Origin: Polynucleobacter hirudinilacicola
GTDB taxonomy: Bacteria; Pseudomonadota; Gammaproteobacteria; Burkholderiales; Burkholderiaceae
Length of the DNA: 64,000 nt
Assembly: GCF_002192535.1 (NCBI RefSeq)
Contig: NZ_NAIA01000003.1
Location: 124,001-188,000, forward strand
Direction of reading: 5' to 3'
The position numbers and the translations under genes were made by a program. The notes beneath the pieces are model-generated. The model did no database searches. It was not told the origin of the DNA and worked only from the letters and a program-made list of their open reading frames with translations. Shown piece by piece: positions 1 to 64,000 of the stretch (the stretch's first letter is position 1; each line of letters opens with the position of its first letter).

Positions 1-528
1 CTCTTGCCAATGCATAGTGCGCAAGTTATGGACTACATTGCCGCTTGCCAGAATCAAAATATTCTCATCGCGCAAGGGACGAAGTTGCTTTGCCAATTCA
101 TAGTGCTCACGGGCTGACCTAGAGCCATCTAGGCTCAACTGCACCACTGGAACGTCTGCATTTGGATACATATATTTAAGGACTGACCAGGCGCCGTGAT
201 CAATACCCCATTCATTCTCTTCCATAACGATCGGTACGTTCAGCAACTCTTGAATGCGATCTGCTAGAGCAGGACTACCTGGAGCGGGATACTCAATCTC
301 AAAGAGCTCTTGCGGAAAGCCGCCGAAGTCATGAATGGTTTTGGGTTTAGGCATTGCAGTAACCCAAACCCCACGGGTTACCCAATGCGCCGAGATCACT
401 AAGATTGCGTCTGGGCGTTTTAATGATTTACCGAGAGATGCCCATGCTGAAGTGTAGCGATTGGGCTCAATGGCATACATCGGACTGCCATGGCCAGCAA
501 ATACTGCAGGTTGGCGATGGCTAGTCAT
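1..528 (-). CDS. DODA-type (LigB/YgiD-like) extradiol dioxygenase, partial
   Basis: The reading frame is open from an ATG at 528 to the left window edge, so the C-terminus is missing. The 176 visible codons belong to the class III extradiol ring-cleavage dioxygenase family (4,5-DOPA dioxygenase YgiD type). Visible motifs are GHGSP near residues 13-17, SAHW near 46-49 and DHGAW near 115; the histidines of these motifs are metal ligands in the family. A further ASGNVVHN motif is present near residue 162. Homologues open catechol-like rings with Fe(II) or Zn(II) in the cytoplasm. The real substrate cannot be read from sequence, and many bacterial members have no known physiological substrate. 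The family call is firm. Confidence 0.88.
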   Translation of the reverse strand, partial: MTSHRQPAVFAGHGSPMYAIEPNRYTSAWASLGKSLKRPDAILVISAHWVTRGVWVTAMPKPKTIHDFGGFPQELFEIEYPAPGSPALADRIQELLNVPIVMEENEWGIDHGAWSVLKYMYPNADVPVVQLSLDGSRSAREHYELAKQLRPLRDENILILASGNVVHNLRTMHWQE

Positions 529-537
529 TAATACTGG

Positions 538-675
538 TTAACCGAATACGTAACCAGTATGAGCAGCAACCAATGCAAACAAGATAGCCAAGCTAGTAGC
601 TGCAGCCAACATCACAATTAAGGTAATGATCTTTTTGTTAACTTCTTCTTTAGATTCGTTATGCCATTCGTTCAT
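538..675 (-). CDS. 45-aa single-span membrane protein, function unknown
   Basis: A short frame from an ATG at 675 encodes a charged N-terminus (residues 1-15) followed by one hydrophobic helix (about 16-38) rich in Ala, Leu and Ile, and a short polar tail ending in GYVFG. A purine-rich stretch (CAGAGGA) lies about eight bases upstream and could act as ribosome binding site. It ends ten bases before the dioxygenase start, on the same strand, so the two may be co-transcribed. No family is recognised. It might be a small membrane stress or regulatory peptide, but that is only a guess from its size and topology. Confidence 0.6.
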   Translation of the reverse strand: MNEWHNESKEEVNKKIITLIVMLAAATSLAILFALVAAHTGYVFG

Positions 676-717
676 GCTAAATCCTCTGTAAATACATTAA
701 TTAGTGGTAATTATCCA

Positions 718-885
718 CTATCGCCCGCGGCCAGCCTTGCGCATCATGCCTTTTCCGCCTCCGAAACCTGCCTGAGGCTTTCCTGCTGGGCCGGATGGGC
801 CTTTAGGTACCGGTGGACGCGCTGGCGGCTTAGCAATTACAGGCTTTGCCGGGGTTTTTGGGTCGGGTTTCTTATCGTCAGTCAC
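718..885 (-). CDS. 55-aa basic Pro/Gly/Lys-rich small protein, GTG start
   Basis: A 55-codon frame starts with GTG at 885 behind a strong AGGAGG ribosome binding site five bases away, which decides this start. The product is low in complexity: a Lys/Pro-rich first half, a Gly-rich stretch (FGGGKG near residues 41-46) and an Arg-rich end (GRGR). It has no signal peptide or membrane span and is probably disordered and nucleic-acid friendly, but no function can be assigned. It lies upstream of and on the same strand as the 45-aa membrane protein gene. The strong ribosome site makes it a better gene candidate than its composition alone would. Confidence 0.6.
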   Translation of the reverse strand: MTDDKKPDPKTPAKPVIAKPPARPPVPKGPSGPAGKPQAGFGGGKGMMRKAGRGR

Positions 886-913
886 TTTTACCTCCTATAG
901 ATATCATATTGCC

Positions 914-1576
914 ATGATTACTGACTATTCTATCCAAGCCATCGCCATCAATGCGATTCCCCTCATTTTTGCCATCACCATCCATGAGGCAGCCCATGGC
1001 TACGCTGCCCGCAAATTTGGAGACAACACGGCTTATATGATGGGCAGAGTCAGTCTAAATCCCGCCAAACATATAGATCCCGTAGGCACCATCCTCATAC
1101 CGCTAGTGCTTCTATTGACGGGGTCGCCTTTTTTGGTAGGTTACGCCAAGCCAGTACCAGTAAATTTTGGGCGTTTGCGAAACCCTAGAATTGATTCAAT
1201 TTGGGTCGCTTTAGCTGGGCCGGGGTCCAACTTTGTTCAAGCACTAATCTGGCTAATCTTTTTAATAGCACTCGTTGGACTTGGCATAAATGAGAAGTTT
1301 CTAGTATCGATGTCTCAAGCTGGGGTGACCTGGAATCTTGGCTTATTGGTGTTCAATTTATTCCCTTTGCCCCCTTTAGATGGTGGGCGCATTTTGTCGA
1401 GCCTTCTTCCAGCGCGTCAGTCAATTGCACTGGGACGATTAGAGCCTTGGGGATTTTTCATTGTTTTGGCCCTAGTATTCACTGGGGTCATTGGGTCGTT
1501 ATGGATGCAGCCTCTAATGAACTTCTTTGAGTGGCTCATACTATTCTTAACCACCCCCCTGAGAATGATCTTTTAA
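914..1576 (+). CDS. Site-2 protease family (M50) membrane metalloprotease
   Basis: The 220-residue protein has the zinc-binding HExxH motif as HEAAH at residues 24-28 inside its first membrane helix, and the third ligand region as PLPPLDGGR around Asp156. About five or six hydrophobic segments are visible. Length and order match the small PDZ-less M50B group common in proteobacteria rather than RseP. Such proteins cleave substrates within the membrane; their substrates are mostly unknown. It is transcribed away from the small genes at 538-885 and precedes cytochrome c'. Active-site residues are intact. Confidence 0.9.
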   Translation: MITDYSIQAIAINAIPLIFAITIHEAAHGYAARKFGDNTAYMMGRVSLNPAKHIDPVGTILIPLVLLLTGSPFLVGYAKPVPVNFGRLRNPRIDSIWVALAGPGSNFVQALIWLIFLIALVGLGINEKFLVSMSQAGVTWNLGLLVFNLFPLPPLDGGRILSSLLPARQSIALGRLEPWGFFIVLALVFTGVIGSLWMQPLMNFFEWLILFLTTPLRMIF

Positions 1577-1645
1577 TTTAGACAAAAATCGCTATTCTGA
1601 GATATTCTGATCCAAGTAAGCCTTATCCACTAGAGGGAAATAACC

Positions 1646-2098
1646 ATGAAATTACATAAGATTGTTTTAGCAACAACTGCAACAGTTTTAGCAATCAGCG
1701 CTGGCTTTGCTTTTGCCCAATTCCAAAAGCCTGAAGATGCTATTAAATATCGTCAGAGTGTATTTACTGTAATGGCCAACTCCTTTGGAAAAATTGGCGC
1801 AGTAGTGAAAGGTGAAGCAACTTACAACAAAGATGAAGTTGCTAAGAACGCTGCCGTCGTTGCAATGATGTCCACATTGCCATGGCAAGCATTTGGTCCT
1901 GGTACAGAAGGCGGCAAAGCACAAGCGCTTGTGTGGTCTGATAACGCCAAATTCAAAGCCGCTTCAGAAAAAATGCAATTGGCTGTAGTTGACCTCAACA
2001 AGGCTGCTCAATCGGGTGACTTAGAAAGCATCAAGAAGGCTTTTGGCGCTGCAGGGGCAACTTGCAAAGGCTGCCATGATGACTTTAAGAAGAAGTGA
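1646..2098 (+). CDS. Cytochrome c' (periplasmic four-helix heme protein)
   Basis: The protein has a signal peptide ending near residue 24 (FAFA), a helical body, and a C-terminal heme site CKGCH at residues 140-144. This placement of the heme motif close to the C-terminus is typical of class II cytochromes c'. In this family the heme iron is high-spin and can bind NO or CO, and several members protect against nitric oxide. An AGAGGGA ribosome site precedes the ATG. Maturation would depend on the ccm operon at 29-36 kb. It converges with the next gene and overlaps it by 14 bases. Confidence 0.92.
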   Translation: MKLHKIVLATTATVLAISAGFAFAQFQKPEDAIKYRQSVFTVMANSFGKIGAVVKGEATYNKDEVAKNAAVVAMMSTLPWQAFGPGTEGGKAQALVWSDNAKFKAASEKMQLAVVDLNKAAQSGDLESIKKAFGAAGATCKGCHDDFKKK

Positions 2099-2768
2099 TC
2101 AAGTAACCCACCATCACTGCGATTAGACTCAAGAGCACGAGAGCTATACCGCGCTGTAAAGCGCCATCCCGGGATACACGACCCAAGTCAGAAGGCAAAT
2201 AACTTGCTTCCTCGCTTGGGTCAATTTCTTTATCGCCACTGATCATTGGCTTAATCAGATCTTCACCTTTGAATTTCTTGTAATAGATGATGGCAGCAAT
2301 ATGGATAGCAATTAGGGTGTAGATCACCACTTGATTACCTTCATGAATCTCAGATAAAAAAGAAACTACCCAGTTAGGTACATATTTTGCCAGTGGCCCT
2401 TGGAAGGCAATCTCATCATCGACAAATAAGCCAGTGATGACTTGCACACTCAAAGCAAAGAGTAGCGCAAATACTGAGAGTGCCCCTATTGGGTTATGCC
2501 CCAAGACTCGCGGTGCATTACCTTGCAGGTAATTCAAAATCTTTTCGCGATTCGGAAAGAATGATGCAAAGCGAGCATGTGTAGAGCCGACGAAACCCCA
2601 AGTGATACGGAAGATCAACAAGATCAAGACGCTGTAACCAAAGTAGGCGTGCCATTCGATTGCATTACCACCAAGATTAACGCTAATTAAGCTACCAATA
2701 ATGCAAAGCACTAATAGCCAGTGAAATACACGAACTGGCAAATCCCAGACACGAATGATTTTCTTCAT
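2085..2768 (-). CDS. Cytochrome b/b561-type membrane cytochrome
   Basis: This diheme b-type membrane cytochrome of about 227 residues opens with the family hallmark RVWDLPVRVFHW, whose histidine is a heme ligand. Further histidines (for example EWHAYFGY and IHIAAIIYY) sit in or next to hydrophobic helices. I chose the ATG at 2768 because homologues start just before this motif; an ATG 18 bases upstream (2786) is also possible. Such proteins pass electrons from quinol to periplasmic c-type cytochromes or peroxide/NO-handling partners. It faces the cytochrome c' gene convergently rather than following it, so a functional pair is plausible but unproven. Confidence 0.86.
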   Translation of the reverse strand: MKKIIRVWDLPVRVFHWLLVLCIIGSLISVNLGGNAIEWHAYFGYSVLILLIFRITWGFVGSTHARFASFFPNREKILNYLQGNAPRVLGHNPIGALSVFALLFALSVQVITGLFVDDEIAFQGPLAKYVPNWVVSFLSEIHEGNQVVIYTLIAIHIAAIIYYKKFKGEDLIKPMISGDKEIDPSEEASYLPSDLGRVSRDGALQRGIALVLLSLIAVMVGYLITSS

Positions 2769-2797
2769 GCCCCTAGGATAAGCCATAACAATTTCGT

Positions 2798-3739
2798 TTA
2801 TTTGATCTGGGGCAAGTCTTTCTGGATTATCTTTAACCCCGCTCTTAAAGCTTCTTGATAGCGGTCCCGTTCAGCCTTAATCGTTTCGGCAGTCCAAGGG
2901 AAAAATCCCTCGCCAGTTTTCATACCAAACTTTCCACTAGCGACACGATCACTTAAACACTTGGCAATATTGGGCGAGTTATTGAGGCTAGGGTAAATCT
3001 TGGCGCCTCCAGCGGCATGAACCTCTAGGCCAGCATGATCTCGTTGCATAGCAGGGCCGGCAGCAATATAACGAAACCCAAAGCCAAAACGTACGGCTTT
3101 ATCAATATCCTCAAGACTACAAACACCCTCATCAACCATTGAAAATGCTTCGCGTGATAAGGCATGTTGCAAGCGATTTGCCAAAAATCCTGGTAAATCT
3201 TTTTTAACGCTCACTGGAACCATGCCACATGCCGTCATCAATCTCGATAAGCTATCGCCGACCATTGGAGAAGTCTTTGCTCCATAAACCACTTCTACAC
3301 AGGGAACTAAATGAGCGGGCATGAAAAAATGCAAGCCGATCATACGGGCTGCTGTTTTTAAACCTTCAGCAATTTCACTAATCGGAAAGCTGGTGCTATT
3401 ACTAGCCAACACCGCCTCAGGCTTTGCATATTTTTCTAACTTTGCAAATAATTCTCGCTTGATATCAAGACGCTCAGGCACACACTCAATCACCAAATCA
3501 ATCTCAGGCCAGTCGACCTCTTCAAGTGAACCCGCTACGGTCAATAAGTGGATGCGATTTTCATAACCAAGCTCAGTCATGGTATTGATGAAGTAGTCTG
3601 GCAATAAAGCACGACGCTCTGTGGTTGGCTCTACAACTTGGACGGCGCAGCCACCCCGCGCACAGACCGCAGCAACATCCGCGCCCATCGTTCCGCCGCC
3701 GACAATCACCACCTTAGTTTCAGCTGGGGTAAACAACAT
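2798..3739 (-). CDS. 3-hydroxyacyl-CoA dehydrogenase-family NAD-dependent dehydrogenase
   Basis: A 313-residue single-module dehydrogenase. The N-terminal Rossmann motif is IVGGGTMGADVAA (about residues 12-24), followed by the family serine/histidine regions SNSTSF and GLHFFMPA, and a C-terminal helical domain with LANRLQHALSREA. It lacks the crotonase part of FadB. Members of this size include 3-hydroxybutyryl-CoA dehydrogenases, carnitine dehydrogenases and lambda-crystallin/gulonate dehydrogenases, so a sugar-acid or carnitine-like substrate is possible. It is clearly paralogous to the gene at 10100-11026, and is divergent from the 2-hydroxyacid dehydrogenase across an 84-base gap. Confidence 0.88.
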   Translation of the reverse strand: MLFTPAETKVVIVGGGTMGADVAAVCARGGCAVQVVEPTTERRALLPDYFINTMTELGYENRIHLLTVAGSLEEVDWPEIDLVIECVPERLDIKRELFAKLEKYAKPEAVLASNSTSFPISEIAEGLKTAARMIGLHFFMPAHLVPCVEVVYGAKTSPMVGDSLSRLMTACGMVPVSVKKDLPGFLANRLQHALSREAFSMVDEGVCSLEDIDKAVRFGFGFRYIAAGPAMQRDHAGLEVHAAGGAKIYPSLNNSPNIAKCLSDRVASGKFGMKTGEGFFPWTAETIKAERDRYQEALRAGLKIIQKDLPQIK

Positions 3740-3823
3740 TACTTATTCTCCTAAAGGGGCAGACTTTTCATTCAAAATCCACATACAATGAGGTCATTAT
3801 TTCAATAAAAAACATAGTGAGAC

Positions 3824-4753
3824 ATGATCCCCGTCAATTCGGTGCTACAGGTCGGCCATTTCCCTGAGTTAATGCAGGCAGAAATTGATCGCCGCTTTAC
3901 CCCCACTTACCATCTAGATCCTGCGGCCCCTGCCCCCGCCGGAAACTTTGAGGCTATTTTGATTCGCTCTAATACCAAGCTACCTGAGGCCTTGGTCAAG
4001 CAGATTCCCAGTATTCGTATGGTTGCCACCTGCGGGGTTGGTTATGACAACCTACCTTTGGCATACCTTAAACAGCATGGCATTCAAGCTACAAACACTC
4101 CAGAAGTACTGAATGATGCTGTCTGTGAGCTTGCCATTGGCATGATGCTTGGACTAATGCGCCGCATCCCTGAATCTGAGGCCTTTGTTAAAAGCGGCGC
4201 TTGGGCAAAGACCCCTTTTAAGTTAACAACCACTCTCGCTGGAAAGCAGGTAGGTATTGCAGGAATGGGTCGCATTGGCCAAGATCTAGCCAAGCGCCTT
4301 GAGCCTTTTAAGGTGGAGATTGCCTATAGCGGTCCCAGCCCAAAGCAGGTGCCTTACACCTACTACCCCAAGATTAAGGATTTAGCCCAGAATTGCGATG
4401 TTTTATTCCTAGCCTGCCCTGCCACCCCCGATACCGATAAGATGGTCAACGCTGAGGTTTTAGAGGCTTTAGGACCCACTGGTTTTCTAGTCAATATTGC
4501 TCGTGGCAGCGTAGTGGACGAGAACGATCTTTTATATGCACTGCAACATAAAAAGATCGCTGGCGCTGCACTGGATGTTTTTGAGAATGAACCAAATCCC
4601 AATAAGGTCTTTTTAAATCTCGATAATGTTTTACTAACACCTCATATTGGTAGCGCTACCACGGAAACACGGATAGCCATGACCAATTTAGCTGTAGATA
4701 ATTTAGAAGCATTTTTTGCAAAACAACCACTTCTATCAGAAGTACATCATTAA
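3824..4753 (+). CDS. D-isomer-specific 2-hydroxyacid dehydrogenase
   Basis: The 309-residue protein has the NAD-binding motif GMGRIGQDLA in its middle and the catalytic trio of the D-2-hydroxyacid dehydrogenase family: Arg in NIARGSVVDE, Glu in FENEPNPN, and His in TPHIGSAT. It interconverts a 2-keto acid and a D-2-hydroxy acid with NAD(P)H. It resembles the glyoxylate/hydroxypyruvate reductase branch, but the substrate is not fixed by sequence. It is the first gene of a co-directional run with the DHDPS-family aldolase (12-base gap), the TAXI protein and the TRAP permease. Confidence 0.9.
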   Translation: MIPVNSVLQVGHFPELMQAEIDRRFTPTYHLDPAAPAPAGNFEAILIRSNTKLPEALVKQIPSIRMVATCGVGYDNLPLAYLKQHGIQATNTPEVLNDAVCELAIGMMLGLMRRIPESEAFVKSGAWAKTPFKLTTTLAGKQVGIAGMGRIGQDLAKRLEPFKVEIAYSGPSPKQVPYTYYPKIKDLAQNCDVLFLACPATPDTDKMVNAEVLEALGPTGFLVNIARGSVVDENDLLYALQHKKIAGAALDVFENEPNPNKVFLNLDNVLLTPHIGSATTETRIAMTNLAVDNLEAFFAKQPLLSEVHH

Positions 4754-4765
4754 AACGGAGTCAGC

Positions 4766-5692
4766 ATGACCATTTCTTTACATCCTTCCACCTTGCCAGC
4801 GGTGTTGTCACCTGTAATGACACCTTTTAAAGCAGATGGCTATCCAGATGAACAAAAATTACTCAAGCAATGTAAATGGTTAGAGGCAAATGGCGTTGGT
4901 CAAGCAATCTTTGGCACAAACTCCGAAGCGAACTCGATGTCTGCCACACAAAAGATGAATACGCTTACTGCGCTGATTGAGGGCGGTTTAAATCCACAGC
5001 ATATGATGCCAGGAACTGGATCCACCTCCATCGAGAGCACTTATCGGATGACTGCGCATGCTTTGAGTTACCAATGTGCTGGCGTATTGATGTTGCCACC
5101 CTTCTACTACAAAGATATTACTGATGATGGTTTGTTTGCTTACTTCTCTGAAGTCATTCAAAAGATAGGTAACCCAGCATTACAAATTTATATTTACAAC
5201 ATACCTCCTGTCACCAAAATCAATTTAAGCCTCTCATTACTAGAGCGTTTAATTAAAGAGTACCCAAAAACTGTAGTTGGCATGAAAGATAGCTCTGGTG
5301 ATTGGGAATACACAGAATCGGTAATCAAGTTATTGGCGCCGCATGGTTTCCGAGTTTACGCAGGTAGTGAAGTGTTCTTAATGCGTACACTGCGTGCCGG
5401 CGGTGTTGGCTGTATCTCCGCTACTGCAAACGTGAATCCAAAAGCAATTGCTGAGTTAGCTGCCCATTGGAGAGAGTCTGATGCCGATAAACGGCAAGCC
5501 GACTTAGATCAAGTGCGCGGTATCTTTGCGAAGTACCAAATGATTGCTGGTATGAAAACAGCGGTAGCACATTACAGCAAAGACCCGGAGTGGTTAAGAG
5601 TACGTCCACCCCTCATGCAATTGAGTGCTAGCCAACAAGCTCAGCTGTTGAGTGAGCTCAAAGCAATTAATTTCAGCATGCCAGGTCTTTAA
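4766..5692 (+). CDS. Dihydrodipicolinate synthase-family aldolase/lyase
   Basis: A 308-residue TIM-barrel class I aldolase. The Schiff-base lysine is Lys174 in VGMKDSSGD and the catalytic tyrosine Tyr144 lies in IYIYNIPP. The usual GTTGE substrate loop reads GTNSEANS here (residues 50-57), which argues against true DapA and for a catabolic relative such as a keto-deoxy sugar-acid aldolase or dehydratase. It sits between a hydroxyacid dehydrogenase and a TAXI-TRAP transporter. I infer a role in breaking down the imported acid; the exact reaction is unknown. Confidence 0.88.
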   Translation: MTISLHPSTLPAVLSPVMTPFKADGYPDEQKLLKQCKWLEANGVGQAIFGTNSEANSMSATQKMNTLTALIEGGLNPQHMMPGTGSTSIESTYRMTAHALSYQCAGVLMLPPFYYKDITDDGLFAYFSEVIQKIGNPALQIYIYNIPPVTKINLSLSLLERLIKEYPKTVVGMKDSSGDWEYTESVIKLLAPHGFRVYAGSEVFLMRTLRAGGVGCISATANVNPKAIAELAAHWRESDADKRQADLDQVRGIFAKYQMIAGMKTAVAHYSKDPEWLRVRPPLMQLSASQQAQLLSELKAINFSMPGL

Positions 5693-5723
5693 TTTACAAA
5701 ACTAATTATTACTAGGAGACAAA

Positions 5724-6674
5724 ATGAAACTACTTAAAGTCATTACCCTTACCCTTAGCCTCTTATGGGCAAGTGCACACGCACAAAATTTGTCAATCGC
5801 AACCGGTGGAACTGGCGGCGTCTACTACCCAATGGGTGGAGGCCTGGCCTCAGTTCTATCGAAGCATGTACCAGGAATGTCAGCAACTGCTGAAGTTACA
5901 GGCGGTTCAGTTGATAACTTAAAACTGATTGGTACTGGCAAACCTTACGTTGGCTTCTCAATGGCTGATGCTGCTAAAGATGCATTAGTTGGTGAGGATA
6001 AATTTAAGGACAAGCCAATAGATTTGCGCAATTTACTCATACTCTATCCAAACTTAATGCACGTAGCCACTGTGGAATCAACCGGCATTAAAACAATGAA
6101 AGATTTAAAAGGTAAGCGTGTAAGTACTGGCTCCCCTGGTAGCGCTACTGAAGTGATGGCCTTTCGCTTGCTAGAGGCGGCAGGCCTTGATAAAGATAAA
6201 GATGTCAAACGTGAGCGCTTGAGCGTTGCAGAATCTGTCAATGCAGTAAAAGATCGCAAGATTGATGCTTTCTTCTGGGTAGGTGGTTTACCAACTGCAG
6301 CAGTAACTGATCTTGCAAACAGCCCTGGTATGAAAATCGTGATGGTAGACACCGCTGCTGAAGTTCCTGCTATGAATAAAAAATACGGTAATCTTTACTT
6401 CCCATCCGTGATTACAAAGCAAACTTATAGCGGTATGGAAAAAGATAACAATGTTGCAGCCGTTGCCAATCTTTTGGTTGTAAATGCTTCTATGTCTGAT
6501 GCAGAGGCATACAAAATTGTTAAAGCCATTTTTGATAATCAGCTTGAACTGGTCCGCTCACATGCTGAGTACAGAAATATTAAGCTAGAAAGCCAAAAGT
6601 CGAATGCCTCACCGATTGCCTATCATCCAGGTGCGTTGAAGTACTTTAAAGAAAAAGGTGTCAAGGTAAACTAA
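5724..6674 (+). CDS. TAXI-family TRAP transporter solute-binding protein
   Basis: The 316-residue periplasmic binding protein has a signal peptide ending in ASAHA near residue 20 and then the TAXI signature: IATGGTGGVYYPMGGGLA, followed by EVTGGSVDNLKL. An AGGAG ribosome site lies just upstream. It delivers a substrate to the membrane permease encoded next, and TAXI ligands are usually small carboxylates such as glutamate or 2-oxoglutarate. An 8-bp hairpin follows the stop codon, likely lowering read-through so that binding protein exceeds permease. Confidence 0.94.
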   Translation: MKLLKVITLTLSLLWASAHAQNLSIATGGTGGVYYPMGGGLASVLSKHVPGMSATAEVTGGSVDNLKLIGTGKPYVGFSMADAAKDALVGEDKFKDKPIDLRNLLILYPNLMHVATVESTGIKTMKDLKGKRVSTGSPGSATEVMAFRLLEAAGLDKDKDVKRERLSVAESVNAVKDRKIDAFFWVGGLPTAAVTDLANSPGMKIVMVDTAAEVPAMNKKYGNLYFPSVITKQTYSGMEKDNNVAAVANLLVVNASMSDAEAYKIVKAIFDNQLELVRSHAEYRNIKLESQKSNASPIAYHPGALKYFKEKGVKVN

Positions 6675-6682
6675 GCTACATC

Positions 6683-6703
6683 GGGGTGAGTTAATCTCAC
6701 CCC
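6683..6703 (+). terminator. Intra-operon hairpin between TRAP binding protein and permease
   Basis: A perfect 8-bp inverted repeat (GGGGTGAG / CTCACCCC, five-base loop) lies nine bases after the TAXI stop codon and 48 bases before the permease start. Only a weak pyrimidine stretch follows, so it is more likely a partial terminator or mRNA-stabilising stem-loop than a full stop. Such elements commonly set the excess of binding protein over permease. Confidence 0.6.
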
Positions 6704-6750
6704 TTCTGCTTTAATGCGGTACATAAATAGAAATAAAAACAGGCTGAGAG

Positions 6751-8763
6751 ATGAATCAAAACGCAATTGACAATGAAACCCAAGAAAAGTTAGATGCTTT
6801 CATTAAGCAAGAAGAAGGTGACTCTAATGACTATAAAGGGCTGCTAGCCAAATTCATTACCTTGGTTGCGGTTGGCATGTCTTTGTTTCATCTCTATGCG
6901 GCCTATTCGATTGTTCCAACGCAGCAATTGCGTGTAATACACGTTGCCTTAGTGTTATTTTTAGTTTTCTTAAGTTTTCCGATTGCTGCTCGCTTTAAAA
7001 ACAAGTTGATGTTTTGGGATGTTTTATTTGCTGTCGGCTCCGTTGCGATTGCCTATTACATTCTCTCGGGTGGCGATGATTTCATGGACCGAAACACCGC
7101 GCCAAACTCTACTGATGTCATGGTTGGCATTGCTCTTATCTTGCTTATCCTTGAGAGCGTCAGAAGAACGAATGGCATGGTCTTAGTGACCGTTACTGTC
7201 CTCTTCTTGCTGTACGCTTTCTTTGGCAACTACCTACCTGCTCCATGGACTCACAAAGGCTATGATCTCGATCGTCTAGTTGGCTACATGTATATGAGCC
7301 TGGAAGGAATCTACGGTACCGCAGTCGATGTCTCTGCAACGCTCATTATTTTGTTCACCATCTTTGGTGCCTTCTTACAATTTACTGGTGCCGGTAAGTT
7401 CTTTATTGACTTTTCTTTTGCTGCAATGGGCGGGAAATCCTCAGGGGTTGGCAGAACCATCGTGCTTTCCTCATTTTTAATGGGTGGTCCTTCCGGATCA
7501 GGTGTTGCCACTACCGTCACTGTAGGCTCAGTTGCCGCACCCATGCTTGAGAAGGTTGGTTATGAAAAGAATGCTGCTGGTGGCCTCTTGGCTGCTGGAG
7601 GTCTTGGTGCCATTATCTCGCCACCAGTTCTGGGTGCAGCGGCATTCTTGATTGCTGACTTTTTAAAGATTTCTTATTTAGATGTATTGCTGATGGCAAC
7701 CATCCCAACCATCCTCTTTTACCTTGGTTTATTTGTCATGGTTGAGATTGATGTTCGCAAATACGGGATGAAGAATATTCATTTTGAATCAGCCGAGAGC
7801 GCCTGGTCACTTACGAAAAAATACTGGTTCCATTTCTTCTCGCTAATCTCGATTGTGGTATTCATGATGTATGGCTTCTCACCAGTGATGTCGGTGTTTT
7901 GGGCAACCGTGGTATCCGCTTTCTCTAGTATGTTGCGCGAAGATACTGCGATCATTCCTTGGGCGTGGTTTAAAGGTAAAGAGCCTATTCTTTCAGGACT
8001 TTACAACTCCAGTCTCACGAAAGCGCTAGCATCAGGATCTACTGGGGTATTGGCTATCGCTGCAACCTGCGCAGGCGCTGGCTTAATTGTGGGTACCGTG
8101 ACCCTAACTGGCCTTGGATTGAAATTTAGCTCGATTGTGATTCAGTACGCAGGTGGCTCGCTCTTACTCACCGCAATCTTCACTGCCTTAATTGTTTGGA
8201 TTGTGGGTCTCGCCGTTCCAGTCACAGCCTCATACATCATCTGCGCAGTGATCGCAGCGCCAGCATTAATTAATCTAGGTGTGCCTGCTTTTGCAGCCCA
8301 TATGTTTATCTTTTACTATGCCGTTCTGTCCGAGGTTTCCCCTCCGACAGCACTCTCTCCATTTGCAGCAGCGGCGATCTGTAAGGGCAACCCCTATAGG
8401 ACTACTTTACAAACCTGGAAATATGTAGCGCCAGCGATTTTGGTGCCATTTATGTTTGTCTTGGATAAGTCTGGGGTCAGCCTGCTATTGATGGGATCCA
8501 GTAGCGCCCTAGAACAGGCTGATTGGACACAGATTGCTTGGATCTCTTTTACTGCAGTGGTAGGAATCATCTGCTTGGCTGGCGGTCTTCAAGGTTGGTT
8601 TATTGAGAAAACCAAAATTTTTGAACGCGTCATTATGGTAGTTTCTGGCGTTGCCCTAGCCTATCCGTCAACTGAGGCTGACCTAATTGGCTTTATTGGC
8701 TTTGGTCTCGTATTGATTACCCAATCGATCACTTATTTCAAACTCAATCGTAAAGCCTCATAA
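6751..8763 (+). CDS. TRAP transporter fused 4TM/12TM permease (DctQM-type)
   Basis: The 670-residue polytopic membrane protein matches the fused permease that partners TAXI-type binding proteins: an N-terminal DctQ-like part with about four helices, then a long DctM-like part with the conserved GGPSGSGVATTVTVGSVAAP region near residue 250 and a mirrored SEVSPPTALSPFAAAA region near residue 530. It uses an ion gradient rather than ATP to import the ligand caught by the protein encoded upstream. It is followed by a strong bidirectional terminator. Confidence 0.94.
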   Translation: MNQNAIDNETQEKLDAFIKQEEGDSNDYKGLLAKFITLVAVGMSLFHLYAAYSIVPTQQLRVIHVALVLFLVFLSFPIAARFKNKLMFWDVLFAVGSVAIAYYILSGGDDFMDRNTAPNSTDVMVGIALILLILESVRRTNGMVLVTVTVLFLLYAFFGNYLPAPWTHKGYDLDRLVGYMYMSLEGIYGTAVDVSATLIILFTIFGAFLQFTGAGKFFIDFSFAAMGGKSSGVGRTIVLSSFLMGGPSGSGVATTVTVGSVAAPMLEKVGYEKNAAGGLLAAGGLGAIISPPVLGAAAFLIADFLKISYLDVLLMATIPTILFYLGLFVMVEIDVRKYGMKNIHFESAESAWSLTKKYWFHFFSLISIVVFMMYGFSPVMSVFWATVVSAFSSMLREDTAIIPWAWFKGKEPILSGLYNSSLTKALASGSTGVLAIAATCAGAGLIVGTVTLTGLGLKFSSIVIQYAGGSLLLTAIFTALIVWIVGLAVPVTASYIICAVIAAPALINLGVPAFAAHMFIFYYAVLSEVSPPTALSPFAAAAICKGNPYRTTLQTWKYVAPAILVPFMFVLDKSGVSLLLMGSSSALEQADWTQIAWISFTAVVGIICLAGGLQGWFIEKTKIFERVIMVVSGVALAYPSTEADLIGFIGFGLVLITQSITYFKLNRKAS

Positions 8764-8803
8764 GATAAAAAGGTATCGCCGCCATGATATCTAAGCTGAT
8801 ATC

Positions 8804-8837
8804 AACAATAAAGCCCGCATTTGCGGGCTTTATTGTT
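8804..8837. terminator. Bidirectional rho-independent terminator
   Basis: A perfect 16-bp inverted repeat around GCCCGCA/TGCGGGC is flanked by A-rich and T-rich arms. It sits between the convergent TRAP permease and enolase-superfamily genes and can end both transcripts. Confidence 0.9.
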
Positions 8838-8859
8838 TTACAGGCTTATGTTGATTTAC

Positions 8860-9993
8860 TTAAGCAATCTTTGTCCAAGCCGCCTTACCAGCATACTTCT
8901 TGACTGCAGCCTCATCAAACTCAAAGCCTAATCCTGGTGTTTTGTGCAAGATCAGATCGCCATTCTTGAAAGTTAATTGCTGATTGATCAATCTGCGGAA
9001 ATTCAGAACTTGATCATCTAAGAAGAACTCCACAAAACGGGCATTGGGTGTAGCAGCAACTAATGGTGCATGCAGATCATGCATCCAGTGAGGGCAAACG
9101 ATGACACCCTTTAAATCCGCATATGCCGAAATCCTACGCCACTCTGTAATTCCGCCACAGACAGCAGCATCGGATTGCAAAATCATTGCGCCGCCAGCAT
9201 CAATCAACTCTCTAAAACGCCAGCGACCCGCCTCCATTTCGCCGGTAGCAACGTTAATCTTAGTCAGGCGAGCAAGGGCAGCATGTAAATCAATCGCGTC
9301 TGGTGAAAATGGCTCTTCAATCCAATATGGGTTGTAGGCTTCAAAACGACGCACATACTCTAATGCGGTAGGTAAATCACGCCAAGCATTATTGGCATCT
9401 AGAGTCAGCAAAACATCATCGCCAACGGCCTTACGAGCTGCTGCTACTCGTGCCTCTTCTTCGGCAGGTGATAGACGACCTACTTTCATTTTGACGGCTT
9501 TGAACCCCTGCTTGACGTAAGATTCCATTTCCTTGCCAAGCTTGGCTGGAGTTTTGCCCTCAAGATAATAGCCACCACTTGCATATGCAGGGACTCGATC
9601 ATCCACCACAGAACCCAGGTACTGGTGCAAAGGTAGGCCCACTGAACGCGCATTTAAATCCCAAAGCGCTGTATCCAAGATCGAGATACCACGCATGACT
9701 GCACCGGTGCGTCCCTGCAAAATGGATTCGTTATACATCTCCATCCACAGACCTTCACTGCGATGACTATTTTGGCCAATCAGTTTTGGTGCCAAGAGTT
9801 GCTCGACAGCAATTTTGGCAATATCTCCACCAGCGCTACCGACATAACAAAAGCCAATACCCTCATTACCATCCTTGCCACGTACCTTAACCAGGCAATA
9901 GTGACGCTCAGAAACAGTACGAGTGGAAAATGAGGTCACTTTATCTAGCGGAACGGCTACTGAAGCAACCTGAATGGATTCAATAATCGGCAT
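8860..9993 (-). CDS. Mandelate racemase/muconate lactonizing enzyme family protein
   Basis: A 377-residue enolase-superfamily enzyme. Visible catalytic residues are the K-x-K pair Lys168/Lys170 (AVKMKVGR), metal-site Asp199 (LDANN), Glu226 (WIEEPF) and Glu252 (GEMEAG), and His302 (PHWMHDLHA). The K-x-K plus late His pattern is that of the mandelate racemase subgroup, many of whose members dehydrate acid sugars. With the neighbouring TRAP transporter, hydroxyacid dehydrogenase and aldolase, a sugar-acid dehydratase role is a reasonable inference. It converges on the permease across a shared terminator. Confidence 0.9.
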   Translation of the reverse strand: MPIIESIQVASVAVPLDKVTSFSTRTVSERHYCLVKVRGKDGNEGIGFCYVGSAGGDIAKIAVEQLLAPKLIGQNSHRSEGLWMEMYNESILQGRTGAVMRGISILDTALWDLNARSVGLPLHQYLGSVVDDRVPAYASGGYYLEGKTPAKLGKEMESYVKQGFKAVKMKVGRLSPAEEEARVAAARKAVGDDVLLTLDANNAWRDLPTALEYVRRFEAYNPYWIEEPFSPDAIDLHAALARLTKINVATGEMEAGRWRFRELIDAGGAMILQSDAAVCGGITEWRRISAYADLKGVIVCPHWMHDLHAPLVAATPNARFVEFFLDDQVLNFRRLINQQLTFKNGDLILHKTPGLGFEFDEAAVKKYAGKAAWTKIA

Positions 9994-10099
9994 CTAGACT
10001 CCTTATTTAAAAAAATGATTGTATCGATAATTTAAATAGTCGACATCAGTCCGAATAGGGAATAATTCAAGTATTACGTAACTAACTGGTGAGTGGGCT

Positions 10100-11026
10100 A
10101 TGGCTAAAGTGGTTGTCATTGGAACTGGAACTATGGGTGTAGGCATAGCTGCAGGATTTTTAGCCTATGGGACTGATACCGTCATTTTGGGGCGCTCCCT
10201 AGAAAAAGCCGAAAAGTGCTTTGAGGCAATTCAGGCCTGTGCCAACTCTATCAACACTGACTGGCAACAGCTTGGAGCAAGCCTGCGTGCCGGCAGCATA
10301 GCCAAATGGCATGACTGGGAAGATGCTGCATTAATCATTGAAACTATTTCTGAGCGCTTCGATCTTAAAAAAGCAATTTTTGCCGACCTTGATCAACGCG
10401 TGCCATCACACATAGCAATTGGTAGCAATAGCTCAGGCTTTCCAATCAGCGAAATAGCGAAGAATCTCAAGACTGCGCATCGCATGCTTAATACCCACTA
10501 TTTCATGCCGGCACATATCGTGCCCTTAGTAGAAATTGTGCTGGGTAAAGATTCTGATCCAAACATAGCCAATCAAGTTTGCGAGCTCTATCGATTGCAT
10601 GGTAAAAAACCGGTGCTAGTCAAAAAGGATATTCCGGGATTCTTAGCTAATCGTATTCAACATGCTTTGATGCGTGAGGCACTTTCTTTAGTGCAAGATG
10701 GGATTGCAACGCCAGAGGATATCGATACTGCTGTTCGTTATAGTTTTGGCTTTCGCTATGCCGCTGTCGGACCAATGACGCAAAAAGAAATTTCTGGATG
10801 GGAGGGGATGACTCTAGCCGCAGAATTGATTTACCCATCTCTATCCAATATCACCGCGCCCCCATCTTGTATCACCAACCTAGTGAAAACTGGCAAAACT
10901 GGCATCAATAAGGGTGAAGGCCTTCGGAGCTGGAGCCACGAAGAGGCAGCAATCATGAAGCGGAATTATGAAGAGCGCCTCAAGGCTGCATTTGCAGTGC
11001 TCAAGATAGCGCCAGATCAAGATTAA
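10100..11026 (+). CDS. 3-hydroxyacyl-CoA dehydrogenase-family protein, second copy
   Basis: The 308-residue protein has the Rossmann motif VIGTGTMGVGIAAG at the N-terminus, the central NTHYFMPAHIVPLVEI region and a C-terminal LANRIQHALMREALSL helix. It matches the protein encoded at 2798-3739 segment by segment, with the same length and the same GFGFRY/SFGFRY block, so the two are paralogues. They bracket the TRAP module, which suggests either two steps on related substrates or a duplicated enzyme. It is divergent from the enolase-superfamily gene. Confidence 0.87.
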   Translation: MAKVVVIGTGTMGVGIAAGFLAYGTDTVILGRSLEKAEKCFEAIQACANSINTDWQQLGASLRAGSIAKWHDWEDAALIIETISERFDLKKAIFADLDQRVPSHIAIGSNSSGFPISEIAKNLKTAHRMLNTHYFMPAHIVPLVEIVLGKDSDPNIANQVCELYRLHGKKPVLVKKDIPGFLANRIQHALMREALSLVQDGIATPEDIDTAVRYSFGFRYAAVGPMTQKEISGWEGMTLAAELIYPSLSNITAPPSCITNLVKTGKTGINKGEGLRSWSHEEAAIMKRNYEERLKAAFAVLKIAPDQD

Positions 11027-11091
11027 ATTGAATTTGCTGCACCACAACATCATCATCTAAGTGCTGGCTCACATTATTAGATAATTACGGG

Positions 11092-12510
11092 GTGAACAAA
11101 AAAGCAACTTGCAGCTCACTCCTATCGAGAGGAGCACTCATTCTGATTGGGTATATCTGCCTAAGCATTCTGCCTGGGGTTATATCTTCAGTTTGGGCGC
11201 AATCAAACCAAAGCAATAAAAAGGTAATTATCCAAAATACAAAACCCGTTGGCTTTAAAGATAGTGCCGCGAGAGGATCTTCAAAAACCAATAGTCTGAA
11301 TCCTGCCCTGTTTCAGCGCAAAGATCCGAATGAGATAGATCTTGATAGTGCTAGTAACCTTGACTATCGAGTCATTCAGGGCTGTCTGAGACGTAATTTT
11401 AATGAAGATAATTTGCCCTCCAGCATCGGCATCGACAACCAAGCATTTTCAGAGTTTTTCAAAAACCAAACGAAGACATTCTTTGATCGGATGCGCGGGG
11501 ACTGCATTCCTTATGCTGCCGCATTCGGTAGTCGCAATCGTTTTGACTCTCTCAGTATTATGAATGGCCCTATTCAAGACAATAAAACAGAAGTATGGAC
11601 ATTCACGCCATCTGCTTTTGGTGGGTTCTTGGTCCAACAGGACTACCTCAAGAATGAATCAAAGCATCTCACTGAGATACAACTTCCATTGCGCGATGTT
11701 TTATATGATCCACGTAAAGTTGGAGACATTCTGCCAGTCGAATTGGTTTGGGAATTGAATTCTCTGATTAAACAGATCTATCCCGAAGACAATAGTTCGC
11801 TAGAAAATACCAATAGCGTGGTACGTTTAATTGTTGATTTTGGTGACCGCGAGCGATGGGCGCAAATCTGGGCAACCGAGATTATTGATCCTGAAAATAA
11901 AGAAGTATTTGCAAGCGCCTACTGGGTCGATCGTAATGACATCCCCGGCGGATTTTTTACTGGTAGTGGCGAATCGTTAGAGCGATCTTTTTGGACCAAC
12001 CCACTGAGCTATCGTCGTATCTCAAGAGGTGTTGGTAGTGTTCGCGCCTCAAGCAAGCGGCCAAGTAGTAGTGCTACAGCGGCACAAACGGCACCACCCA
12101 AGCAACGCTATCGCACCCATATGGGCATTGATTATGCGGCTCCAACCGGGACGCCTATCTTCAGTGTAGCTAATGGCAAAGTTGTCCATCTGGGCTATAG
12201 CGGCGCTTTTGGAAATTTAATTATCGTGGAGCATCCTGGTAACTATCACACTTACTATGCTCATTTAAGCAACTACAACGTTGAACTTCAAGTTGGCAAT
12301 GAAGTGCGTCGTGGTTTAGAAATTGGTTATGTTGGATCTACTGGAAGATCTACTGGTCCACATCTTCATTTTGAACTCAGGAAAAATGGTGTATATGTTG
12401 ATCCGTACGCATCGAAGACTCAGTTAGATTTATGGTCTATGCGTGACAATGAGAGTGGTCAATTAACAAGAGAAATTCTGTTGCTGGGAAGCCCCATCAA
12501 ACATAACTGA
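11092..12510 (+). CDS. M23-family metallopeptidase (LytM domain), GTG start
   Basis: The 472-residue protein begins with GTG and an N-terminal hydrophobic segment (about residues 8-32) that is a signal anchor or signal peptide. A long middle region is of unknown fold. A C-terminal LytM/M23 domain has HMGIDYAAP near residue 343 (zinc His and Asp), HTYYAHLS, and GPHLHFEL near residue 424. With both zinc motifs intact it should be an active peptidoglycan endopeptidase. The middle domain is typical of betaproteobacterial M23 proteins and differs from the NlpD/EnvC type, which carry LysM or coiled coils. Confidence 0.9.
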   Translation: MNKKATCSSLLSRGALILIGYICLSILPGVISSVWAQSNQSNKKVIIQNTKPVGFKDSAARGSSKTNSLNPALFQRKDPNEIDLDSASNLDYRVIQGCLRRNFNEDNLPSSIGIDNQAFSEFFKNQTKTFFDRMRGDCIPYAAAFGSRNRFDSLSIMNGPIQDNKTEVWTFTPSAFGGFLVQQDYLKNESKHLTEIQLPLRDVLYDPRKVGDILPVELVWELNSLIKQIYPEDNSSLENTNSVVRLIVDFGDRERWAQIWATEIIDPENKEVFASAYWVDRNDIPGGFFTGSGESLERSFWTNPLSYRRISRGVGSVRASSKRPSSSATAAQTAPPKQRYRTHMGIDYAAPTGTPIFSVANGKVVHLGYSGAFGNLIIVEHPGNYHTYYAHLSNYNVELQVGNEVRRGLEIGYVGSTGRSTGPHLHFELRKNGVYVDPYASKTQLDLWSMRDNESGQLTREILLLGSPIKHN

Positions 12511-12518
12511 TCACCAGT

Positions 12519-12541
12519 AAAAAAGGGTCCACATGGACCCT
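12519..12541 (-). terminator. Rho-independent terminator for the stress protein gene
   Basis: A 7-bp stem (AGGGTCC/GGACCCT, four-base loop) is followed on the minus strand by six T. It ends the transcript of the universal stress protein gene at 12571-13011 and may also limit read-through from the M23 gene. Confidence 0.8.
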
Positions 12542-12570
12542 ATTGCTTTAACGTTGCTTACGTGACTTCA

Positions 12571-13011
12571 TCAGCCAAGAACTAATACCGGCAACTTAGA
12601 GTGCACAATCACTTCATGTGTTTCACTGCCAAGCAAAATACCTTTGATACCTGTGCGCTTATGCGAAGCCATCACGATGACGTCGGCTTTTGCTTTTTTA
12701 GCGCCATCTAAAATACCTTCAGATAAATTGGTATTGGAGATATGGAGTGCCTTTGCTTTGATGCTTGCACCAAGCGCGGTAGTAGCTTTTTTGAACACAT
12801 CTTTTGCATAAGCCTCACATACCTTCTGATGATCTTTTTGGGTAATTCCATAACCCATAGTGCTATCGGAGTACACCATCGGAGGTAAAGGGTCAGATAC
12901 ATAAACTAAGGTCACTGCAGCGCCATCGGCTTTTGCAAGCTCAGCCACCTTTTTCAAAGACTTTTTGCTGACATCCGAGCCATCGACCGGCACCAATAAA
13001 TGCTTAAACAT
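12571..13011 (-). CDS. Universal stress protein (UspA family)
   Basis: The 146-residue cytoplasmic protein opens with the UspA hallmark LVPVDGSDVSKKS. It ends with HKRTGIKGILLGSETHEVI followed by the terminal beta strand LPVLVLG, giving the ATP-binding G-x2-G-x3-G-S type pattern. ATP-binding members act in stress survival under starvation or low oxygen. It is a single-gene unit with its own terminator. Its position near the cbb3/FNR locus fits a low-oxygen role, although no FNR box is visible in its upstream gap. Confidence 0.92.
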   Translation of the reverse strand: MFKHLLVPVDGSDVSKKSLKKVAELAKADGAAVTLVYVSDPLPPMVYSDSTMGYGITQKDHQKVCEAYAKDVFKKATTALGASIKAKALHISNTNLSEGILDGAKKAKADVIVMASHKRTGIKGILLGSETHEVIVHSKLPVLVLG

Positions 13012-13100
13012 AATTGACTCCCTTTAAATTGAACTACTAATCTACACTTTCCATCATAATGCTTATTATTAAGCCTTAACAGCTTGAAAGGATAACTGAA

Positions 13101-13502
13101 TTGCTCAAGTATTTTGCTATTTACGGTTCATTTTTATTCACGATGCTTGCCATCGATCTCATTTGGCTCCTGGGGATTGCTAAAAGCCTCTATCGAGATG
13201 AAATGGGCGATTTGATGGCTACCGAACCTAAACTCATTGCAGGGCTGGCCTTCTATCTACTCTATGCATTAGGTGCGACTATTTTTGTCATCCTACCAGC
13301 CCTTTCAAAACAGTCATTGATGTATGCATTGCAATTTGGCGCTTTATTTGGTCTGTTTTGTTATATGACCTACGATCTGACTAATCTTGCCGTCATTAGA
13401 GACTTTCCAACACGGCTTGCATTCATTGACATCGCCTGGGGAAGCTTCGTTACTGCGTTATCTGCTGGGATTGCATACTGGATTGGCAACCGCTTTTCTT
13501 AA
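13101..13502 (+). CDS. DUF2177-family membrane protein, TTG start
   Basis: The 133-residue protein has four hydrophobic segments and the DUF2177 features: an N-terminal AIDLIWLLGIAKSLYRDEMGDLM stretch (about residues 18-40) and a GLFCYMTYDLTNLA stretch near residue 90. The start is TTG, supported by an AAGGA ribosome site about nine bases upstream and by homologous N-termini. The function of the family is unknown. It is co-directional with the SulP transporter 22 bases downstream, so a shared transcript is likely. Confidence 0.85.
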   Translation: MLKYFAIYGSFLFTMLAIDLIWLLGIAKSLYRDEMGDLMATEPKLIAGLAFYLLYALGATIFVILPALSKQSLMYALQFGALFGLFCYMTYDLTNLAVIRDFPTRLAFIDIAWGSFVTALSAGIAYWIGNRFS

Positions 13503-13524
13503 ATAACGCTTAGCGAACATCAAC

Positions 13525-15153
13525 ATGTTCATTCAACCCAAGATCCTGACATCTTTTACTGGCTATAGCAAAACGCTGTTTGCCAAAGATGTATTGGCGG
13601 GAATCACTGTGGGGGTTGTGGCGCTACCTTTAGCAATGGCATTTGCTATCGCCAGTGGACTCAAACCAGAAGCTGGTATTTTTACTGCCATTATTGCTGG
13701 TGGACTGATCTCTCTTCTAGGTGGCAGTCGCGTTCAAATTGGCGGTCCAGCAGGCGCCTTCATTGTGATTGTGTACGGTATTGTTGAGCGCTATGGCGTC
13801 TCCAATTTGCTACTAGCCACAGCAATGTCAGGCGTATTTTTGATTTTGATGGGTGCATTCCGCTTGGGAACGCTGGTGCGCTTTATCCCCATTGCCGTCA
13901 TTATTGGTTTTACCAATGGCATTGCTTTTTTGATTGGCTTATCACAACTCAAGGATTTCTTTGGACTCAGCATTGATAAGATGCCAGCGCAATTTTTTCC
14001 GGCCCTACAAGCACTTTATCAAGCAGCTAGCACCTTCAACCCAATTGCGCTTACAGTCGCCTGCGGCAGCCTTGCAGTCATAATTTTCTGGAAACTATTT
14101 CATAAACATTTTGGGTATTTAAGTCACATTCCCGGTACTGTCATTGCGATGGTAGCGGCAACAGTCGTCACTACGCTGTGGGACTTACCGATAGATACGA
14201 TTGGCAGTCGCTTTGGCGGTATTCCTTCTGGACTACCCCATTTTGAGTGGATCCCAATTAGCTGGGATAACGCTCAATTTATGCTCGCTCCAGCGCTCAC
14301 TCTCGCTTTACTTGGTGCAATTGAGTCTCTGCTCTGCGCTCGTATTGCTGATAGCTTGATTCATGATCGCCATAATTCCAATCAAGAACTAATGGCACAA
14401 GGGGTCGCTAATGTGGTGACTCCTTTCTTTGGTGGAATGCCTGCAACCGGCACCATTGCAAGAACTGTAACTAATGTTGAAAGTGGCGCTAGCACCCCGA
14501 TTGCCGGTATTGTGCACGCACTCACCTTACTCATCATTGTTCTATTTGCAGCGCCCCTTGCAAAAGATATTCCTTTGGCAGGTCTTGCTGCAATCTTGAT
14601 GTATGTTGCTTGGAATATGGGTGAGTGGAAAAAATTCATTGAGCTCAAGCAGTTCCGTTTACCTTATCGCATTACCATCTTGAGTGTTTTTCTATTAACA
14701 GTAGTGATGGACCTGACGGTCGCAGTTCAAGTTGGTTTATTGTCTGCATTCATCACTTTTATTTATAGAATCTCCAGCCTATCTCGCTGTGAAATCGCTG
14801 AAGCAAATCATTTTCCTGCACTAGAAAATCAGCGAGGCCGCATTGATGCCTACCGTATTTATGGAGCCATCTTCTTTGGGGCAGTTAAACTCTTAGAGAA
14901 GATCGAGGAAAACTTACCATCTCAAACCCTACTACTTGACCTCAAAAATGTGATCTATGTTGATACCTCAGGCATAGATGCAATCTCTGAATTAGCGCAT
15001 CTTTGTAAAGTACGTAATATCCGCTTCATCATTTGCGGTCTTGATCATCAACCCTATGAAATGGCACAGCGCAGTGGCTTTATTGAGAAACTGCCACAGG
15101 GATCCCTCTACCCTGATCTGATTTCCGGAGTAGAAGCGGCCTCACATTCTTAA
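13525..15153 (+). CDS. SulP-family anion transporter with STAS domain
   Basis: The 542-residue protein has a SLC26/SulP membrane domain with the early signature GVVALPLAMAFAIASGLKPEAG (about residues 31-52) and the later PATGTIARTVTNVESGA block, then a cytoplasmic STAS domain (about residues 440-535) with LLLDLKNVIYVDTSGIDA. Bacterial members import sulfate, bicarbonate or dicarboxylates; the substrate cannot be told here. It lies directly before the convergent TauE/SafE-like gene. Confidence 0.92.
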   Translation: MFIQPKILTSFTGYSKTLFAKDVLAGITVGVVALPLAMAFAIASGLKPEAGIFTAIIAGGLISLLGGSRVQIGGPAGAFIVIVYGIVERYGVSNLLLATAMSGVFLILMGAFRLGTLVRFIPIAVIIGFTNGIAFLIGLSQLKDFFGLSIDKMPAQFFPALQALYQAASTFNPIALTVACGSLAVIIFWKLFHKHFGYLSHIPGTVIAMVAATVVTTLWDLPIDTIGSRFGGIPSGLPHFEWIPISWDNAQFMLAPALTLALLGAIESLLCARIADSLIHDRHNSNQELMAQGVANVVTPFFGGMPATGTIARTVTNVESGASTPIAGIVHALTLLIIVLFAAPLAKDIPLAGLAAILMYVAWNMGEWKKFIELKQFRLPYRITILSVFLLTVVMDLTVAVQVGLLSAFITFIYRISSLSRCEIAEANHFPALENQRGRIDAYRIYGAIFFGAVKLLEKIEENLPSQTLLLDLKNVIYVDTSGIDAISELAHLCKVRNIRFIICGLDHQPYEMAQRSGFIEKLPQGSLYPDLISGVEAASHS

Positions 15154-15162
15154 GCGCTCTCC

Positions 15163-15882
15163 TCAAGAAACACAGAAACCGCCTTTTAATAAAGCTTCCG
15201 GCAAAGTCCAAGCGCGGAATAAACCAAATCCGCCAGCTGTAAATAGCAATGTAGCAGCGAAATAGCGCACCCAGATATATTGGCCGAATTGCGTTAAGGC
15301 TGCAGAGAATTTAGAAATCAACAATAAGTTGGGTAGCGTCCCCAAACCAAATGCAAGCATCAATGCTGCGCCCGTTATCACATCACCAGAAAGAAATGCC
15401 AGTGGCAAAACACTGTAGACCAAACCACAGGGGACCAAACCCCAAAGCATGCCGCTAAACCAGCGTGAAGGTCCACTCGCTATTTGCCCTAAATATTTAG
15501 CCCAATAGCCTGCAATTTTGGCGCTCAACCACTTACCACCCAGAAGTCCCTCCGACTTTCCTAAACGTAAGAGACGAAAACCCATCCAGATCAGAATGAG
15601 AGAGGTGAAAGCAAATAAGGGACGTTGAATGGGAATGATGTTTTGTTGCCAAACCACCACCCCTACCCACGCAGCAATCGCCCCCAAAATGACGTACGTT
15701 GTTACCCGTCCTAGATGCATGACTAACTGCAGGTAAAAAAGCTCAGATTTTGACCTTAAAAGGCTCTCTGAGGCGATTGGTCGCTCAATGGCAGCTGCGA
15801 TACCTCCACACATCAAAGCACAATGCCAGCCACTAACTAAGGCCCCCAGGAAGACTGCCAAAAGAAGGCTGCTGGTTAGCAT
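15163..15882 (-). CDS. Sulfite exporter TauE/SafE-like (UreH-domain) membrane protein
   Basis: A protein of about 239 residues with six hydrophobic helices. It has a conserved GWHCALMCGGIAAAI motif at residues 17-31, two cysteines in the first helix region, and GLVPCGLVYSVLPLAF in the second half. This HCxxMCGG/PCG pattern is the DsbD/UreH-like family regularly found beside cco genes in proteobacteria, where a metal or redox role in oxidase assembly is suspected. I preferred the ATG at 15882 over an in-frame GTG six bases upstream. It is divergent from fnr. Confidence 0.86.
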   Translation of the reverse strand: MLTSSLLLAVFLGALVSGWHCALMCGGIAAAIERPIASESLLRSKSELFYLQLVMHLGRVTTYVILGAIAAWVGVVVWQQNIIPIQRPLFAFTSLILIWMGFRLLRLGKSEGLLGGKWLSAKIAGYWAKYLGQIASGPSRWFSGMLWGLVPCGLVYSVLPLAFLSGDVITGAALMLAFGLGTLPNLLLISKFSAALTQFGQYIWVRYFAATLLFTAGGFGLFRAWTLPEALLKGGFCVS

Positions 15883-15956
15883 CGACACAAGAAAGAATAG
15901 GTGAAAGTGCTGATTTTCATATTAATAGAATAAACTGCTTGATAATTAGCTCCAAG

Positions 15957-16724
15957 ATGAATTACAAACCTACTGACTCCCCAACCAGCAAATGCTCGGT
16001 CTGCGTGCTGGGTCAGTTTTGCCTTCCCGTTGGACTTAGCAGCAGCGATGTTTCTAGGGTGGATAACTTAATCAAAGAGCGTGTCCACCTCCAAAAAGGT
16101 GAAAGCCTCTACCGCCATGGTGACCCCTTAAGCTCAGTCTATAGCGTTCGCTTTGGTACACTCAAAACAGAATACTGCCTGCAAGATGGCCGTCAACAAG
16201 TCATTGGCTTTCATCTTCCTGGTGAAATCCTGGGTCTTGATGGCATCGGCGAAGGTCACTATCAATCAGATGCGATTGCATTAGAAGAAAGTGCAGTTTG
16301 CATTATTCGCTATGATGCCTTTGAAGATTTAGCCCGTCAGCTTCCAGCGCTACAAAATCAGTTTCATAAGATCTTGAGTCGCGAGCTGACTCAAGATCAA
16401 CGTCATTTACTTTCCCTGGGTACGATGCGAGCCGAAGAAAGATTGGCAGCATTCTTACTCAGTCTCTCACAACGTTTAGCAGCCCGCGGTTACCTCAATA
16501 ATGAATTCGATCTGCGCATGAGTCGCGTAGAGATTGGCAGCTATCTTGGTATTCAAATTGAAACTGTCAGTCGGATGCTCTCGCGCTTTGCAGAGTCCGG
16601 CTTGATTCAGATTAAACAACGTCACATTAAACTCATTGATATGAACGGCTTATACGAATTGGCTGGTATTCCGAATCCTGATAGGCATGACTGCCACACT
16701 GAAGTGCCCCTGAAACAGGTTTAA
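15957..16724 (+). CDS. fnr: FNR-type oxygen-sensing Crp/Fnr regulator
   Basis: The protein has the FNR cluster ligands: C-x2-C-x5-C near the N-terminus (Cys13, Cys16, Cys22 from this ATG) and a fourth Cys near residue 115 (SAVCIIRYD). A cyclic-nucleotide-type beta barrel follows, and the C-terminal helix-turn-helix IGSYLGIQIETVSRMLSRF has the E-x2-S-R contacts of E. coli FNR. A [4Fe-4S] cluster should make it active only without oxygen. A TTG 18 bases upstream is an alternative start. It is convergent with the end of the cco cluster, and a matching FNR box lies before ccoN. Confidence 0.93.
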   Translation: MNYKPTDSPTSKCSVCVLGQFCLPVGLSSSDVSRVDNLIKERVHLQKGESLYRHGDPLSSVYSVRFGTLKTEYCLQDGRQQVIGFHLPGEILGLDGIGEGHYQSDAIALEESAVCIIRYDAFEDLARQLPALQNQFHKILSRELTQDQRHLLSLGTMRAEERLAAFLLSLSQRLAARGYLNNEFDLRMSRVEIGSYLGIQIETVSRMLSRFAESGLIQIKQRHIKLIDMNGLYELAGIPNPDRHDCHTEVPLKQV

Positions 16725-16981
16725 AGCAAGCCACGATCGACACCTTTAGTGTCCGGCGCCTCAATACCAGGCAGGATATAGGCAGCTAAAGCACTAGAGA
16801 CTGCGCAAAAGATCCAAATCATCAAAAAGCCAATGGTGTAGATGCCCTCATCCGATATATCGGGATGATGCCCAAAAAATAATAAGTCTTGCGGATGAAT
16901 CACCGTGAATAACAGGCCCTCTGCCATGCCTGCCACCAAGAAAGATGGCCACAAGATCCAGATCAGCAAGCGGTATTTCAT
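16721..16981 (-). CDS. 86-aa membrane protein at the end of the cco operon, unknown
   Basis: The 86-residue protein has two hydrophobic segments (about residues 5-27 and 49-71) joined by a polar loop containing HPQDLLFFGHHPDISDEG, three histidines close together. It overlaps the ccoH stop by four bases (ATGA), so it is translationally coupled to that gene. The position suggests a role in cbb3 assembly, or replacement of the missing C-terminal part of CcoH. No named family is recognised. Its 3' end overlaps the convergent fnr stop by four bases. Confidence 0.75.
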   Translation of the reverse strand: MKYRLLIWILWPSFLVAGMAEGLLFTVIHPQDLLFFGHHPDISDEGIYTIGFLMIWIFCAVSSALAAYILPGIEAPDTKGVDRGLL

Positions 16982-17181
16982 TTGTTTGCCTGCGCGTCTT
17001 TAAGCTGCTCTACTTTTAATCCCTGCTTCACGACACCTTCGCGTAAAGGTTTATCAACGTGAAGATTAAGAGCTAGCCAAATAGTAATAATGCAGCCAAC
17101 CATTGCTACTGCTGGGCCGCTAATCAGTAACCAAGGCCATAACTGCCTCCACCAAGGTTTTGTAGTTTGCTGTTTTGTCAT
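16978..17181 (-). CDS. ccoH: Short FixH/CcoH-like oxidase assembly protein
   Basis: A small protein (67 residues from the chosen start) with the CcoH N-terminal signature PWWRQLWPWLLISGPA followed by one transmembrane helix and a short tail with REGVVKQGL, similar to the DDYYKEGL stretch of CcoH. I chose the ATG at 17181 because an AGAGG site lies six bases upstream; ATGs at 17196 and 17187 are also in frame. Typical CcoH/FixH proteins are about 150 residues with a periplasmic beta domain that is absent here. CcoH helps assemble and stabilise the cbb3 oxidase. Confidence 0.78.
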   Translation of the reverse strand: MTKQQTTKPWWRQLWPWLLISGPAVAMVGCIITIWLALNLHVDKPLREGVVKQGLKVEQLKDAQANK

Positions 17182-17207
17182 ATGCATCCTCTTCATTGCC
17201 TCTATGT

Positions 17208-18665
17208 TTAACGGGGAATAATAAAAGTAGACTTCTCTTCGCGAGTTCTCGTGATTGCCTTATCACCTACAAGCTCTTGCGCCACTACATCAAAATGAAT
17301 CGGATAATTCCCTGAAAGATTTTGACCTATTGTGCTGCTAACCTTTACTGGGAGCAACTGATTGCTCGCTGGGCCCACATTAATCTCGGAAATTTCTTTA
17401 CCCTGAGAGTTTAGAATCCGCAAATCATCTAAGCCCGCTGCCTTGATCTGCACTTTCATCGGATGCTCGGAAGCATTCATGATCTGAATGCGGTAAATAT
17501 TCTCAATCCGCACACCTTCAACTTCACGAGCCAAGGCACCACGATCCCGCATGATATCGACCCGCAAAGGATTGCGCGTTACCAATGAAATCAAGAAGGC
17601 AGAAGCAAGCACAGTAATAAAGGCGGTATAAATCAAAACTCTTGGGCGCAAGATATGTTTGATTGCGCTCTGATTGGATGCTTGATCTTCAATCGCGCGT
17701 TCAGTCGTATAGCGGATCAACCCCTTTGGATAATCTACTTTTTCCATTACTTGATCACAAGCGTCAATACATGCTCCGCAACCAATACACATGTATTGCA
17801 TGCCATCACGAATATCAATACCGGTTGGACATACTTGTACACAGATGCTGCAGTCAACGCAATCACCTAAGCCCATAGAGCCATGATCAGCGGATTTATT
17901 ACGACTGCCTCTTGGCTCGCCACGCACTTTGTCATACGTAACCAGGAAAGTATCTTTATCCACCATCACACTTTGAAAGCGAGCGTATGGGCACATGTAT
18001 TTGCAGACCTGCTCACGCATAAAGCCTGCATTACCCCAGGTGGCAAAGCTATAAAAGCACAGCCAGAAGGTTTGCCAAGGACCCAAAGATAAATGGATTA
18101 ATGCGGAACCTAAGGTTTCAATGGGGGTGAAATAGCCAATAAAGGTAAAGCCTGTCCAGAATGCGATGAGCAACCAAAGAAAATGTTTAGTGATCTTCAG
18201 ACGCCATTTTCTGAAACCCCAGGGCCACTCTTCACCATCTAAACGAATGCGCGCAAAACGATCGCCCTCAACCTTACGCTCGATCCACATAAAGATCTCG
18301 GTATAAACCGTTTGAGGGCAAGCATAACCACAGAACAGTCGACCAGCCACTGCAGTGAAGAGGAATAAAGCCAATGCAGACAGAATTAATAAGAGCGTCA
18401 GGTAGATCACATCTTGCGGCCAGAGCACCAGGCCAAAGATATAAAACTTACGCTGAATTAAATCAAAGAGAACTGCTTGACGATCATTCCAACTCAGCCA
18501 TGGCAAACCGTAAAACAGTAATTGCGTGGCAATTACCAGAATGAGGCGCCAACGTGCAAAGAGTCCGCTTACCGAGCGTGGGTAAATCTTGCGCCGGACC
18601 TCATAAAGAGATTCCTCAATCACTTCAATCGGAATAGGCTTTCCACCCGGCGCATTACTTGGCAC
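17208..18665 (-). CDS. ccoG: Cytochrome c oxidase accessory protein CcoG (FixG/RdxA)
   Basis: The 485-residue protein has several N-terminal membrane helices, a YACPQTVYTEIFMW motif and KYMCPYARFQ. Two ferredoxin-type [4Fe-4S] binding clusters follow, CVDCSICVQVCP and CIGCGACIDACD (around residues 270-305). A C-terminal periplasmic immunoglobulin-like FixG domain completes it. CcoG is implicated in reducing copper for delivery to cbb3 oxidase. The start is GTG, one codon after the ccoP stop. All cluster cysteines are present. Confidence 0.94.
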   Translation of the reverse strand: MPSNAPGGKPIPIEVIEESLYEVRRKIYPRSVSGLFARWRLILVIATQLLFYGLPWLSWNDRQAVLFDLIQRKFYIFGLVLWPQDVIYLTLLLILSALALFLFTAVAGRLFCGYACPQTVYTEIFMWIERKVEGDRFARIRLDGEEWPWGFRKWRLKITKHFLWLLIAFWTGFTFIGYFTPIETLGSALIHLSLGPWQTFWLCFYSFATWGNAGFMREQVCKYMCPYARFQSVMVDKDTFLVTYDKVRGEPRGSRNKSADHGSMGLGDCVDCSICVQVCPTGIDIRDGMQYMCIGCGACIDACDQVMEKVDYPKGLIRYTTERAIEDQASNQSAIKHILRPRVLIYTAFITVLASAFLISLVTRNPLRVDIMRDRGALAREVEGVRIENIYRIQIMNASEHPMKVQIKAAGLDDLRILNSQGKEISEINVGPASNQLLPVKVSSTIGQNLSGNYPIHFDVVAQELVGDKAITRTREEKSTFIIPR

Positions 18666-18668
18666 TGA

Positions 18669-19595
18669 TTACTTCGAGTCTACTGGTTGCTTGTTATTAG
18701 ATAAACCCCAAACGTATGCCGTGAGCAAGTGAATCTTCTCAGGGCTCAACACCTTATCCTGAGCAGGCATCATTGCCATGCGACCTTTGGTAATGGTTTC
18801 AACAATTGTTGCCTCTGAACCACCATATAACCATATCTTATCGGTTAAGTTTGGCGCACCCAAGGCAATATTGCCCTTACCATCAGCACCATGACAAGCT
18901 GCACAATTTGACTTGAACAGATCTGCGCCACTTGCCGCTTTAAGATCATCAGCTGGCAGTCCAGAAAGGCTACGAACGTAGTTCGCTACCTCCACAATCT
19001 GCTTACTATCCAATTGTGGGAATGGAGGCATTACACCGCCACGTCCATTAACAATCGTGGTTTTAATATTTTCTGGTGAACCGCCGTATAACCAATCACG
19101 GTCTGTCAAATTAGGAAAGCCTTTTGAGCCACCGGCGTCTGAGCCGTGACATTGTGCGCAAGAATTAAGAAACAAGCGCTGACCCATCTCACGTGCTTTA
19201 GGATCGGCAGCAACTTGCTCGATATCCATCTTCATATACTTTGCATACACAGGCTTCAGTTCGTCGTTTGCTGTCGTCATTGACTCCATCAGAGCGCCAT
19301 CTGTGCTGTAACCCAAAATACCAGGATAAGAACCTAAACCTGGATACAGCACAAGATAAACCAATGCAAAGATGCATGAGAGCAGGAACATCCACATCCA
19401 CCAACGTGGTAATGGATTATTTAACTCACGTAAATCATCATCCCAAACGTGACCAGTGTCAGCCACTGCACCGTCAGCTGTATGAATAACCTTGGCTTTA
19501 CGTTGAGAAAATAATAACCAGACGCACCAAACAATACCGACCAGTGTTACTAAGGCGATATAGGCACTCCAACCAGCACCAAGAAAGTCACTCAT
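18669..19595 (-). CDS. ccoP: cbb3-type cytochrome c oxidase subunit III (diheme)
   Basis: The 308-residue protein has an N-terminal membrane helix (about 8-30), a second helix (about 65-85), then two periplasmic cytochrome c domains with heme sites CAQCH (146-150) and CAACH (231-235). Matching axial-Met regions are seen in GGVMPPF and MAMMPAQ. CcoP receives electrons from soluble c-type cytochromes and passes them to CcoO. Its ATG overlaps the ccoQ stop (ATGA). Length and domain order are standard. Confidence 0.96.
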   Translation of the reverse strand: MSDFLGAGWSAYIALVTLVGIVWCVWLLFSQRKAKVIHTADGAVADTGHVWDDDLRELNNPLPRWWMWMFLLSCIFALVYLVLYPGLGSYPGILGYSTDGALMESMTTANDELKPVYAKYMKMDIEQVAADPKAREMGQRLFLNSCAQCHGSDAGGSKGFPNLTDRDWLYGGSPENIKTTIVNGRGGVMPPFPQLDSKQIVEVANYVRSLSGLPADDLKAASGADLFKSNCAACHGADGKGNIALGAPNLTDKIWLYGGSEATIVETITKGRMAMMPAQDKVLSPEKIHLLTAYVWGLSNNKQPVDSK

Positions 19596-19759
19596 GATTT
19601 ATCCTTACTAAATTCATCGGGAAGATCGAACGGAAGTTCGGCGGATTCTTGATTGGCAGCTTGTCTTTTTGCAGACCAAGCCCACCAAATGATTCCTAAA
19701 AAAACTACCAAGCCAAGCACGGTAGAGATTGCTGAGAGATAGGGGGCGATATTTTGCAT
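19592..19759 (-). CDS. ccoQ: cbb3 oxidase small subunit CcoQ (FixQ)
   Basis: A 55-codon frame between ccoO and ccoP encodes one transmembrane helix (about residues 9-28), a Trp-rich boundary (IIWWAWSAKRQ) and an acidic tail ending FDLPDEF. This is the standard CcoQ layout and place in the operon. CcoQ stabilises the CcoNOP complex. Its stop overlaps the ccoP start by four bases. Confidence 0.88.
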   Translation of the reverse strand: MQNIAPYLSAISTVLGLVVFLGIIWWAWSAKRQAANQESAELPFDLPDEFSKDKS

Positions 19760-19779
19760 ATTTTCTCCATTACTAAGAA

Positions 19780-20427
19780 TTACTTAGCAACTACCTCGTC
19801 AACAATGATGTATCTACGATTGACGCCAAGGCCTTGAAGATATGCAATCAAAGCATCTTCTTCAGTTTTACCTTCTAACTCTTTAGATGCATTTGCAATC
19901 TGCTCATCGGTGTATGGAACACCTAAGCGACGCATTGCAGTCATATGCGAAGCAATCGTGTCGGCAGCAGCTGGCTTTTGCAAGTACGGATATGCGGGCA
20001 TATTAGACTCAGGCACCACATCGCGTGGGTTACGCAAGTGGATACGATGCCAGTCATCTGAATAGCGACCGCCCACACGAGCTAAATCCGGTCCAGTACG
20101 CTTACTGCCCCATAAAAATGGGTGATCAAATACAGATTCGCCAGCTAATGAGTAAGGGCCATAACGCTCTACCTCCGAACGTAGCGTCCGAATCTGTTGT
20201 GAGTGACAACCTAAGCAACCTTCACGCTGATAGATATCGCGACCTGCTAAACGCAAAGCTGAATAAGGCTCAATTCCAGGGCTTGGCTCAGTAGTGGAAT
20301 GCTGAAAGAATAAAGGAACGATCTGTACCAAACCAGCAACTGAGATTGCTGCGATAGTAGCGATGATCAACCAACCAACATTACGCTCAAGCGTATCGTG
20401 GGAGAAAAATCGACGTTGTTCTGACAT
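19780..20427 (-). CDS. ccoO: cbb3-type cytochrome c oxidase subunit II (monoheme)
   Basis: The 215-residue protein has one N-terminal membrane helix (about 18-40) and one heme c site CLGCH at residues 71-75, followed by the CcoO-type [20 protein letters not shown] block and the axial Met region [10 protein letters not shown]. CcoO is the membrane-bound monoheme cytochrome that passes electrons to the CcoN active site. It lies between ccoN and ccoQ. Confidence 0.96.
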
Positions 20428-20437
20428 GTTCTTATCC

Positions 20438-21880
20438 TTAATGAGCAGCTATAGACGCTTGTGGGATCGCAGCATCAATAAATTTCTTACCAACCACTGT
20501 CTTGTATACGTTGTAAGCCATGAGCAACATGCCGCTTAAGTAGCACAAGCCGCCCAACAAACGAATGACATAGAAGGGATAGGTTGCTTTAACGGATTCA
20601 ACAAAGCTATAAGTCAAAGTTCCGTCTGGCTCGAATGCTCTCCACATCAAACCTTGCATCACACCTGCAATCCACATTGCAGCGATATAAATCACTACGC
20701 CAATAGTTGCAATCCAAAAATGCACTTCGATTAACTTAGTGCTATACATATCTCGTTGGCCCACTAAACGTGGAATCAAGTAGTACAAGGATCCAATAGT
20801 GATCATCGCAACCCAGCCAAGAGCGCCAGAGTGCACGTGGCCAATAGTCCAGTCTGTATAGTGAGACAGGCTGTTGACAGTCTTAATCGACATCATCGAA
20901 CCTTCAAATGTAGACATGCCGTAGAAGGACAATGCCACCACCAAGAATTTCAAGATGGGGTCGCGACGCAATTTATACCAAGCACCTGAGAGAGTCATGA
21001 TCCCGTTGATCATGCCACCCCATGATGGAGCCAATAAAATCAGTGAGAACACCATACCCAAAGACTGAGTCCAATCAGGTAACGAGGTGTGCTGTAAGTG
21101 ATGCGGGCCAGCCCACATATAGGTAAAGTTCAAAGCCCAAAAGTGAACAATGGATAGACGATAGGAGTAGATTGGACGCTCGGCTTGCTTTGGAATGAAG
21201 TAATACATCATGCCCAAAAAGCTCGTGGTCAAGAAAAAGCCCACTGCATTGTGTCCATACCACCACTGAATCATGGCATCTTGCGCACCAGAATATGCTG
21301 AATAAGACTTAAATAGGCTTGCTGGCATCTCCATATTGTTAACAATATGCAAAACAGCAATCGTCAAAATGTATGCGCCGAAGAACCAGTTTGAAACGTA
21401 AATATGTTTAGTCTTACGCTTTAGCACCGTACCAAAGAACACGATTGCGTAGGCAACCCAAACTACAGTAATTAATAAGTCAATTGGCCACTCAAGTTCT
21501 GCGTACTCTTTAGAAGTCGTAATACCTAATGGCAAAGTGATGGCTGCAGCAACAATGACTGCTTGCCAACCCCAAAAGGTGAATGCTGCCAACTTGTCAC
21601 AGAATAGTCGCACCTGACAAGTACGCTGAACAATATAGTAGGACGTTGCAAATAAGGCAGAGCCACCAAAAGCAAAAATGACTGCATTGGTATGTAAAGG
21701 ACGTAGGCGGCCATAGCTAAGCCATGGAATATTAAAAGTAATTTCTGGCCAGATCAGCTGAGCTGCGAGGATGACCCCCACGAGCATGCCAACAATTCCC
21801 CAAAGCACAGTAACAATGGCAAACTGGCTGACAACCTTGTAATTGAAGGTATCTTGATTGCTCCCCACGGTAAGTCCCAT
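20438..21880 (-). CDS. ccoN: cbb3-type cytochrome c oxidase catalytic subunit I
   Basis: The catalytic heme-copper subunit has twelve predicted helices and the expected histidine motifs, including [37 protein letters not shown] and the late [17 protein letters not shown] chose the ATG at 21880 because an AAGGAG ribosome site lies close upstream. An in-frame ATG at 21913 would add eleven residues but has only a weak site and would leave a very short leader after the predicted FNR-dependent start. This high-affinity oxidase reduces oxygen under micro-oxic conditions. Confidence 0.96.
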
Positions 21881-21933
21881 GGTTTCTCCTTTTTTGTGAC
21901 CAAACAGCGACATAATCCAAATAGACTGGATTG

Positions 21934-21939
21934 ATTATC
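21934..21939 (-). promoter_or_regulatory. Predicted -10 element of the ccoN promoter
   Basis: On the minus strand the hexamer GATAAT, preceded by T, lies 32 bases (centre to centre) downstream of the FNR box. That is the spacing expected when the box is centred at -41.5, and it puts the transcription start near 21926. Confidence 0.6.
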
Positions 21940-21961
21940 AAAGCAAGGTTTACAAGGGGAT

Positions 21962-21975
21962 TTGATCTATATCAA
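21962..21975 (-). promoter_or_regulatory. FNR box upstream of ccoN
   Basis: The palindrome TTGAT-CTAT-ATCAA is an exact match to the FNR consensus TTGAT-N4-ATCAA. It lies 82 bases before the chosen ccoN start, in class II position relative to the predicted -10. With fnr itself a few kilobases away, anaerobic or micro-oxic activation of ccoNOQPGH is strongly suggested. Confidence 0.88.
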
Positions 21976-22046
21976 AAAGGGTGGGGCAAAATACCGGCTA
22001 ACCTATCAGCAGCCTGGAGAATTCAGAAAGATTAACGTCTATATAG

Positions 22047-22226
22047 TTATTTTTGAGAGTTTTCACTAACTTTATTGGATGCTGGAGCATCATCATCCAT
22101 CAGAATGGACTGGCCTGGACCGTCTAAATCATCAAACTGGCCACTCTTAATTGACCAGTGCAAAATCCATGCTAAGAGACCCACTAAAACCAAGGACAAA
22201 GGGATCAAAAGAAATAGGCTTTCCAT
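22047..22226 (-). CDS. ccoS: cbb3 oxidase maturation protein CcoS
   Basis: A 59-codon frame begins MESLFLLIPLSLVLVG, a single transmembrane helix, followed by the diagnostic SIKSGQFDDLDGPGQSIL segment of CcoS (residues 25-42) and an acidic tail. CcoS is needed for cofactor insertion (heme b and CuB) into CcoN. It sits directly after ccoI, as usual, ten bases downstream of its stop. Confidence 0.93.
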   Translation of the reverse strand: MESLFLLIPLSLVLVGLLAWILHWSIKSGQFDDLDGPGQSILMDDDAPASNKVSENSQK

Positions 22227-22235
22227 CCCTATAGT

Positions 22236-24662
22236 CTAAGCTTTTCGTAAGCGCCAGGCGTTTAAAGTGACCGCAAGTGAAGATAAAGACATTCCAATGC
22301 CGGCCACCCATGGGTTGACTAAGCCCATCATCGCAGCCGGAATAGCAAGCAAGTTATAGATTAGTGCCCATAATAAATTTTGTTTAATGATTGCTTGAGT
22401 CTTATCGGCTAATCGCAAGGTTTTTGCCAAAGGCTCTAAGGATACGGCGGTCAGAATGGCATCTGCACCAGCTGCAGCCAAAGGAGCACCAGCGCCAACT
22501 GCAATTGAGATATCAGCGCGCGCCAATAATGGTGCGTCGTTTACGCCATCACCAACTGCCCACACAAAATGATGATCTTTTTGTAAGCGCTCGATATAGT
22601 CGTACTTATCTTCAGGGGTACAAGCACCTTGATAATTTTCAATACCTACATGATGTGCCCACCAAGCAACTGTTGCTGGATCATCACCAGACACTAAGTG
22701 CACATGAATGTTTCGAGATTTAACCGTCTTCAGAAATTGCGCCAATCCTGGTCTTGGTGTATCCAAGAAAATAAAGCTCGCAATCAGTCCTTGCTCATCC
22801 ACTAAATGCACTTGACCATACTGCCCCACACTTCCATTCTGCTCTACCCCGAGCCAAGCTGCGCTACCCAAGCGATATGGGCCTGAACTTAAACCCTTAC
22901 CCAATTGATTGATCACTGGATCATTCAAACTTGGCAATACCAAGCCCTCCAAGTGGGCTGCAAGTAATACAGAAAGGGCTAGCGGATGTCTTTGACCAGA
23001 CTCTAATGCCGCCGCTAGAGCAAGCGCATCTTCACGACAATAACCGGCTCGCAAATGAATGATTTCTTGTAACTCGGGCTGTCCCATTGTTACAGTGCCA
23101 GTCTTATCTAATACAAGATCAGTCGCCTTAACCAAGCCCTCAAGAACATGAGCACGCACAATCAGTAAACCCAGCTTCGTCACTGCACCTTGTGCTGCTG
23201 CCATAGCAGTCGGTACAGCAAGCGATAGAGCGCAGGGGCAACTGGCTACCAAGACAGAAACTAAAACAGTCCAAGCTTGGCTAGGATCAAAATACAGCCA
23301 AATTGCTGATGAGATAAATGCGCTCAGCAATAAGAAGGCAACGAAGTATGCCGCCCACTTCTCAGCCAGACTTACCATAACTGGCTTTGCTAATAGAGCT
23401 TGATCTAGCAATGAAGCAATGCCCGCAATGCGAGTAGATTGCCCAACGGCATCGATTCTCATAAACAAAGGGTTGAGAATGTTGTGCGTTCCTGCATATA
23501 CAGGGTCACCAATCTTTTTCTCTACCGGCTTAGATTCTCCGGTGAGTAAAGATTCATCTAGTGCACTGGGATTTTCAATTAAGACGCCATCTGCGGGAAC
23601 CACTTCCCCAGGCGATACGCGCAGCACCTCACCAGACTTGCAATTAACCACTGGCACCACCTCAATTTCTTGGGATGCTGGAAAATTGATTGCACGCTCA
23701 CAAGTTGCAGGCAATTGCTTTGCAAGTGCTTCTGCACCGCCTTGTGCATCTTGTCTTGCCAGTAACTCAACATATCGTGCAGCCAGAATAAATGCCACAA
23801 ACATGGTGATTGAATCAAAATAACTCTGACCCGAACCCGTGATTAAATTAATTGTGCCGGCTGTAAACGCTAAAGCTAAAGCAATGGCAATGGGCACATC
23901 CATACCCAGCATATGAGTTTGCCTAAACGACTGCACACTGCGCCATGCGGCCTGAAAGATAGGTCCTGCGGAATACACCATTACTGGCACTGTAAGAGCC
24001 CAACTGGTCCAACCTAGTAACAAATCAAACTCTGGCGTAATATCCGCACCAACATAAGTGGGCCACGCATACATCATGACTTGCATCATGCCTAGCATTG
24101 CTACACCCAGACGGGTTAGCAACTGCCGTCGCTCTTTTTTTGCCCGGTCTAAAACTAAAGACGGTTCAAAAGGCCAGGCTTCATAACCAACACGCTCGAT
24201 CTCAAAAAGTAATCTTGCAAGACTTGTTTTACTTGGTGAGAATCGCACAATGACTTTTTGTGTGACGTAATTAATCTGCACATCTTTCACACCATCAATA
24301 CGTCGTAGATGTTGCTCGCATAACCAAACACATGCTGCACACCGAATTTTCTCCAAACGCAGTGTTGTCTCTAGATCGCCGATATCGCCAGAGGGCCTCG
24401 TAAATCGCCCCAGTAAAGAGGGGTCATCATAGGGCTTCAGTTTTTCTGGGATTTTATTAAGAGCAAGGTATGCAGCAGGTTTATCACTGGACTGCACACG
24501 CCTTGTATAAAAAACTTCTAAGCCTTCGCCATGAATGGTTTGGGCGATCGCCATACAACCAGGGCAACAAAACGCATGGCGTACGCCAGCTAAGTCTGAT
24601 TCTATTAATTCGCTAGGCGAAATTGGGCTGGAGCAGTGATAACAAGTAATTGTCTTAGTCAT
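22236..24662 (-). CDS. ccoI: Copper-exporting P1B-type ATPase for cbb3 assembly (CcoI/FixI)
   Basis: An 808-residue heavy-metal P-type ATPase. The N-terminus has a cysteine-rich part (CYHCSSP and FCCPGC) followed by a heavy-metal domain with CAACVWLCEQ. Next come the membrane domain with the ion motif SCPCALSLAVPTA, the phosphorylation site DKTGTVT (about residue 520), and the hinge GDGVNDAPLL. The cysteine-rich start and ccoS neighbour mark CcoI rather than CopA. It moves copper across the membrane for the oxidase active site. Its ATG overlaps the stop of the upstream MFS gene (ATGA). Confidence 0.94.
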   Translation of the reverse strand: MTKTITCYHCSSPISPSELIESDLAGVRHAFCCPGCMAIAQTIHGEGLEVFYTRRVQSSDKPAAYLALNKIPEKLKPYDDPSLLGRFTRPSGDIGDLETTLRLEKIRCAACVWLCEQHLRRIDGVKDVQINYVTQKVIVRFSPSKTSLARLLFEIERVGYEAWPFEPSLVLDRAKKERRQLLTRLGVAMLGMMQVMMYAWPTYVGADITPEFDLLLGWTSWALTVPVMVYSAGPIFQAAWRSVQSFRQTHMLGMDVPIAIALALAFTAGTINLITGSGQSYFDSITMFVAFILAARYVELLARQDAQGGAEALAKQLPATCERAINFPASQEIEVVPVVNCKSGEVLRVSPGEVVPADGVLIENPSALDESLLTGESKPVEKKIGDPVYAGTHNILNPLFMRIDAVGQSTRIAGIASLLDQALLAKPVMVSLAEKWAAYFVAFLLLSAFISSAIWLYFDPSQAWTVLVSVLVASCPCALSLAVPTAMAAAQGAVTKLGLLIVRAHVLEGLVKATDLVLDKTGTVTMGQPELQEIIHLRAGYCREDALALAAALESGQRHPLALSVLLAAHLEGLVLPSLNDPVINQLGKGLSSGPYRLGSAAWLGVEQNGSVGQYGQVHLVDEQGLIASFIFLDTPRPGLAQFLKTVKSRNIHVHLVSGDDPATVAWWAHHVGIENYQGACTPEDKYDYIERLQKDHHFVWAVGDGVNDAPLLARADISIAVGAGAPLAAAGADAILTAVSLEPLAKTLRLADKTQAIIKQNLLWALIYNLLAIPAAMMGLVNPWVAGIGMSLSSLAVTLNAWRLRKA

Positions 24663-25894
24663 TGAGCCGTTTTAGTAACCCAGCCATTACGACGCTCATA
24701 GATAACAAATAGAACGCCCCATATCACCACCGCGACATAGGCCCAAACCCATGCAGCTTGTGATGAACGTGAACCTGAAATATCCAATACAAAACCAAAA
24801 ATTGCAGGGCCCAACATACCGCCACCAAAGCCCATCAGAGAGTGCAAACCCATTGCAGCGCCTTTAATATCCTCTTTGGCGCTAATGACTAAGCCCGCAG
24901 TTAAGGTTGCAGAATCAGCCATAATAAAAATGGCATGTCCAATAGCAAAAGTAACAATCAGCCACCAAGATTGGCCCGTAGAGCAAGCTAGTGCGATTCC
25001 TAAAACTGCACTAGTGAGCATCACAATACACACCCACTTTTGGCGCCCTATACGAAGCGCAATCTCATTACCAAGAATAGAGGCAGGCACCCCAAAGAAA
25101 TTAATGACCCCTGCCAAAGTTGTAGCTGCCAAGAGAAATGACTCTCCAGATACTGCGGCACAAAATACAAAGAAGGCTACGAGCCAACTTCTGGATGCAA
25201 ATAGCTCCAGAGAATGGGCGGTATAACCAAAAATAAAGCCTGAGGCTTTTTTATCTTGCAATACTAATTTCCATTTGTTGATCGGAAAGATGTCACGCAA
25301 GCGAATTTGGATTGATCCCTTCCACTTCTCGTGTTGCAGCGGCGGAATCAAAAGTAACACAATCAAAAATGCTGTGAACGGTCCAAGTGCAATGATGCCA
25401 AAGACATAATTCCACCCAAGCGCACTTAAGATCCAACCTGAACATAAATAAGAAAATCCAGTACCAATCCCAAAGAATGCGGTATAGAAGGCAATGTGAC
25501 GCGTAAGCTCACCGGACTGAATTCGGTCTGACAAAATTTTGAGGCCAGGCATATAAGTTCCAGCAAGACCAGCGCCATTGATCGCCATGAAAAATAATGC
25601 TGTCCAAAAATTGAATGCCAATAGGCCCATACCTAAAAGACCGCAGGTCGCAGAGAGGCCGCCGATTAAATAAACCTTACGCGCATCGACTCGATCGGTT
25701 AATGCCGTCGCTAAAGGGACCGCCAACATATACCCAAAGAAAAATGCGCTAGCAATTAAGCCAGACTCCAAATTACTTAAATGCCACTCCTCTTGCAAAG
25801 TAGTGAGAACTACTGCGTAGCATGCAAAGCCCAATAAAGCACAGGTTTGTGCCATGAGCATGAGGGGGGTGTAACCAACCGATCGAAAGCGCAT
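24659..25894 (-). CDS. MFS transporter coupled to ccoI
   Basis: The 411-residue protein has about twelve hydrophobic segments and the MFS loop motif as DRVDARKVYLIGG between helices 2 and 3. The stop codon overlaps the ccoI start by four bases, so the two proteins are translationally coupled and probably act in one process. In other bacteria the MFS protein CcoA imports copper for cbb3 oxidase. I do not see its M-x3-M/H-x3-M pair clearly here, though HAIFIM and MGLHSLM stretches occur, so a copper role is only an inference from context. It could also be a general organic-acid permease. Confidence 0.85.
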   Translation of the reverse strand: MRFRSVGYTPLMLMAQTCALLGFACYAVVLTTLQEEWHLSNLESGLIASAFFFGYMLAVPLATALTDRVDARKVYLIGGLSATCGLLGMGLLAFNFWTALFFMAINGAGLAGTYMPGLKILSDRIQSGELTRHIAFYTAFFGIGTGFSYLCSGWILSALGWNYVFGIIALGPFTAFLIVLLLIPPLQHEKWKGSIQIRLRDIFPINKWKLVLQDKKASGFIFGYTAHSLELFASRSWLVAFFVFCAAVSGESFLLAATTLAGVINFFGVPASILGNEIALRIGRQKWVCIVMLTSAVLGIALACSTGQSWWLIVTFAIGHAIFIMADSATLTAGLVISAKEDIKGAAMGLHSLMGFGGGMLGPAIFGFVLDISGSRSSQAAWVWAYVAVVIWGVLFVIYERRNGWVTKTAQ

Positions 25895-25977
25895 AAAGTA
25901 TCAGTAAAAACGTGAACCATTCTACTCGCCCTGATAGCCAAGACCCGCTACACTAAGTAAAAATCGATGGAGACAGT

Positions 25978-26961
25978 ATGAAAAATAATCGTATTTTAGG
26001 AAATTTAATCAAACTGGGTGTCACCCTTTCAATTTGCCTTGGCAGCACCCTGGCGCTGGCCGATAACTACCCATCTAAACCCATTAAGGCCATCGTTCCA
26101 TTTGCTCCAGGCAGCACAACCGACCAAATTGGTCGGGCTTTCGCAGCCAAGATGTCTGAGCTCTTAGGTCAACCAGTAGTCATTGAAAATCGCCCAGGAG
26201 CTAATGGATTGATTGGAGCTGATTTTGTTGCTAAAGCACCTGCAGATGGATACACAATTTTGTTTGGAACCAACAGTACGAATGCCGCACTCAAAAGCCT
26301 AGTCAAAAACCTACCCTACAACCAAGAGACTGCTTTTGCGCCAATTGGATATTTTGGTTCAGCACCGCTCATTATTGCCATTAATAATGATGTGCCTGCT
26401 AAATCACTGAATGGATTTGTATCGCTTGCTAAAGCCAATCCTGGAAAAATGACTTTTGCTTATGCCAGTACATCGCAGCGCGTTTCTTCAGAAATGCTAG
26501 CTAGTGCGGCAGACATCAAAATGACCGGCGTCTCTTACAAGAGCGGCCCAAATGCGATGACAGATGTTATCGGCGGACAAGTCAATATGTTCACGTCTGA
26601 CTTTGGAGTGAGCTTGCCACAAGTACAGGCAGGAAAAATTCGTGGCCTCGCGGTGACATCTCTGAAGCGCTCACCAGCCATTCCAGAATTACCTACCGTT
26701 AATGAGGCTCTTGGCATTAAGGGTTATGAATTAATCGCCTTTTTTGCTGTATTCGGACCTGCCGATATGCCCAAAGATGCGATTCTTAGACTCAACAAAG
26801 TGATTAATGAGGCAGCCAAATCTAAAGATGTGATTGAGCGCTTTTCTGCAATGGGCTTTGAAACTCAACCCGGCACTCCAGAGGCGCTTGCTCAAAAAAT
26901 TAAATTAGAGACTGCAAAATGGGCTAAGGCTATTAAGGAGGCTGGCATTGAACCAGAATAA
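25978..26961 (+). CDS. Bug-family (tripartite tricarboxylate transporter) binding protein
   Basis: The 327-residue periplasmic protein has a signal peptide ending near residue 28 (LALA) followed by the Bug family start YPSKPIKAIVPFAPGSTTDQ and the VVIENRPGANGLIGADFVAKAPADGYT block. Bug proteins bind carboxylates or aromatics; most are orphans without TctAB, as here. A GGAGA ribosome site precedes the ATG. No permease gene lies next to it, so its partner and ligand are unknown. Confidence 0.93.
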   Translation: MKNNRILGNLIKLGVTLSICLGSTLALADNYPSKPIKAIVPFAPGSTTDQIGRAFAAKMSELLGQPVVIENRPGANGLIGADFVAKAPADGYTILFGTNSTNAALKSLVKNLPYNQETAFAPIGYFGSAPLIIAINNDVPAKSLNGFVSLAKANPGKMTFAYASTSQRVSSEMLASAADIKMTGVSYKSGPNAMTDVIGGQVNMFTSDFGVSLPQVQAGKIRGLAVTSLKRSPAIPELPTVNEALGIKGYELIAFFAVFGPADMPKDAILRLNKVINEAAKSKDVIERFSAMGFETQPGTPEALAQKIKLETAKWAKAIKEAGIEPE

Positions 26962-26966
26962 GGCTT

Positions 26967-27722
26967 TTACTGCTGACTTCGATTTGGGGAATCCTGAAAA
27001 CCATTCGATCTAAAGGTAAGAACCAAGGTATCTCGATAGCCATAATCTCCAAGCGGCTGAATCGGAGTTGACTCATGAATCATCTTCTCATCATTCATGA
27101 GCAATACCGACCAAGGTTGAGCTAAGGTAAAGCGTAAACCAGCAGAACCAGAGGCATCAAAAATTCTGGTTTCTCCACCCTTAATGCCTACCCGATCGAG
27201 TAAAAATACTGCTACAAAATCGACCCCGTCACGGTGAGCACCCTCAGGTGTTGGGCGGCCAATACCATCAGTGGTATCAATCCGAAATTGATGAGCCTCT
27301 ACAGACCAAGTCTTAACTGGCTTTAATCCACTCAAGACTTGAGCAAGACCCAGCAAAAGAGACTGCCAGGCAGGATCATTTAACAAAGCTGGTTGAACAG
27401 GCTCAAACCAACGCTCAATACCACCATGCAAAGCGTTGTAATCGACAGACTGCCAATGAGCGCGATGTGGCACTAAATTGAGATGACCGCCCTCAATCTC
27501 ATAGCTTGCATGACGACGAAAACGGTAACGGCCACCATCTTTTAAATAAGGATCGCGCGGTAAGCCCTCCCAAAACTGAGTTAAGTTCAGCAAATTCGCT
27601 AGCGGTACCTGACTCATTTCAGAAACGGTCTCAGCTGATGCCACGACATATCCCTGTGACCGCAAAGCTTGAGTAAGCTCTTTAGTCGGGGTCAGTTTTG
27701 GCGCTGGTATGGCATTAGTCAT
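26967..27722 (-). CDS. 2OG-Fe dioxygenase family protein
   Basis: The 251-residue cytoplasmic protein of the 2OG-Fe dioxygenase family (COG4340 type) has the iron motif H-x-D as AHRDGVDFVAVFLL around residue 161, a second region GGETRIFD, a late histidine in MIHESTPI, and an Arg in GYRDTLVLTFR. Some relatives hydroxylate free amino acids, so an amino-acid or peptide hydroxylase is possible. It is a single gene, ending five bases from the convergent Bug gene. Confidence 0.87.
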   Translation of the reverse strand: MTNAIPAPKLTPTKELTQALRSQGYVVASAETVSEMSQVPLANLLNLTQFWEGLPRDPYLKDGGRYRFRRHASYEIEGGHLNLVPHRAHWQSVDYNALHGGIERWFEPVQPALLNDPAWQSLLLGLAQVLSGLKPVKTWSVEAHQFRIDTTDGIGRPTPEGAHRDGVDFVAVFLLDRVGIKGGETRIFDASGSAGLRFTLAQPWSVLLMNDEKMIHESTPIQPLGDYGYRDTLVLTFRSNGFQDSPNRSQQ

Positions 27723-27745
27723 GTAGGTATTTTAGGGCAATCATC

Positions 27746-29045
27746 TTAACTATATAGATTTAAGCGTATTCGAACGTCTCCTATATGCCCCTTAAGGTCA
27801 TACCACTCCTTGGCATCCATCATTGAAACTTTCATACCCCTGACTCGGTGCTCTATTGCCTCCAGATCTTTCAAATTTTTCTCCTTGAGGTCAGGATTTA
27901 ATACATTCTTCTCAATCACCTTCAGTTCCTCATAAACCTGTGCAAGCTTGAGTTTTAAGAAAAAGTTTTTTTAGTGCTGGAATATAGGTAAATAGCGGAA
28001 TAAAGATCACCAAAAGTGGAATGACAATTTTTACAAATCTCCCAACCCAAACAGCAGTCCAAAATGGCAGATGACGATGCAAGAAAGAAGGTCCATCTTT
28101 TAAATAAATCTCTGCGTCGACATGCAAAGGAAAATCTAATCCAATACTAGAAGGAAACTCACCTACTTTTTGTAAGCGTGAATACGATCTCAGAATATCG
28201 TACGAAGCCCCTAACAACAGGGATACCAATGCAGGGCTAATATCCTCCTTGGCAACCAGTGTGGCTGTAGGGGCGATGACTTGTATATCCTGTCGCGGTA
28301 TATCATGCTCAATGCTCAGCAAGCCTCTGGGCACATTCACTTTGGAAAGGTATGGCAGATTACGCGTGTAAGCATCCGCCTGCTCAAAGTTCATTAAACG
28401 AATACCGGGAACTTGATAGAATTTTTTGATGATGGGCGCCTCAGCAGCGGCCACAACAAACGCAACATCCAACTCTCCACGATTCAGTTTTTCGACAGCC
28501 TGATCGGGCTTTATTGTTTCTGCACGCAATTGATCTTCTGATAAACCACTAACTTTTAGCAGGGCGTTGCTAAGCACTAGGGTGCCACTTCCCTCGTTAC
28601 CAATGGAAACACGCTTACCTTTTAATTGGTTAAGGACTTTCAAGCCACCCTCACCCTTAAATGCCTCCTCCCGATACCAAACCCAGACTGGCTCGTAATA
28701 CATTCCAGCAATCGAAACAAGCTTGGGGTATTGAGCAACGTCAGCAATGCCACCTTGTACGATCGCAAAATCTACTTCTGATTTTGAATCGCCCAGCAAC
28801 TTGAGATTGTCAACCGTCCCACCAGTCTCCAAAACATCAAGCGTGATCCTGTCCTGTGCAAGCTCAGCCTTTAAGCGCTCCCCAAATTGGTAATAAAGTC
28901 CTGAAGGCAGGCCAGCTGCCATCTCTATTACCTTTGGTGGGGGTGGGATGAGGATCCACAAGATACTAAAAAGAGTGGCCATCGCCACAATAAAGGCGGC
29001 CATTACGGCTACAGGATTAAAAAGGTATTTTTTCAGGGATTTCAT
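27746..29045 (-). pseudogene. TAXI-family membrane-anchored binding protein, frameshifted near 3' end
   Basis: The first frame (29045 to a stop at 27930) gives 371 residues: an N-terminal membrane helix (about 13-34), the TAXI core with AAGLPSGLYYQFGERL and LETGGTVDNLKLLGD, and a second membrane helix near residues 330-350. It stops after FLKTQACTGL. In the +1 frame the sequence continues without a stop for about 60 more codons to 27746, first as LKLAQVYEELKVIEKN, as expected for the charged C-terminal extension of this group. The switch lies among short A and T runs at 27953-27972. One extra base explains it: a recent mutation, recoding, or a sequencing error. No permease gene is near. Confidence 0.78.
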
Positions 29046-29127
29046 AGAAGTCTCTAATATTTTTTTGCATTATGCCCCGCCGATAAAAATAGGCAAATGC
29101 CTGTCCAATTAGGGGGCTCACTAGGAC

Positions 29128-30312
29128 TTACTGGCGTATCTGGTCAATCACTAGCTTGACGTTGCTTGCTCCGACCTTCACCGTTTGCGGAGCTGAAATC
29201 AAATCTCCTGGCTCGGGCTTTGCCATCCCCGTTTTAGAGATTCTGACCTCAATAGAGGCTTCGGCAATTTGAGAAAGTGGTGCGCTTGGGTTCATCGCCA
29301 AAGCATCCGTTAAAGCAAAATTCATTGGAAACTCTGCGGCAGAAGTCTTCAGCACGGCAACTGGCATACGTTCGCCAGACTTACGTGCAATCACCATCAC
29401 AATATCGCCCGATTTCACTTGAGATTTCAAACTAGCAGATATCTCAATCTTGCCGCTAATTCCTTTATTGCTAACAAGGGCTTTAGATGAGAGCCCACCT
29501 TTAGTCCGCGCGTCAGAAATAGATTCCGCGATTGAGCGTGCCTCTTCCGAGCCCGGAGGCAGCTGTTGTGCAAGCTTCTCCCAAGTTTGTACAGCTGCCT
29601 GATAGTTTCCAGCAGTATAAGAGGCTGTTCCAGAGAGCCATAGCGCCATTAGATTGTTAGGATCTAAGCTGAGCGCTTCATTAATAAGTTTTAAAGGTTT
29701 ACCGGCAAAGCTACCATTGGCGTTAGCAGCCAACACATCAGCATAATCAGCCAGTAGCTGAGGATCTGAGTTAATAAAATCTCCTGCGCGTTCATACGCC
29801 TTTGCAGCGTCTTCATTGCGACCTAAGATGCGATATGAACGGGCCAGCATTACCCAGCCCTTCAAATTGGTTGGGTCCTTTTCCATCTTCGCCGCAAACT
29901 CAGAAACCATTGCCTCAACACCTTCTTGAGTCATGGGTTGCTGATTACCCTGTTCAGCAATGCGAGTGGCGTCTCCTAATGAGAAATAAAAGCCTGCCGA
30001 AAGTACCGACACAAATAGACACAGACTAATCACCGTGATCTTGCTTGAACCCATCACAGAACGATCGTCCTCTTCGTTTGTATCCTGAAAGAGGCGCTGA
30101 CGCATTTCAGCATGGGCAATTTCATAATCAGCGGCGCTGATCGAGCCTGAAGTGCGCTCTGCCTCTAATTTCTCAAGCTCTTCACGATAAATAGCAGCAT
30201 TCATTTGACGGCGAGACGTTGCCTCTACTTTTGCCGGGAACATGAATGGACGCAATAGCAGAAGTAGCACTAGCACCAATAATAGAAAAGCGGAGATCAG
30301 AAAAGTAGTCAT
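29128..30312 (-). CDS. ccmI: Cytochrome c biogenesis protein CcmI (CycH-like)
   Basis: The 394-residue protein has two N-terminal membrane helices (about 3-20 and 93-112) flanking a loop with the typical EELEKLEAERTSGSISAADYE segment, then TPR repeats (about 140-270; for example GWVMLARSYRILGRNEDAAKAY) and a C-terminal periplasmic domain. CcmI presents unfolded apocytochrome c to the CcmFH ligation complex. It is the last gene of a complete ccm operon, overlapping ccmH by four bases. Confidence 0.93.
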   Translation of the reverse strand: MTTFLISAFLLLVLVLLLLLRPFMFPAKVEATSRRQMNAAIYREELEKLEAERTSGSISAADYEIAHAEMRQRLFQDTNEEDDRSVMGSSKITVISLCLFVSVLSAGFYFSLGDATRIAEQGNQQPMTQEGVEAMVSEFAAKMEKDPTNLKGWVMLARSYRILGRNEDAAKAYERAGDFINSDPQLLADYADVLAANANGSFAGKPLKLINEALSLDPNNLMALWLSGTASYTAGNYQAAVQTWEKLAQQLPPGSEEARSIAESISDARTKGGLSSKALVSNKGISGKIEISASLKSQVKSGDIVMVIARKSGERMPVAVLKTSAAEFPMNFALTDALAMNPSAPLSQIAEASIEVRISKTGMAKPEPGDLISAPQTVKVGASNVKLVIDQIRQ

Positions 30313-30782
30313 AGCGCCCCTTTCTCATCTTTGGCATTGAGCAAGGCATCAATTCTCTTATTGTCATCATCCGATAAGGCGATGGTAGTAACGGCACTAT
30401 TTCTGCGGCGTAAATAAGTAAATAGCACTGCTACGCCAATCAAAAGAATGATGAAGGGGCCAATCCAAAGAAGCCAGGTAATTGGCTTTACAGGTGGACG
30501 GTACAGAACAAAATCTCCATAGCGCTCAACCATAAAGTTTCTGATTTGATCATCGCTCTTACCCTCTTTAATCAGAGTGCGAATTTCTCGTCGGAGATCA
30601 TTGGCTAAATCAGAGCGCGATCCAGCCAGAGATTCATTCTGACAAACCAAGCAACGCATTTCTTCAGAAATGCTAATCAAGCGTTGTTCAGTCACAGGGT
30701 CGTCTGCTAAAAGCGTAGCATCTTTAGCAGAGGGTGAGCTAAAGCTCAGCGCACAGAGGATCATGAGTAAAAATATTTTCAT
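30309..30782 (-). CDS. ccmH: Cytochrome c-type biogenesis protein CcmH
   Basis: The 157-residue protein has a signal peptide or N-terminal helix, the thioredoxin-like motif RCLVCQNESLAGS with Cys44 and Cys47, the GDFVLYRPP segment, and a C-terminal membrane helix (about 107-127). It reduces the apocytochrome heme-site disulfide before heme attachment. It is the short one-domain form; the TPR part is encoded separately as ccmI. Confidence 0.95.
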   Translation of the reverse strand: MKIFLLMILCALSFSSPSAKDATLLADDPVTEQRLISISEEMRCLVCQNESLAGSRSDLANDLRREIRTLIKEGKSDDQIRNFMVERYGDFVLYRPPVKPITWLLWIGPFIILLIGVAVLFTYLRRRNSAVTTIALSDDDNKRIDALLNAKDEKGAL

Positions 30783-31309
30783 GATTTCTGAAGCTCGCTG
30801 ATCAATGGATAAATCTTCTTATTGAGTAAATCCATCGTAATCGGGCCGATATGCTTAAAACGGATAATGCCGGCTTTATCGATCACATAGGTTTCAGGCA
30901 CGCCATAAACACCATAATCAATTCCAACGCGCCCATTGGAATCAAAAGCGGATAGTTGGTATGGATTACCTTGTTTGGCCAACATGGCGAGCGCATCTTC
31001 ACGCTTATCTTTGTAGTCCAAACCAATAATAGGCGCCATCTTTGACTTGGCAAGCTCGACCAATACCGGATGCTCTTCGCGGCAAGCCACACACCAAGAT
31101 GCCCAAACATTCAATATCCAGACTTGGCCCTTCATACTGGCAGGAGAAAAAGACTGGTTAGACTCTGATAACTGTGGGATCTCAAATGCTGGTGCCGGCT
31201 TATTAATTAATGGGGATGGCACTTCATGTGGATCCCGATTAAGGCCGATTGCCAGAAATACTGCCAAGATCAAAAATAGCACTAGAGGAATTAAAAACTT
31301 GGCCTTCAT
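30779..31309 (-). CDS. ccmG: Thiol:disulfide interchange protein CcmG/DsbE
   Basis: The 176-residue membrane-anchored thioredoxin-fold protein has an N-terminal helix (about 4-22), the active site WASWCVACREEH with Cys73 and Cys76, and the GVYGVPETYVIDK segment with the cis-proline. It keeps the CcmH/apocytochrome cysteines reduced in the periplasm. It overlaps both ccmF and ccmH by four bases. Confidence 0.95.
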   Translation of the reverse strand: MKAKFLIPLVLFLILAVFLAIGLNRDPHEVPSPLINKPAPAFEIPQLSESNQSFSPASMKGQVWILNVWASWCVACREEHPVLVELAKSKMAPIIGLDYKDKREDALAMLAKQGNPYQLSAFDSNGRVGIDYGVYGVPETYVIDKAGIIRFKHIGPITMDLLNKKIYPLISELQKS

Positions 31310-33225
31310 GAAGCTTGTCTTTTCAATTTCATACGATAGCGCTTATCAGAGATTGCCAACACTCCACCAAGAGCCATCAATAAACAGCCGCCCCAGATCC
31401 AGTCAACAAAAGGCTTGTAATACACTCGTACTGCCCAAGATTTATCAGGTAGTTCTTCACCAAGCGAAACATAGATGTCTCGTGTAAGACCTACATCAAT
31501 CGCAGCTTCAGTCATTGGCATGGTTGATGAGAAGTAATTCCGCTTCTCTGGATACAAGGAAGTCTGGGAACCCCCGTTCTTGCTGAGCAAGAAAGTACCG
31601 CGCATTGCCTGATAATTTGGCCCCGGCACGAGATTAACGCCTTGCAGCTGAATTTGATATCCGCCTACTGTCACCGTCTCACCTGCAGACATGCGAACAT
31701 CTTTTTCCTCTTGATACGCACCAACCATCGTGACACCAATCACAAATACAGCAATTCCAAGATGGGCCACCTGCATGCCAATAAATGAACGCGTTGGCTT
31801 ACCTGCTTTAGCCTGACGAATAATCTGCAAGCACCCCGAGGCAATTACCCAAAATGCCAACAAGAAACCAATGCCAGCAAGCCAAGTGAACTCGCCCATC
31901 ATGAGCGGAATAGCAATACCTGCAAAAACTGCAACCAATCCTGCAAGCCATAAGCGTTTAATTACCGCTGGCAGCTCTGAATTTTTCCAGCTAGTCCAGG
32001 GGCCAATACCCATTAACACCAACAAAGGAATCATGATGGGTACAAACACGCTATTGAAATAAGGAGGCCCTACTGAAATCTTTCCTAAGTGAAGAGCATC
32101 GATCAACAAAGGATATAAAGTTCCAAGCAATACCGAACCAGCAGAAACAACTAAGAATACGTTTCCTAGAAGGATAAAAGTCTCTCTTGAGCTAAAGCTA
32201 AATTTACCGCCAAGAGAACTCTTTGGTGCACGCCATGCATATAGGGTTAAAGATGATCCAACTACAACTACCAAGAAAATCAGGATAAAAATACCGCGCC
32301 TAGGGTCAGTGGCAAAAGCATGAACTGATGTCAGCACACCTGAGCGCACTAAGAAGGTTCCCAATAGAGATAGTGAGAATGCTGTAATTGCTAACAGTAC
32401 AGTCCAACTCTTAAAGCCACCGCGCTTTTCTGTAACGGCTAAGGAATGTAATAGCGCCGTGCCGACGAGCCAAGGGATAAAGGATGCGTTCTCCACTGGA
32501 TCCCAGAACCACCAACCGCCCCAACCCAGCTCGTAGTAAGCCCACCAAGAACCCAGAGCAATACCAAGAGTGAGAAACACCCAAGCAGCCGTTGTCCATG
32601 GCCGGGACCAGCGCGCCCAAGCTGCATCCAATCTTCCAGATAGCAAAGAGGCAATCGCAAAAGCAAAAGCTACTGAGAAACCAACATATCCCATATACAA
32701 CATCGGCGGATGAAACACCAAACCAGGATCTTGCAAGAGAGGATTTAAAGAGCGACCGTCTTGCGCTGCCGGAAGCAAACGCATAAATGGATTTGAGGTT
32801 GTGAGAACAAACAATAGAAGTCCGCTGGTCACTAAGCCCAAAACGCCGATTACCCTAGCAACCATAAACTCATCTAAGGCCTTAGAGAGTTGAGCTACCA
32901 AAATAGTCCAAGTACTTAATAAGAACACCCATAAGAGTAAGGAGCCTTCATGTCCACCCCACACAGCGCCCAAACGATACATCACAGGCATCAGAGAATT
33001 AGAGTGCTCAGCGACATAGAGAACTGAAAAGTCGTTACTATAAAAACTCCAAGCCAAGATTACAAAGGCAATAGCCAGAAGTAAAAAGACGGTTTGAGCA
33101 GCAGGTCTTGCCAGTACTAACCACTCGCGGCGGCCTTGGTGTGCGCCAACCAGAGGAAGCACTCCTTGGATCAGGGCTACACAAAGCGCAAGAATTAATG
33201 CGTAATGCCCAAACTCAGGAATCAT
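31306..33225 (-). CDS. ccmF: Heme lyase subunit CcmF
   Basis: The 639-residue polytopic protein has about fifteen membrane helices and the tryptophan-rich heme-handling motif [16 protein letters not shown] around residue 235. Histidines for heme b and heme c handling are visible, for example in [11 protein letters not shown] and [10 protein letters not shown]. CcmF attaches heme to the CXXCH sites of apocytochromes with CcmH and CcmI. Its length is standard. Confidence 0.96.
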
Positions 33226-33656
33226 TTATTGTTTCCATTTTTTTGAGCTTGGTCTAGAGCATGCTTTGCCTCAGGCGGCATATAGTTTTCATCATGCTTA
33301 GCCAGAACCTCACTGGCGACGAACTCTCCATTTGCATTCATACGACCTTGAATCACGGCACCCTTACCTTCTTTAAACAAATCTGGAAGGATGCCTGTGT
33401 AAGCAACTGGAATATCTTTTGCAAGATCAGTAATCACAAAATGGACTGTCAAGCCATCACGCTTTACAGAGCCATCTTTAACCATGCCGCCAATACGAAA
33501 TACTTGCCCCTGTGGAGCCTTACCTGCAGCAACATCACTGGGAGTTACATACAAAGCAATATTGCTATTGAGTGCATTGAGAATCAATAGCGCGGCCACT
33601 CCAATGACTACTAGAGCGGCAACAATAATTAACGCGCGTTTATGTCTCGGCTTCAC
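33222..33656 (-). CDS. ccmE: Heme chaperone CcmE
   Basis: The 144-residue protein has an N-terminal membrane anchor (about 8-29), an OB-fold periplasmic domain, and the covalent heme site at His121 with Tyr125 in [11 protein letters not shown], the H-x3-Y form found in proteobacteria. It carries heme from CcmABCD to CcmF. It overlaps ccmF by four bases. Confidence 0.96.
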
Positions 33657-33841
33657 TTACCACTTTCTCTATCAAACTGCTCAGCTAACTGTTCTTGCTT
33701 GAGTCTTTGCACAATTGCTTTAAAACGAGCGCGTACTGCCAAGGGCTCAAACAATAGAACTAGGGCACATGCACCAAAGCTACTCCACACATACAGCGCA
33801 TAGCCGCCCATTGCAAAGAATTCTGCTGGACTATTCCACAT
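33653..33841 (-). CDS. ccmD: Heme exporter small subunit CcmD
   Basis: A 62-residue protein from an ATG at 33841 that overlaps the ccmC stop as TAATG, which decides the start; an upstream in-frame start at 33874 would lie inside ccmC. It has the CcmD signature [17 protein letters not shown] in one membrane helix and a charged tail. CcmD helps release holo-CcmE from the CcmABC complex. Confidence 0.9.
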
Positions 33842-34617
33842 TAGTTCTTGACCTCGCTCAATTGTCTCACCCAATCAGTATGGGCCTCACGCTCCAAAAT
33901 AATGGCTCGCACTCGCATCAAACCCACCGCAATCGAATACATCCAAAAACATAAAGCCATCAAAAGCATTCCCCACAGCATAGTCTGTGCCATTGCGGGT
34001 GCTTTTGTTAGAGAAACTGAGGCGCCCTGATGCAAGGTATTCCACCATTTCACCGAGAAATAAATAATCGGTACGTTCACTACGCCCACCAAAGCCAAAA
34101 TAGCACCTGCTTTATCGGCACGACGGGGGTTATCAATGGATGCCTGTAAGGCAATAAAACCCAGATATAAAAATAGCAAGATCAATTCAGAAGTTAGACG
34201 TGCATCCCAAACCCACCAAGCGCCCCACATTGGTTTACCCCAAAATGCTCCGGTCCATAAGGATAAGAACGCCATCCATGCTCCAATCGGAGCTAAAGCT
34301 TGGGCCATCATGGCGGATAAGCGGGTATTAAAAACTAAGCCTAGTCCAGCCCATGCAGCCATGACGAGATATAGAAACATCGACATCCATGAAGCGGGGA
34401 CATGAACAAAAATAATTCGATAACCCTGACCTTGAACTGCATCTACTGGGGCAACAAAAAAGCTGATCCACAAACCAGCTAAACCAAAGATAGCAGCAAG
34501 AGCCCAAAAAATAGGAATCAATTTTCCGGCGAGCGGATAAAAGGCGCTAGGGCTTGATAACTTAAACCAGTTAATCAAGCGACTATTAGAAAAAGAAGAA
34601 TTATTTACCTGATTCAT
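33841..34617 (-). CDS. ccmC: Heme exporter/handling protein CcmC
   Basis: The 258-residue protein has six membrane helices, the tryptophan-rich motif WGAWWVWDARLTSELI, and flanking histidines (IIFVHVPASW and WNTLHQGASV) that hold heme. CcmC loads heme onto CcmE. It overlaps ccmB by four bases and ccmD by TAATG. Confidence 0.95.
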   Translation of the reverse strand: MNQVNNSSFSNSRLINWFKLSSPSAFYPLAGKLIPIFWALAAIFGLAGLWISFFVAPVDAVQGQGYRIIFVHVPASWMSMFLYLVMAAWAGLGLVFNTRLSAMMAQALAPIGAWMAFLSLWTGAFWGKPMWGAWWVWDARLTSELILLFLYLGFIALQASIDNPRRADKAGAILALVGVVNVPIIYFSVKWWNTLHQGASVSLTKAPAMAQTMLWGMLLMALCFWMYSIAVGLMRVRAIILEREAHTDWVRQLSEVKN

Positions 34618-35279
34618 TCAATTGCAATCTTTACGGCAGCAGCGCTAACCCAAGGTACAAATGCTAAAGCCAAAATCAATAAAGCGCTGAGCAAGGAAAA
34701 ATGACCAGATATATCCAAACCTACGCTATTGGCATATACAGCACCAGCACCGAAAATGAGTACTGGAATATACAAAGGCAAAATTAATAAGCTCATCAAT
34801 ACACTACCCCCTCGGACCCCCAGGGTTAAAGCCGCACCGATCGAACCCAACAAAGATAGTACTGGAGTTCCCAGTAAGAGGGTGGCCATCAATACAGATA
34901 AAGAATTGGCATCCAAATCAAATTGAATGCCAATAATCGGAGCCAAGAGTACCAAAGGTAGACCGCAAACCATCCAATGTGCAATGATTTTTCCTGCAAC
35001 TAATAACACCATGGGTTGAGGGGATAAAGCCATCTGCTCTAGAGCGCCGTCCTGATAGTCAGCAGCAAACATGCGATGTAAACCTAATAGGGTGGCTAGC
35101 AACGCTGCAACCCAAATGACGCCTGGGGCAATTTTTCTCAATAAAGCGGCATCAGCCCCAATGCCGAGGGGAAATAAACTTGTCACTACCACAAAGAAAA
35201 ATAATGCAGTAAGGACTTCACTCTTTCGGCGCATCACCAAAAGCAAGTCTCGACGAATGATGGCAAGCAAGGCTCTCAT
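34614..35279 (-). CDS. ccmB: Heme exporter ABC permease CcmB
   Basis: The 221-residue protein has six hydrophobic helices and the CcmB start LAIIRRDLLLVMRRKSEVL, with DYQDGALEQMALSP as the conserved cytoplasmic loop. It is the membrane partner of CcmA in the ATP-driven release of holo-CcmE. It overlaps ccmA and ccmC by four bases each. Confidence 0.95.
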   Translation of the reverse strand: MRALLAIIRRDLLLVMRRKSEVLTALFFFVVVTSLFPLGIGADAALLRKIAPGVIWVAALLATLLGLHRMFAADYQDGALEQMALSPQPMVLLVAGKIIAHWMVCGLPLVLLAPIIGIQFDLDANSLSVLMATLLLGTPVLSLLGSIGAALTLGVRGGSVLMSLLILPLYIPVLIFGAGAVYANSVGLDISGHFSLLSALLILALAFVPWVSAAAVKIAIE

Positions 35280-35923
35280 AGCTCTAGAACCTGTACGTTC
35301 GGAATATGCACTTCTTGATGGCTTGTTAATACAACAAGTCCACCGCTAGCAATATGCTCAATAATCAGATTCCGAAGCTCATGAACTGCCTCTATATCTA
35401 AGGCATTAAAGGGTTCATCCAAAATCCACAGCTTAGCCTGACGCGTTAACATGCGCGCCATGAGAACGCGGCGCTTTTGTCCGGCAGACAAACAGTTGAC
35501 CGATAAATTTTCACGACCTCGCAAACCAAACCGCCATAAAGCAGCCAATGCTTGTTCTTGCGAAAGAGCAACATCATCTAGCGCCGCATACATCTGTAGA
35601 TTTTCTAAGGCAGTGAGATCTTCTTTTAAAGCATCTCGATGACCCAGAAATAAGAGTTCGCGATGATAGGTAGCTGGGTCAATCGCGATTGAATGATCAC
35701 ACCAGAAAACCTCACCAGACTCTGGTTTTGACAAACCCGTCAATAGCCGCAATAAACTCGTTTTACCAACGCCATTCTCGCCGCGGACATGCAAACAATT
35801 TCCGGATGTAATCCGAATATTGAGATCCGTAAATAATTGTCTTTCACCTCGGACACAGCGAAGTCCGCGGCCTTCAAGTACTAGGTCATTTTTACTAGAG
35901 GTTGTGGAAATATTGGCTGTCAT
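35276..35923 (-). CDS. ccmA: Heme exporter ABC ATPase CcmA
   Basis: The 215-residue ABC ATPase has Walker A GENGVGKTS (residues 48-56), the signature LSAGQKRRV and Walker B LWILDEPFNALD. It is the first gene of ccmABCDEFGHI, so the operon promoter should lie in the roughly 200-base gap upstream. No clear FNR box is visible there. Confidence 0.95.
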   Translation of the reverse strand: MTANISTTSSKNDLVLEGRGLRCVRGERQLFTDLNIRITSGNCLHVRGENGVGKTSLLRLLTGLSKPESGEVFWCDHSIAIDPATYHRELLFLGHRDALKEDLTALENLQMYAALDDVALSQEQALAALWRFGLRGRENLSVNCLSAGQKRRVLMARMLTRQAKLWILDEPFNALDIEAVHELRNLIIEHIASGGLVVLTSHQEVHIPNVQVLEL

Positions 35924-36124
35924 TTGAGGTTGTGGCTTGAATCAAACCACCGCATGCATTGTCCAAGAGCCCAGAGGGACTGTCAAACCAGCAGAAATGG
36001 ATTTTTAGGAATAATTCCTTTTAATTCAGATGCTTAGAGAATTATAGACGAGTCCCGAGCAAATAAAATCAAGGAAGGGCAGACTATCCGTCAAAAGACA
36101 CGATGGCCTTAGGGGTAATTAAGA

Positions 36125-37555
36125 CTAAGGCTGAATGCTCTGGATTTCTTTGAGCCTCAAACTATAAGAGATGTAGTACTTATAGACATTACGGACATAA
36201 ATCATGGGTTCATAACCCATATGTTCTGTTGCGATAAATTCAACATTACCAAACCATCGATTGGGATCAAAACCTAATTGTTTGGCCTGATCCCTAGCCT
36301 TGGCAACATTATTCGGACCGATGTTGTACGAGGCAACTGCAAATAAAGAGCGATTGATACCCTCAAATTTTGCATCTTGAAAATACTTATTGATGAGTTG
36401 ATTCATGTAGTCAGCGCCAGCATGAATATTAGGCTCTAGAAGATGGATATCTCCAACGCCCAGAGACATGCCTGTAGCAGGCATTAATTGCATGACGCCT
36501 ATAGCACCCACTGAACTTACTGCACTTTGATTCAGTAAGGTTTCTTGGAATCCCAAAGATGCAATCACCAGCGGATTTAATTTGTACTGTGCACCAAATC
36601 GATTAAACAGAGGTCGCATAGATTCAAAGCGTGTCCAAAGGTTTTTATCTATCGGATCCTTTAAACCCTTCAGGTGCTGCTTATAGTCCGCTTGACGAAA
36701 TGCAGTGAGTGATTTTACAAAGTCATCGCTTTCATAAAAACCTTTGAGGTCATCATTGAGATCCGAATTGGTAGCGCGCACCACCCAACCCACCCAGCCA
36801 GAATCTTGGACAGCGAGATCCTCATGCATGGTGAGATTTTTATAAATTGACTGCCATAATTTAAATTTCCAGTCTCCAACAATGACATACGAAATCAAAC
36901 CAGAGTTCAACATCTCTAATAAATCTTCATCATCCAAATCACCCAATGGTGAAGCTAAGTTGACCGGTAATTTGCCATCCCGCCTCAGCTCTTTATTGAG
37001 CACACTCAAGGTTTTTTGAAAATTGGTATTGCGACTACCGTAAACCGTCTGCCCAGATAGATCATCTATCTTTTGTAGTTGAGCTGAGCTTGGGCCTGTG
37101 ACAAGAACTTCTTGCTGCACTCTATGCGCATGATTGGTAATGAAGTTCTGAGAATTTGGAATGGGTTCATATAGTCCAATATCTCCAATCGCAAAATCGG
37201 CTCGTCCAGAAGTTAGACTATTTAATAGATCAGGAGCGATTATGGGAACTAGCTTGATTGATATAGGCTTACCTTTCAGCTGGCCAACGTACTTCGCGTT
37301 GATCCACTTTGCCAAGCCTTTAGAAACCTCGACCGCCAATCCGCGTTGCACTCCCTTATCACTTACATAAATAGTTCGGTCATAAGGAACGGCCACACGA
37401 ATTTCGCCGCGCTCAATCATTTCAGGATAGCTACCAGACCAAATTTCAGGGGTCTTATTTGTTTGCGCAAAACAGATCAATGAAAGCAAGCTCAGAGCAA
37501 TTGCTAGTCCATAGATCTTGATTTTTTTAATTTGGGTCACCAAAGGCGCCTTCAA
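36125..37555 (-). CDS. MltF-like lytic transglycosylase (SBP_bac_3 + SLT domains)
   Basis: The 476-residue periplasmic protein has a signal peptide (about 1-31), an amino-acid-binding-protein-like domain (about 45-290), and a C-terminal SLT lysozyme-like domain with catalytic Glu near residue 338 in GFQETLLNQSAVSSVGAIG and the VMQLMPATG and ASYNIGPNNV motifs. The domain order is that of MltF, which cuts glycan strands of peptidoglycan and is regulated by its N-terminal domain. It stands alone between the ccm operon and the quinone oxidoreductase gene. Confidence 0.92.
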   Translation of the reverse strand: MKAPLVTQIKKIKIYGLAIALSLLSLICFAQTNKTPEIWSGSYPEMIERGEIRVAVPYDRTIYVSDKGVQRGLAVEVSKGLAKWINAKYVGQLKGKPISIKLVPIIAPDLLNSLTSGRADFAIGDIGLYEPIPNSQNFITNHAHRVQQEVLVTGPSSAQLQKIDDLSGQTVYGSRNTNFQKTLSVLNKELRRDGKLPVNLASPLGDLDDEDLLEMLNSGLISYVIVGDWKFKLWQSIYKNLTMHEDLAVQDSGWVGWVVRATNSDLNDDLKGFYESDDFVKSLTAFRQADYKQHLKGLKDPIDKNLWTRFESMRPLFNRFGAQYKLNPLVIASLGFQETLLNQSAVSSVGAIGVMQLMPATGMSLGVGDIHLLEPNIHAGADYMNQLINKYFQDAKFEGINRSLFAVASYNIGPNNVAKARDQAKQLGFDPNRWFGNVEFIATEHMGYEPMIYVRNVYKYYISYSLRLKEIQSIQP

Positions 37556-37597
37556 GGAGTACGTGTATGTATCTAGATTATAACTAGCGCTAGATGT

Positions 37598-37620
37598 AAA
37601 AAGCCCCGCATAAGCGGGGC
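37598..37620 (-). terminator. Rho-independent terminator after quinone oxidoreductase gene
   Basis: A 7-bp GC stem (GCCCCGC/GCGGGGC, loop of four) is followed on the minus strand by five T. It ends the transcript of the gene at 37644-38624. Confidence 0.85.
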
Positions 37621-37643
37621 CTGTATCACAAGAAACTGAAAGC

Positions 37644-38624
37644 CTAAGGAATCATCACAATGGCGCCAGAGACCTTTCTGCCTTCAGCAGCGCGATGGGC
37701 ATCTGCAGCTTGTTCCAAAGGAAACTTTGCGCCGATTTGTACCTTAACGTAGCCCTTGGCAATTGCATCAAATACTGCCTTTGCATTCTCTTGCAACAAT
37801 GCATGCGTAGCGTTATGAGGAAAGACAGAAGGCCTGGTTAAAAATAGACAGCCCTTCTTATTCAAAATCTCTGGCTGAATTTCAGGAGCAGGTCCAGAGG
37901 CGGCACCAAACAGAGCCAATGTTCCAAAAGGAGCAACGCAATCTAGTGAACCCATGAAAGTTGTTTTAGCAACAGAGTCATAAACCACATTTGCCTTCTT
38001 ACCACCAGTCGCTTTCAACACCTCTTCAACCCAATTTGGCTGAGAGTAATCCACTACTGCATCACATCCCGCCTCTTTAGCAGCAGCCATCTTTGCCTGC
38101 GAACCAACTGTACCAACCACGAACGCACCAAGCGCTTTTGCCCAACCCGCTAAAATTTGGCCAACACCACCAGCAGCAGCGTGAACTAACACCACGTCTC
38201 CTGCTTTAACTTTATAGGTTTTCTGAATGAGGTACTGAGCAGTCATTGCTTTAAAAAATACTGCTGCCGCAACCTCATCAGATACATTGCTTGGTACTGG
38301 TACTAACTTATCAGCGGCAACATTTCGAGCGCTTGCATATGCACCGATACCAGCATTCATATACATCACGCGGTCGCCCACTTTAAGACCGGTCACACCA
38401 TCACCCAAAGCTTCAACGACACCCACTGCCTCATGACCAAGGCCGGTAGGCAGATCAAGCGGATAGTAGCCAGAACGCTGATACACATCAATGAAGTTAA
38501 AGCCAATGGCCGTTTGACGAATTTGTACTTCACCTTTTGCTGGAGGAGGCAACTCTTGATCAATCACCTTGATTACCTCAGCACCGCCTAGTTCAGAAAG
38601 ACTAACAACTCGAGCTTTTGTCAC
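37644..38624 (-). CDS. NADPH:quinone oxidoreductase-like zinc-free alcohol dehydrogenase
   Basis: The 326-residue MDR-superfamily enzyme has an N-terminal GroES-like domain with NFIDVYQRSGYYPL and GHEAVGVVEALG, and an NADPH-binding motif AAAGGVGQILAGWAK near residue 155. It lacks the structural-zinc cysteines, which places it in the Qor/zeta-crystallin group. It reduces quinones or related carbonyls in the cytoplasm. A strong terminator follows. Confidence 0.9.
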   Translation of the reverse strand: MTKARVVSLSELGGAEVIKVIDQELPPPAKGEVQIRQTAIGFNFIDVYQRSGYYPLDLPTGLGHEAVGVVEALGDGVTGLKVGDRVMYMNAGIGAYASARNVAADKLVPVPSNVSDEVAAAVFFKAMTAQYLIQKTYKVKAGDVVLVHAAAGGVGQILAGWAKALGAFVVGTVGSQAKMAAAKEAGCDAVVDYSQPNWVEEVLKATGGKKANVVYDSVAKTTFMGSLDCVAPFGTLALFGAASGPAPEIQPEILNKKGCLFLTRPSVFPHNATHALLQENAKAVFDAIAKGYVKVQIGAKFPLEQAADAHRAAEGRKVSGAIVMIP

Positions 38625-38658
38625 GTGTCACCTTATTTATTATTGTTAAATACAAAAA

Positions 38659-39093
38659 TCATACAGTAAGAGCATCTTCCTCAATCACGGCCCAGGTACT
38701 GTCACCCAATTTCTTCACAGCCATTGAATAGGTCCAGCCATCTGGAATACCACAGCTCCACTCTTTAGGACCATTCTGAATCAGGACGTTGACAGCATTT
38801 CTGCTGTCGTAATACAGGTGATAAATTTTTCCATGAATGGGATTGAAACTAAATTTCGCACTATGAACCATCTCAGTAGCATCGAGCCTTGCCTGCAATG
38901 CACGAGCCTGCTTCATCAAAACCTCTGCCTGCTCCATAATGCGTTCGTACTCTAGCTTGGCATTTTGGCGTGCAACATTAACCGCTTTATCTTTTTCTTC
39001 AACTACCTTGATAGGGGCAAATACAGGGGCTCCAACTTCCATTGGATATTCAATCCCAGCATGTCTTGCTGGATCGGTATCTTCTATTCTCAT
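38659..39093 (-). CDS. DUF2452-like cytoplasmic protein
   Basis: The 144-residue protein has no signal peptide. An N-terminal EYPMEVGAPVFAPIKV segment is followed by a charged helical stretch (about 35-75) and a C-terminal half with KFSFNPIHGKIYHLYYD, which resembles DUF2452 proteins. Function is unknown. It is a single gene 34 bases upstream of the quinone oxidoreductase start on the same strand, so the two may be co-transcribed. Confidence 0.72.
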   Translation of the reverse strand: MRIEDTDPARHAGIEYPMEVGAPVFAPIKVVEEKDKAVNVARQNAKLEYERIMEQAEVLMKQARALQARLDATEMVHSAKFSFNPIHGKIYHLYYDSRNAVNVLIQNGPKEWSCGIPDGWTYSMAVKKLGDSTWAVIEEDALTV

Positions 39094-39175
39094 GATTTTT
39101 TAGATGTTCTCGGAACTCTATGCCCCTGATTTATGCCGCTACTTAGAAAGTGTGACACAAATTTAGGGTATCTGC

Positions 39176-39727
39176 TTAGCGCTTATAAAAGCTCAGGGTA
39201 ACCTCACCGAGCTCAATGCCGAACTTGCTCATTTTGGCCTTATTCAACATCACTTTAGGGCTGACAAGGTACATCCAGTCATTAAATTGCACGTGGTAAA
39301 TCGTGCCATCAACGGGCAAGGCCAGGGTATAGGTCCAATTCAGTGCATTGCCAGCCAGATCGCCTTGAGCATCGCCCACGACATCATCAGCTCTACCAAT
39401 ATATTTTCCAGGAGATTGCTCTATCAAAGTCCAAATACGTTTTTGTTTGCTGCCATCCGAATAATCAAAACTCTCGTCTAGAATGCCGACCTTCTTACCA
39501 TCAACCACTTTCCAATCTGCATTTATCAAAACAGTAAAACGCTTCTTCACTTCACCACTACGATCAGTGAAAATTCCATACGCATCAATGGTTCCAGAAA
39601 AATACTCACTCAAATCTAATACGGGCTTCTCATTGGCGTATTGCTTCACATTCGGGCCTGAACAAGCAAGTAATAAAAATGTACTTGTAAGTATGGCGAG
39701 AGACTTCAGAGAAAAATAGTGGTTCAC
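39176..39727 (-). CDS. DUF3833-family lipoprotein, GTG start
   Basis: The 183-residue protein has a lipoprotein signal peptide ending in the lipobox LLACS (Cys22) and a DUF3833 body with GIFTDRSGEVKKRFTVLI and DESFDYSDGSKQKRIW. The GTG start lies directly after the stop of the upstream chalcone-isomerase-family gene (TAAGTG), so the two are coupled. DUF3833 proteins are outer-membrane or periplasmic lipoproteins of unknown role that often neighbour chalcone-isomerase-like and DCC-family genes, as here. Confidence 0.86.
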   Translation of the reverse strand: MNHYFSLKSLAILTSTFLLLACSGPNVKQYANEKPVLDLSEYFSGTIDAYGIFTDRSGEVKKRFTVLINADWKVVDGKKVGILDESFDYSDGSKQKRIWTLIEQSPGKYIGRADDVVGDAQGDLAGNALNWTYTLALPVDGTIYHVQFNDWMYLVSPKVMLNKAKMSKFGIELGEVTLSFYKR

Positions 39728-40274
39728 TTAGCAAGCCTCATTAAATAGTGGTGGTGGGCAACCTTGCCCTAGTAATTCATTGCGCAACTTGGGTGCGCTC
39801 GTTTTAGGATCTAACCAAATACCAAAGAATGCTTTTGAAAATTCTGTTCCAGGTATTTGAGCAACGCGTTTACCATCATGAAAAAAAATGGTTCCCTGTT
39901 TAGGCGTATAAATTGCCGTCAAGGTTTGGCCTGACTCAATATTGGGCAAGATACTACTGAGCTCCCTACCCCAGATTGCTACCTGGGTATCTGGAACGCC
40001 CATTTTTTTTCATCTCGTCAGCGGTGCGATTGGCAATAGAGACACCAGTAAATGATTTTTGATAGCGAATATTGAGAGCAAACTCTGGCGAAGATGGCAC
40101 ACCTGAACGATAAAACGATGCATCGTAAATATGAAAACCGAACCAATTTAATCTGCCACTACCCTGTAGCTTGGCCGGATTTAATACGCTATCAATATAA
40201 GAAATATCTCGCGCAAAGCTATTGGAAGCTAAGAGAAAAATAGCTCCGCATAAAATGACAAGATTCTTTAACAT
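39728..40274 (-). pseudogene. Chalcone isomerase-family secreted protein, frameshifted at an A8 tract
   Basis: The first part (from the ATG at 40274) encodes a signal peptide (about 1-21) and RLNWFGFHIYDASFYRSG, typical of bacterial chalcone-isomerase-like proteins. After ADEMKK the frame runs off into an unrelated end. The next frame resumes exactly as MGVPDTQVAIWGREL and continues to a proper end at 39728. The break is in a run of eight A (40003-40010, minus strand); seven A would give one continuous protein of about 181 residues. It may be a slippage mutation, slippage-tolerant expression, or a sequencing error. It is co-directional with a DCC-family and a DUF3833 gene. Confidence 0.85.
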
Positions 40275-40276
40275 TT

Positions 40277-40687
40277 TCAAGATGTACTCTTTGGAGAAGT
40301 GGCTTTGACTAAACTTAAGGCTGCAGGACCGAATAAGCCAGAAATAGCATGCCGGTTTTTAGCGAAGAATCGATATCCTACTTGCAATATTGGTTGTAAT
40401 AACTTTCTCGAGAATATCCAAGCTAAGAATGGAAGATTCGCGCGGCGATAGGCCTCTGGGAAAACAGCCACGCCCTGAATTAAAACTCCATTGGCATGTT
40501 GGCCATACATAGCTGCTAAGGCTTGTTCACAAGAAATACCTATTTTGTCAGAATCAAAACGCTCAGAATTGATATCCACGAAATCCAATAGACCAGCTTG
40601 ATTTCTTCTAGATAAAAATAGAATTTCTGCCTGACATAAAGGGCAGGCGCCATCGTAAAAGAGGGTGAGTTTTTCAAGTGTATTCAT
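40277..40687 (-). CDS. DCC-family (DUF393) thiol-disulfide oxidoreductase-like protein
   Basis: The 136-residue protein opens with the DCC hallmark LFYDGACPLCQAEILFL, with the CxxC pair near residue 15, and continues with the family INSERFD and GVAVFPEAYR segments. It has a hydrophobic stretch but no clear signal peptide. The family is thought to be thioredoxin-like; its substrate is unknown. It is first in a three-gene run with the chalcone-isomerase-like and DUF3833 genes. Confidence 0.87.
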   Translation of the reverse strand: MNTLEKLTLFYDGACPLCQAEILFLSRRNQAGLLDFVDINSERFDSDKIGISCEQALAAMYGQHANGVLIQGVAVFPEAYRRANLPFLAWIFSRKLLQPILQVGYRFFAKNRHAISGLFGPAALSLVKATSPKSTS

Positions 40688-40749
40688 GGCTCAGCAAGTT
40701 TAAGGCTTATTGAATAAACTGGCTGACAACAACACTATTTAGGAATGTC

Positions 40750-41124
40750 ATGCAAAAGGAAGTTGCCTTAAACGTATTTGGAGAGCCTTTAATCCCCTGT
40801 TCCTTTGATCCGCTAACAGGCTTCTTTAGAGATGGCTGCTGTAAAACCAATGAAGACGATGTGGGTAGTCACTTAGTTTGTGCTGTTGTCACAACAGAAT
40901 TTTTACAATTTAGCCTTGAAAAAGGAAATGATCTAAGTACCCCAAGGCCAGAGTACCAATTTCCAGGGCTAGTTGCTGGAGATCAATGGTGCCTATGTAT
41001 TACACGCTGGGTAGAAGCTGCCAACGCACAATGTGCACCGCTCATCAAGCTAGAGAGCACCCACATCAATGCTCTAGAAACTGTTTCCTTGGATGTCTTG
41101 CAGCAGTACGCGAGTGAAGTGTGA
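40750..41124 (+). CDS. DUF2237-family protein
   Basis: The 124-residue cytoplasmic protein has the DUF2237 pattern: NVFGEPLIPCS at the start, FFRDGCCKTNEDDVGSH in the middle with adjacent cysteines, and DQWCLCITRWVEA near residue 80. All the family cysteines are present, suggesting a metal or redox site, but no function is known. It overlaps the next gene by four bases (GTGA). Confidence 0.9.
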   Translation: MQKEVALNVFGEPLIPCSFDPLTGFFRDGCCKTNEDDVGSHLVCAVVTTEFLQFSLEKGNDLSTPRPEYQFPGLVAGDQWCLCITRWVEAANAQCAPLIKLESTHINALETVSLDVLQQYASEV

Positions 41125-42020
41125 AGGCTTTTTATACAGATCATTTTGTATTACCCCTGCCAGCAGGGCATCGCTTCCCGATGGAGAAATATTCTCGCCT
41201 AAGAGATCTAGTCAATACTATTACCGCTATCGACTTGGTTGAAGCACCAGCGGCTAGCGACACCCAAATTCTCTATGCCCACGACCCCAACTACCTCATC
41301 AACATCATTGAAGGAAAACTAAGCCCTCTAGAGCAAAGAGAGATTGGTTTCCCTTGGAGTGAAAAAATGGTTGAGCGCTCTCGCCGCTCGGCAGGAGCAA
41401 CTGTCGCTGCTGCAAAAACTGCTCTTACAGAAGGCATTGCCGTTAATTTAGCAGGAGGAACCCACCATGCCTATCGCGATATGGGCAGTGGATTTTGCGT
41501 CTTTAATGACTCCGCCATTGCGGCGCGCACCCTCCAAAAAGAAATCAGTTCAAAATTAAAGGTTGCCATTATTGATTTGGATGTCCATCAAGGCAATGGC
41601 ACAGCCTCTATTCTGCAAAACGATTCCTCAATCTTTACCCTCTCGATTCACGGTGAGAATAATTTCCCTTTTAAAAAAGAGCAAAGTGATCTGGATTTAG
41701 GCTTAGCCGATGGATCCACAGATGAAACCTACTTAAGCTCTTTAAAAAAGTGCCTTGATGAACTGAGCTCTCGCTTTCAAGCGGACTGCTTGATTTATCT
41801 TGCGGGGGCAGACCCCCACGAAGGGGATCGTCTGGGAAGATTAAAGATTAGTAAAGATGGCATGCGCTTAAGAGATGAAACTGTTTTTCAATATGCCTTA
41901 GATAGAAAACTACCTGTAGCCATGTCAATGGCAGGCGGCTATGGAAAAGAAATTGAATCTACTGTTGATATACATTTCCAAACCATCAGAACCGCCCTGC
42001 AGTTTCAGCAGCAGTACTAG
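41121..42020 (+). CDS. Histone deacetylase-family protein, GTG start
   Basis: The 299-residue class II HDAC-like amidohydrolase has AGGTHHAYRDMGSGFCVFND with the catalytic histidine pair, the zinc motif IIDLDVHQGNGTA (Asp and His ligands), and the third ligand region LAGADPHEGDRLG. Bacterial members deacetylate acetyl-lysine, polyamines or acetoin-like substrates. The GTG start is coupled to the DUF2237 stop. All visible catalytic residues are intact. Confidence 0.92.
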   Translation: MKAFYTDHFVLPLPAGHRFPMEKYSRLRDLVNTITAIDLVEAPAASDTQILYAHDPNYLINIIEGKLSPLEQREIGFPWSEKMVERSRRSAGATVAAAKTALTEGIAVNLAGGTHHAYRDMGSGFCVFNDSAIAARTLQKEISSKLKVAIIDLDVHQGNGTASILQNDSSIFTLSIHGENNFPFKKEQSDLDLGLADGSTDETYLSSLKKCLDELSSRFQADCLIYLAGADPHEGDRLGRLKISKDGMRLRDETVFQYALDRKLPVAMSMAGGYGKEIESTVDIHFQTIRTALQFQQQY

Positions 42021-42049
42021 CAACAGTAGTCTAAAAGAACGAACTCTAC

Positions 42050-42598
42050 TTACTTCTTGCTCGGCTTCACCTTAGGCGTAGGAAGCTTACTCATACTTTC
42101 TACACCCTTCTCAAAGTTGGTATATGAATCATTCATTGCAGAGCGAATCAATTCAAAATTTTGCAGCGCATTGTTGAATGAAGTCTTAAAAACCGATACA
42201 TAAGCCTCACTACCAATAGGCGCATTATTAGTTGCATCGTTTACAAAATGAATTAAATCTGTCTTAGATTCCTGAATCAAATTTTCTGCGATGGCAGCTA
42301 ATTCTTGATTACCGCTCTTGAGAATCTGCATGAGTTGATGTTGATACTGAGTCACCTCTTTAGCAGCATCTTGCAAAACTTCAGCATGAACATATTCAAA
42401 CGCAGTGCGAGGGTCTTGAGTCTGCATGAGCTCAGAAACTCTTTTCTGAACCAACTCAGCCAATTCTTGGGCTGCCTGTTGATTAATTTTTGCGATGGCT
42501 TGGGCACTTTCAGTGGCTACACGCCCTGCAGCCGTAGTGGCATCTATAGCCCTTTGCTGGCCAGGCATGGCGCTCATATCAAATGGATTTTTGCTCAT
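42050..42598 (-). CDS. Phasin-family protein
   Basis: The 182-residue, almost fully helical protein starts KNPFDMSAMPGQQRAID and has the amphipathic Ala/Gln/Glu-rich helices of Phasin_2 proteins, ending in a Lys/Pro tail (PTPKVKPSKK). Phasins coat polyhydroxybutyrate granules. No PHB synthase is visible nearby, so it probably acts with genes elsewhere on the chromosome. Confidence 0.85.
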   Translation of the reverse strand: MSKNPFDMSAMPGQQRAIDATTAAGRVATESAQAIAKINQQAAQELAELVQKRVSELMQTQDPRTAFEYVHAEVLQDAAKEVTQYQHQLMQILKSGNQELAAIAENLIQESKTDLIHFVNDATNNAPIGSEAYVSVFKTSFNNALQNFELIRSAMNDSYTNFEKGVESMSKLPTPKVKPSKK

Positions 42599-42691
42599 AT
42601 AAACCCCTCAAGTAGTGATCACTAATAGCAATCTACTCTCGTTAGAGGAGCTTTCTATAGAGGAATACCAGTAGAAACTGAGGGCTTACTA

Positions 42692-44395
42692 TCACCAGGC
42701 CTGCTTTTTGCCATCAATCCAGGTTTCCCTGACTTTGATATTGGCAATTTGTTCAGGGCTTGTCTTACGAGGATTTTTATCCAGAATGACTAAGTCAGCC
42801 TGCTTACCGACTTCCAAGCTACCAATCTTATCGTCAGACATTAATTGATAAGCTGCATTAATGGTTACAGCCCGAATAGCATCGTCAACAGTTACACGCT
42901 CATTTGGACCTAAGACCTCGCGTGGTGACTTTTGCCATAAACGATCAACGCCTTCAGAGATATAACGCAATGGACTGACTGGAGAAATCGGAGAGTCGCT
43001 GTGGTAAGTAAAGCGTGCACCCTCTTTTTTAAATGAGGCGCCTGGAGCAATTCGACTAGCGCGCTCTGGGCCAACGATGTGATTATGAAACGCTGCGCCC
43101 CAGTAATCTACATGGCCAACAGTAAATCCAGGAACAATGCCTAACTGCACCGCCTTTTTAACTTGTTCTGGTGTATTGATAGTGAAGTGCTCAATGCGCA
43201 AACGGCGAGTTTCAGGTTTTGTATTACCCAACAATAACTTTGCATAGTTATTAAGAGTTTGGTCAACGGCACGATCACCATTAGCATGAATGGATAGTTG
43301 CCAGCCTTGATCAAAAAATGGCTTGATTAAACCGTAGATGTCTTCATCTTTATAGTCAAGATCACCTAGCCTCTTGGTGCCAGCGGGGTAAGTATAGGGT
43401 TGATTTAACGCAGCAGTTAACCCTTGGGTAGAGCCATCGGATACAAATTTAACTCCCACAAAACGTAAGCGATCATTTCCATCATTTGGCTTAATGGCAT
43501 TAAAGCCTTTTGGAATCGCGGGGCCATATAAGTAGCCCCTCACGCGCAGCGGCCAATCTTTACTCGCAGTTGCACCTTGGAGCAACTTCACTTCATTATC
43601 CAAGCCTAACATGGCACCTACGGTAATTTCGGTAGTAGTGGTGACACCTTTGGATGCAATCATCTTGCCAGTTTTTTGAACCGCTTTGAGTAAATCCGCA
43701 TCCGATGGGGGAGGCATTTTTTCCATGAAGGGTGCATAAGCAGCGCCTTCAATCAAAACTCCTGTGAGTTTGCCTTGGGCATTCTTCTGAAATACACCGC
43801 CACCAGCTGGATTAGGAGTGCTATCAGTGATGCCCGCAATTTCATAAGCCTTGTGATTGACATATGCAATATGCCCAGATTGATTTAAGACAAAAATAGG
43901 CACTTCAGTACTAACCTTGTCCAGAACATCCGCAGTTAATTCCGCCATGAATGGGTTAGTACGTGATGGATCAACCCCAAAACCCATGAGCCATTGCCCT
44001 TTTGGCAAAGTCTTTAGGTGCGCCTTTAATTTATTACTCAAGCTTGCTACCGTATCGTACTTAGTAGTGAAGTTAGAGAGGTCTAGCCACAGGTATTCAC
44101 CAACTGCCGTCAAAATGATATGAACGTGAGGATCGATTAAACCCGGCATTGCAGTTTTACCCTGTAAATTTACAAGCTTAGTAGAGCTAGTCTGCCATCC
44201 TTTGATTACTTCAGCCTTAGTGCCTGTAGCAACAATTTTTCCATCCTTGATAGCAAGCGCTTCTACTTCATCATTCTTCGCGTTTACGGTCAGAATAGAT
44301 CCACCATAAAAAATGGTGTCCGCATTATTTTGCGCAACAGTCATTGCGGAATAAGTAACGAGTGCTGCAATAAGAATCTTTGATGAAAATTTCAT
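42692..44395 (-). CDS. Periplasmic YtcJ-like amidohydrolase
   Basis: The 567-residue metal-dependent hydrolase of the Amidohydro_3 group has a signal peptide (about 1-21). Its metal site looks complete: HxH at residues 90-92 in GLIDPHVHI, SIHANGDRA, RIEHFTI and YHSDSPIS near the end. The C-terminus carries the usual QADLVILDKNP strand. Such enzymes hydrolyse amide or ester bonds; the substrate is unknown. It is paralogous to the gene at 49304-50992, where part of this site is lost. Confidence 0.9.
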   Translation of the reverse strand: MKFSSKILIAALVTYSAMTVAQNNADTIFYGGSILTVNAKNDEVEALAIKDGKIVATGTKAEVIKGWQTSSTKLVNLQGKTAMPGLIDPHVHIILTAVGEYLWLDLSNFTTKYDTVASLSNKLKAHLKTLPKGQWLMGFGVDPSRTNPFMAELTADVLDKVSTEVPIFVLNQSGHIAYVNHKAYEIAGITDSTPNPAGGGVFQKNAQGKLTGVLIEGAAYAPFMEKMPPPSDADLLKAVQKTGKMIASKGVTTTTEITVGAMLGLDNEVKLLQGATASKDWPLRVRGYLYGPAIPKGFNAIKPNDGNDRLRFVGVKFVSDGSTQGLTAALNQPYTYPAGTKRLGDLDYKDEDIYGLIKPFFDQGWQLSIHANGDRAVDQTLNNYAKLLLGNTKPETRRLRIEHFTINTPEQVKKAVQLGIVPGFTVGHVDYWGAAFHNHIVGPERASRIAPGASFKKEGARFTYHSDSPISPVSPLRYISEGVDRLWQKSPREVLGPNERVTVDDAIRAVTINAAYQLMSDDKIGSLEVGKQADLVILDKNPRKTSPEQIANIKVRETWIDGKKQAW

Positions 44396-44458
44396 GAAAT
44401 AGAATCCAAATAAATTAAGCGTGATATGAACCTGGTGATGTTCCGAAAAGAACCCGAA

Positions 44459-44572
44459 TTAGTATTGAAAATTTACTGCATTAGGCTTGATGTTGATATA
44501 AGCAAAAACACATGCGGCAATGATTAATAGTACGCCGATCGATAAGGCCCACGATTTTGAACACTGATCCAA
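44459..44572 (-). CDS. Possible 37-aa single-span membrane peptide, TTG start
   Basis: A short frame starts with TTG behind an AAGGAG ribosome site seven bases upstream. It encodes a polar start (DQCSKS), one clear hydrophobic helix (about residues 8-26) and a short tail with INIKPNA. It lies upstream of the YtcJ-like amidohydrolase on the same strand. The ribosome site and topology favour a real small gene, but length and rare start codon leave doubt. Confidence 0.42.
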   Translation of the reverse strand: MDQCSKSWALSIGVLLIIAACVFAYINIKPNAVNFQY

Positions 44573-44693
44573 GCTGACTCCTTGTAATAGATACAGACTA
44601 TTTTCATTGAAATTCAGAGCTTCTGGCAAATATTTTAATTTACCTCCTCCATATACGAACTATATCAATCCCAGGAGAGTAATTAGGGCTAGG

Positions 44694-45038
44694 ATGAAAT
44701 GGTGGCATACCGCTACCAGATTGGATTTAACTTTGAAAACTCCACACGCCCTCCTGCTTGCTTTCTTGGTATTGATTGCCGGCACCGCCCATGGGAATCG
44801 ACAGCTTGCTGTTCGTAATGGCTGTATGAGCTGCCATGCGGATACCGAACTAGATGCCCCACCCTGGCCTGAGCTTGCCACTCAATATGAGAAATACCGT
44901 GGTCAACCAGATGCAGCAAGCATTCAAGGAGAGAAGCTACGGCAAGGTAAATTCTTTAAGAACGTCAAAGCGCATCGAAAATTAAGCCCGACCAATGCGG
45001 CTGAGATAATGCAATGGATTATTGATGGCGCCAATTAG
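44694..45038 (+). CDS. Small class I c-type cytochrome
   Basis: A protein of about 114 residues has a hydrophobic signal segment (about 14-32) followed by one heme site CMSCH near residue 44. I chose the ATG at 44694 because it gives a normal signal peptide; an upstream in-frame ATG at 44607 would place 29 extra polar residues before it. The rest is a short cytochrome c fold without an obvious M-P-P axial motif. It is probably a periplasmic electron carrier and would need the ccm system. Confidence 0.78.
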   Translation: MKWWHTATRLDLTLKTPHALLLAFLVLIAGTAHGNRQLAVRNGCMSCHADTELDAPPWPELATQYEKYRGQPDAASIQGEKLRQGKFFKNVKAHRKLSPTNAAEIMQWIIDGAN

Positions 45039-45116
45039 GATGATGGTGTCCAACAAAAGGCCCCAACTTAAATTAAACTAATCTCTCTGTATAGCAATTA
45101 AGTTCAAGGAAAAGTG

Positions 45117-45752
45117 ATGAGTCTGATTGATAAGCTGCAGTGGCGCTATGCCACCAAAAAAATGGATCCAGCAAAAGCAGTGCCGGCAGAAAAGGTTGAT
45201 CAAATTTTAGAAGCTATTCGTTTGACAGCGAGCTCTAGCGGCTTACAGCCGTATGAAGTGCTGGTGATTACCAATAAAGAGGTACGAGAGAAAATTAAGC
45301 CGATTGCTAATGGTCAATCTCAAATTACCGATTGTTCACATCTACTTGTTTTTGCAGCCTGGGATACCTATACCGCAAAGCGCATCAATGATGCCTTTGA
45401 TATGACTGAAAAAATCCGTAACTTTACTAGCGAATCCGGAACAGCTTATCGCCAAATGCTACTAAAGGTTTATCCAACCAGAGATGCGGAGATTAACTTT
45501 ACGCATGCTGCGAAACAGGCCTACATTGGCCTTGGCACCGCACTCATTGCGGCAGCGTATGAACAAGTCGATAGTACCCCGATGGAAGGATTTGATCCGC
45601 AGGCGCTTGATGCCATTCTCGACCTCAAGGAAAAAGGTTTGCGTAGCGTTGTCATGCTCCCATTAGGTTATAGAAAAACTGATGAAGATTGGTTACTTAA
45701 ACTCAAGAAGGTTAGAAGAGCCAAAGAGAGTTTTATTAGTTGGGTCAATTAA
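45117..45752 (+). CDS. Nitroreductase-family FMN oxidoreductase
   Basis: The 211-residue protein starts LIDKLQWRYATKKMDPAKAV, the usual FMN-phosphate-binding start of NfsB-like nitroreductases, followed by ASSSGLQPYEVLVI and a central AYIGLGTALIAAAYEQVDSTPMEGF block with the family glycine turn. The ATG at 45117 is preceded by AAGGA; an adjacent GTG lies one codon upstream. It reduces nitro compounds, quinones or other acceptors with NAD(P)H. Confidence 0.9.
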   Translation: MSLIDKLQWRYATKKMDPAKAVPAEKVDQILEAIRLTASSSGLQPYEVLVITNKEVREKIKPIANGQSQITDCSHLLVFAAWDTYTAKRINDAFDMTEKIRNFTSESGTAYRQMLLKVYPTRDAEINFTHAAKQAYIGLGTALIAAAYEQVDSTPMEGFDPQALDAILDLKEKGLRSVVMLPLGYRKTDEDWLLKLKKVRRAKESFISWVN

Positions 45753-45971
45753 ATACTGGCGATTGATAGCGTTAAATGATTGCAATTTAAGAACAAGGTT
45801 GGCTGTATACCTGCAAATCATCATCCATTTCAGATGGAAGCCCTCTTTATTAGAGGCAAAAATAGCAAGTATCCACCCACAATGAGATACAGATTACCCA
45901 ACAACCACGGTAGAAATCCTCAAAAACACCTCTAGTATTTCTATCCGAAGATATTGCTCAAGCGTTCTAAA

Positions 45972-46001
45972 AGGGCTTAAACCTAAGCACTAAAAATGAT
46001 G
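45972..46001 (-). repeat. Possible sixth, very decayed tRNA 3'-half relic
   Basis: By hand, about 20 of 30 positions match the consensus of the better relics (AGGACTTGAACCTGG then AAA..AT.ATG). The CCA end is not recognisable. It lies just before the hypothetical gene at 46030, so its placement fits the pattern, but the match is weak. Confidence 0.25.
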
Positions 46002-46029
46002 TCCCAATCACAAGCTGTCGACTGATTGT

Positions 46030-46446
46030 TTATTTCACTTTTTTAAGTTGAGTGCAACTTGCCCTATTTTTAGTTGTTAATACACTGGCACTACAAAACT
46101 CCATCTCATCATTCACAACATAACCAGTGCCTACACCCACATCACTAGAAAAAGTGAGTGATTTTCCATCCCTATGAAATACTCCTGATACAAGATTTTT
46201 CAATCCATCGCGCCATATTGTTTCGCCCTGGAAGGCTGCGCCATCCTGTTGGGAGATGGTAAATTTTAGTATTGCTGCATCCTTTTTATTAGATAACACA
46301 AGACGCGACTGTTTATCCTCTGTTCCTCCAGCCGAGCTCACTGCAGAGACTACTTCCCAGGTGCCAAGAATATTAGGGGCAGTTTGCGCATTCGCAAGAC
46401 TTGTAAACATCATTACGAGAATGAGCAAGAATTTTTTGCTAATCAT
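46030..46446 (-). CDS. Secreted hypothetical protein, 138 aa
   Basis: It has a clean signal peptide ending in SLANA (about residue 20), then a beta-rich body starting PNILGTWEVVSAVSS, which resembles the opening strand of small lipocalin-like periplasmic proteins, and two late cysteines (EFCSAS and RASCTQ) that could form a disulfide. No family is recognised with certainty. It stands alone in an AT-rich stretch of the accessory region. Confidence 0.65.
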   Translation of the reverse strand: MISKKFLLILVMMFTSLANAQTAPNILGTWEVVSAVSSAGGTEDKQSRLVLSNKKDAAILKFTISQQDGAAFQGETIWRDGLKNLVSGVFHRDGKSLTFSSDVGVGTGYVVNDEMEFCSASVLTTKNRASCTQLKKVK

Positions 46447-46521
46447 ATTTTCCTCTTTAATATTTTTAAAAATTACTACTCAACATTTCAAAATTAAATC
46501 CATAACCTATATCGTACCGAA

Positions 46522-47223
46522 CTAATGCTCGGCCTTATTTAAGTCCTCTGAGTTGTCTTTTTCCAAGTTAGCATTTAAATACTCAATAGTATGAGGCAAA
46601 TCTAAACTCAGCTGATCCAAGGGTTGCAGCCAGACTTTTCCTGCTTTTATTACAAAATCAAGTAGATGACCTCCATGACTTTTATCTGCACTTAAAAAAT
46701 GAAGGTGAAAACCTGGAACAGAGATGGAGTGCATAAAGTCTGGGGTCCAAAAACCAACTAACTGACCAGAAATATGTTCGTATTCAAATTCTTTTTGATC
46801 ATTAGCGACATTCACTAGGGGCCGATAAGCATCCTGCTTGGGTACAGAGCGCGCGCGAATCCTCGTAAATGTGCCTTCTATTCGGATTGCATAAATCAAA
46901 TTATTTGAAAGTATCGATTCGATGATGACTTGCTGCAAATCGAGATAAGTCCCGTCCTTGAGCGTATCGAAAGATTGAACTGGACTAAAGTGGGTTACGC
47001 AGGCGTACGGCGTCCCGATATTTAAATCTGGTATCAAGGCTGATCCATCTGATCTTAATTGATAAAAAATCCCATCCACAAGAACCATTTCACCATCAAG
47101 ATCATTAAAAGTTCCTAGGCCAAAATTACCATGCTCCAGAACTTGCTGAAGAGTCTTATCCTCCCTCAAAATGCCCTGCACTAAAGCATTTACTGGGGAA
47201 GAAACATATAAAGAATTAGTCAT
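46522..47223 (-). CDS. Acetolactate decarboxylase (BudA/AlsD family)
   Basis: The 233-residue protein has the family MVLVDGIFYQLRSDGSA and TPYACVTHFSP segments and the zinc ligands H-x-H-x10-H in GFHLHFLSADKSHGGHLLDF, followed by QPLDQLSLDLPHT. It converts 2-acetolactate to acetoin. No acetolactate synthase, butanediol dehydrogenase or regulator lies nearby, so it is an orphan and may instead divert excess acetolactate or act on a related acid. It has no signal peptide. Confidence 0.92.
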   Translation of the reverse strand: MTNSLYVSSPVNALVQGILREDKTLQQVLEHGNFGLGTFNDLDGEMVLVDGIFYQLRSDGSALIPDLNIGTPYACVTHFSPVQSFDTLKDGTYLDLQQVIIESILSNNLIYAIRIEGTFTRIRARSVPKQDAYRPLVNVANDQKEFEYEHISGQLVGFWTPDFMHSISVPGFHLHFLSADKSHGGHLLDFVIKAGKVWLQPLDQLSLDLPHTIEYLNANLEKDNSEDLNKAEH

Positions 47224-47367
47224 TATTTTATTTTGGGAGCAAATAAACCCATGTTTAATTTGTACAAGGCCACTTCAATGCTAATGCATCAAATGCTAGG
47301 GAGACAAAAGCTTTATTCATTCTGTTGACCTGGATAAAAACGTAATTTTTTACAACAATCACTTGTA

Positions 47368-47580
47368 TTAAGCATTATCCTCAATAATGCCAACATACAA
47401 TCCTCTACTAAAATTTTCTTTCAATTCACCCTCTATAAAATCACTTCACTCCCGATTCAACTTAGCGGTTGTTAAATCAGGCATATCCTTAGTCCCAGTC
47501 TCCGCACTAGCGGAATTTAAATTGACGACTAATATCGCAAATAAAATTAATAAAACTTGCTTACGTAAATTTGCATTCAC
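47368..47580 (-). pseudogene. Small secreted ORF with in-frame TGA, unknown
   Basis: A GTG at 47580, five bases after the stop of the upstream Cys-rich gene, opens a frame with a clean signal peptide (RKQVLLILFAILVV then SASA-E). It reads 44 codons to a TGA at 47446, then stays open in the same frame for 25 more codons (SDFIEGELKENFSRGLY and onward) to a TAA at 47368. A single base change could have created the TGA, for example from TGG. It may be a decayed gene or a truncated but still expressed peptide. No ribosome site is obvious. Confidence 0.4.
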
Positions 47581-47585
47581 AAAAT

Positions 47586-48014
47586 CTAATGACTATTTTT
47601 TAAAATAGTACCCCACATCTGTATCCAAGCATTACTACCGGCATCGACCTTGGGGACTCGAATTTGTTGATCATTTGGTAGCCAATATTCAACTGAACCC
47701 TGAGGACCCTTTGCGTGACACTCTGTTTTTTGATCACATGTGCCATCCTTACAGCCAGACTGCCATGCATCTCCATAGATTTTTTTTATACTAAAACCTG
47801 AACAGGTTCTCTGGGCTGAACATTTACTGACGCACTCGCGAATTGATGAGTTTGACCAAGTGCCATCTACCAATGCAAATTCATTAGGTATTAATTTTCC
47901 CGGCAACCAGGCATAACTAACTTTTACAACAGCGGTCTGGTTTTGCGCCATACCCGTCATTCCATAGAATAAAAGTGTAAAAAATGTTGTCAAAATTCCA
48001 ATCGTTTTATACAT
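47586..48014 (-). CDS. Secreted cysteine-rich protein, 142 aa, unknown
   Basis: It has a signal peptide ending near residue 23 (GMAQ), then an extracytoplasmic domain whose middle holds seven or so cysteines: ECVSKCSAQRTCSGFSI, GCKDGTCDQKTECHAKG. The C-x3-C-x5-C-S-G-F start is like a PAN/apple-type carbohydrate or protein-binding module, but the whole is shorter than usual, so this is tentative. It is followed after five bases by a decayed small secreted frame on the same strand. Confidence 0.65.
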   Translation of the reverse strand: MYKTIGILTTFFTLLFYGMTGMAQNQTAVVKVSYAWLPGKLIPNEFALVDGTWSNSSIRECVSKCSAQRTCSGFSIKKIYGDAWQSGCKDGTCDQKTECHAKGPQGSVEYWLPNDQQIRVPKVDAGSNAWIQMWGTILKNSH

Positions 48015-48600
48015 AATCCCGCTGAGGTGCTGTCGTATTTTTAGTTTCTAGGGATGATTGCTTAGCAATTGGAGTGATGGGTGTTTTAGCCATTATTTAC
48101 AAATTAACATACCTTTCAAGGAAGAAGTAATTTTCAAAATATTTTTTAATTGCTCGCTTATTAACGCAAAGATTCAATAATGAAATAAATAATAGTAGTT
48201 ATATACTATATCAACTACTTCAAAAAAACTAACTCTTAAAGTGTTTTGATAATTATTTTTGAGCCTCATAAAACAACCTAAACCGTTGCCAAATAAGATA
48301 TTGATCAACAGACCCCTAGCAACATAAAAAATACGTCATTACATTATTTCAGTCTGAACTACCTATGCTGAACTTTTTTCTCAATGCCGACTTAGATCAT
48401 CCATATCAAGGAGAAATTAGTATCTCGCCTCGCCCACTTGAGTCTACGCTAAACTACGATAGTAGCGAGATGAAGATAGAAATACCTACGAATACCTCTA
48501 AGCAATCCTAGTCTGCTTCAATATTAAAAGCGCTTGAAAACTGGCATTGCCTTAGCCTACCAACAAACCAAAAATACCCATCATACAAAAGGAGATCCCA
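48015..48600. other. AT-rich 586-base gap with one gene remnant
   Basis: No intact gene is visible on either strand. It is noticeably AT-rich, with poly-T/poly-A stretches around 48130-48340, and contains the short remnant at 48365-48511. The last few dozen bases hold the ribosome site (AAGGAG) of the gene at 48601 and presumably its promoter. Confidence 0.6.
48365..48511 (+). pseudogene. Possible 3' remnant of a bestrophin-like DUF4239 gene
   Basis: A 48-codon frame reads NADLDHPYQGEISISPRPLE in its first half. This strongly resembles the conserved C-terminal segment of DUF4239 membrane proteins (a leucine/aspartate, D-x-P-[FY]-x-G, I-S-P-x-P-L pattern). The hydrophobic helices that should precede it are absent from the upstream sequence. 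I read it as a degraded tail rather than a working gene. Confidence 0.35.
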
Positions 48601-49074
48601 ATGCGGTTACTTAAAATTATTCTCGTTGCTGTTAGCATATTCTCGGCAAGTTTAGCCATTGCCGATACAAAAATCATCGTTACCCATCCAGAGGTACCGC
48701 CGGCTACCTTTCTTGATTTTGGTAAATCAGGTCAATCGATTGGAGATGTGCGGATTTGGCATTTTGATGCAAAAACAGACAGTGGTAGCAAACTGACAAC
48801 AGACTGGATCATGACAACCACAGGACTAATTTCGGATAAAGGTATCGAATATCGGATCACTTCTGCTGTATTTTCCTTTGATGACGGCACCAAAGATCAG
48901 ATAGTGATTCAAGGAGTGGCCAAATACTCCAGCGCAAAGGCCACACTCGAAGAGGCCACTAGCACCCGAAGAGCCATCACAGGCGGAACGGGTAAATTCG
49001 CTGGCATTGGTGGCTGGGTAGAAACTGTCCATCTTGTGGATGGCTCCTGGCAACATACGCTATATATTAAATAG
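48601..49074 (+). CDS. Secreted AOC-barrel/dirigent-like protein
   Basis: The 157-residue protein has a signal peptide ending near residue 21 (LAIA). The rest is beta-rich with the segment AITGGTGKFAGIGGWVET near the end and then DGSWQHTLYI. The GGTGKFAG-x-G-x3-[TS] pattern and the closing strand are typical of allene-oxide-cyclase-barrel or dirigent-like bacterial proteins. Function in bacteria is unknown; a small-molecule binding barrel is likely. An AAGGAG site precedes the ATG. Confidence 0.7.
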   Translation: MRLLKIILVAVSIFSASLAIADTKIIVTHPEVPPATFLDFGKSGQSIGDVRIWHFDAKTDSGSKLTTDWIMTTTGLISDKGIEYRITSAVFSFDDGTKDQIVIQGVAKYSSAKATLEEATSTRRAITGGTGKFAGIGGWVETVHLVDGSWQHTLYIK

Positions 49075-49130
49075 TCGTAATTTGAAAAAAGACTTAAGAA
49101 TTTCTCCCCAGGCGGTCGTTTTCATTGTGT

Positions 49131-49170
49131 AGTCCACCAGAACTTGAACCAAGGACAAAAGATGATGAAG
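49131..49170 (-). repeat. tRNA 3'-half relic (copy 1)
   Basis: In reverse-complement orientation this matches a CAU tRNA from the acceptor through the T-arm (ACCAG.ACTTGAACC), variable region (GGAC.AAAG) and anticodon arm (AT.ATGA). It lies left of the amidohydrolase at 49304-50992. Confidence 0.6.
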
Positions 49171-49303
49171 CACTTAAGCAAACCAAACCCCTGGGGGTTC
49201 AGAGATTTGTACTGCATGTTTGTCAGTGCGCGAGATTTTGATGTGACTAATATCAAAACCACCCGAGAGTGGCTAAACCGCTTCGAAAAATGAACGTGCC
49301 TAA

Positions 49304-50992
49304 CTATGGGCGAACGTACAAATCCTTACCGTTCTTAATAGTCTTCAATATTTGAATATCTTTAATTTCCATTGGGTCTACTTTTAATGGATTACGATCA
49401 AGCACCACCATATCAGCCAGCTTTCCAGCAGCAATACTACCCTTGGACATCTCTTCTTTATACTGATATGCAGGCACCGTAGTAAATCCGCGAAGAGCAG
49501 TGTAAGGATCAATACGCTCCCCTATCCCCAAGACATCCCCGCCGTAAGTCATACGATTTACAGCAGTCCAAATCGTAAACAATGCGCTTGGTCCCGAAGA
49601 AGGAGTGTCATTATGAATGCCAAATTGGATGCCTTTTGTTAGAGCCAAATTTAGCGGCACCATATTGATAGCTCTTTCTTCCCCCAAGATTTTTTTATAT
49701 ACATCGCCATACATCCATATGTGGTTTGGCATAAATTGAGGGAGGATTTTATTTGTCTTATATTGATCTAATTGATCATCACGAATAAAAAATGAATGGG
49801 CAATTACTGTTCTGCGATCCTCGGTAACGTGTGTTTCTCGGATTGCCTTAGTGATTGCAGAAAGAGACATATCAATCCCGGCATCGCCATTGGAATAACC
49901 GTAATACTGTATATTTTTTTCGTAAGCCAACTTTGCATAACGATCAATTAAATCCTGAGACAGAATGGTCATCCCTCGCCAATCTTTTGGGAAACCAGCG
50001 GTATCGGTATAAGGCTTGGTGAAATATGCTAAACGTAATTGCGGTGCGCCATCGGTTGAAACCAAAATTCCAGCAACCTTAAAGCCAACATGTCCCTTGG
50101 TATATACCCCAAATGGATATTTTGGATTGGTAGCCAGCAATTGATCAACCACATCATAGGTTGGTAACGCAATCAGATCCAGGCTAATCATATTCAGATC
50201 CACTGCTTTGCGCATATTACGAATATCCTCAATCGTAGTTTCGTAACTTTGTGCAGTTGTAAATCCATTAGAAGCATAAATCTTTTCAGCCTTGCGATAA
50301 GTCTCAATCGTCAAAGCCTGGGGATACTTACCGAATACTTTAGTAGTTGCATTCAAGTTTGGCATTCCGATTAACTCACCGGTCAGTTTTCCAGTTTTTG
50401 GATTAACAGGAATCATGCCTTGTATGACTTTAGTCGCTCTAGTAATGTCCAGTTTTCGTAAGCCCGCTGAATTAACAATTCCAGTTAAAGTAGAAATGTT
50501 ATTAACAAAGACTGGCTGATTCGGAAAGGCTTCGTCTAATTCTGAAATCGTCAAAGGGCCATCAGAAAGAAATGCGTCTGCATACTCTGTGCCAATAATC
50601 CAACCATTAAATGGTCGGGCCTCGGCTTTCAAGCGGCCTATTAGCTCCTGAGTTGTACGAGGAGGCTTCTTTGAAAAATAACCAAGATTAACACCCAGAG
50701 TATTCTGAGCGATCAGAGTAAAGTGGCCCCAGGCATCTATAAACCCAGGTAATAGAGTTTGGCCATTTAAGTCATGAACTTCTGGATTAATACCTGCCTG
50801 ATTTAAGGAATCTCGCAGATTACCGACATAAGCTATCTTATTACCCTTAACTACAACCGCTTCAACGTACTGCGGTTGATCGCCCTCCATCGTCAGGATA
50901 TCGCCATTGAAATAGATACTTACATTATCAGCAAAGACTTGAGTTCCAATAAAAAGAAGGAAGACAGAAAAATAAATTTTAGGGATTTTCAT
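49304..50992 (-). CDS. Amidohydrolase-like protein with altered metal site
   Basis: A 562-residue relative of the YtcJ-like protein at 42692-44395, with a signal peptide (about 1-21) and the same C-terminal ADMVVLDRNPL strand. At the first metal motif the usual HxH is W-G-H (GFIDAWGHF), and the HANGD motif is YSNGD, so two normal ligand histidines are gone. Others remain (IAHSFFI, NHIWMYG, HNDTPSS). I chose the ATG at 50992; a TTG 15 bases upstream is in frame. It may be a mono-metal enzyme, a non-catalytic binder, or a distinct subfamily. tRNA relics lie on both sides. Confidence 0.85.
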   Translation of the reverse strand: MKIPKIYFSVFLLFIGTQVFADNVSIYFNGDILTMEGDQPQYVEAVVVKGNKIAYVGNLRDSLNQAGINPEVHDLNGQTLLPGFIDAWGHFTLIAQNTLGVNLGYFSKKPPRTTQELIGRLKAEARPFNGWIIGTEYADAFLSDGPLTISELDEAFPNQPVFVNNISTLTGIVNSAGLRKLDITRATKVIQGMIPVNPKTGKLTGELIGMPNLNATTKVFGKYPQALTIETYRKAEKIYASNGFTTAQSYETTIEDIRNMRKAVDLNMISLDLIALPTYDVVDQLLATNPKYPFGVYTKGHVGFKVAGILVSTDGAPQLRLAYFTKPYTDTAGFPKDWRGMTILSQDLIDRYAKLAYEKNIQYYGYSNGDAGIDMSLSAITKAIRETHVTEDRRTVIAHSFFIRDDQLDQYKTNKILPQFMPNHIWMYGDVYKKILGEERAINMVPLNLALTKGIQFGIHNDTPSSGPSALFTIWTAVNRMTYGGDVLGIGERIDPYTALRGFTTVPAYQYKEEMSKGSIAAGKLADMVVLDRNPLKVDPMEIKDIQILKTIKNGKDLYVRP

Positions 50993-51104
50993 ATATGAAT
51001 AGATCAACCAGTCGAAAGATCATAGCATTTAGTACTGCCTGGAGTGATCATTTTTCCATCTATTAAGGTAACTGAGGGAGGGGTTACTATGTCTTCAATT
51101 TCGT

Positions 51105-51150
51105 TGGTGAGCCGACTAGGACATGAGCCTGAGACTAAGGGATTATGAGA
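51105..51150 (-). repeat. tRNA 3'-half relic (copy 2)
   Basis: The reverse complement keeps the anticodon arm CTCATAATCC intact and matches the T-arm and CCA end with about eight changes in 45 positions compared with the copy consensus. It sits between the altered amidohydrolase and the AEC transporter. Confidence 0.68.
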
Positions 51151-51183
51151 GCGTCCCCACGAAATTTCGCCAGACCCACTAAC

Positions 51184-51216
51184 ATCAGTAAGCCCCACTT
51201 TACGAAGCTTACTGAT
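51184..51216. repeat. 10-bp perfect inverted repeat (hairpin)
   Basis: ATCAGTAAGC and GCTTACTGAT are exact reverse complements separated by 13 bases, 34 bases to the right of tRNA relic copy 2. There is no T-run on either side, so it is not a good terminator. It could be a recombination site arm or an operator for the AEC gene. Confidence 0.5.
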
Positions 51217-51310
51217 TCCTGGAAATCTGAAGTTGATAAATACCAATAGAAGTTTTTTGATATGGGCAAATAAAGTGCTAAATTGATACAAACTCAATAA
51301 GGGCTCTGTA

Positions 51311-52261
51311 ATGGACTTATTTAAACCTGTTTCCACGTTCATCGGTATTTTTATTATGATGATTATGGCAGCGCTATGGTTGAGGCGCCAAGATATCATT
51401 AATCAAAAGCATCTCCCGATCATTTCCAAGATGATTTTGGATCTCGTCTACCCAGCACTGATTTTTTCGGTAGTAGCGCAATGTGATTTGCGCATTAACT
51501 ATATTTATTCCGCTATGTCGATTAATGTCGGTTTACTGATTGTTGGTCTACTGCTGGGCTTATTAGGGAAATATGTTTTTCGGTTTGATAATGCTAGCCT
51601 AATGGCTTTTATTTTAGCCGGTACTTTTAGCGGAACTTCACTCATTGGTAGTGCTTTATTAAAAGTAGTTTATCAAGATCAGCCTGCAATAATTTCTATG
51701 GGGGTCGTTATTGCACAGCTTAGCCATGGCTTGCTAATTAATACAGTGGGAATATTTATTGGTATTCACTATTGCTCACATGATGAGAAAGCCCCGTTCA
51801 TAGGCCAAGTAAAAAATTTCTTAGTTAGCAAACCCATTCTCGCACTTGTTGGAGGTATAGCTTGGAATCTACTGCAACTTCCTACTACAGGATATTTAAC
51901 AGTTATTTTATTTAGCGGACTCACCATCATTGGCTCGGCGTTGCCTTTTTTATCAGCCATGGCAACTGGTCTGGCATTTGAAACCTTCAAGACGAAGGGT
52001 ATGTCCTGGATACTTTTATCAGTTGGTTTATCGCAGCTACTAGTGGAGCCCATTATTTCGCATGAATTAACAGGGTTTTTAGGATTACCCAAGGTAGATA
52101 GACAGGTTGGCTTACTACTTTCTGCGTTGCCCGCCTCTCCATTGGCAGTTATTATCTGCGCTCGTTATGGTGGCAACATCTCATTAGCCAGCGCGATAGT
52201 TTTATTTACTTGCTTCATTAGTATTATTTCACTCCCTATTACTGCATTATTTTCCGGATAG
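51311..52261 (+). CDS. AEC-family (auxin efflux carrier type) transporter
   Basis: The 316-residue protein has ten hydrophobic helices. It shows the AEC pattern of two five-helix halves, with LVYPALIFSVVAQ in the first half and LSALPASPLAVIICARYGG in the second, and a central GTFSGTSLIGSALL. Bacterial members move malate, malonate or similar carboxylates. It follows the tRNA relic at 51105 and has no obvious partner gene. Confidence 0.88.
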   Translation: MDLFKPVSTFIGIFIMMIMAALWLRRQDIINQKHLPIISKMILDLVYPALIFSVVAQCDLRINYIYSAMSINVGLLIVGLLLGLLGKYVFRFDNASLMAFILAGTFSGTSLIGSALLKVVYQDQPAIISMGVVIAQLSHGLLINTVGIFIGIHYCSHDEKAPFIGQVKNFLVSKPILALVGGIAWNLLQLPTTGYLTVILFSGLTIIGSALPFLSAMATGLAFETFKTKGMSWILLSVGLSQLLVEPIISHELTGFLGLPKVDRQVGLLLSALPASPLAVIICARYGGNISLASAIVLFTCFISIISLPITALFSG

Positions 52262-52394
52262 AAAATGAACTCCTCTCTGGCAAAGATCCATTATTGGCCG
52301 ACCACCAAGTAAGCAGTAGTGTGCAAGTAAATGTATGTGAGCTTACACTTATTGATCACTGCAATACATAGTCACACCATTCAAAAGACCACTT

Positions 52395-53090
52395 ATGAAA
52401 CTGCTTCCAAACCCTTTTCGCGCCCTAGTAATTGGGTCTTCAGGGACTATCGGCATGGCGTTTATGGATCTACTGAAAAAGAATCCCTCTTGCTCGGAGG
52501 TGATAGGAATCCATCGTCGCTCAGAATTTCCTATTGATTATCAAAATTTGGAGTCTATAGAGTCCTGTGCGAATGCTCTTATTCCATTATCACCGTTTCA
52601 ACTCATTATTAATACCGTTGGGGTTTTACACACGAGTAATTGGATGCCTGAAAAGAGACTGGATGATCTCAATGCCGAACAACTCATAGCACTCATGAAC
52701 ATTAATGCTATTGGTCCGGCACTCACCATACGTCACTTCTCTAAATTACTGGATCCCCAAAATAGCATCATGGTGACTCTCTCAGCTAAAGTTGGCAGTA
52801 TTGAAGATAACCGTCTTGGCGGGTGGTTTAGCTATCGCAGCTCTAAGGCAGCATTGAACATGCTGATAAAAACAGCATCTATTGAATGGGCCCGAACAAA
52901 ACCGAATACAGCATTAATTGCGATGCATCCCGGTACGGTGAACTCTAGACTCTCAAAACCATTTCGTGGTGAGCAGATTGGCAGACCTGCAGACCAGGCG
53001 GTAAACGATATGTTTCAGGTGATCCAAAACCTACAAAAAGAAGATTCAGGAAGTTTTGTATCGTATTCGGGTGAAAAGCTGCCCTGGTAA
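52395..53090 (+). CDS. Short-chain dehydrogenase/reductase (C-factor-like)
   Basis: The 231-residue SDR has the cofactor motif VIGSSGTIGMAFM at the start, NTVGVLHT as the NAG-like stretch, and the catalytic Y-x3-K in SYRSSKAALNM. It resembles the CsgA/C-factor group of small SDRs. The substrate is unknown. It is convergent with the exonuclease/GIY-YIG gene, 14 bases away. Confidence 0.9.
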   Translation: MKLLPNPFRALVIGSSGTIGMAFMDLLKKNPSCSEVIGIHRRSEFPIDYQNLESIESCANALIPLSPFQLIINTVGVLHTSNWMPEKRLDDLNAEQLIALMNINAIGPALTIRHFSKLLDPQNSIMVTLSAKVGSIEDNRLGGWFSYRSSKAALNMLIKTASIEWARTKPNTALIAMHPGTVNSRLSKPFRGEQIGRPADQAVNDMFQVIQNLQKEDSGSFVSYSGEKLPW

Positions 53091-53104
53091 CAGAATGATG
53101 ACGA

Positions 53105-54496
53105 TTAGATGTGGATAACTTGGTTTTTATATCGCCCTGACAACGCTTTTTTAACAATCTTATAAATATCTAAATCAAATTCAGCATCACCGGCGCTTTT
53201 AAGTTCGGATAATTCATCCTCATTGATAGCGGTCCCGAGGTAGCACCAATTATCTAAGACAATCATTTCGCCGCCATCATCAATCGCAATCGGGCCCTTA
53301 TAAGGCCAGACCTGCACTTTGTAGAGGCTCATTGCAGTTTGAAGTTGTAGGCTATGCATTTCGGTAGGCATCACTCCAATACAAGCGCCGCCGCATTGCT
53401 TTAACTGAAATCCAAAACAAGATTTACCTTCTGCACCCTTTTCCAATCCCAGCAATACTTCACATAAGCGATGCTTCTTAGCAACCGCTTTTAGATAAGA
53501 GTGAGCCTCTCTTTTGCTGTAAAACAATCCATACAAGTTCTCTTGAAGGCCTGGTAGCAAATCCTTCTGATTGATTAGTACTGGTACGAGTATTCCTGAA
53601 GAATTTTTTTCCAGACTCCAGGCGCATAGATCTTTGGATCGACGAAGCTTAATATTCATACTGGGCATGCGTTCTTTAATCAGCTGAGATTCCAAAATTA
53701 AAGCTCCCAACTCGCCACTAGTCTCTATCCAGTCAATATCTCTGACCTGTAGAGACAGCTTCATTTCTTTGCGCTGTGTTAAGGAACCTTGAAAGTGGCC
53801 CATCACCCGACTTCGCAAAGAAATACTTTTCCCAATATACAAAGGGCTCTTATTTTCACCATAAAAAATATAGCAACCCGGTGCATCTGGGATTGAATCA
53901 ATTAATTCCTGATCAATATTGGGTGGCAAGCTTGCATTACCCGTCAATTGATTAATAGCTTCAAGCAATCGCTCTCTCCCGACTGCCTTTTCACATACTT
54001 GCCAAAATTGAAGTAGTAAATCCGCATCACCAAGCGCCCTATGCCTCGCGCTCACAACTAAGTTATGTGCCTGTATGATGGTATCAAGGTTATGACGCGG
54101 CTGATTGGGAAATAGCAATCTTGAAAGCTTTACTGTACATAAGACCTTGGGCTTGAAATCGATCCCAACCCTCTTAAGGGATGCTTTGATAAAGCCATAA
54201 TCAAATCTTGCGTTATGAGCTACAAAGATTTTTCCCTCAAGCTCTTCTTTAATTTCTTTTGCAAGATCCTCAAAACTTGGCTGATCAGCAACCATTTTTT
54301 GAGATATGCCAGTTAATTTTTGGATATTTTGGGAAATATAGATCTGGGGATTAACTAATTTTTCCCAAGTACTAACCTGCTCGTCTGCGAGCGTTTTAAT
54401 ACCAATCTCAGTAATGCGATCCCGCTCGAAATGAGATCCTGTTGTTTCGATATCAACAAAAGCAAGCTTAGGGTAGTGATTTATTTGCTGCTTCAT
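53105..54496 (-). CDS. DnaQ-like 3'-5' exonuclease fused to a GIY-YIG (Cho/UvrC-like) domain
   Basis: The 463-residue two-domain protein has an N-terminal DEDDh exonuclease: FVDIETTG (D-x-E, residues 14-21), HNARFDYGFI near 94, and the late HRALGDADLLL. A GIY-YIG nuclease domain starts near residue 205 with APGCYIFYGENKSPLYIGKS and continues with SLRSRVMGHF and ELGALILESQLIKERMP. The C-terminal part is like UvrC/Cho. Such fusions are thought to process damaged DNA. An Rrf2-family regulator gene lies directly upstream on the same strand. Confidence 0.93.
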   Translation of the reverse strand: MKQQINHYPKLAFVDIETTGSHFERDRITEIGIKTLADEQVSTWEKLVNPQIYISQNIQKLTGISQKMVADQPSFEDLAKEIKEELEGKIFVAHNARFDYGFIKASLKRVGIDFKPKVLCTVKLSRLLFPNQPRHNLDTIIQAHNLVVSARHRALGDADLLLQFWQVCEKAVGRERLLEAINQLTGNASLPPNIDQELIDSIPDAPGCYIFYGENKSPLYIGKSISLRSRVMGHFQGSLTQRKEMKLSLQVRDIDWIETSGELGALILESQLIKERMPSMNIKLRRSKDLCAWSLEKNSSGILVPVLINQKDLLPGLQENLYGLFYSKREAHSYLKAVAKKHRLCEVLLGLEKGAEGKSCFGFQLKQCGGACIGVMPTEMHSLQLQTAMSLYKVQVWPYKGPIAIDDGGEMIVLDNWCYLGTAINEDELSELKSAGDAEFDLDIYKIVKKALSGRYKNQVIHI

Positions 54497-54561
54497 AAAA
54501 ATTCAGGCTTGGCGGGTAATTGGCTTGGCTCTATAGCCTCAACCGCCCTAAGGACTTGATT

Positions 54562-55131
54562 TCAACTTGTACTACGATCTAAGTAATTAGCAAAGTCAAA
54601 TACTGAATTGGGTCCGCGCGGAACGTCCACAACCTTCTTAAATTCAGCCTTCACCACATACTGAATCTCACCTCGTTGCTTCTTTTCTTTTTTTGGATCC
54701 AAGGGAACATATGGCTTACGCTCAGGCGCTTTTTTAGCTTCACTAAAACTTGGCACGTAATCTTTAATAGTAGATGCAAGGGATACATTTTCCATGCAAC
54801 CTAGCATATAAGCCTCTAGAGATTGATAAAGATCCTTAGCAATATCTGATAGCTCAACCTTACGCTTTTTGATTAAATTCATTGCGAGCACGATGTCTTT
54901 AATAGTAATGATGCGGGGATCTTTTGAGAGTTGGTAGCCGCCTGTTCGCCCCTTGACCGCAATGACGATCCCGGACTCTCTCAATGGTCGCAAGAGGAGC
55001 TCAATACGACTAACGGATAAATGCTGCCTCTTAGCTATCTCAGGAACCGGCACAAACTGACCATTGCTTGAATGACTAGCAATATCAACCAAGGCATTAA
55101 GTGCTGTTTTAACTGCTTTAGTGACTTCCAT
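54562..55131 (-). CDS. Rrf2-family regulator without Fe-S cysteines
   Basis: The 189-residue protein has an N-terminal winged helix typical of Rrf2 (EIAKRQHLSVSRIELLLRPLRESGIV then KGRTGGYQLSKDP, across about residues 30-80). IscR and NsrR carry three cysteines in the dimerisation loop; here only one (Cys near 112) is seen. The C-terminal part (about 130-189) is basic, with KKEKKQRGE, and unusual for the family. A cluster-independent DNA binder is inferred. It probably shares a transcript with the exonuclease gene. Confidence 0.85.
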   Translation of the reverse strand: MEVTKAVKTALNALVDIASHSSNGQFVPVPEIAKRQHLSVSRIELLLRPLRESGIVIAVKGRTGGYQLSKDPRIITIKDIVLAMNLIKKRKVELSDIAKDLYQSLEAYMLGCMENVSLASTIKDYVPSFSEAKKAPERKPYVPLDPKKEKKQRGEIQYVVKAEFKKVVDVPRGPNSVFDFANYLDRSTS

Positions 55132-55166
55132 GACTCATTTGGCGAAAAAATTAGATTGGAGCTAGT

Positions 55167-55736
55167 ATGAAACCGAATCTAATATCTCGCTGCAGCGCAC
55201 TACTTAACCCCTTTTATCACATGGTTGAAATAAGCAAACCCTACTATCCCCTTGCGCATCGATTGCTTAGGTTCATCGCCTACATTTTGGCGGGGGGCAT
55301 TCTCGCGCAAGCCCTGTGTTGCAGCATGTTCTATTTTTTAATTTATGACTCTCAAGCAGCGGGCATGCTGGCCCACCTAATAATTCAACATCTCTCTTAC
55401 TTTTTCTTAGGGGGCGTATTTATCATCATGAGTGTTTCCAATATTCTCATTAAAAGAGGTTTATCACAGTTAAGAGTGATTCGTATACCATCGCTCACTA
55501 TATTTTTAGCAATCGCTACTACGAGCTTCCTACTCATACCCCGTATGGATTATTTGCGAGAGACTGCCCTGATCGATGGCATGCCCGTCATGCTCTCTCC
55601 TTTTGCCAATTACTTTGCAGTACTTAATGCCATTACATTGCTTCTACTACTAGCCCAAATGATATTTAGCGGCCTCATGGCATGGCGCTTAAGCGATCAC
55701 CAATTAACCCAAATGGCGCCTGACCGAAGCAATTAA
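55167..55736 (+). CDS. Four-helix membrane protein, unknown
   Basis: The 189-residue protein has about four hydrophobic segments (roughly 36-58, 67-87, 104-122 and 148-172) and a polar N-terminus. The late segment with DGMPVMLSPFANYFAVLNAITLLL slightly resembles DUF4149-type proteins, but I do not claim the family. It is divergent from the Rrf2 gene and its 3' end overlaps the convergent DUF2244 gene by 33 bases. Confidence 0.6.
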   Translation: MKPNLISRCSALLNPFYHMVEISKPYYPLAHRLLRFIAYILAGGILAQALCCSMFYFLIYDSQAAGMLAHLIIQHLSYFFLGGVFIIMSVSNILIKRGLSQLRVIRIPSLTIFLAIATTSFLLIPRMDYLRETALIDGMPVMLSPFANYFAVLNAITLLLLLAQMIFSGLMAWRLSDHQLTQMAPDRSN

Positions 55737-56132
55737 AGGGATCTGTTGCTCCGGCCTGACAAACTGCCCAAGCTCAACTCGCAAATCCGATTGAGTAATA
55801 AAAAAGGTTTTTGATCCCTCTAGGGGTGGCTCAATTTTTGCCCATTGGGCATTGAATTCATAAACCTTTTCTCTGTAGCCAATGAATTTTTTGACTAAAA
55901 GACGTTTGCCTTCAATTTCAATCGTTTCACAATCTAGGGCATGCCTACAGTAGATTAAAAATCCAATCGTGACCGCAGTTAATTCCAGAGTTGTAAAAAC
56001 GGGAATCATCCATACTCCCGCCAAGAAGAAACCAATTCCCACGATTAAGGATAGACAGACCAAAACAATATAAAACTGAAGCAGTTGCTTAGGTGTCAGG
56101 GCGCAGTTTCTACGCATTTGCCAAGTCTTCAT
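55704..56132 (-). CDS. DUF2244-family membrane protein
   Basis: The 142-residue protein has two membrane helices (about 19-41 and 45-65) after the DUF2244 start RRNCALTPKQLLQFY, then a cytoplasmic domain with RHALDCETIEIEGKRLLVKKF. Family members often sit beside cytochrome oxidase genes, but not here. Function is unknown. Confidence 0.88.
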   Translation of the reverse strand: MKTWQMRRNCALTPKQLLQFYIVLVCLSLIVGIGFFLAGVWMIPVFTTLELTAVTIGFLIYCRHALDCETIEIEGKRLLVKKFIGYREKVYEFNAQWAKIEPPLEGSKTFFITQSDLRVELGQFVRPEQQIPLIASVRRHLG

Positions 56133-56154
56133 ACCAAAGCCAGATTACCTAAAA

Positions 56155-56304
56155 TTAATGGGTATTTTTACGCTCTTGGGATTTAGCCAACTGGTCAGCA
56201 CTTCTTTGCTGAAAATCGACCATGGTGTGATAACCCATTTGATAGCAGGGGCAATGCTTACCCAGAATCCAGCGAGCAAGCTTAACGCGAAATTTTTGAA
56301 TCAT
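56155..56304 (-). CDS. 49-aa basic protein with HCPC motif
   Basis: A 49-codon frame begins behind a GGAG site eight bases upstream. It encodes a basic amphipathic start (IQKFRVKLARWILGK), then HCPCYQ with two cysteines, and a polar Gln/Lys-rich end. The H-C-x-C arrangement could bind a metal, but no family is recognised. It is upstream of the DUF2244 gene on the same strand. Confidence 0.6.
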   Translation of the reverse strand: MIQKFRVKLARWILGKHCPCYQMGYHTMVDFQQRSADQLAKSQERKNTH

Positions 56305-56436
56305 TTACATCTCCTAAGATTGAGCTTCAAATGTAAACGCAAATGGAGTTTAGTGCTGGCCGCAGGGATAAAAAGGGGGGCATTTAGCCCTAATTAGGTG
56401 CCAGCAAAGATGAGACAAATCCATTACATTGAATGG

Positions 56437-57081
56437 ATGACCAATTCCACACCCTCTACTCGTAAATTACCTTTATTTCCACTGGGTACCGTACTTTTTC
56501 CAGATGGCGTCATTGCGCTCAAGATTTTTGAAGCGCGCTATCTCGATATGATTAAGCAATGCCTTCGTGAAAAGACCGAATTTGGCGTCGTGAGCATCAT
56601 TAAAAATACTGACACTAGTGACGAAGATATATCTCTATCTTTTTCTAAGATCGGCACACTAGCTCAAATTGAGGATTTTGATCCTATTCAGCCAGCGCTT
56701 TATATGACTAAATCATTTGGCACGCAGCGATTTAAGTTATTGAGCAGCAGCCAGGAAGCTAACGGCCTTTGGATAGGCGAAGTAGAGCTTTTGGAAAATG
56801 ATCCGCTCATGCCAATTCCGCAAGAACATCAAGGTGTTGCTAAATTGCTGGATGAAATAATATCTGTCATTCAAAGCGAAGATCTCATGGGAGAGGCGCC
56901 CTTTAAGAAGCCTTTTAAAGTAGATGATTGCGGATGGGTTTCTAATCGCCTGGCTGAACTATTGCCAATCTCCCTTGCCCAGAAGAATCATTTGCTAGCT
57001 CAAACCAATCCTCGCATAAGACTCGATCTGATTACTGAAATTATTGAAGATGATGATTTAAGAAATCTCATGATGCATTAA
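56437..57081 (+). CDS. LON substrate-binding (N-terminal) domain protein
   Basis: A protein of about 214 residues made only of the Lon N-terminal domain (LON_substr_bdg), with RKLPLFPLGTVLFPDGVIAL then FEARYLDMIKQCLRE near the start. I preferred the ATG at 56437 by homology; in-frame GTG (56398) and ATG (56410) starts upstream are possible. Such ATPase-less proteins are common and of unknown function. It is co-directional with the MpaB-family gene, four bases downstream. Confidence 0.9.
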   Translation: MTNSTPSTRKLPLFPLGTVLFPDGVIALKIFEARYLDMIKQCLREKTEFGVVSIIKNTDTSDEDISLSFSKIGTLAQIEDFDPIQPALYMTKSFGTQRFKLLSSSQEANGLWIGEVELLENDPLMPIPQEHQGVAKLLDEIISVIQSEDLMGEAPFKKPFKVDDCGWVSNRLAELLPISLAQKNHLLAQTNPRIRLDLITEIIEDDDLRNLMMH

Positions 57082-57085
57082 TACT

Positions 57086-57946
57086 ATGCTTGATGAGTTG
57101 ATCCGTAAAACAATACGAGAGATGGTTGGCGGAAGCGGTCCACCTATTGCATTCTTAACCCCGCAGGGAGACCGAGGGCTATTTGGCCCCGAGTCAGTTT
57201 CCTGGAAAATTCATGCAGACTTTATTTCCATGATGATTGGCGGTATTAGCTCATTGATTTTGCAAGCCCTGCATCCACAGGCTTTGGCTGGAGTATGGGA
57301 CCACTCCTCCTTCAGAGAAGATCTCAAAGGTCGCCTTGGTAGGACTGCGTTTTTCATTGCAGCAACGACCTACGGCCCTACTGATATGGCAAATAATATC
57401 ATCACAAAGGTTAATCACATTCACACCAAAATTACTGGCCTCGATGAATTTGGCAAGCCCTATTCAGCTACAGACCCTCATTTGCTTGCCTGGGTACATC
57501 TCACAGAGACACGCAGTTTCATCAACTCTTTTGAAGGCTATCGCATGGAAACAATCAGCCCAAAAGAGAAAGATCAATATTTTCTAGAGATGAGTTCTCT
57601 AGGAGCAAGAATGGGCGCTATGAATCTTCCGACTACTTATGCCAGCACTGAGAAGGCCATCCAAGGCTATATACCGGAGCTCTATTTTGGAGAGCGTGCC
57701 AAGAGCATTATTGATTTACTGGATAACTTCCCCAGCAATCTAACAGCCAAGCCCTTTATCAAGCTCATTAGTCGCGCCGGCTTTCTGAATCTTCCAGACT
57801 GGGTATATCCCATAATTGGAAAATCTACCCCGAGTTACTTTGAACGTCTAGCAGTCAAAAAAAGTATTGATTTAATTGCAATTCCCGTTCGTGAAGCCCT
57901 TAAGAATGGGGTGGCCGCTCATTCCTTAAGAAGAGTTTATGGATAA
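57086..57946 (+). CDS. Oxygenase MpaB-family (DUF2236) protein
   Basis: The 286-residue protein has the conserved WKIHADFISMMIGGISSLIL and LHPQALAGVWDHSSF segments (near residue 70) and RLGRTAFFIAATTYG. The family includes latex-clearing and mycophenolate-pathway oxygenases that bind heme b; its histidine in LHPQ is conserved here. The substrate is unknown. It follows the LON-domain gene and precedes a DUF4149 gene on one likely transcript. Confidence 0.88.
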   Translation: MLDELIRKTIREMVGGSGPPIAFLTPQGDRGLFGPESVSWKIHADFISMMIGGISSLILQALHPQALAGVWDHSSFREDLKGRLGRTAFFIAATTYGPTDMANNIITKVNHIHTKITGLDEFGKPYSATDPHLLAWVHLTETRSFINSFEGYRMETISPKEKDQYFLEMSSLGARMGAMNLPTTYASTEKAIQGYIPELYFGERAKSIIDLLDNFPSNLTAKPFIKLISRAGFLNLPDWVYPIIGKSTPSYFERLAVKKSIDLIAIPVREALKNGVAAHSLRRVYG

Positions 57947-57961
57947 CTATAGAAAGTAATC

Positions 57962-58339
57962 ATGATTACAAATTATTTTTTATCTGGCATGGTTGGCATC
58001 ATGCTCTTTTTTACAGTAGTTGTTGCCCCTACTGTGTTCAAAGTGCTACCTGTCGAATGGTCCAGCAAATATGTCAGAAACTTTTTCCCAAAGTACTACG
58101 CAACCTTGGGCTTAATCACCCTGATCTGCGTATTTACAGAACCAGATATAGCAAACAAGGTTTTACTCGGAATCTGTGCAGCCCTTTTTGCCTTCACCCT
58201 TTTCTACTTAACTGGAAAAATTAATCACGCCAAAGATAGTGGCCAGGGTCGTCAATTTCACTGGCTTCATGGTACCAGCGTAGTGATTAATCTGTTTCAG
58301 CTTATTTCTTTTCTATACCTACTGGTCATCTCTTCATGA
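57962..58339 (+). CDS. DUF4149-family (TMEM205-like) membrane protein
   Basis: The 125-residue protein has four hydrophobic helices. The start GIMLFFTVVVAPTVFKVLP and then RNFFPKYYATLGL are the DUF4149 hallmarks. Function is unknown. Its stop overlaps the start of the next gene (ATGA). Confidence 0.86.
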   Translation: MITNYFLSGMVGIMLFFTVVVAPTVFKVLPVEWSSKYVRNFFPKYYATLGLITLICVFTEPDIANKVLLGICAALFAFTLFYLTGKINHAKDSGQGRQFHWLHGTSVVINLFQLISFLYLLVISS

Positions 58340-58698
58340 AAATTCAATATGCCATCACCCTTGTCGCACTGATACTGTTGTCTATGGGCGCTACTAACGC
58401 GCAGACTAAACCGAATCAGAAACTGAATTCAAGCTATGTTGAAAGCTGCATTCAAAGTCAGCTTCAAATACATCAGAATTTAAAGGAGATTTCTCAAGGT
58501 GATTTTCGAGCGCATTGTGAATGTACGGCAAAACAACTATCTAGCACTCTCAGCTCAACACAGCTAGATGAGCTTCTCAAAACCAATCAGTCGCCTAAGT
58601 GGCTTAAATCTGCAGAAGATGCGGCAAGCAAATCCTGCCTTAAGCCCGTGACTAAGACTCAGGCTTGGTTTTATCAGATTCTTGTTCTAAGTTCTTGA
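58336..58698 (+). CDS. Secreted hypothetical protein, 120 aa
   Basis: It has a signal peptide ending in TNAQ (about residue 22) and a helical body with four cysteines (VESCIQSQ, HCECTAKQL, KSCLKPV). These likely form disulfides in the periplasm. Translational coupling to the DUF4149 gene suggests a joint role. The gene overlaps the convergent 59-aa Cys-rich gene by 47 bases. No family is recognised. Confidence 0.68.
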   Translation: MKIQYAITLVALILLSMGATNAQTKPNQKLNSSYVESCIQSQLQIHQNLKEISQGDFRAHCECTAKQLSSTLSSTQLDELLKTNQSPKWLKSAEDAASKSCLKPVTKTQAWFYQILVLSS

Positions 58699-58831
58699 GG
58701 GGACTTGGCTTCAAATTTAAAGAAGGTGCCGCCATTTTTTCACCATCCCACACTTGCCCACACCAACACTCACCAGCATCATTAATAATACAAACGCCAG
58801 ACCCACAGCAGCGCTTATCTGGAGATTTCAT
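58652..58831 (-). CDS. 59-aa cysteine-rich protein (CCGxGxC...CWCG), probable metal binder
   Basis: A 59-codon frame encodes five cysteines in the first 24 residues (RCCGSGVC, then ECWCGQVWDGE), followed by a polar tail. The tight CCG-x-G-x-C plus C-W-C-G pattern is that of a short widespread betaproteobacterial protein type of unknown role; zinc or Fe-S binding is likely. An AGGG site precedes the ATG. It overlaps the end of the convergent secreted-protein gene. Confidence 0.72.
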   Translation of the reverse strand: MKSPDKRCCGSGVCIINDAGECWCGQVWDGEKMAAPSLNLKPSPLKNLEQESDKTKPES

Positions 58832-58914
58832 AATTCAGCCCTTATCAATTCAAGATTGGAAATTAAGGCTATTCTAGAGTTTTTATTGATTTAGTGTTGA
58901 CCTCTATTGACGTG

Positions 58915-59556
58915 ATGAAGCAAACCGCCTTATTTGAAATTGCTCCGGTACAACATGGACAAAACCTGTTGCCCAAGGATGGGTCTGCTTACTACTATCC
59001 AGAATGGATGAGCGCAGTAGATAGCACTGAGTTGATGGAGCGTCTAGAAAAATCATTGCAATGGGAAGCAGATCACTTATTCATGTTCGGAAAATATGTG
59101 ACAACCCGGCGTAAGGTGGCTTGGGTAGCAGATCCAAGCTGTACTTACACCTACTCTGGGGTAAAAAAAGAAGCTCAACCATGGATTCCGGAATTACTAG
59201 CCCTTAAAACCCAAATTGAAGAACTTGCCCAATCCGAATTTAACTCCTGCTTACTGAATCTCTACCATGATGGAAAAGATGGGATGGGTTGGCATAGCGA
59301 TGATGAAAAAGAGTTAGATGCAAATTCCCCAATTGCCTCAATCAGTCTTGGTGCTACCCGTAAATTTTCATTAAGGCACAAGACTGATAAAACAACTGTC
59401 TCCCTACCTCTAGAAAATGGTAGCGCTCTTGTCATGCATTCACCGACTCAGCAATTTTGGCAGCATGCTCTACTTAAAACTACAACTATTCACATACCTC
59501 GTATCAATCTCACTTTTAGAAAAATTAATCCTCATCATGAACGCCAAGAAAACTAA
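58915..59556 (+). CDS. AlkB-family 2-oxoglutarate-dependent dioxygenase
   Basis: A protein of about 213 residues with the AlkB core: SCLLNLYHDGKDGMGWHSDDE (the H-x-D iron motif is in its last five residues), SISLGATRKFSLRHK (Arg for 2-oxoglutarate) and LVMHSPTQQFWQHAL (distal histidine). It repairs alkylated DNA or RNA bases. The ATG at 58915 is my choice; an in-frame GTG lies 21 bases upstream. Its 3' end overlaps the folB-like gene by 20 bases. Confidence 0.93.
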   Translation: MKQTALFEIAPVQHGQNLLPKDGSAYYYPEWMSAVDSTELMERLEKSLQWEADHLFMFGKYVTTRRKVAWVADPSCTYTYSGVKKEAQPWIPELLALKTQIEELAQSEFNSCLLNLYHDGKDGMGWHSDDEKELDANSPIASISLGATRKFSLRHKTDKTTVSLPLENGSALVMHSPTQQFWQHALLKTTTIHIPRINLTFRKINPHHERQEN

Positions 59557-59947
59557 CGCATGTATTGAATTAAAAGATCTGAAGCTACAGACACAAATTG
59601 GAACTTATGCGCCTGGCGCGATCATTCCTAAGCAACACCTATTGGATTTAACGCTATGGATTGACGAAAAACTCATCTTAATCACAAAAGATCTGATGGA
59701 AAATGTGTTTGACTATGATCCTCTAGTGATTGAGATGAATAGACTTGCAGGCGATGGCCACTATGAAACGCAAGAAAGACTCATGACCCGAATAGTTCAG
59801 GCTTGCTCACAGTATCCCGAAATTCAATCCCTTGAAATCAACCTCAGAAAATCACCAGTTAGCGCAGGCTCTGGCTCACTTGGCATCAGACTCAAAGTGG
59901 ATCAAACTACCTTGGATGATTTTAGGACTTCTAAGTTCTCATCGTAA
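59537..59947 (+). CDS. folB: Dihydroneopterin aldolase (FolB-like)
   Basis: The 136-residue protein has the family pattern ELKDLKLQTQIGTYAPGAI at the start, FDYDPLVIEMNRLAGDGHYETQERL in the middle with the catalytic Glu region, and a final beta strand LGIRLKVD. It cleaves 7,8-dihydroneopterin in folate synthesis. The ATG at 59537 lies inside the AlkB gene end; the frame is open further upstream but only within AlkB. Coupling suggests one transcript. Confidence 0.82.
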   Translation: MNAKKTNACIELKDLKLQTQIGTYAPGAIIPKQHLLDLTLWIDEKLILITKDLMENVFDYDPLVIEMNRLAGDGHYETQERLMTRIVQACSQYPEIQSLEINLRKSPVSAGSGSLGIRLKVDQTTLDDFRTSKFSS

Positions 59948-60070
59948 GTAAGCCCTAATGAGACTCAAAATATCATCATAGAGCTGCCTAAGCTTTTTAA
60001 AGAATTTCATTTAGTAATTGATTGAGCGCTAATTCCAGTCTACAACTAGACATCTGAATGTATGTCAGTA

Positions 60071-60469
60071 TTACCGGCTATCCCTTAAGGCAATGAGCAA
60101 GGGATGATCCACTGGAAACTGAGCATCTTCAATAGCAGCGCTAACTTCTGGTAAGGTTTCAGCTATTTCTTCACTCCCTTGAAAAACCATTGTCCACTTA
60201 CTAAAGCTTCGCTCGCTGATCTGCTTTGACTCTATTAAGCGGACATTTTTGTGTCGGTCGTCCTTTTGAATTTTTTGCCACAAGGCATTGATATCCTTTT
60301 CAAGTCCCTCAATAACTTGTCCAAATTGATTATTCTCATAAATGAGTGCGCCAGTAATCCCTAAAGCTTGGTTATTGGAATACGAGTGATATAAGAGCCT
60401 CATCAGACCCAAGAACGACATATTTTGGGCTGGTTCACTCACATAAGTTAATTCAATTAGCTTAGACAT
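60071..60469 (-). CDS. Stand-alone BLUF blue-light photoreceptor
   Basis: The 132-residue protein is a single BLUF domain. The key residues are Tyr9 (ELTYVSEP), the flavin-binding Asn at 32/33 (SNNQALGITG), Gln51 (FGQVIEG) and Trp92 (FSKWTMVF). It binds FAD and senses blue light; with no output domain it would act through a partner protein. I chose the ATG at 60469; a GTG lies one codon upstream. The neighbour is an MFS gene past a tRNA relic. Confidence 0.92.
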   Translation of the reverse strand: MSKLIELTYVSEPAQNMSFLGLMRLLYHSYSNNQALGITGALIYENNQFGQVIEGLEKDINALWQKIQKDDRHKNVRLIESKQISERSFSKWTMVFQGSEEIAETLPEVSAAIEDAQFPVDHPLLIALRDSR

Positions 60470-60543
60470 CACCCAATACTAGAGATACCCTATGTCAATT
60501 GCTCTAGGCGTTTACCCGAGCGCTTCATGCAGTAGCCCCAAAT

Positions 60544-60585
60544 GACAAAATCCCCACCATTGTTGATGAGGGTTTGCTTTTCTGG
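60544..60585. repeat. 42-nt element shared with 62871-62912
   Basis: By hand alignment 36 of 42 positions match the copy at 62871-62912, with core CCACCATTG.TGATGAG.G. Both copies abut the CCA end of a tRNA relic, so this is the downstream flank of the relic. Confidence 0.75.
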
Positions 60586-60610
60586 TGGTTACGGCAGGAC
60601 TTAAACCTGC
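60583..60610 (-). repeat. tRNA 3'-end relic (copy 3)
   Basis: The reverse complement reads a perfect 5-bp T-arm (GCAGG/CCTGC with a seven-base TTTAAGT loop), then a seven-base acceptor strand and ACCA. The rest of the tRNA is missing. Its acceptor differs from the other copies, so it may come from a different tRNA. It separates the BLUF gene from the MFS gene. Confidence 0.6.
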
Positions 60611-60663
60611 AAACTTCTATCGCACTTAACTGCGATGAAATCCTCTTTGATTTCTATCGCAAT

Positions 60664-61944
60664 TCAATTGTCATTGAGCAGGTAGGGTGCATTTCTTGGC
60701 AACCGGAAGCTAACCAAAAAAGCTAGCCCTAGCATTACAGTGACATACCAGTAAAACAATGACTCATATCCCTGTGCTTTAAAGCTTAGAGCTACAAATT
60801 CAGCCGTACCCCCAAAGATCGAATTAGCAATTGCATAAGACAAGCCGACACCTAACGCTCTTACCTCCGGAGGAAACATCTCTGCCTTTACTATTGCGGC
60901 GATTGATGTATAGAAACTAATAATGCCTAATGCGAAGCTAATGACCAAGAAAGCTATCCAGCTCTCAGAAACTCCTTGAAGAATAGCCATCATTGGAATA
61001 GTAAAAAGCACTCCTAAACCACCAAAGAGCAGCATATTGTTTCTGCGGCCTATACGATCTGATAGAGCCCCAAATACCGGTTGCATCAACATAAAAACCA
61101 ATAAGCATCCCGTCATTACAGCACTAGCAGTCTGTATAGACATATGCGCTGAGTTCACTAGATACTTTTGCATGTAGGTTGTGAATGTGTAAAAACTTAA
61201 AGAGCCTCCTGCCGTATAGCCCAAGACAGTAAAAAATGCTTTTTTATGATCTCGAAATAAAGCCTTAATACTGCCGGCATCCTTGTTTACCTCAGATAAA
61301 TTAGGTGCTGTCTCAGAAAGAGTTTTTCGTAAAAAAAGTACAATCACCGCAGCAAATGCACCGATAACAAATGGAATTCTCCAACCCCACTCCTTGAGCT
61401 GACTTTCATCTAAAAATTGCTGCAAAATTAAAATGACCAAAACTGCCATTAGTTGACCGCCAATTAACGTGACATATTGAAAAGATGAATAAAACCCTCT
61501 TTGCCCCTTCATACCAATCTCACTCATATAGGTGGCAGTAGTTCCATACTCCCCACCTACGGAAAGGCCCTGGAACAGCCTTGCCACTACTAGTAAGACT
61601 GGAGCCCAAATGCCAATAACATCATAGCCAGGCAGACATGCGATCATCAAAGAGCCTGCACACATCATCATCACAGAAATTAACAAGGATTTTTTTCTAC
61701 CATGACGATCGGCAATACGCCCAAAAATCCATCCTCCGATAGGTCGCATCAAAAATCCTACAGCAAAAACACCGGCCGTATTAAGCAATTGAACAGTAGG
61801 ATTGGCTGCAGGGAAAAATATATGGGCAAAGTAAATAGCACAAAAAGCATAGACATAAAAATCAAACCACTCAACAAGATTACCGGAGGACGCTGCAAAT
61901 ATCGCAAATATTCTTTTTCGCTTTTCTGCTGTTGTGTATGCCAT
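60664..61944 (-). CDS. MFS transporter of the metabolite:H+ symporter (MHS/KgtP-like) group
   Basis: The 426-residue protein has twelve helices and the MHS signature [16 protein letters not shown] near residue 20, [14 protein letters not shown] as the MFS loop motif, and [18 protein letters not shown]. Members import 2-oxoglutarate, citrate, shikimate or betaine with protons. It lies alone between tRNA relics at 60583 and 62100. Its left gap carries two small hairpins without T-runs. Confidence 0.9.
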
Positions 61945-62061
61945 ATAATTTTTTAATGTATTTTTAAATTAGTCTTAAAGTTAATAATAAATGTTAGTCA
62001 AGTTAAAAGATATTTTTAATGAATAACCCAAGAAGCCAAAAAAACCTCTAAATTACGATGA

Positions 62062-62094
62062 AAAACTACTAATGCTATTCACGTTAGTAGTTTT
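62062..62094 (-). terminator. Hairpin with T-run after the CCA end of tRNA relic copy 4
   Basis: An 11-bp perfect stem (AAAACTACTAA/TTAGTAGTTTT, 11-base loop) is followed by T on the minus strand. It begins six bases past the relic's CCA end, as a tRNA terminator would, and supports the relic's origin from a real tRNA gene. Confidence 0.7.
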
Positions 62095-62099
62095 GTTGC

Positions 62100-62140
62100 T
62101 GGTGGGCCCTCTAGGACTTGAGGCTGGGACCAAAGGATAG
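62100..62140 (-). repeat. tRNA 3'-half relic (copy 4)
   Basis: The reverse complement gives CTTTGGTCCCAGCC, TCAAGTCC and GGGCCCACCA in tRNA order: anticodon-side stem, T-arm and acceptor. It is among the best-preserved copies, with few changes in the first 38 positions. It lies between the MFS gene and the cupin gene. Confidence 0.72.
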
Positions 62141-62335
62141 TGAAAGCTGACCCTCTCATTGGTTTAGCAAATAAAAAATCCCTTCTTCTGGGGCGGCACT
62201 AAAATCAGGCTAGTTCAGCCTCTGCAAAGTTGGTTTGGTGATAACCCTAGATTTTGGTGAAATAACCTCAAAATCATTTGACCCATTGCTAATTGCTTGG
62301 CATTCTGTATTTCACAAGTCTATTGGAGTTATGCA

Positions 62336-62809
62336 ATGAAATTCAAAAAATTAATAGCTGTTGTCGGTTTTATTTTAGCTTTGGGATTAACCGGAACTCA
62401 ATCACTGGCGCTGACGCATATCGATGGCGCCGTCCCATATGAAGACATTGAAGCTACAGAAATTACAATATCACAATCGCCAAAAACCATCTTAGGACAA
62501 GACTTTAAATATCCAGCAGGGCAACCTCTCATCAAATCTTTTGTGATTGATATACCAGTTGGTAAGCAAACTTCTCTACACAAACACGCGGTTCCATTAT
62601 TTATTTATGTAGTCTCTGGAGAGTTAGAAGTTGATTATGGCAGCAAGGGTAAGAAAACATTTAAATCTGGCGCAGCCTATGTAGAAGCGATTGAATGGTG
62701 TCATTTTGGTAAGGCTTCTGGAAAATTACCTGTAAAGATTATTAGCACTTATCTAGGTCAAGAAAAACCTGATCAATTGAAGCCCGATTCTTGCTCTAAG
62801 CCTAATTAA
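62336..62809 (+). CDS. Secreted cupin-domain protein
   Basis: A protein of about 157 residues with a signal peptide (about 1-23) and one cupin barrel. Motif 1 is GKQTSLHKHAVPLFIYVVSGELEV (two histidines), and motif 2 is near AAYVEAIEWCHFG. An ATG at 62336 with GGAG eight bases upstream is the start; upstream in-frame codons are unlikely. A metal-binding periplasmic cupin is inferred, with unknown ligand. It is flanked by tRNA relics at 62100 and 62910. Confidence 0.85.
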   Translation: MKFKKLIAVVGFILALGLTGTQSLALTHIDGAVPYEDIEATEITISQSPKTILGQDFKYPAGQPLIKSFVIDIPVGKQTSLHKHAVPLFIYVVSGELEVDYGSKGKKTFKSGAAYVEAIEWCHFGKASGKLPVKIISTYLGQEKPDQLKPDSCSKPN

Positions 62810-62870
62810 TTTTTTAAGTCGCTTATTCTGAGGTGCCTGCTCCAGCCGTCACCTCAAGTAGCGCTCAAAA

Positions 62871-62912
62871 GACAAAACCGCCACCATTGCTGATGAGAGT
62901 TTACTTTTTTGG
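62871..62912. repeat. 42-nt element shared with 60544-60585
   Basis: This is the second copy of the flank described at 60544-60585, ending in the TGG (CCA) of relic copy 5. Five of the six differences from the other copy are transitions, pointing to an old duplication rather than chance. Confidence 0.75.
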
Positions 62913-62949
62913 CGGGCCCACCAGGACTTGAAACTGGGGCCAAAGGATA
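62910..62949 (-). repeat. tRNA 3'-half relic (copy 5)
   Basis: The reverse complement reads ATCCTTTGGCCCCAG, TTCAAGTCCTGG and TGGGCCCGCCA, nearly a full 3' half of a CAU tRNA with about four changes in 40 positions. The match stops at the anticodon arm. It lies between the cupin and the Bug-family gene. Confidence 0.75.
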
Positions 62950-63092
62950 AACTGCGACAACAGCCCATCTTACTGAAGGCATAAAAATTGGAAATATAAG
63001 CTACTGCCTTTAGATATTGATCACTTTACTTTAAATTACTTGATCAGACTACGCAATATTTACTTAATACTATAGAGTTTTTTCAACAGTGA

Positions 63093-64000
63093 TTAATGAA
63101 ATATTTTCTCCGAGCTTCGGTTATATCTTACAACTTCATTAGAAAACTGCTCTGCTGAGCTCCATTTGATCTCGATACCAGTGGATGCGAATGCCTTAAT
63201 AAATTTTGATTGATTCAGAACATCCTTAATCGCCAATGAAAGCGTATCGCAAACTCCCAATGGAATTTTTTGTGGTGCAAATACCCCGTAAAAAGGATTA
63301 TTTTCAAAACCTTGAATTCCAAGCTCAGAAAAGGTTGGAACATTTGGAAGCAAAGCTAATCTTTTGCTTCCCATGACTCCGATAATACGGATTTTTCTAC
63401 TGCGATGATGCTCAATGCATTCGAAAATTGATCCTATCCCTGCAGGAATGTGATTTGCTAGTATGTCGCTTAGCATCGGAGCACTTCCCTGATATGGCAC
63501 AGTCACCAAATCGAGATTTTCTTTACGATTTATACGTTTCACTAGATATTCCGGAATTGAATTTATTGCTGGGACTCCAATAGAGCGTTGGGCGCCTGTC
63601 TGGCTCAATAGCCATTGTCGATACTGCAAGTAATTAATGGGCGGGATATTTGCAGAAATAAAGAGGCAATTTACAAAATTTCCAACTCCAGCTACCGCCT
63701 GAAAATCAACCATTGGGTTGTAGCCTGGATTCTTGGTCAGTTGTGGAACTATCGAAATAGTATGGTCATGCGATAGTAGTAACACGCTCCCATCTGGCTT
63801 GGAATCCATTAAAGTCTGAGCAGCAATTTGCCCGCCTGCACCAGCTCGGTTTAATACAGTAACCGGAATCCTTAATTGTTCTCGTAGGCCATCAGCAAGA
63901 TATCGCGCCAACAAATCAGTACCGCCGCCAGGTGGAAAGCCAACCAAGATAGTGATCTTAGGTGGAAGTTGATCAGCATATAACGGGTTTGCACGAAGGG
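63093..64000 (-). CDS. Bug-family tricarboxylate transporter binding protein, partial
   Basis: The frame runs off the right edge of the window, so the N-terminus is missing; the visible start RANPLYADQLPPKITILVG looks like the end of a signal peptide and the first strand of a mature Bug protein. The body shows GFPPGGGTDLLARYLADGL, VLNRAGAGGQIAAQTLM and a late PTFSELGIQGF. It binds an unknown carboxylate in the periplasm. It is divergent from the cupin gene past tRNA relic copy 5. Confidence 0.9.
   Translation of the reverse strand, partial: LRANPLYADQLPPKITILVGFPPGGGTDLLARYLADGLREQLRIPVTVLNRAGAGGQIAAQTLMDSKPDGSVLLLSHDHTISIVPQLTKNPGYNPMVDFQAVAGVGNFVNCLFISANIPPINYLQYRQWLLSQTGAQRSIGVPAINSIPEYLVKRINRKENLDLVTVPYQGSAPMLSDILANHIPAGIGSIFECIEHHRSRKIRIIGVMGSKRLALLPNVPTFSELGIQGFENNPFYGVFAPQKIPLGVCDTLSLAIKDVLNQSKFIKAFASTGIEIKWSSAEQFSNEVVRYNRSSEKIFH

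Follow-up and report, generated by a model that had tools for sequence, protein, structure and literature searches.

What produced the series of tRNA fragments that divide an accessory region of the Polynucleobacter hirudinilacicola genome into gene blocks? The region belongs to a 64,000-nucleotide stretch (NZ_NAIA01000003.1, positions 124,001 to 188,000; hereinafter, the window). The initial annotation, made from the sequence alone, described five degenerate tRNA 3' halves in the same orientation and attributed them to integrases acting in repeated insertions. This reading is supported by the intact tRNA, an empty site at one relic, a conserved element arm at another, and integrases in related genomes. 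With a probability of roughly 0.87, the relics are attR scars of successive integrative elements that used the anticodon loop of tRNA-Ile2(CAU) as attB.

One intact tRNA and six relics

The intact tRNA, 77 nt long with the anticodon CAT at nucleotides 35–37 (linear numbering), adjoins rpoD 14 kb to the right of the window, on the minus strand at G000:C3:202126-202202, that is, 78126–78202 in continued window numbering; it therefore lies to the right of position 64000, as predicted. ARAGORN labels this gene Met, but it is most likely tRNA-Ile2(CAU), because the tRNAs of this genome that were read with their neighbours (30 of 38 matches) include Ile(GAT), the initiator, and one further CAT tRNA, with no Ile(TAT) among them. 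The acceptor-stem argument also favours tRNA-Ile2 over Met.

Because ARAGORN finds no tRNA in the window, the relics have to be recognized by alignment. With the 3' half of the tRNA and the adjoining terminator as the query, the five relics in the window scored 35.4 to 94.0 bits, whereas 100 dinucleotide-shuffled versions of the window reached 25.4 bits at best. Each of the five, on the minus strand, matches this one intact tRNA, at 78–92% identity: R1 (49134–49168; tRNA nucleotides 34–69, 83%, 35.4 bits), R2 (51105–51149; nucleotides 33–77, 82%, 44.0 bits), R3 (60583–60609, or 60539–60609 with the terminator; nucleotides 51–77, 78%, 74.0 bits with the terminator), R4 (62100–62143; nucleotides 34–77, 86%, 51.1 bits), and R5 (62910–62948, or 62866–62948 with the terminator; nucleotides 39–77, 92%, 94.0 bits with the terminator). 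The five copies initially described are thus real and uniformly oriented, but the total is six: R6, just outside the window at 65367–65411 (continued numbering), is identical to the tRNA at 45 of 45 nucleotides and, together with the intact gene, is the only match to a near-exact pattern search of this genome. R3 is weak on its tRNA portion alone (E = 0.24) and has 71 nt in common with R5 at 79% identity; R5 with the terminator is 91% identical over 78 nt. The CAU type that had been assigned to the readable copies holds for R1 and R2, as well as R6, in all of which CAT is legible, but R4 reads CAC, and R3 and R5 lack the position.

All six relics are in the tRNA sense, on the same strand as the intact gene, and none includes tRNA nucleotides 1–32, the earliest start being nucleotide 33. 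Across the fetched genomes that contain the main tRNA, 68 of 68 3' halves, intron 3' exons included, lie on the tRNA strand. Within the P. hirudinilacicola genome alone, the 3' halves show a trend of decay with distance (rho −0.83, p = 0.04); in the pooled fetched genomes, the farther 3' half is more degenerate in 20 of 57 pairs, a poor test, as it includes intron 3' exons and treats ties as no.

Gene blocks between the relics

The R1–R2 block (49169–51104) carries an amidohydrolase gene (49304–51007, minus strand; PF07969). Relatives of this gene map no more than 7 kb from the tRNA in G065, G105, and G141; in other genomes, for example, G014 and G031, they are distant from it. The 9.4-kb common block between R2 and R3 (51150–60582) contains a permease (PF03547) and genes named by eye as SDR, exonuclease, AlkB-like, FolB-like, and BLUF; the SDR-to-BLUF order is kept in G049, between a relic and the intact tRNA, and genes of this block also lie near the tRNA in G024, G033, and G038. 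R1 and R2 are located beyond this block, the genes of which several relatives possess, an arrangement not accounted for by simple stacking at the tRNA. An MFS permease (60664–61944, minus strand; PF00083/PF07690) occupies the R3–R4 interval, where 60664–62052 is 85% identical to G026:C1:1727673-1729060, about 34 kb from the tRNA copy of that genome. A cupin gene (62297–62809, plus strand; PF07883) lies between R4 and R5, and the R5–R6 block (62949–64000, continuing to 65366) encodes a Bug/TctC receptor (PF03401) followed, outside the window, by a GNAT gene (PF00583).

The presumably newest block, from R6 to the tRNA, spans 12.7 kb and retains its right arm, with no left end and no integrase; the older blocks have decayed. 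Throughout the array, we detected no integrase, 5'-half relic, left arm, or hallmark gene (the latter two were sought in 40–80 kb of this region). A search of the entire genome at E ≤ 1e-60 gave no int-B-clade integrase, in agreement with the original remark that no integrase gene was in view, and the genome has no match to the group I intron model RF00028.

Relic boundaries in related genomes

The homology of the segment 60071–60609 continues into an intact tRNA in G049 (86%), G084 (81%), and G151 (91%) and ends at 60609; these three genomes represent the empty site at R3. Presence or absence of the blocks in relatives had been expected to follow the relic boundaries exactly; this stands at the R3 boundary, but no block was demonstrated at both of its boundaries. 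Among the features of tRNA-targeted genomic islands, a displaced tRNA fragment in direct orientation is found in all six relics and an empty site in relatives at R3 only.

On the element side of R6, the 160 nt beyond the crossover are 79–89% identical, over at least 148 nt, to 13 arms in 11 genomes, and this sequence is a conserved att arm. Altogether, 38 of the 60 collected arms were matched at E ≤ 0.01, against 5 matches from 300 shuffled queries (50 for each relic). None of the 60 arms matches the element side of R2, R3, R4, or R5. That of R1 has one marginal match (E = 0.001), which is not to the arms indicated by its longer alignment: the segment 49078–49249, comprising R1 and ~80 nt past the crossover, aligns with 3'-half relic regions of G014 (73%), G077, G135, and G150, and the R1 arm alone matches nothing in the arms of these four genomes at E ≤ 0.01. 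Orthology of R2 and the outer relic of G049 was considered and rejected, as their flanks do not agree.

Junctions, replacement tRNAs, and integrases

Elements in relatives split the tRNA in the anticodon loop, with the common core CTCATAA, such that the left junction retains the tRNA 5' half and the right junction retains the 3' half. The R2 junction, GCT-CTCATAA, is the same as in many right junctions of relatives. The 5' halves in relatives stand separately and are followed by element DNA. Had the relics been pseudogenes of whole tRNAs, formed by tandem duplication and subsequent decay, a single source for all of them would be expected, as is found, and longer degenerate copies do exist in G146 (nucleotides 7–72) and G074 (nucleotides 2–47); however, the separate 5' halves argue against this origin, as does the lack of nucleotides 1–32 in all six relics, and the R6 arm already disfavours it, so that we regard it as extremely improbable.

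In 35 cases, a tRNA, either complete or split by an intron, begins 197–253 nt downstream of the start of a left junction, and 31 of these 35 replacement tRNAs contain an intron beside the anticodon. With intron class assigned by the first letters, a left junction is present for 31 of 52 intron-containing copies vs 4 of 55 intron-free ones (Fisher p = 5.8e-9); among the 21 intron-containing copies with no listed left junction, some are stacked, with the other junction type, some are at contig ends, and in some the junction is degenerate or missing. All six stacked copies that were examined have a complete arm-CTCATAA-arm (attP-type) junction. The Rfam covariance model RF00028 identifies group I introns in 69 of 186 genomes of the genus at E ≤ 0.001 and in 56 of 186 over the gathering threshold. 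Once the intron is removed, 18 of 19 copies are identical to the 77-nt tRNA, and the remaining copy has a single mismatch. The introns are of two types and occupy two positions, one immediately preceding and the other immediately following the anticodon; both positions lie within the target core.

In relatives, tyrosine integrases are encoded at this tRNA. Among the 31 integrases with 55% or greater identity to int-B (a set that leaves out three shorter fragments), a hand count placed 26 within 10 kb of a listed tRNA copy. Searched with phmmer, int-B has matches in the elements of G014, G031, G059, G040 (outer), G073, G077, and G080, and none in those of G038, G135, G136, and the inner G040 span. 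At E ≤ 1e-60, int-B is found in 19 of 398 genomes of the family, all in Polynucleobacter, one of 25 genera. The IntI model characteristic of integrons (TIGR02249) does not recognize these enzymes: int-A and a small recombinase scored far below the cut-off, and int-B was not listed. With regard to the structural or packaging genes of a prophage or phage satellite, a PHROGs scan of ten proteins yielded integrases, unknowns, or no match, and one IMG/VR scan gave no confirmed relative of int-B. Viral contigs produced one 23-residue DUF6641-like match. The Polynucleobacter-1 RNA was rejected as a common component of the elements, being present in one element and absent from the other sources scanned. 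Cargo at this site in relatives, judged by eye, includes nitrate assimilation genes, a proteorhodopsin-carotenoid block, kdp potassium uptake, a DNA restriction-modification system, and an AbiE-like pair.

An integrase might have made only the first repeats, with blocks subsequently swapped by homologous recombination, for example, during natural transformation, between identical tRNA/terminator repeats. Such exchange is compatible with the integrase-free array, the clear arm at only one of six relics, the different locations of blocks and single genes between species, and repeats of sufficient length (that of R5 with its terminator). Nevertheless, the start of every relic at tRNA nucleotide 33 or later, the occurrence of the R6 arm in other genomes, the precision of left and stacked junctions in relatives, and the integrases adjoining these junctions all weigh against it, and we deem it improbable compared with successive integration.

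A proposed mechanism of integration and a possible role of the introns

Under the integration reading, a tyrosine integrase would recombine the 7-bp loop CTCATAA, crossing GGA-CTCATAA-TCC of the tRNA with GCT-CTCATAA-GAA of the commonest element. The left product would consist of the tRNA 5' half (nucleotides 1–39) and the element, and the right product, of the element arm and the 3' half plus its terminator. The cut falls in an essential tRNA, and the element would therefore carry a complete substitute gene roughly 200 nt in from its left end, in most cases with a group I intron right after the anticodon. Each later arrival would enter the left junction of the element already in place, and stacks would grow in this way with the most recent element adjacent to rpoD. 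The integrases detected in relatives probably do the cutting and probably made the P. hirudinilacicola array, the left end of which apparently was lost; cassettes devoid of integrases may move in trans. Such a system would give freshwater Polynucleobacter a mechanism to acquire and lose ecological genes.

That introns block integration is an idea of Randau and Soell. The introns described here presumably splice, and each may shield the tRNA carried by its element from being targeted. This suggests, tentatively, a genus-wide cassette system in which elements take over tRNA-Ile2(CAU), and the intron would hide the new tRNA from their own and related integrases while splicing keeps it functional; newcomers would therefore be steered to the dead left junction, yielding ordered stacks, and integrase-less cassettes (2.4–3.7 kb) would ride on the integrases of larger neighbours. 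We lean slightly towards another view of the introns, namely, that they are ordinary group I introns hitch-hiking on element tRNAs and unrelated to target protection: the four intron-free copies that follow a left junction indicate that the intron is dispensable, the stacking junctions are compatible with shielding but do not require it, and the Azoarcus pre-tRNA-Ile, in the available text, also has a group I intron (PMC3984707). The confinement of both intron types to the target core, immediately next to the anticodon, and the strong association of introns with left junctions are less readily accommodated by hitch-hiking. Genomes of named strains in which intron-split and intron-free copies of one tRNA coexist with integrases that appear to attack that tRNA make testable in bacteria the old idea that tRNA-gene introns guard against integrating elements.

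Comparison with known systems

In the open-licence literature, we found nothing that joins a group I intron with an integrase, the anticodon loop, and a genomic island, and nothing on Polynucleobacter with a group I intron. The closest parallels, taken from the available parts of the sources, each cover some of the features. Bacterial tRNA-Ile genes with a group I intron are exemplified by Azoarcus (PMC3984707), but the Polynucleobacter introns are on mobile elements, with several copies per genome. At the archaeal tRNA-Thr locus of Caldiarchaeum, an element inserted next to the tRNA left a 5' fragment, and an intron was gained (PMC3293823), much as described here, although that case involves an archaeal intron at one locus, as opposed to group I introns and repeated insertions throughout a bacterial genus; the archaeal case has a bearing on the proposal of Randau and Soell, and in 2012, the same text, as far as available, saw no direct evidence linking disrupted tRNA genes to integration. 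Tycheposons of streamlined aquatic bacteria (Prochlorococcus; Methylophilaceae) combine a tyrosine recombinase, a tRNA border, including tRNA-Met(cat), and metabolic cargo (PMC10872708). The recombinase and border are found in the relatives of P. hirudinilacicola only, and the genes of the G059 element read as nitrate assimilation; the likeness lies in these features, and, unlike in the Polynucleobacter elements, no intron-split tRNA is mentioned in the available tycheposon text. In the islands catalogued in Islander, according to the available text, a tyrosine integrase targets a tRNA gene, the island restores the tRNA, and a displaced tRNA fragment marks the island end (PMC4383910). The Polynucleobacter elements share the integrase, the target, the end-marking fragment, and the restored function, but their left end is a dead 5' half, with the complete, often intron-split tRNA about 200 nt away, and their insertions are stacked.

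Relics and the intact tRNA

The initial annotation reported five tRNA 3'-half segments in the window (G000:C3:124001-188000, in a genome of 2.0 Mb) and predicted an intact tRNA to the right of position 64000. This tRNA is present at 78126-78202 (window numbering continued), immediately after rpoD and on the same strand as the relics; alignment to it confirms the five segments as real (R1-R5, at 49134, 51105, 60583, 62100 and 62910, minus strand) and adds a sixth, perfect copy (R6, 65367-65411) 1.4 kb past the window end. Scored together with the terminator, the relics in the window reach 35-94 bits, against a maximum of 25.4 in 100 dinucleotide shuffles of the window, and in this genome the relics are less similar the farther they lie from the tRNA (rho -0.83, n = 6, p 0.04). 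ARAGORN labels the intact tRNA Met(CAT). We read it as tRNA-Ile2(CAU), not Met (linear numbering, anticodon at nt 35-37), because the tRNA set includes an initiator and another CAT tRNA, and no Ile(TAT) was seen among the tRNAs read in this genome (30 of 38 matches and their neighbours); the acceptor-stem rule underlies the assignment.

Junctions and core in related genomes

A near-exact 3'-half pattern, intact tRNAs counted, is present in 66 of 101 Polynucleobacter genomes. Many carry extra 3'-half copies in which the letters ahead of CTCATAA differ from the GGA of the tRNA, CT being the commonest, preceded by G where arms were read. In the genomes G088 and G014, rpoD is followed by a tRNA 5' half (nt 1-39) and, after intervening DNA of 158 or 186 nt, by a complete tRNA that has a terminator of its own. 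The pattern of tRNA nt 1-34 (up to three mismatches) has matches in 158 of 186 genomes; those listed (150, in 89 genomes), classified from the letters following the match, comprise 55 copies that are intact, 52 split by an intron and 41 that are 5' halves, at a left junction or otherwise; 2 were set aside. Among the matches listed, a left junction lies 197-253 nt upstream (start to start) of 35 tRNA copies. At left junctions the 5' half joins the element after CTCATAA, and at right junctions the element arm joins the 3' half before CTCATAA; the anticodon loop is therefore the 7-bp core common to both. Repeated CTTACACACC-like motifs, found by eye, flank the core on both sides and, read in the same way, are placed as integrase arm sites would be. 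Away from rpoD, close to what appears by eye to be serS, G099 has a second complete tRNA copy with a degenerate left junction (L081:10207-10500), which is an off-site insertion or a moved copy.

Probable insertions in the P. hirudinilacicola array

The relics had been taken as boundaries of inserted blocks, and comparison with relatives supports this at R3: the stretch 60071-60609 (BLUF gene, terminator, R3) runs on into an intact tRNA in G049, G084 and G151. Because this homology ends at 60609, within the tRNA, the most plausible reading is that the ~17.5 kb from R3 to the tRNA (MFS, cupin, Bug/GNAT and 12.7-kb blocks) represents an insertion with respect to these three genomes. Pfam matches in the 12.7-kb block indicate a glycosyltransferase, a cation P-type ATPase, a GntR regulator and a mandelate-racemase-type enzyme; reading by eye adds another enzyme of the latter type and a Bug receptor. 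With the MFS block, a gene of G026 shares 85% identity; it is located ~34 kb from the tRNA copy of that genome, past kdp-like genes, with no relic seen beside it.

By sequence, R6 has a known arm on its element side: over at least 148 nt it shares 79-89% identity with 13 arms from 11 genomes. The R1 alignment extends ~80 nt past the crossover in the 3'-half relic regions of G014, G077, G135 and G150; kinship to their arms is weakly suggested, because the R1 arm alone has no match to them at E 0.01. No long arm was recognised at R2-R5. R1 and R2 sit beyond the 9.4-kb shared block (R2-R3), the genes of which also lie near the tRNA in G024, G033, G038, G049 and G151. This block may itself be an old insertion, since in G049, too, it has a relic on one side and the tRNA on the other; against this, its outer gene in G151 has a cupin neighbour seen also in G024 and G036. 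No relic was found in G151 beyond that gene within the 16 kb examined. Alternatively, rearrangement between repeats could have placed R1 and R2 beyond the block.

As the initial annotation stated, there is no integrase in view: a search of 40-80 kb of this region detected neither an integrase nor a hallmark gene or left arm, and the genome has no int-B (see below) at E<=1e-60. Elsewhere, at G000:C3:854906-856051, a distantly related integrase (35% to int-A) adjoins two tRNA genes, at 856218-856404, that were read as Arg and Pro; it is probably part of another tRNA-targeted element.

Integrases, sizes and cargo of the elements

Two related tyrosine integrase types occur at the site in relatives. 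Int-A (404-406 aa; G040, G106, G027, G151) lies directly after the left junction and matches Pfam Phage_integrase; int-B (448 aa) matches PHROG integrases and no Pfam family above cut-off. By hand count, 26 of 31 int-B relatives at least 55% identical (excluding three fragments shorter than 175 aa) lie within 10 kb of a listed tRNA copy, intron or 5' half, that of G126 being counted by a 5' half; in G185 the tRNA copy is on the opposite side of the integrase. Of the remaining five, those of G166, G009 and G097 have no copy listed on the contig, and those of G072 and G144 lie 15 kb and 26 kb away from one; in G097 a right junction lies 1.4 kb away. Genes for a ~190-240 aa tyrosine recombinase, a DUF6641 protein and a DUF6876 protein co-occur with the integrases. 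A scan of a named genome collection with an integrase of the genus yielded 27 loci, of which 22 are titled Polynucleobacter, 3 uncultured beta proteobacterium, 1 Burkholderiaceae and 1 Legionellaceae. The MAG contig labelled Legionellaceae, CANJHO010000121.1 (L235), carries an int-B fragment 97% identical to that of Polynucleobacter and is likely misbinned.

The int-A elements in the four genomes have the tRNA 5' half repeated at both ends, and the tRNA is therefore restored at the far end. Within the DNA examined, 11 of 23 left junctions were paired with a right junction. Elements with an integrase measure 3.1 (G073), 15.0 (G040), 28.8 (G059), 34.1 (G031) and 38.2 kb (G014); those without one, 9.4 (G040, inner) and 14.9 kb (G136); those without int-A, int-B and the small recombinase, 2.4 (G135) and 3.7 kb (G038). 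Spans of 60 and 66 kb in G080 and G077 contain stacks.

By eye, the 28.8-kb element (L143-L144) has genes for nitrate assimilation, which tycheposons are known to carry, and in G084 two tRNA-half relics flank a block whose genes look, likewise by eye, like those for proteorhodopsin and carotenoids (L194:2598-11404). The G014 element contains the orphan Rfam RNA Polynucleobacter-1 (RF01718; L078:9101-9241), of which scans of the other sources gave no match, and that of G031 a SAM-I/IV riboswitch match (L142:11917-12014) ~470 nt from the integrase gene.

Introns and stacking

Many of the replacement tRNAs are split by group I introns. Rfam identified 8 at gathering in 13 sources scanned and, with filters that miss weak matches, introns in 69 of the 186 genomes of the genus at E<=0.001, 56 of these genomes exceeding the gathering score; the P. 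hirudinilacicola genome has no match at E<=0.001. In 19 copies picked by filter, the intron directly follows the anticodon; once it is removed, 18 copies give the exact tRNA and the remaining copy has one mismatch. A second type, in G096 and, by its first letters, in G101, G043, G123, G001 and G131, immediately precedes the anticodon, three letters upstream of the first. Among the matches listed, left junctions accompany 31 of 52 intron copies and 4 of 55 intron-free ones (Fisher p 5.8e-9, which overstates independence, the rows coming from related genomes); intron copies are thus tied to left junctions. From the position and this association, we infer that the intron-split tRNA may escape the integrase. 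The intron is not obligatory, because four intron-free copies stand behind left junctions.

If the tRNA of an element were not a target, a newcomer would use the left junction of the resident element, and the inner element would then have arm-CTCATAA-arm upstream of its tRNA, not a tRNA 5' half. All six inner copies examined (G122, G077 (two), G080, G137, G112) have this junction; the result is consistent with shielding without requiring it.

Comparison with known systems

Islands in tRNA genes and the fragments they leave are well known (PMC4383910, PMC9897764), and the proposal that tRNA introns may block integration, made by Randau and Soell, is cited in PMC3293823. Among the titles and abstracts seen in searches of open-licence literature, none reported integrative elements that replace the tRNA they target with an intron-split copy. 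The nearest named kind are the tycheposons of streamlined aquatic bacteria, the Methylophilaceae examples of which begin at a tRNA-Met(cat) (PMC10872708).
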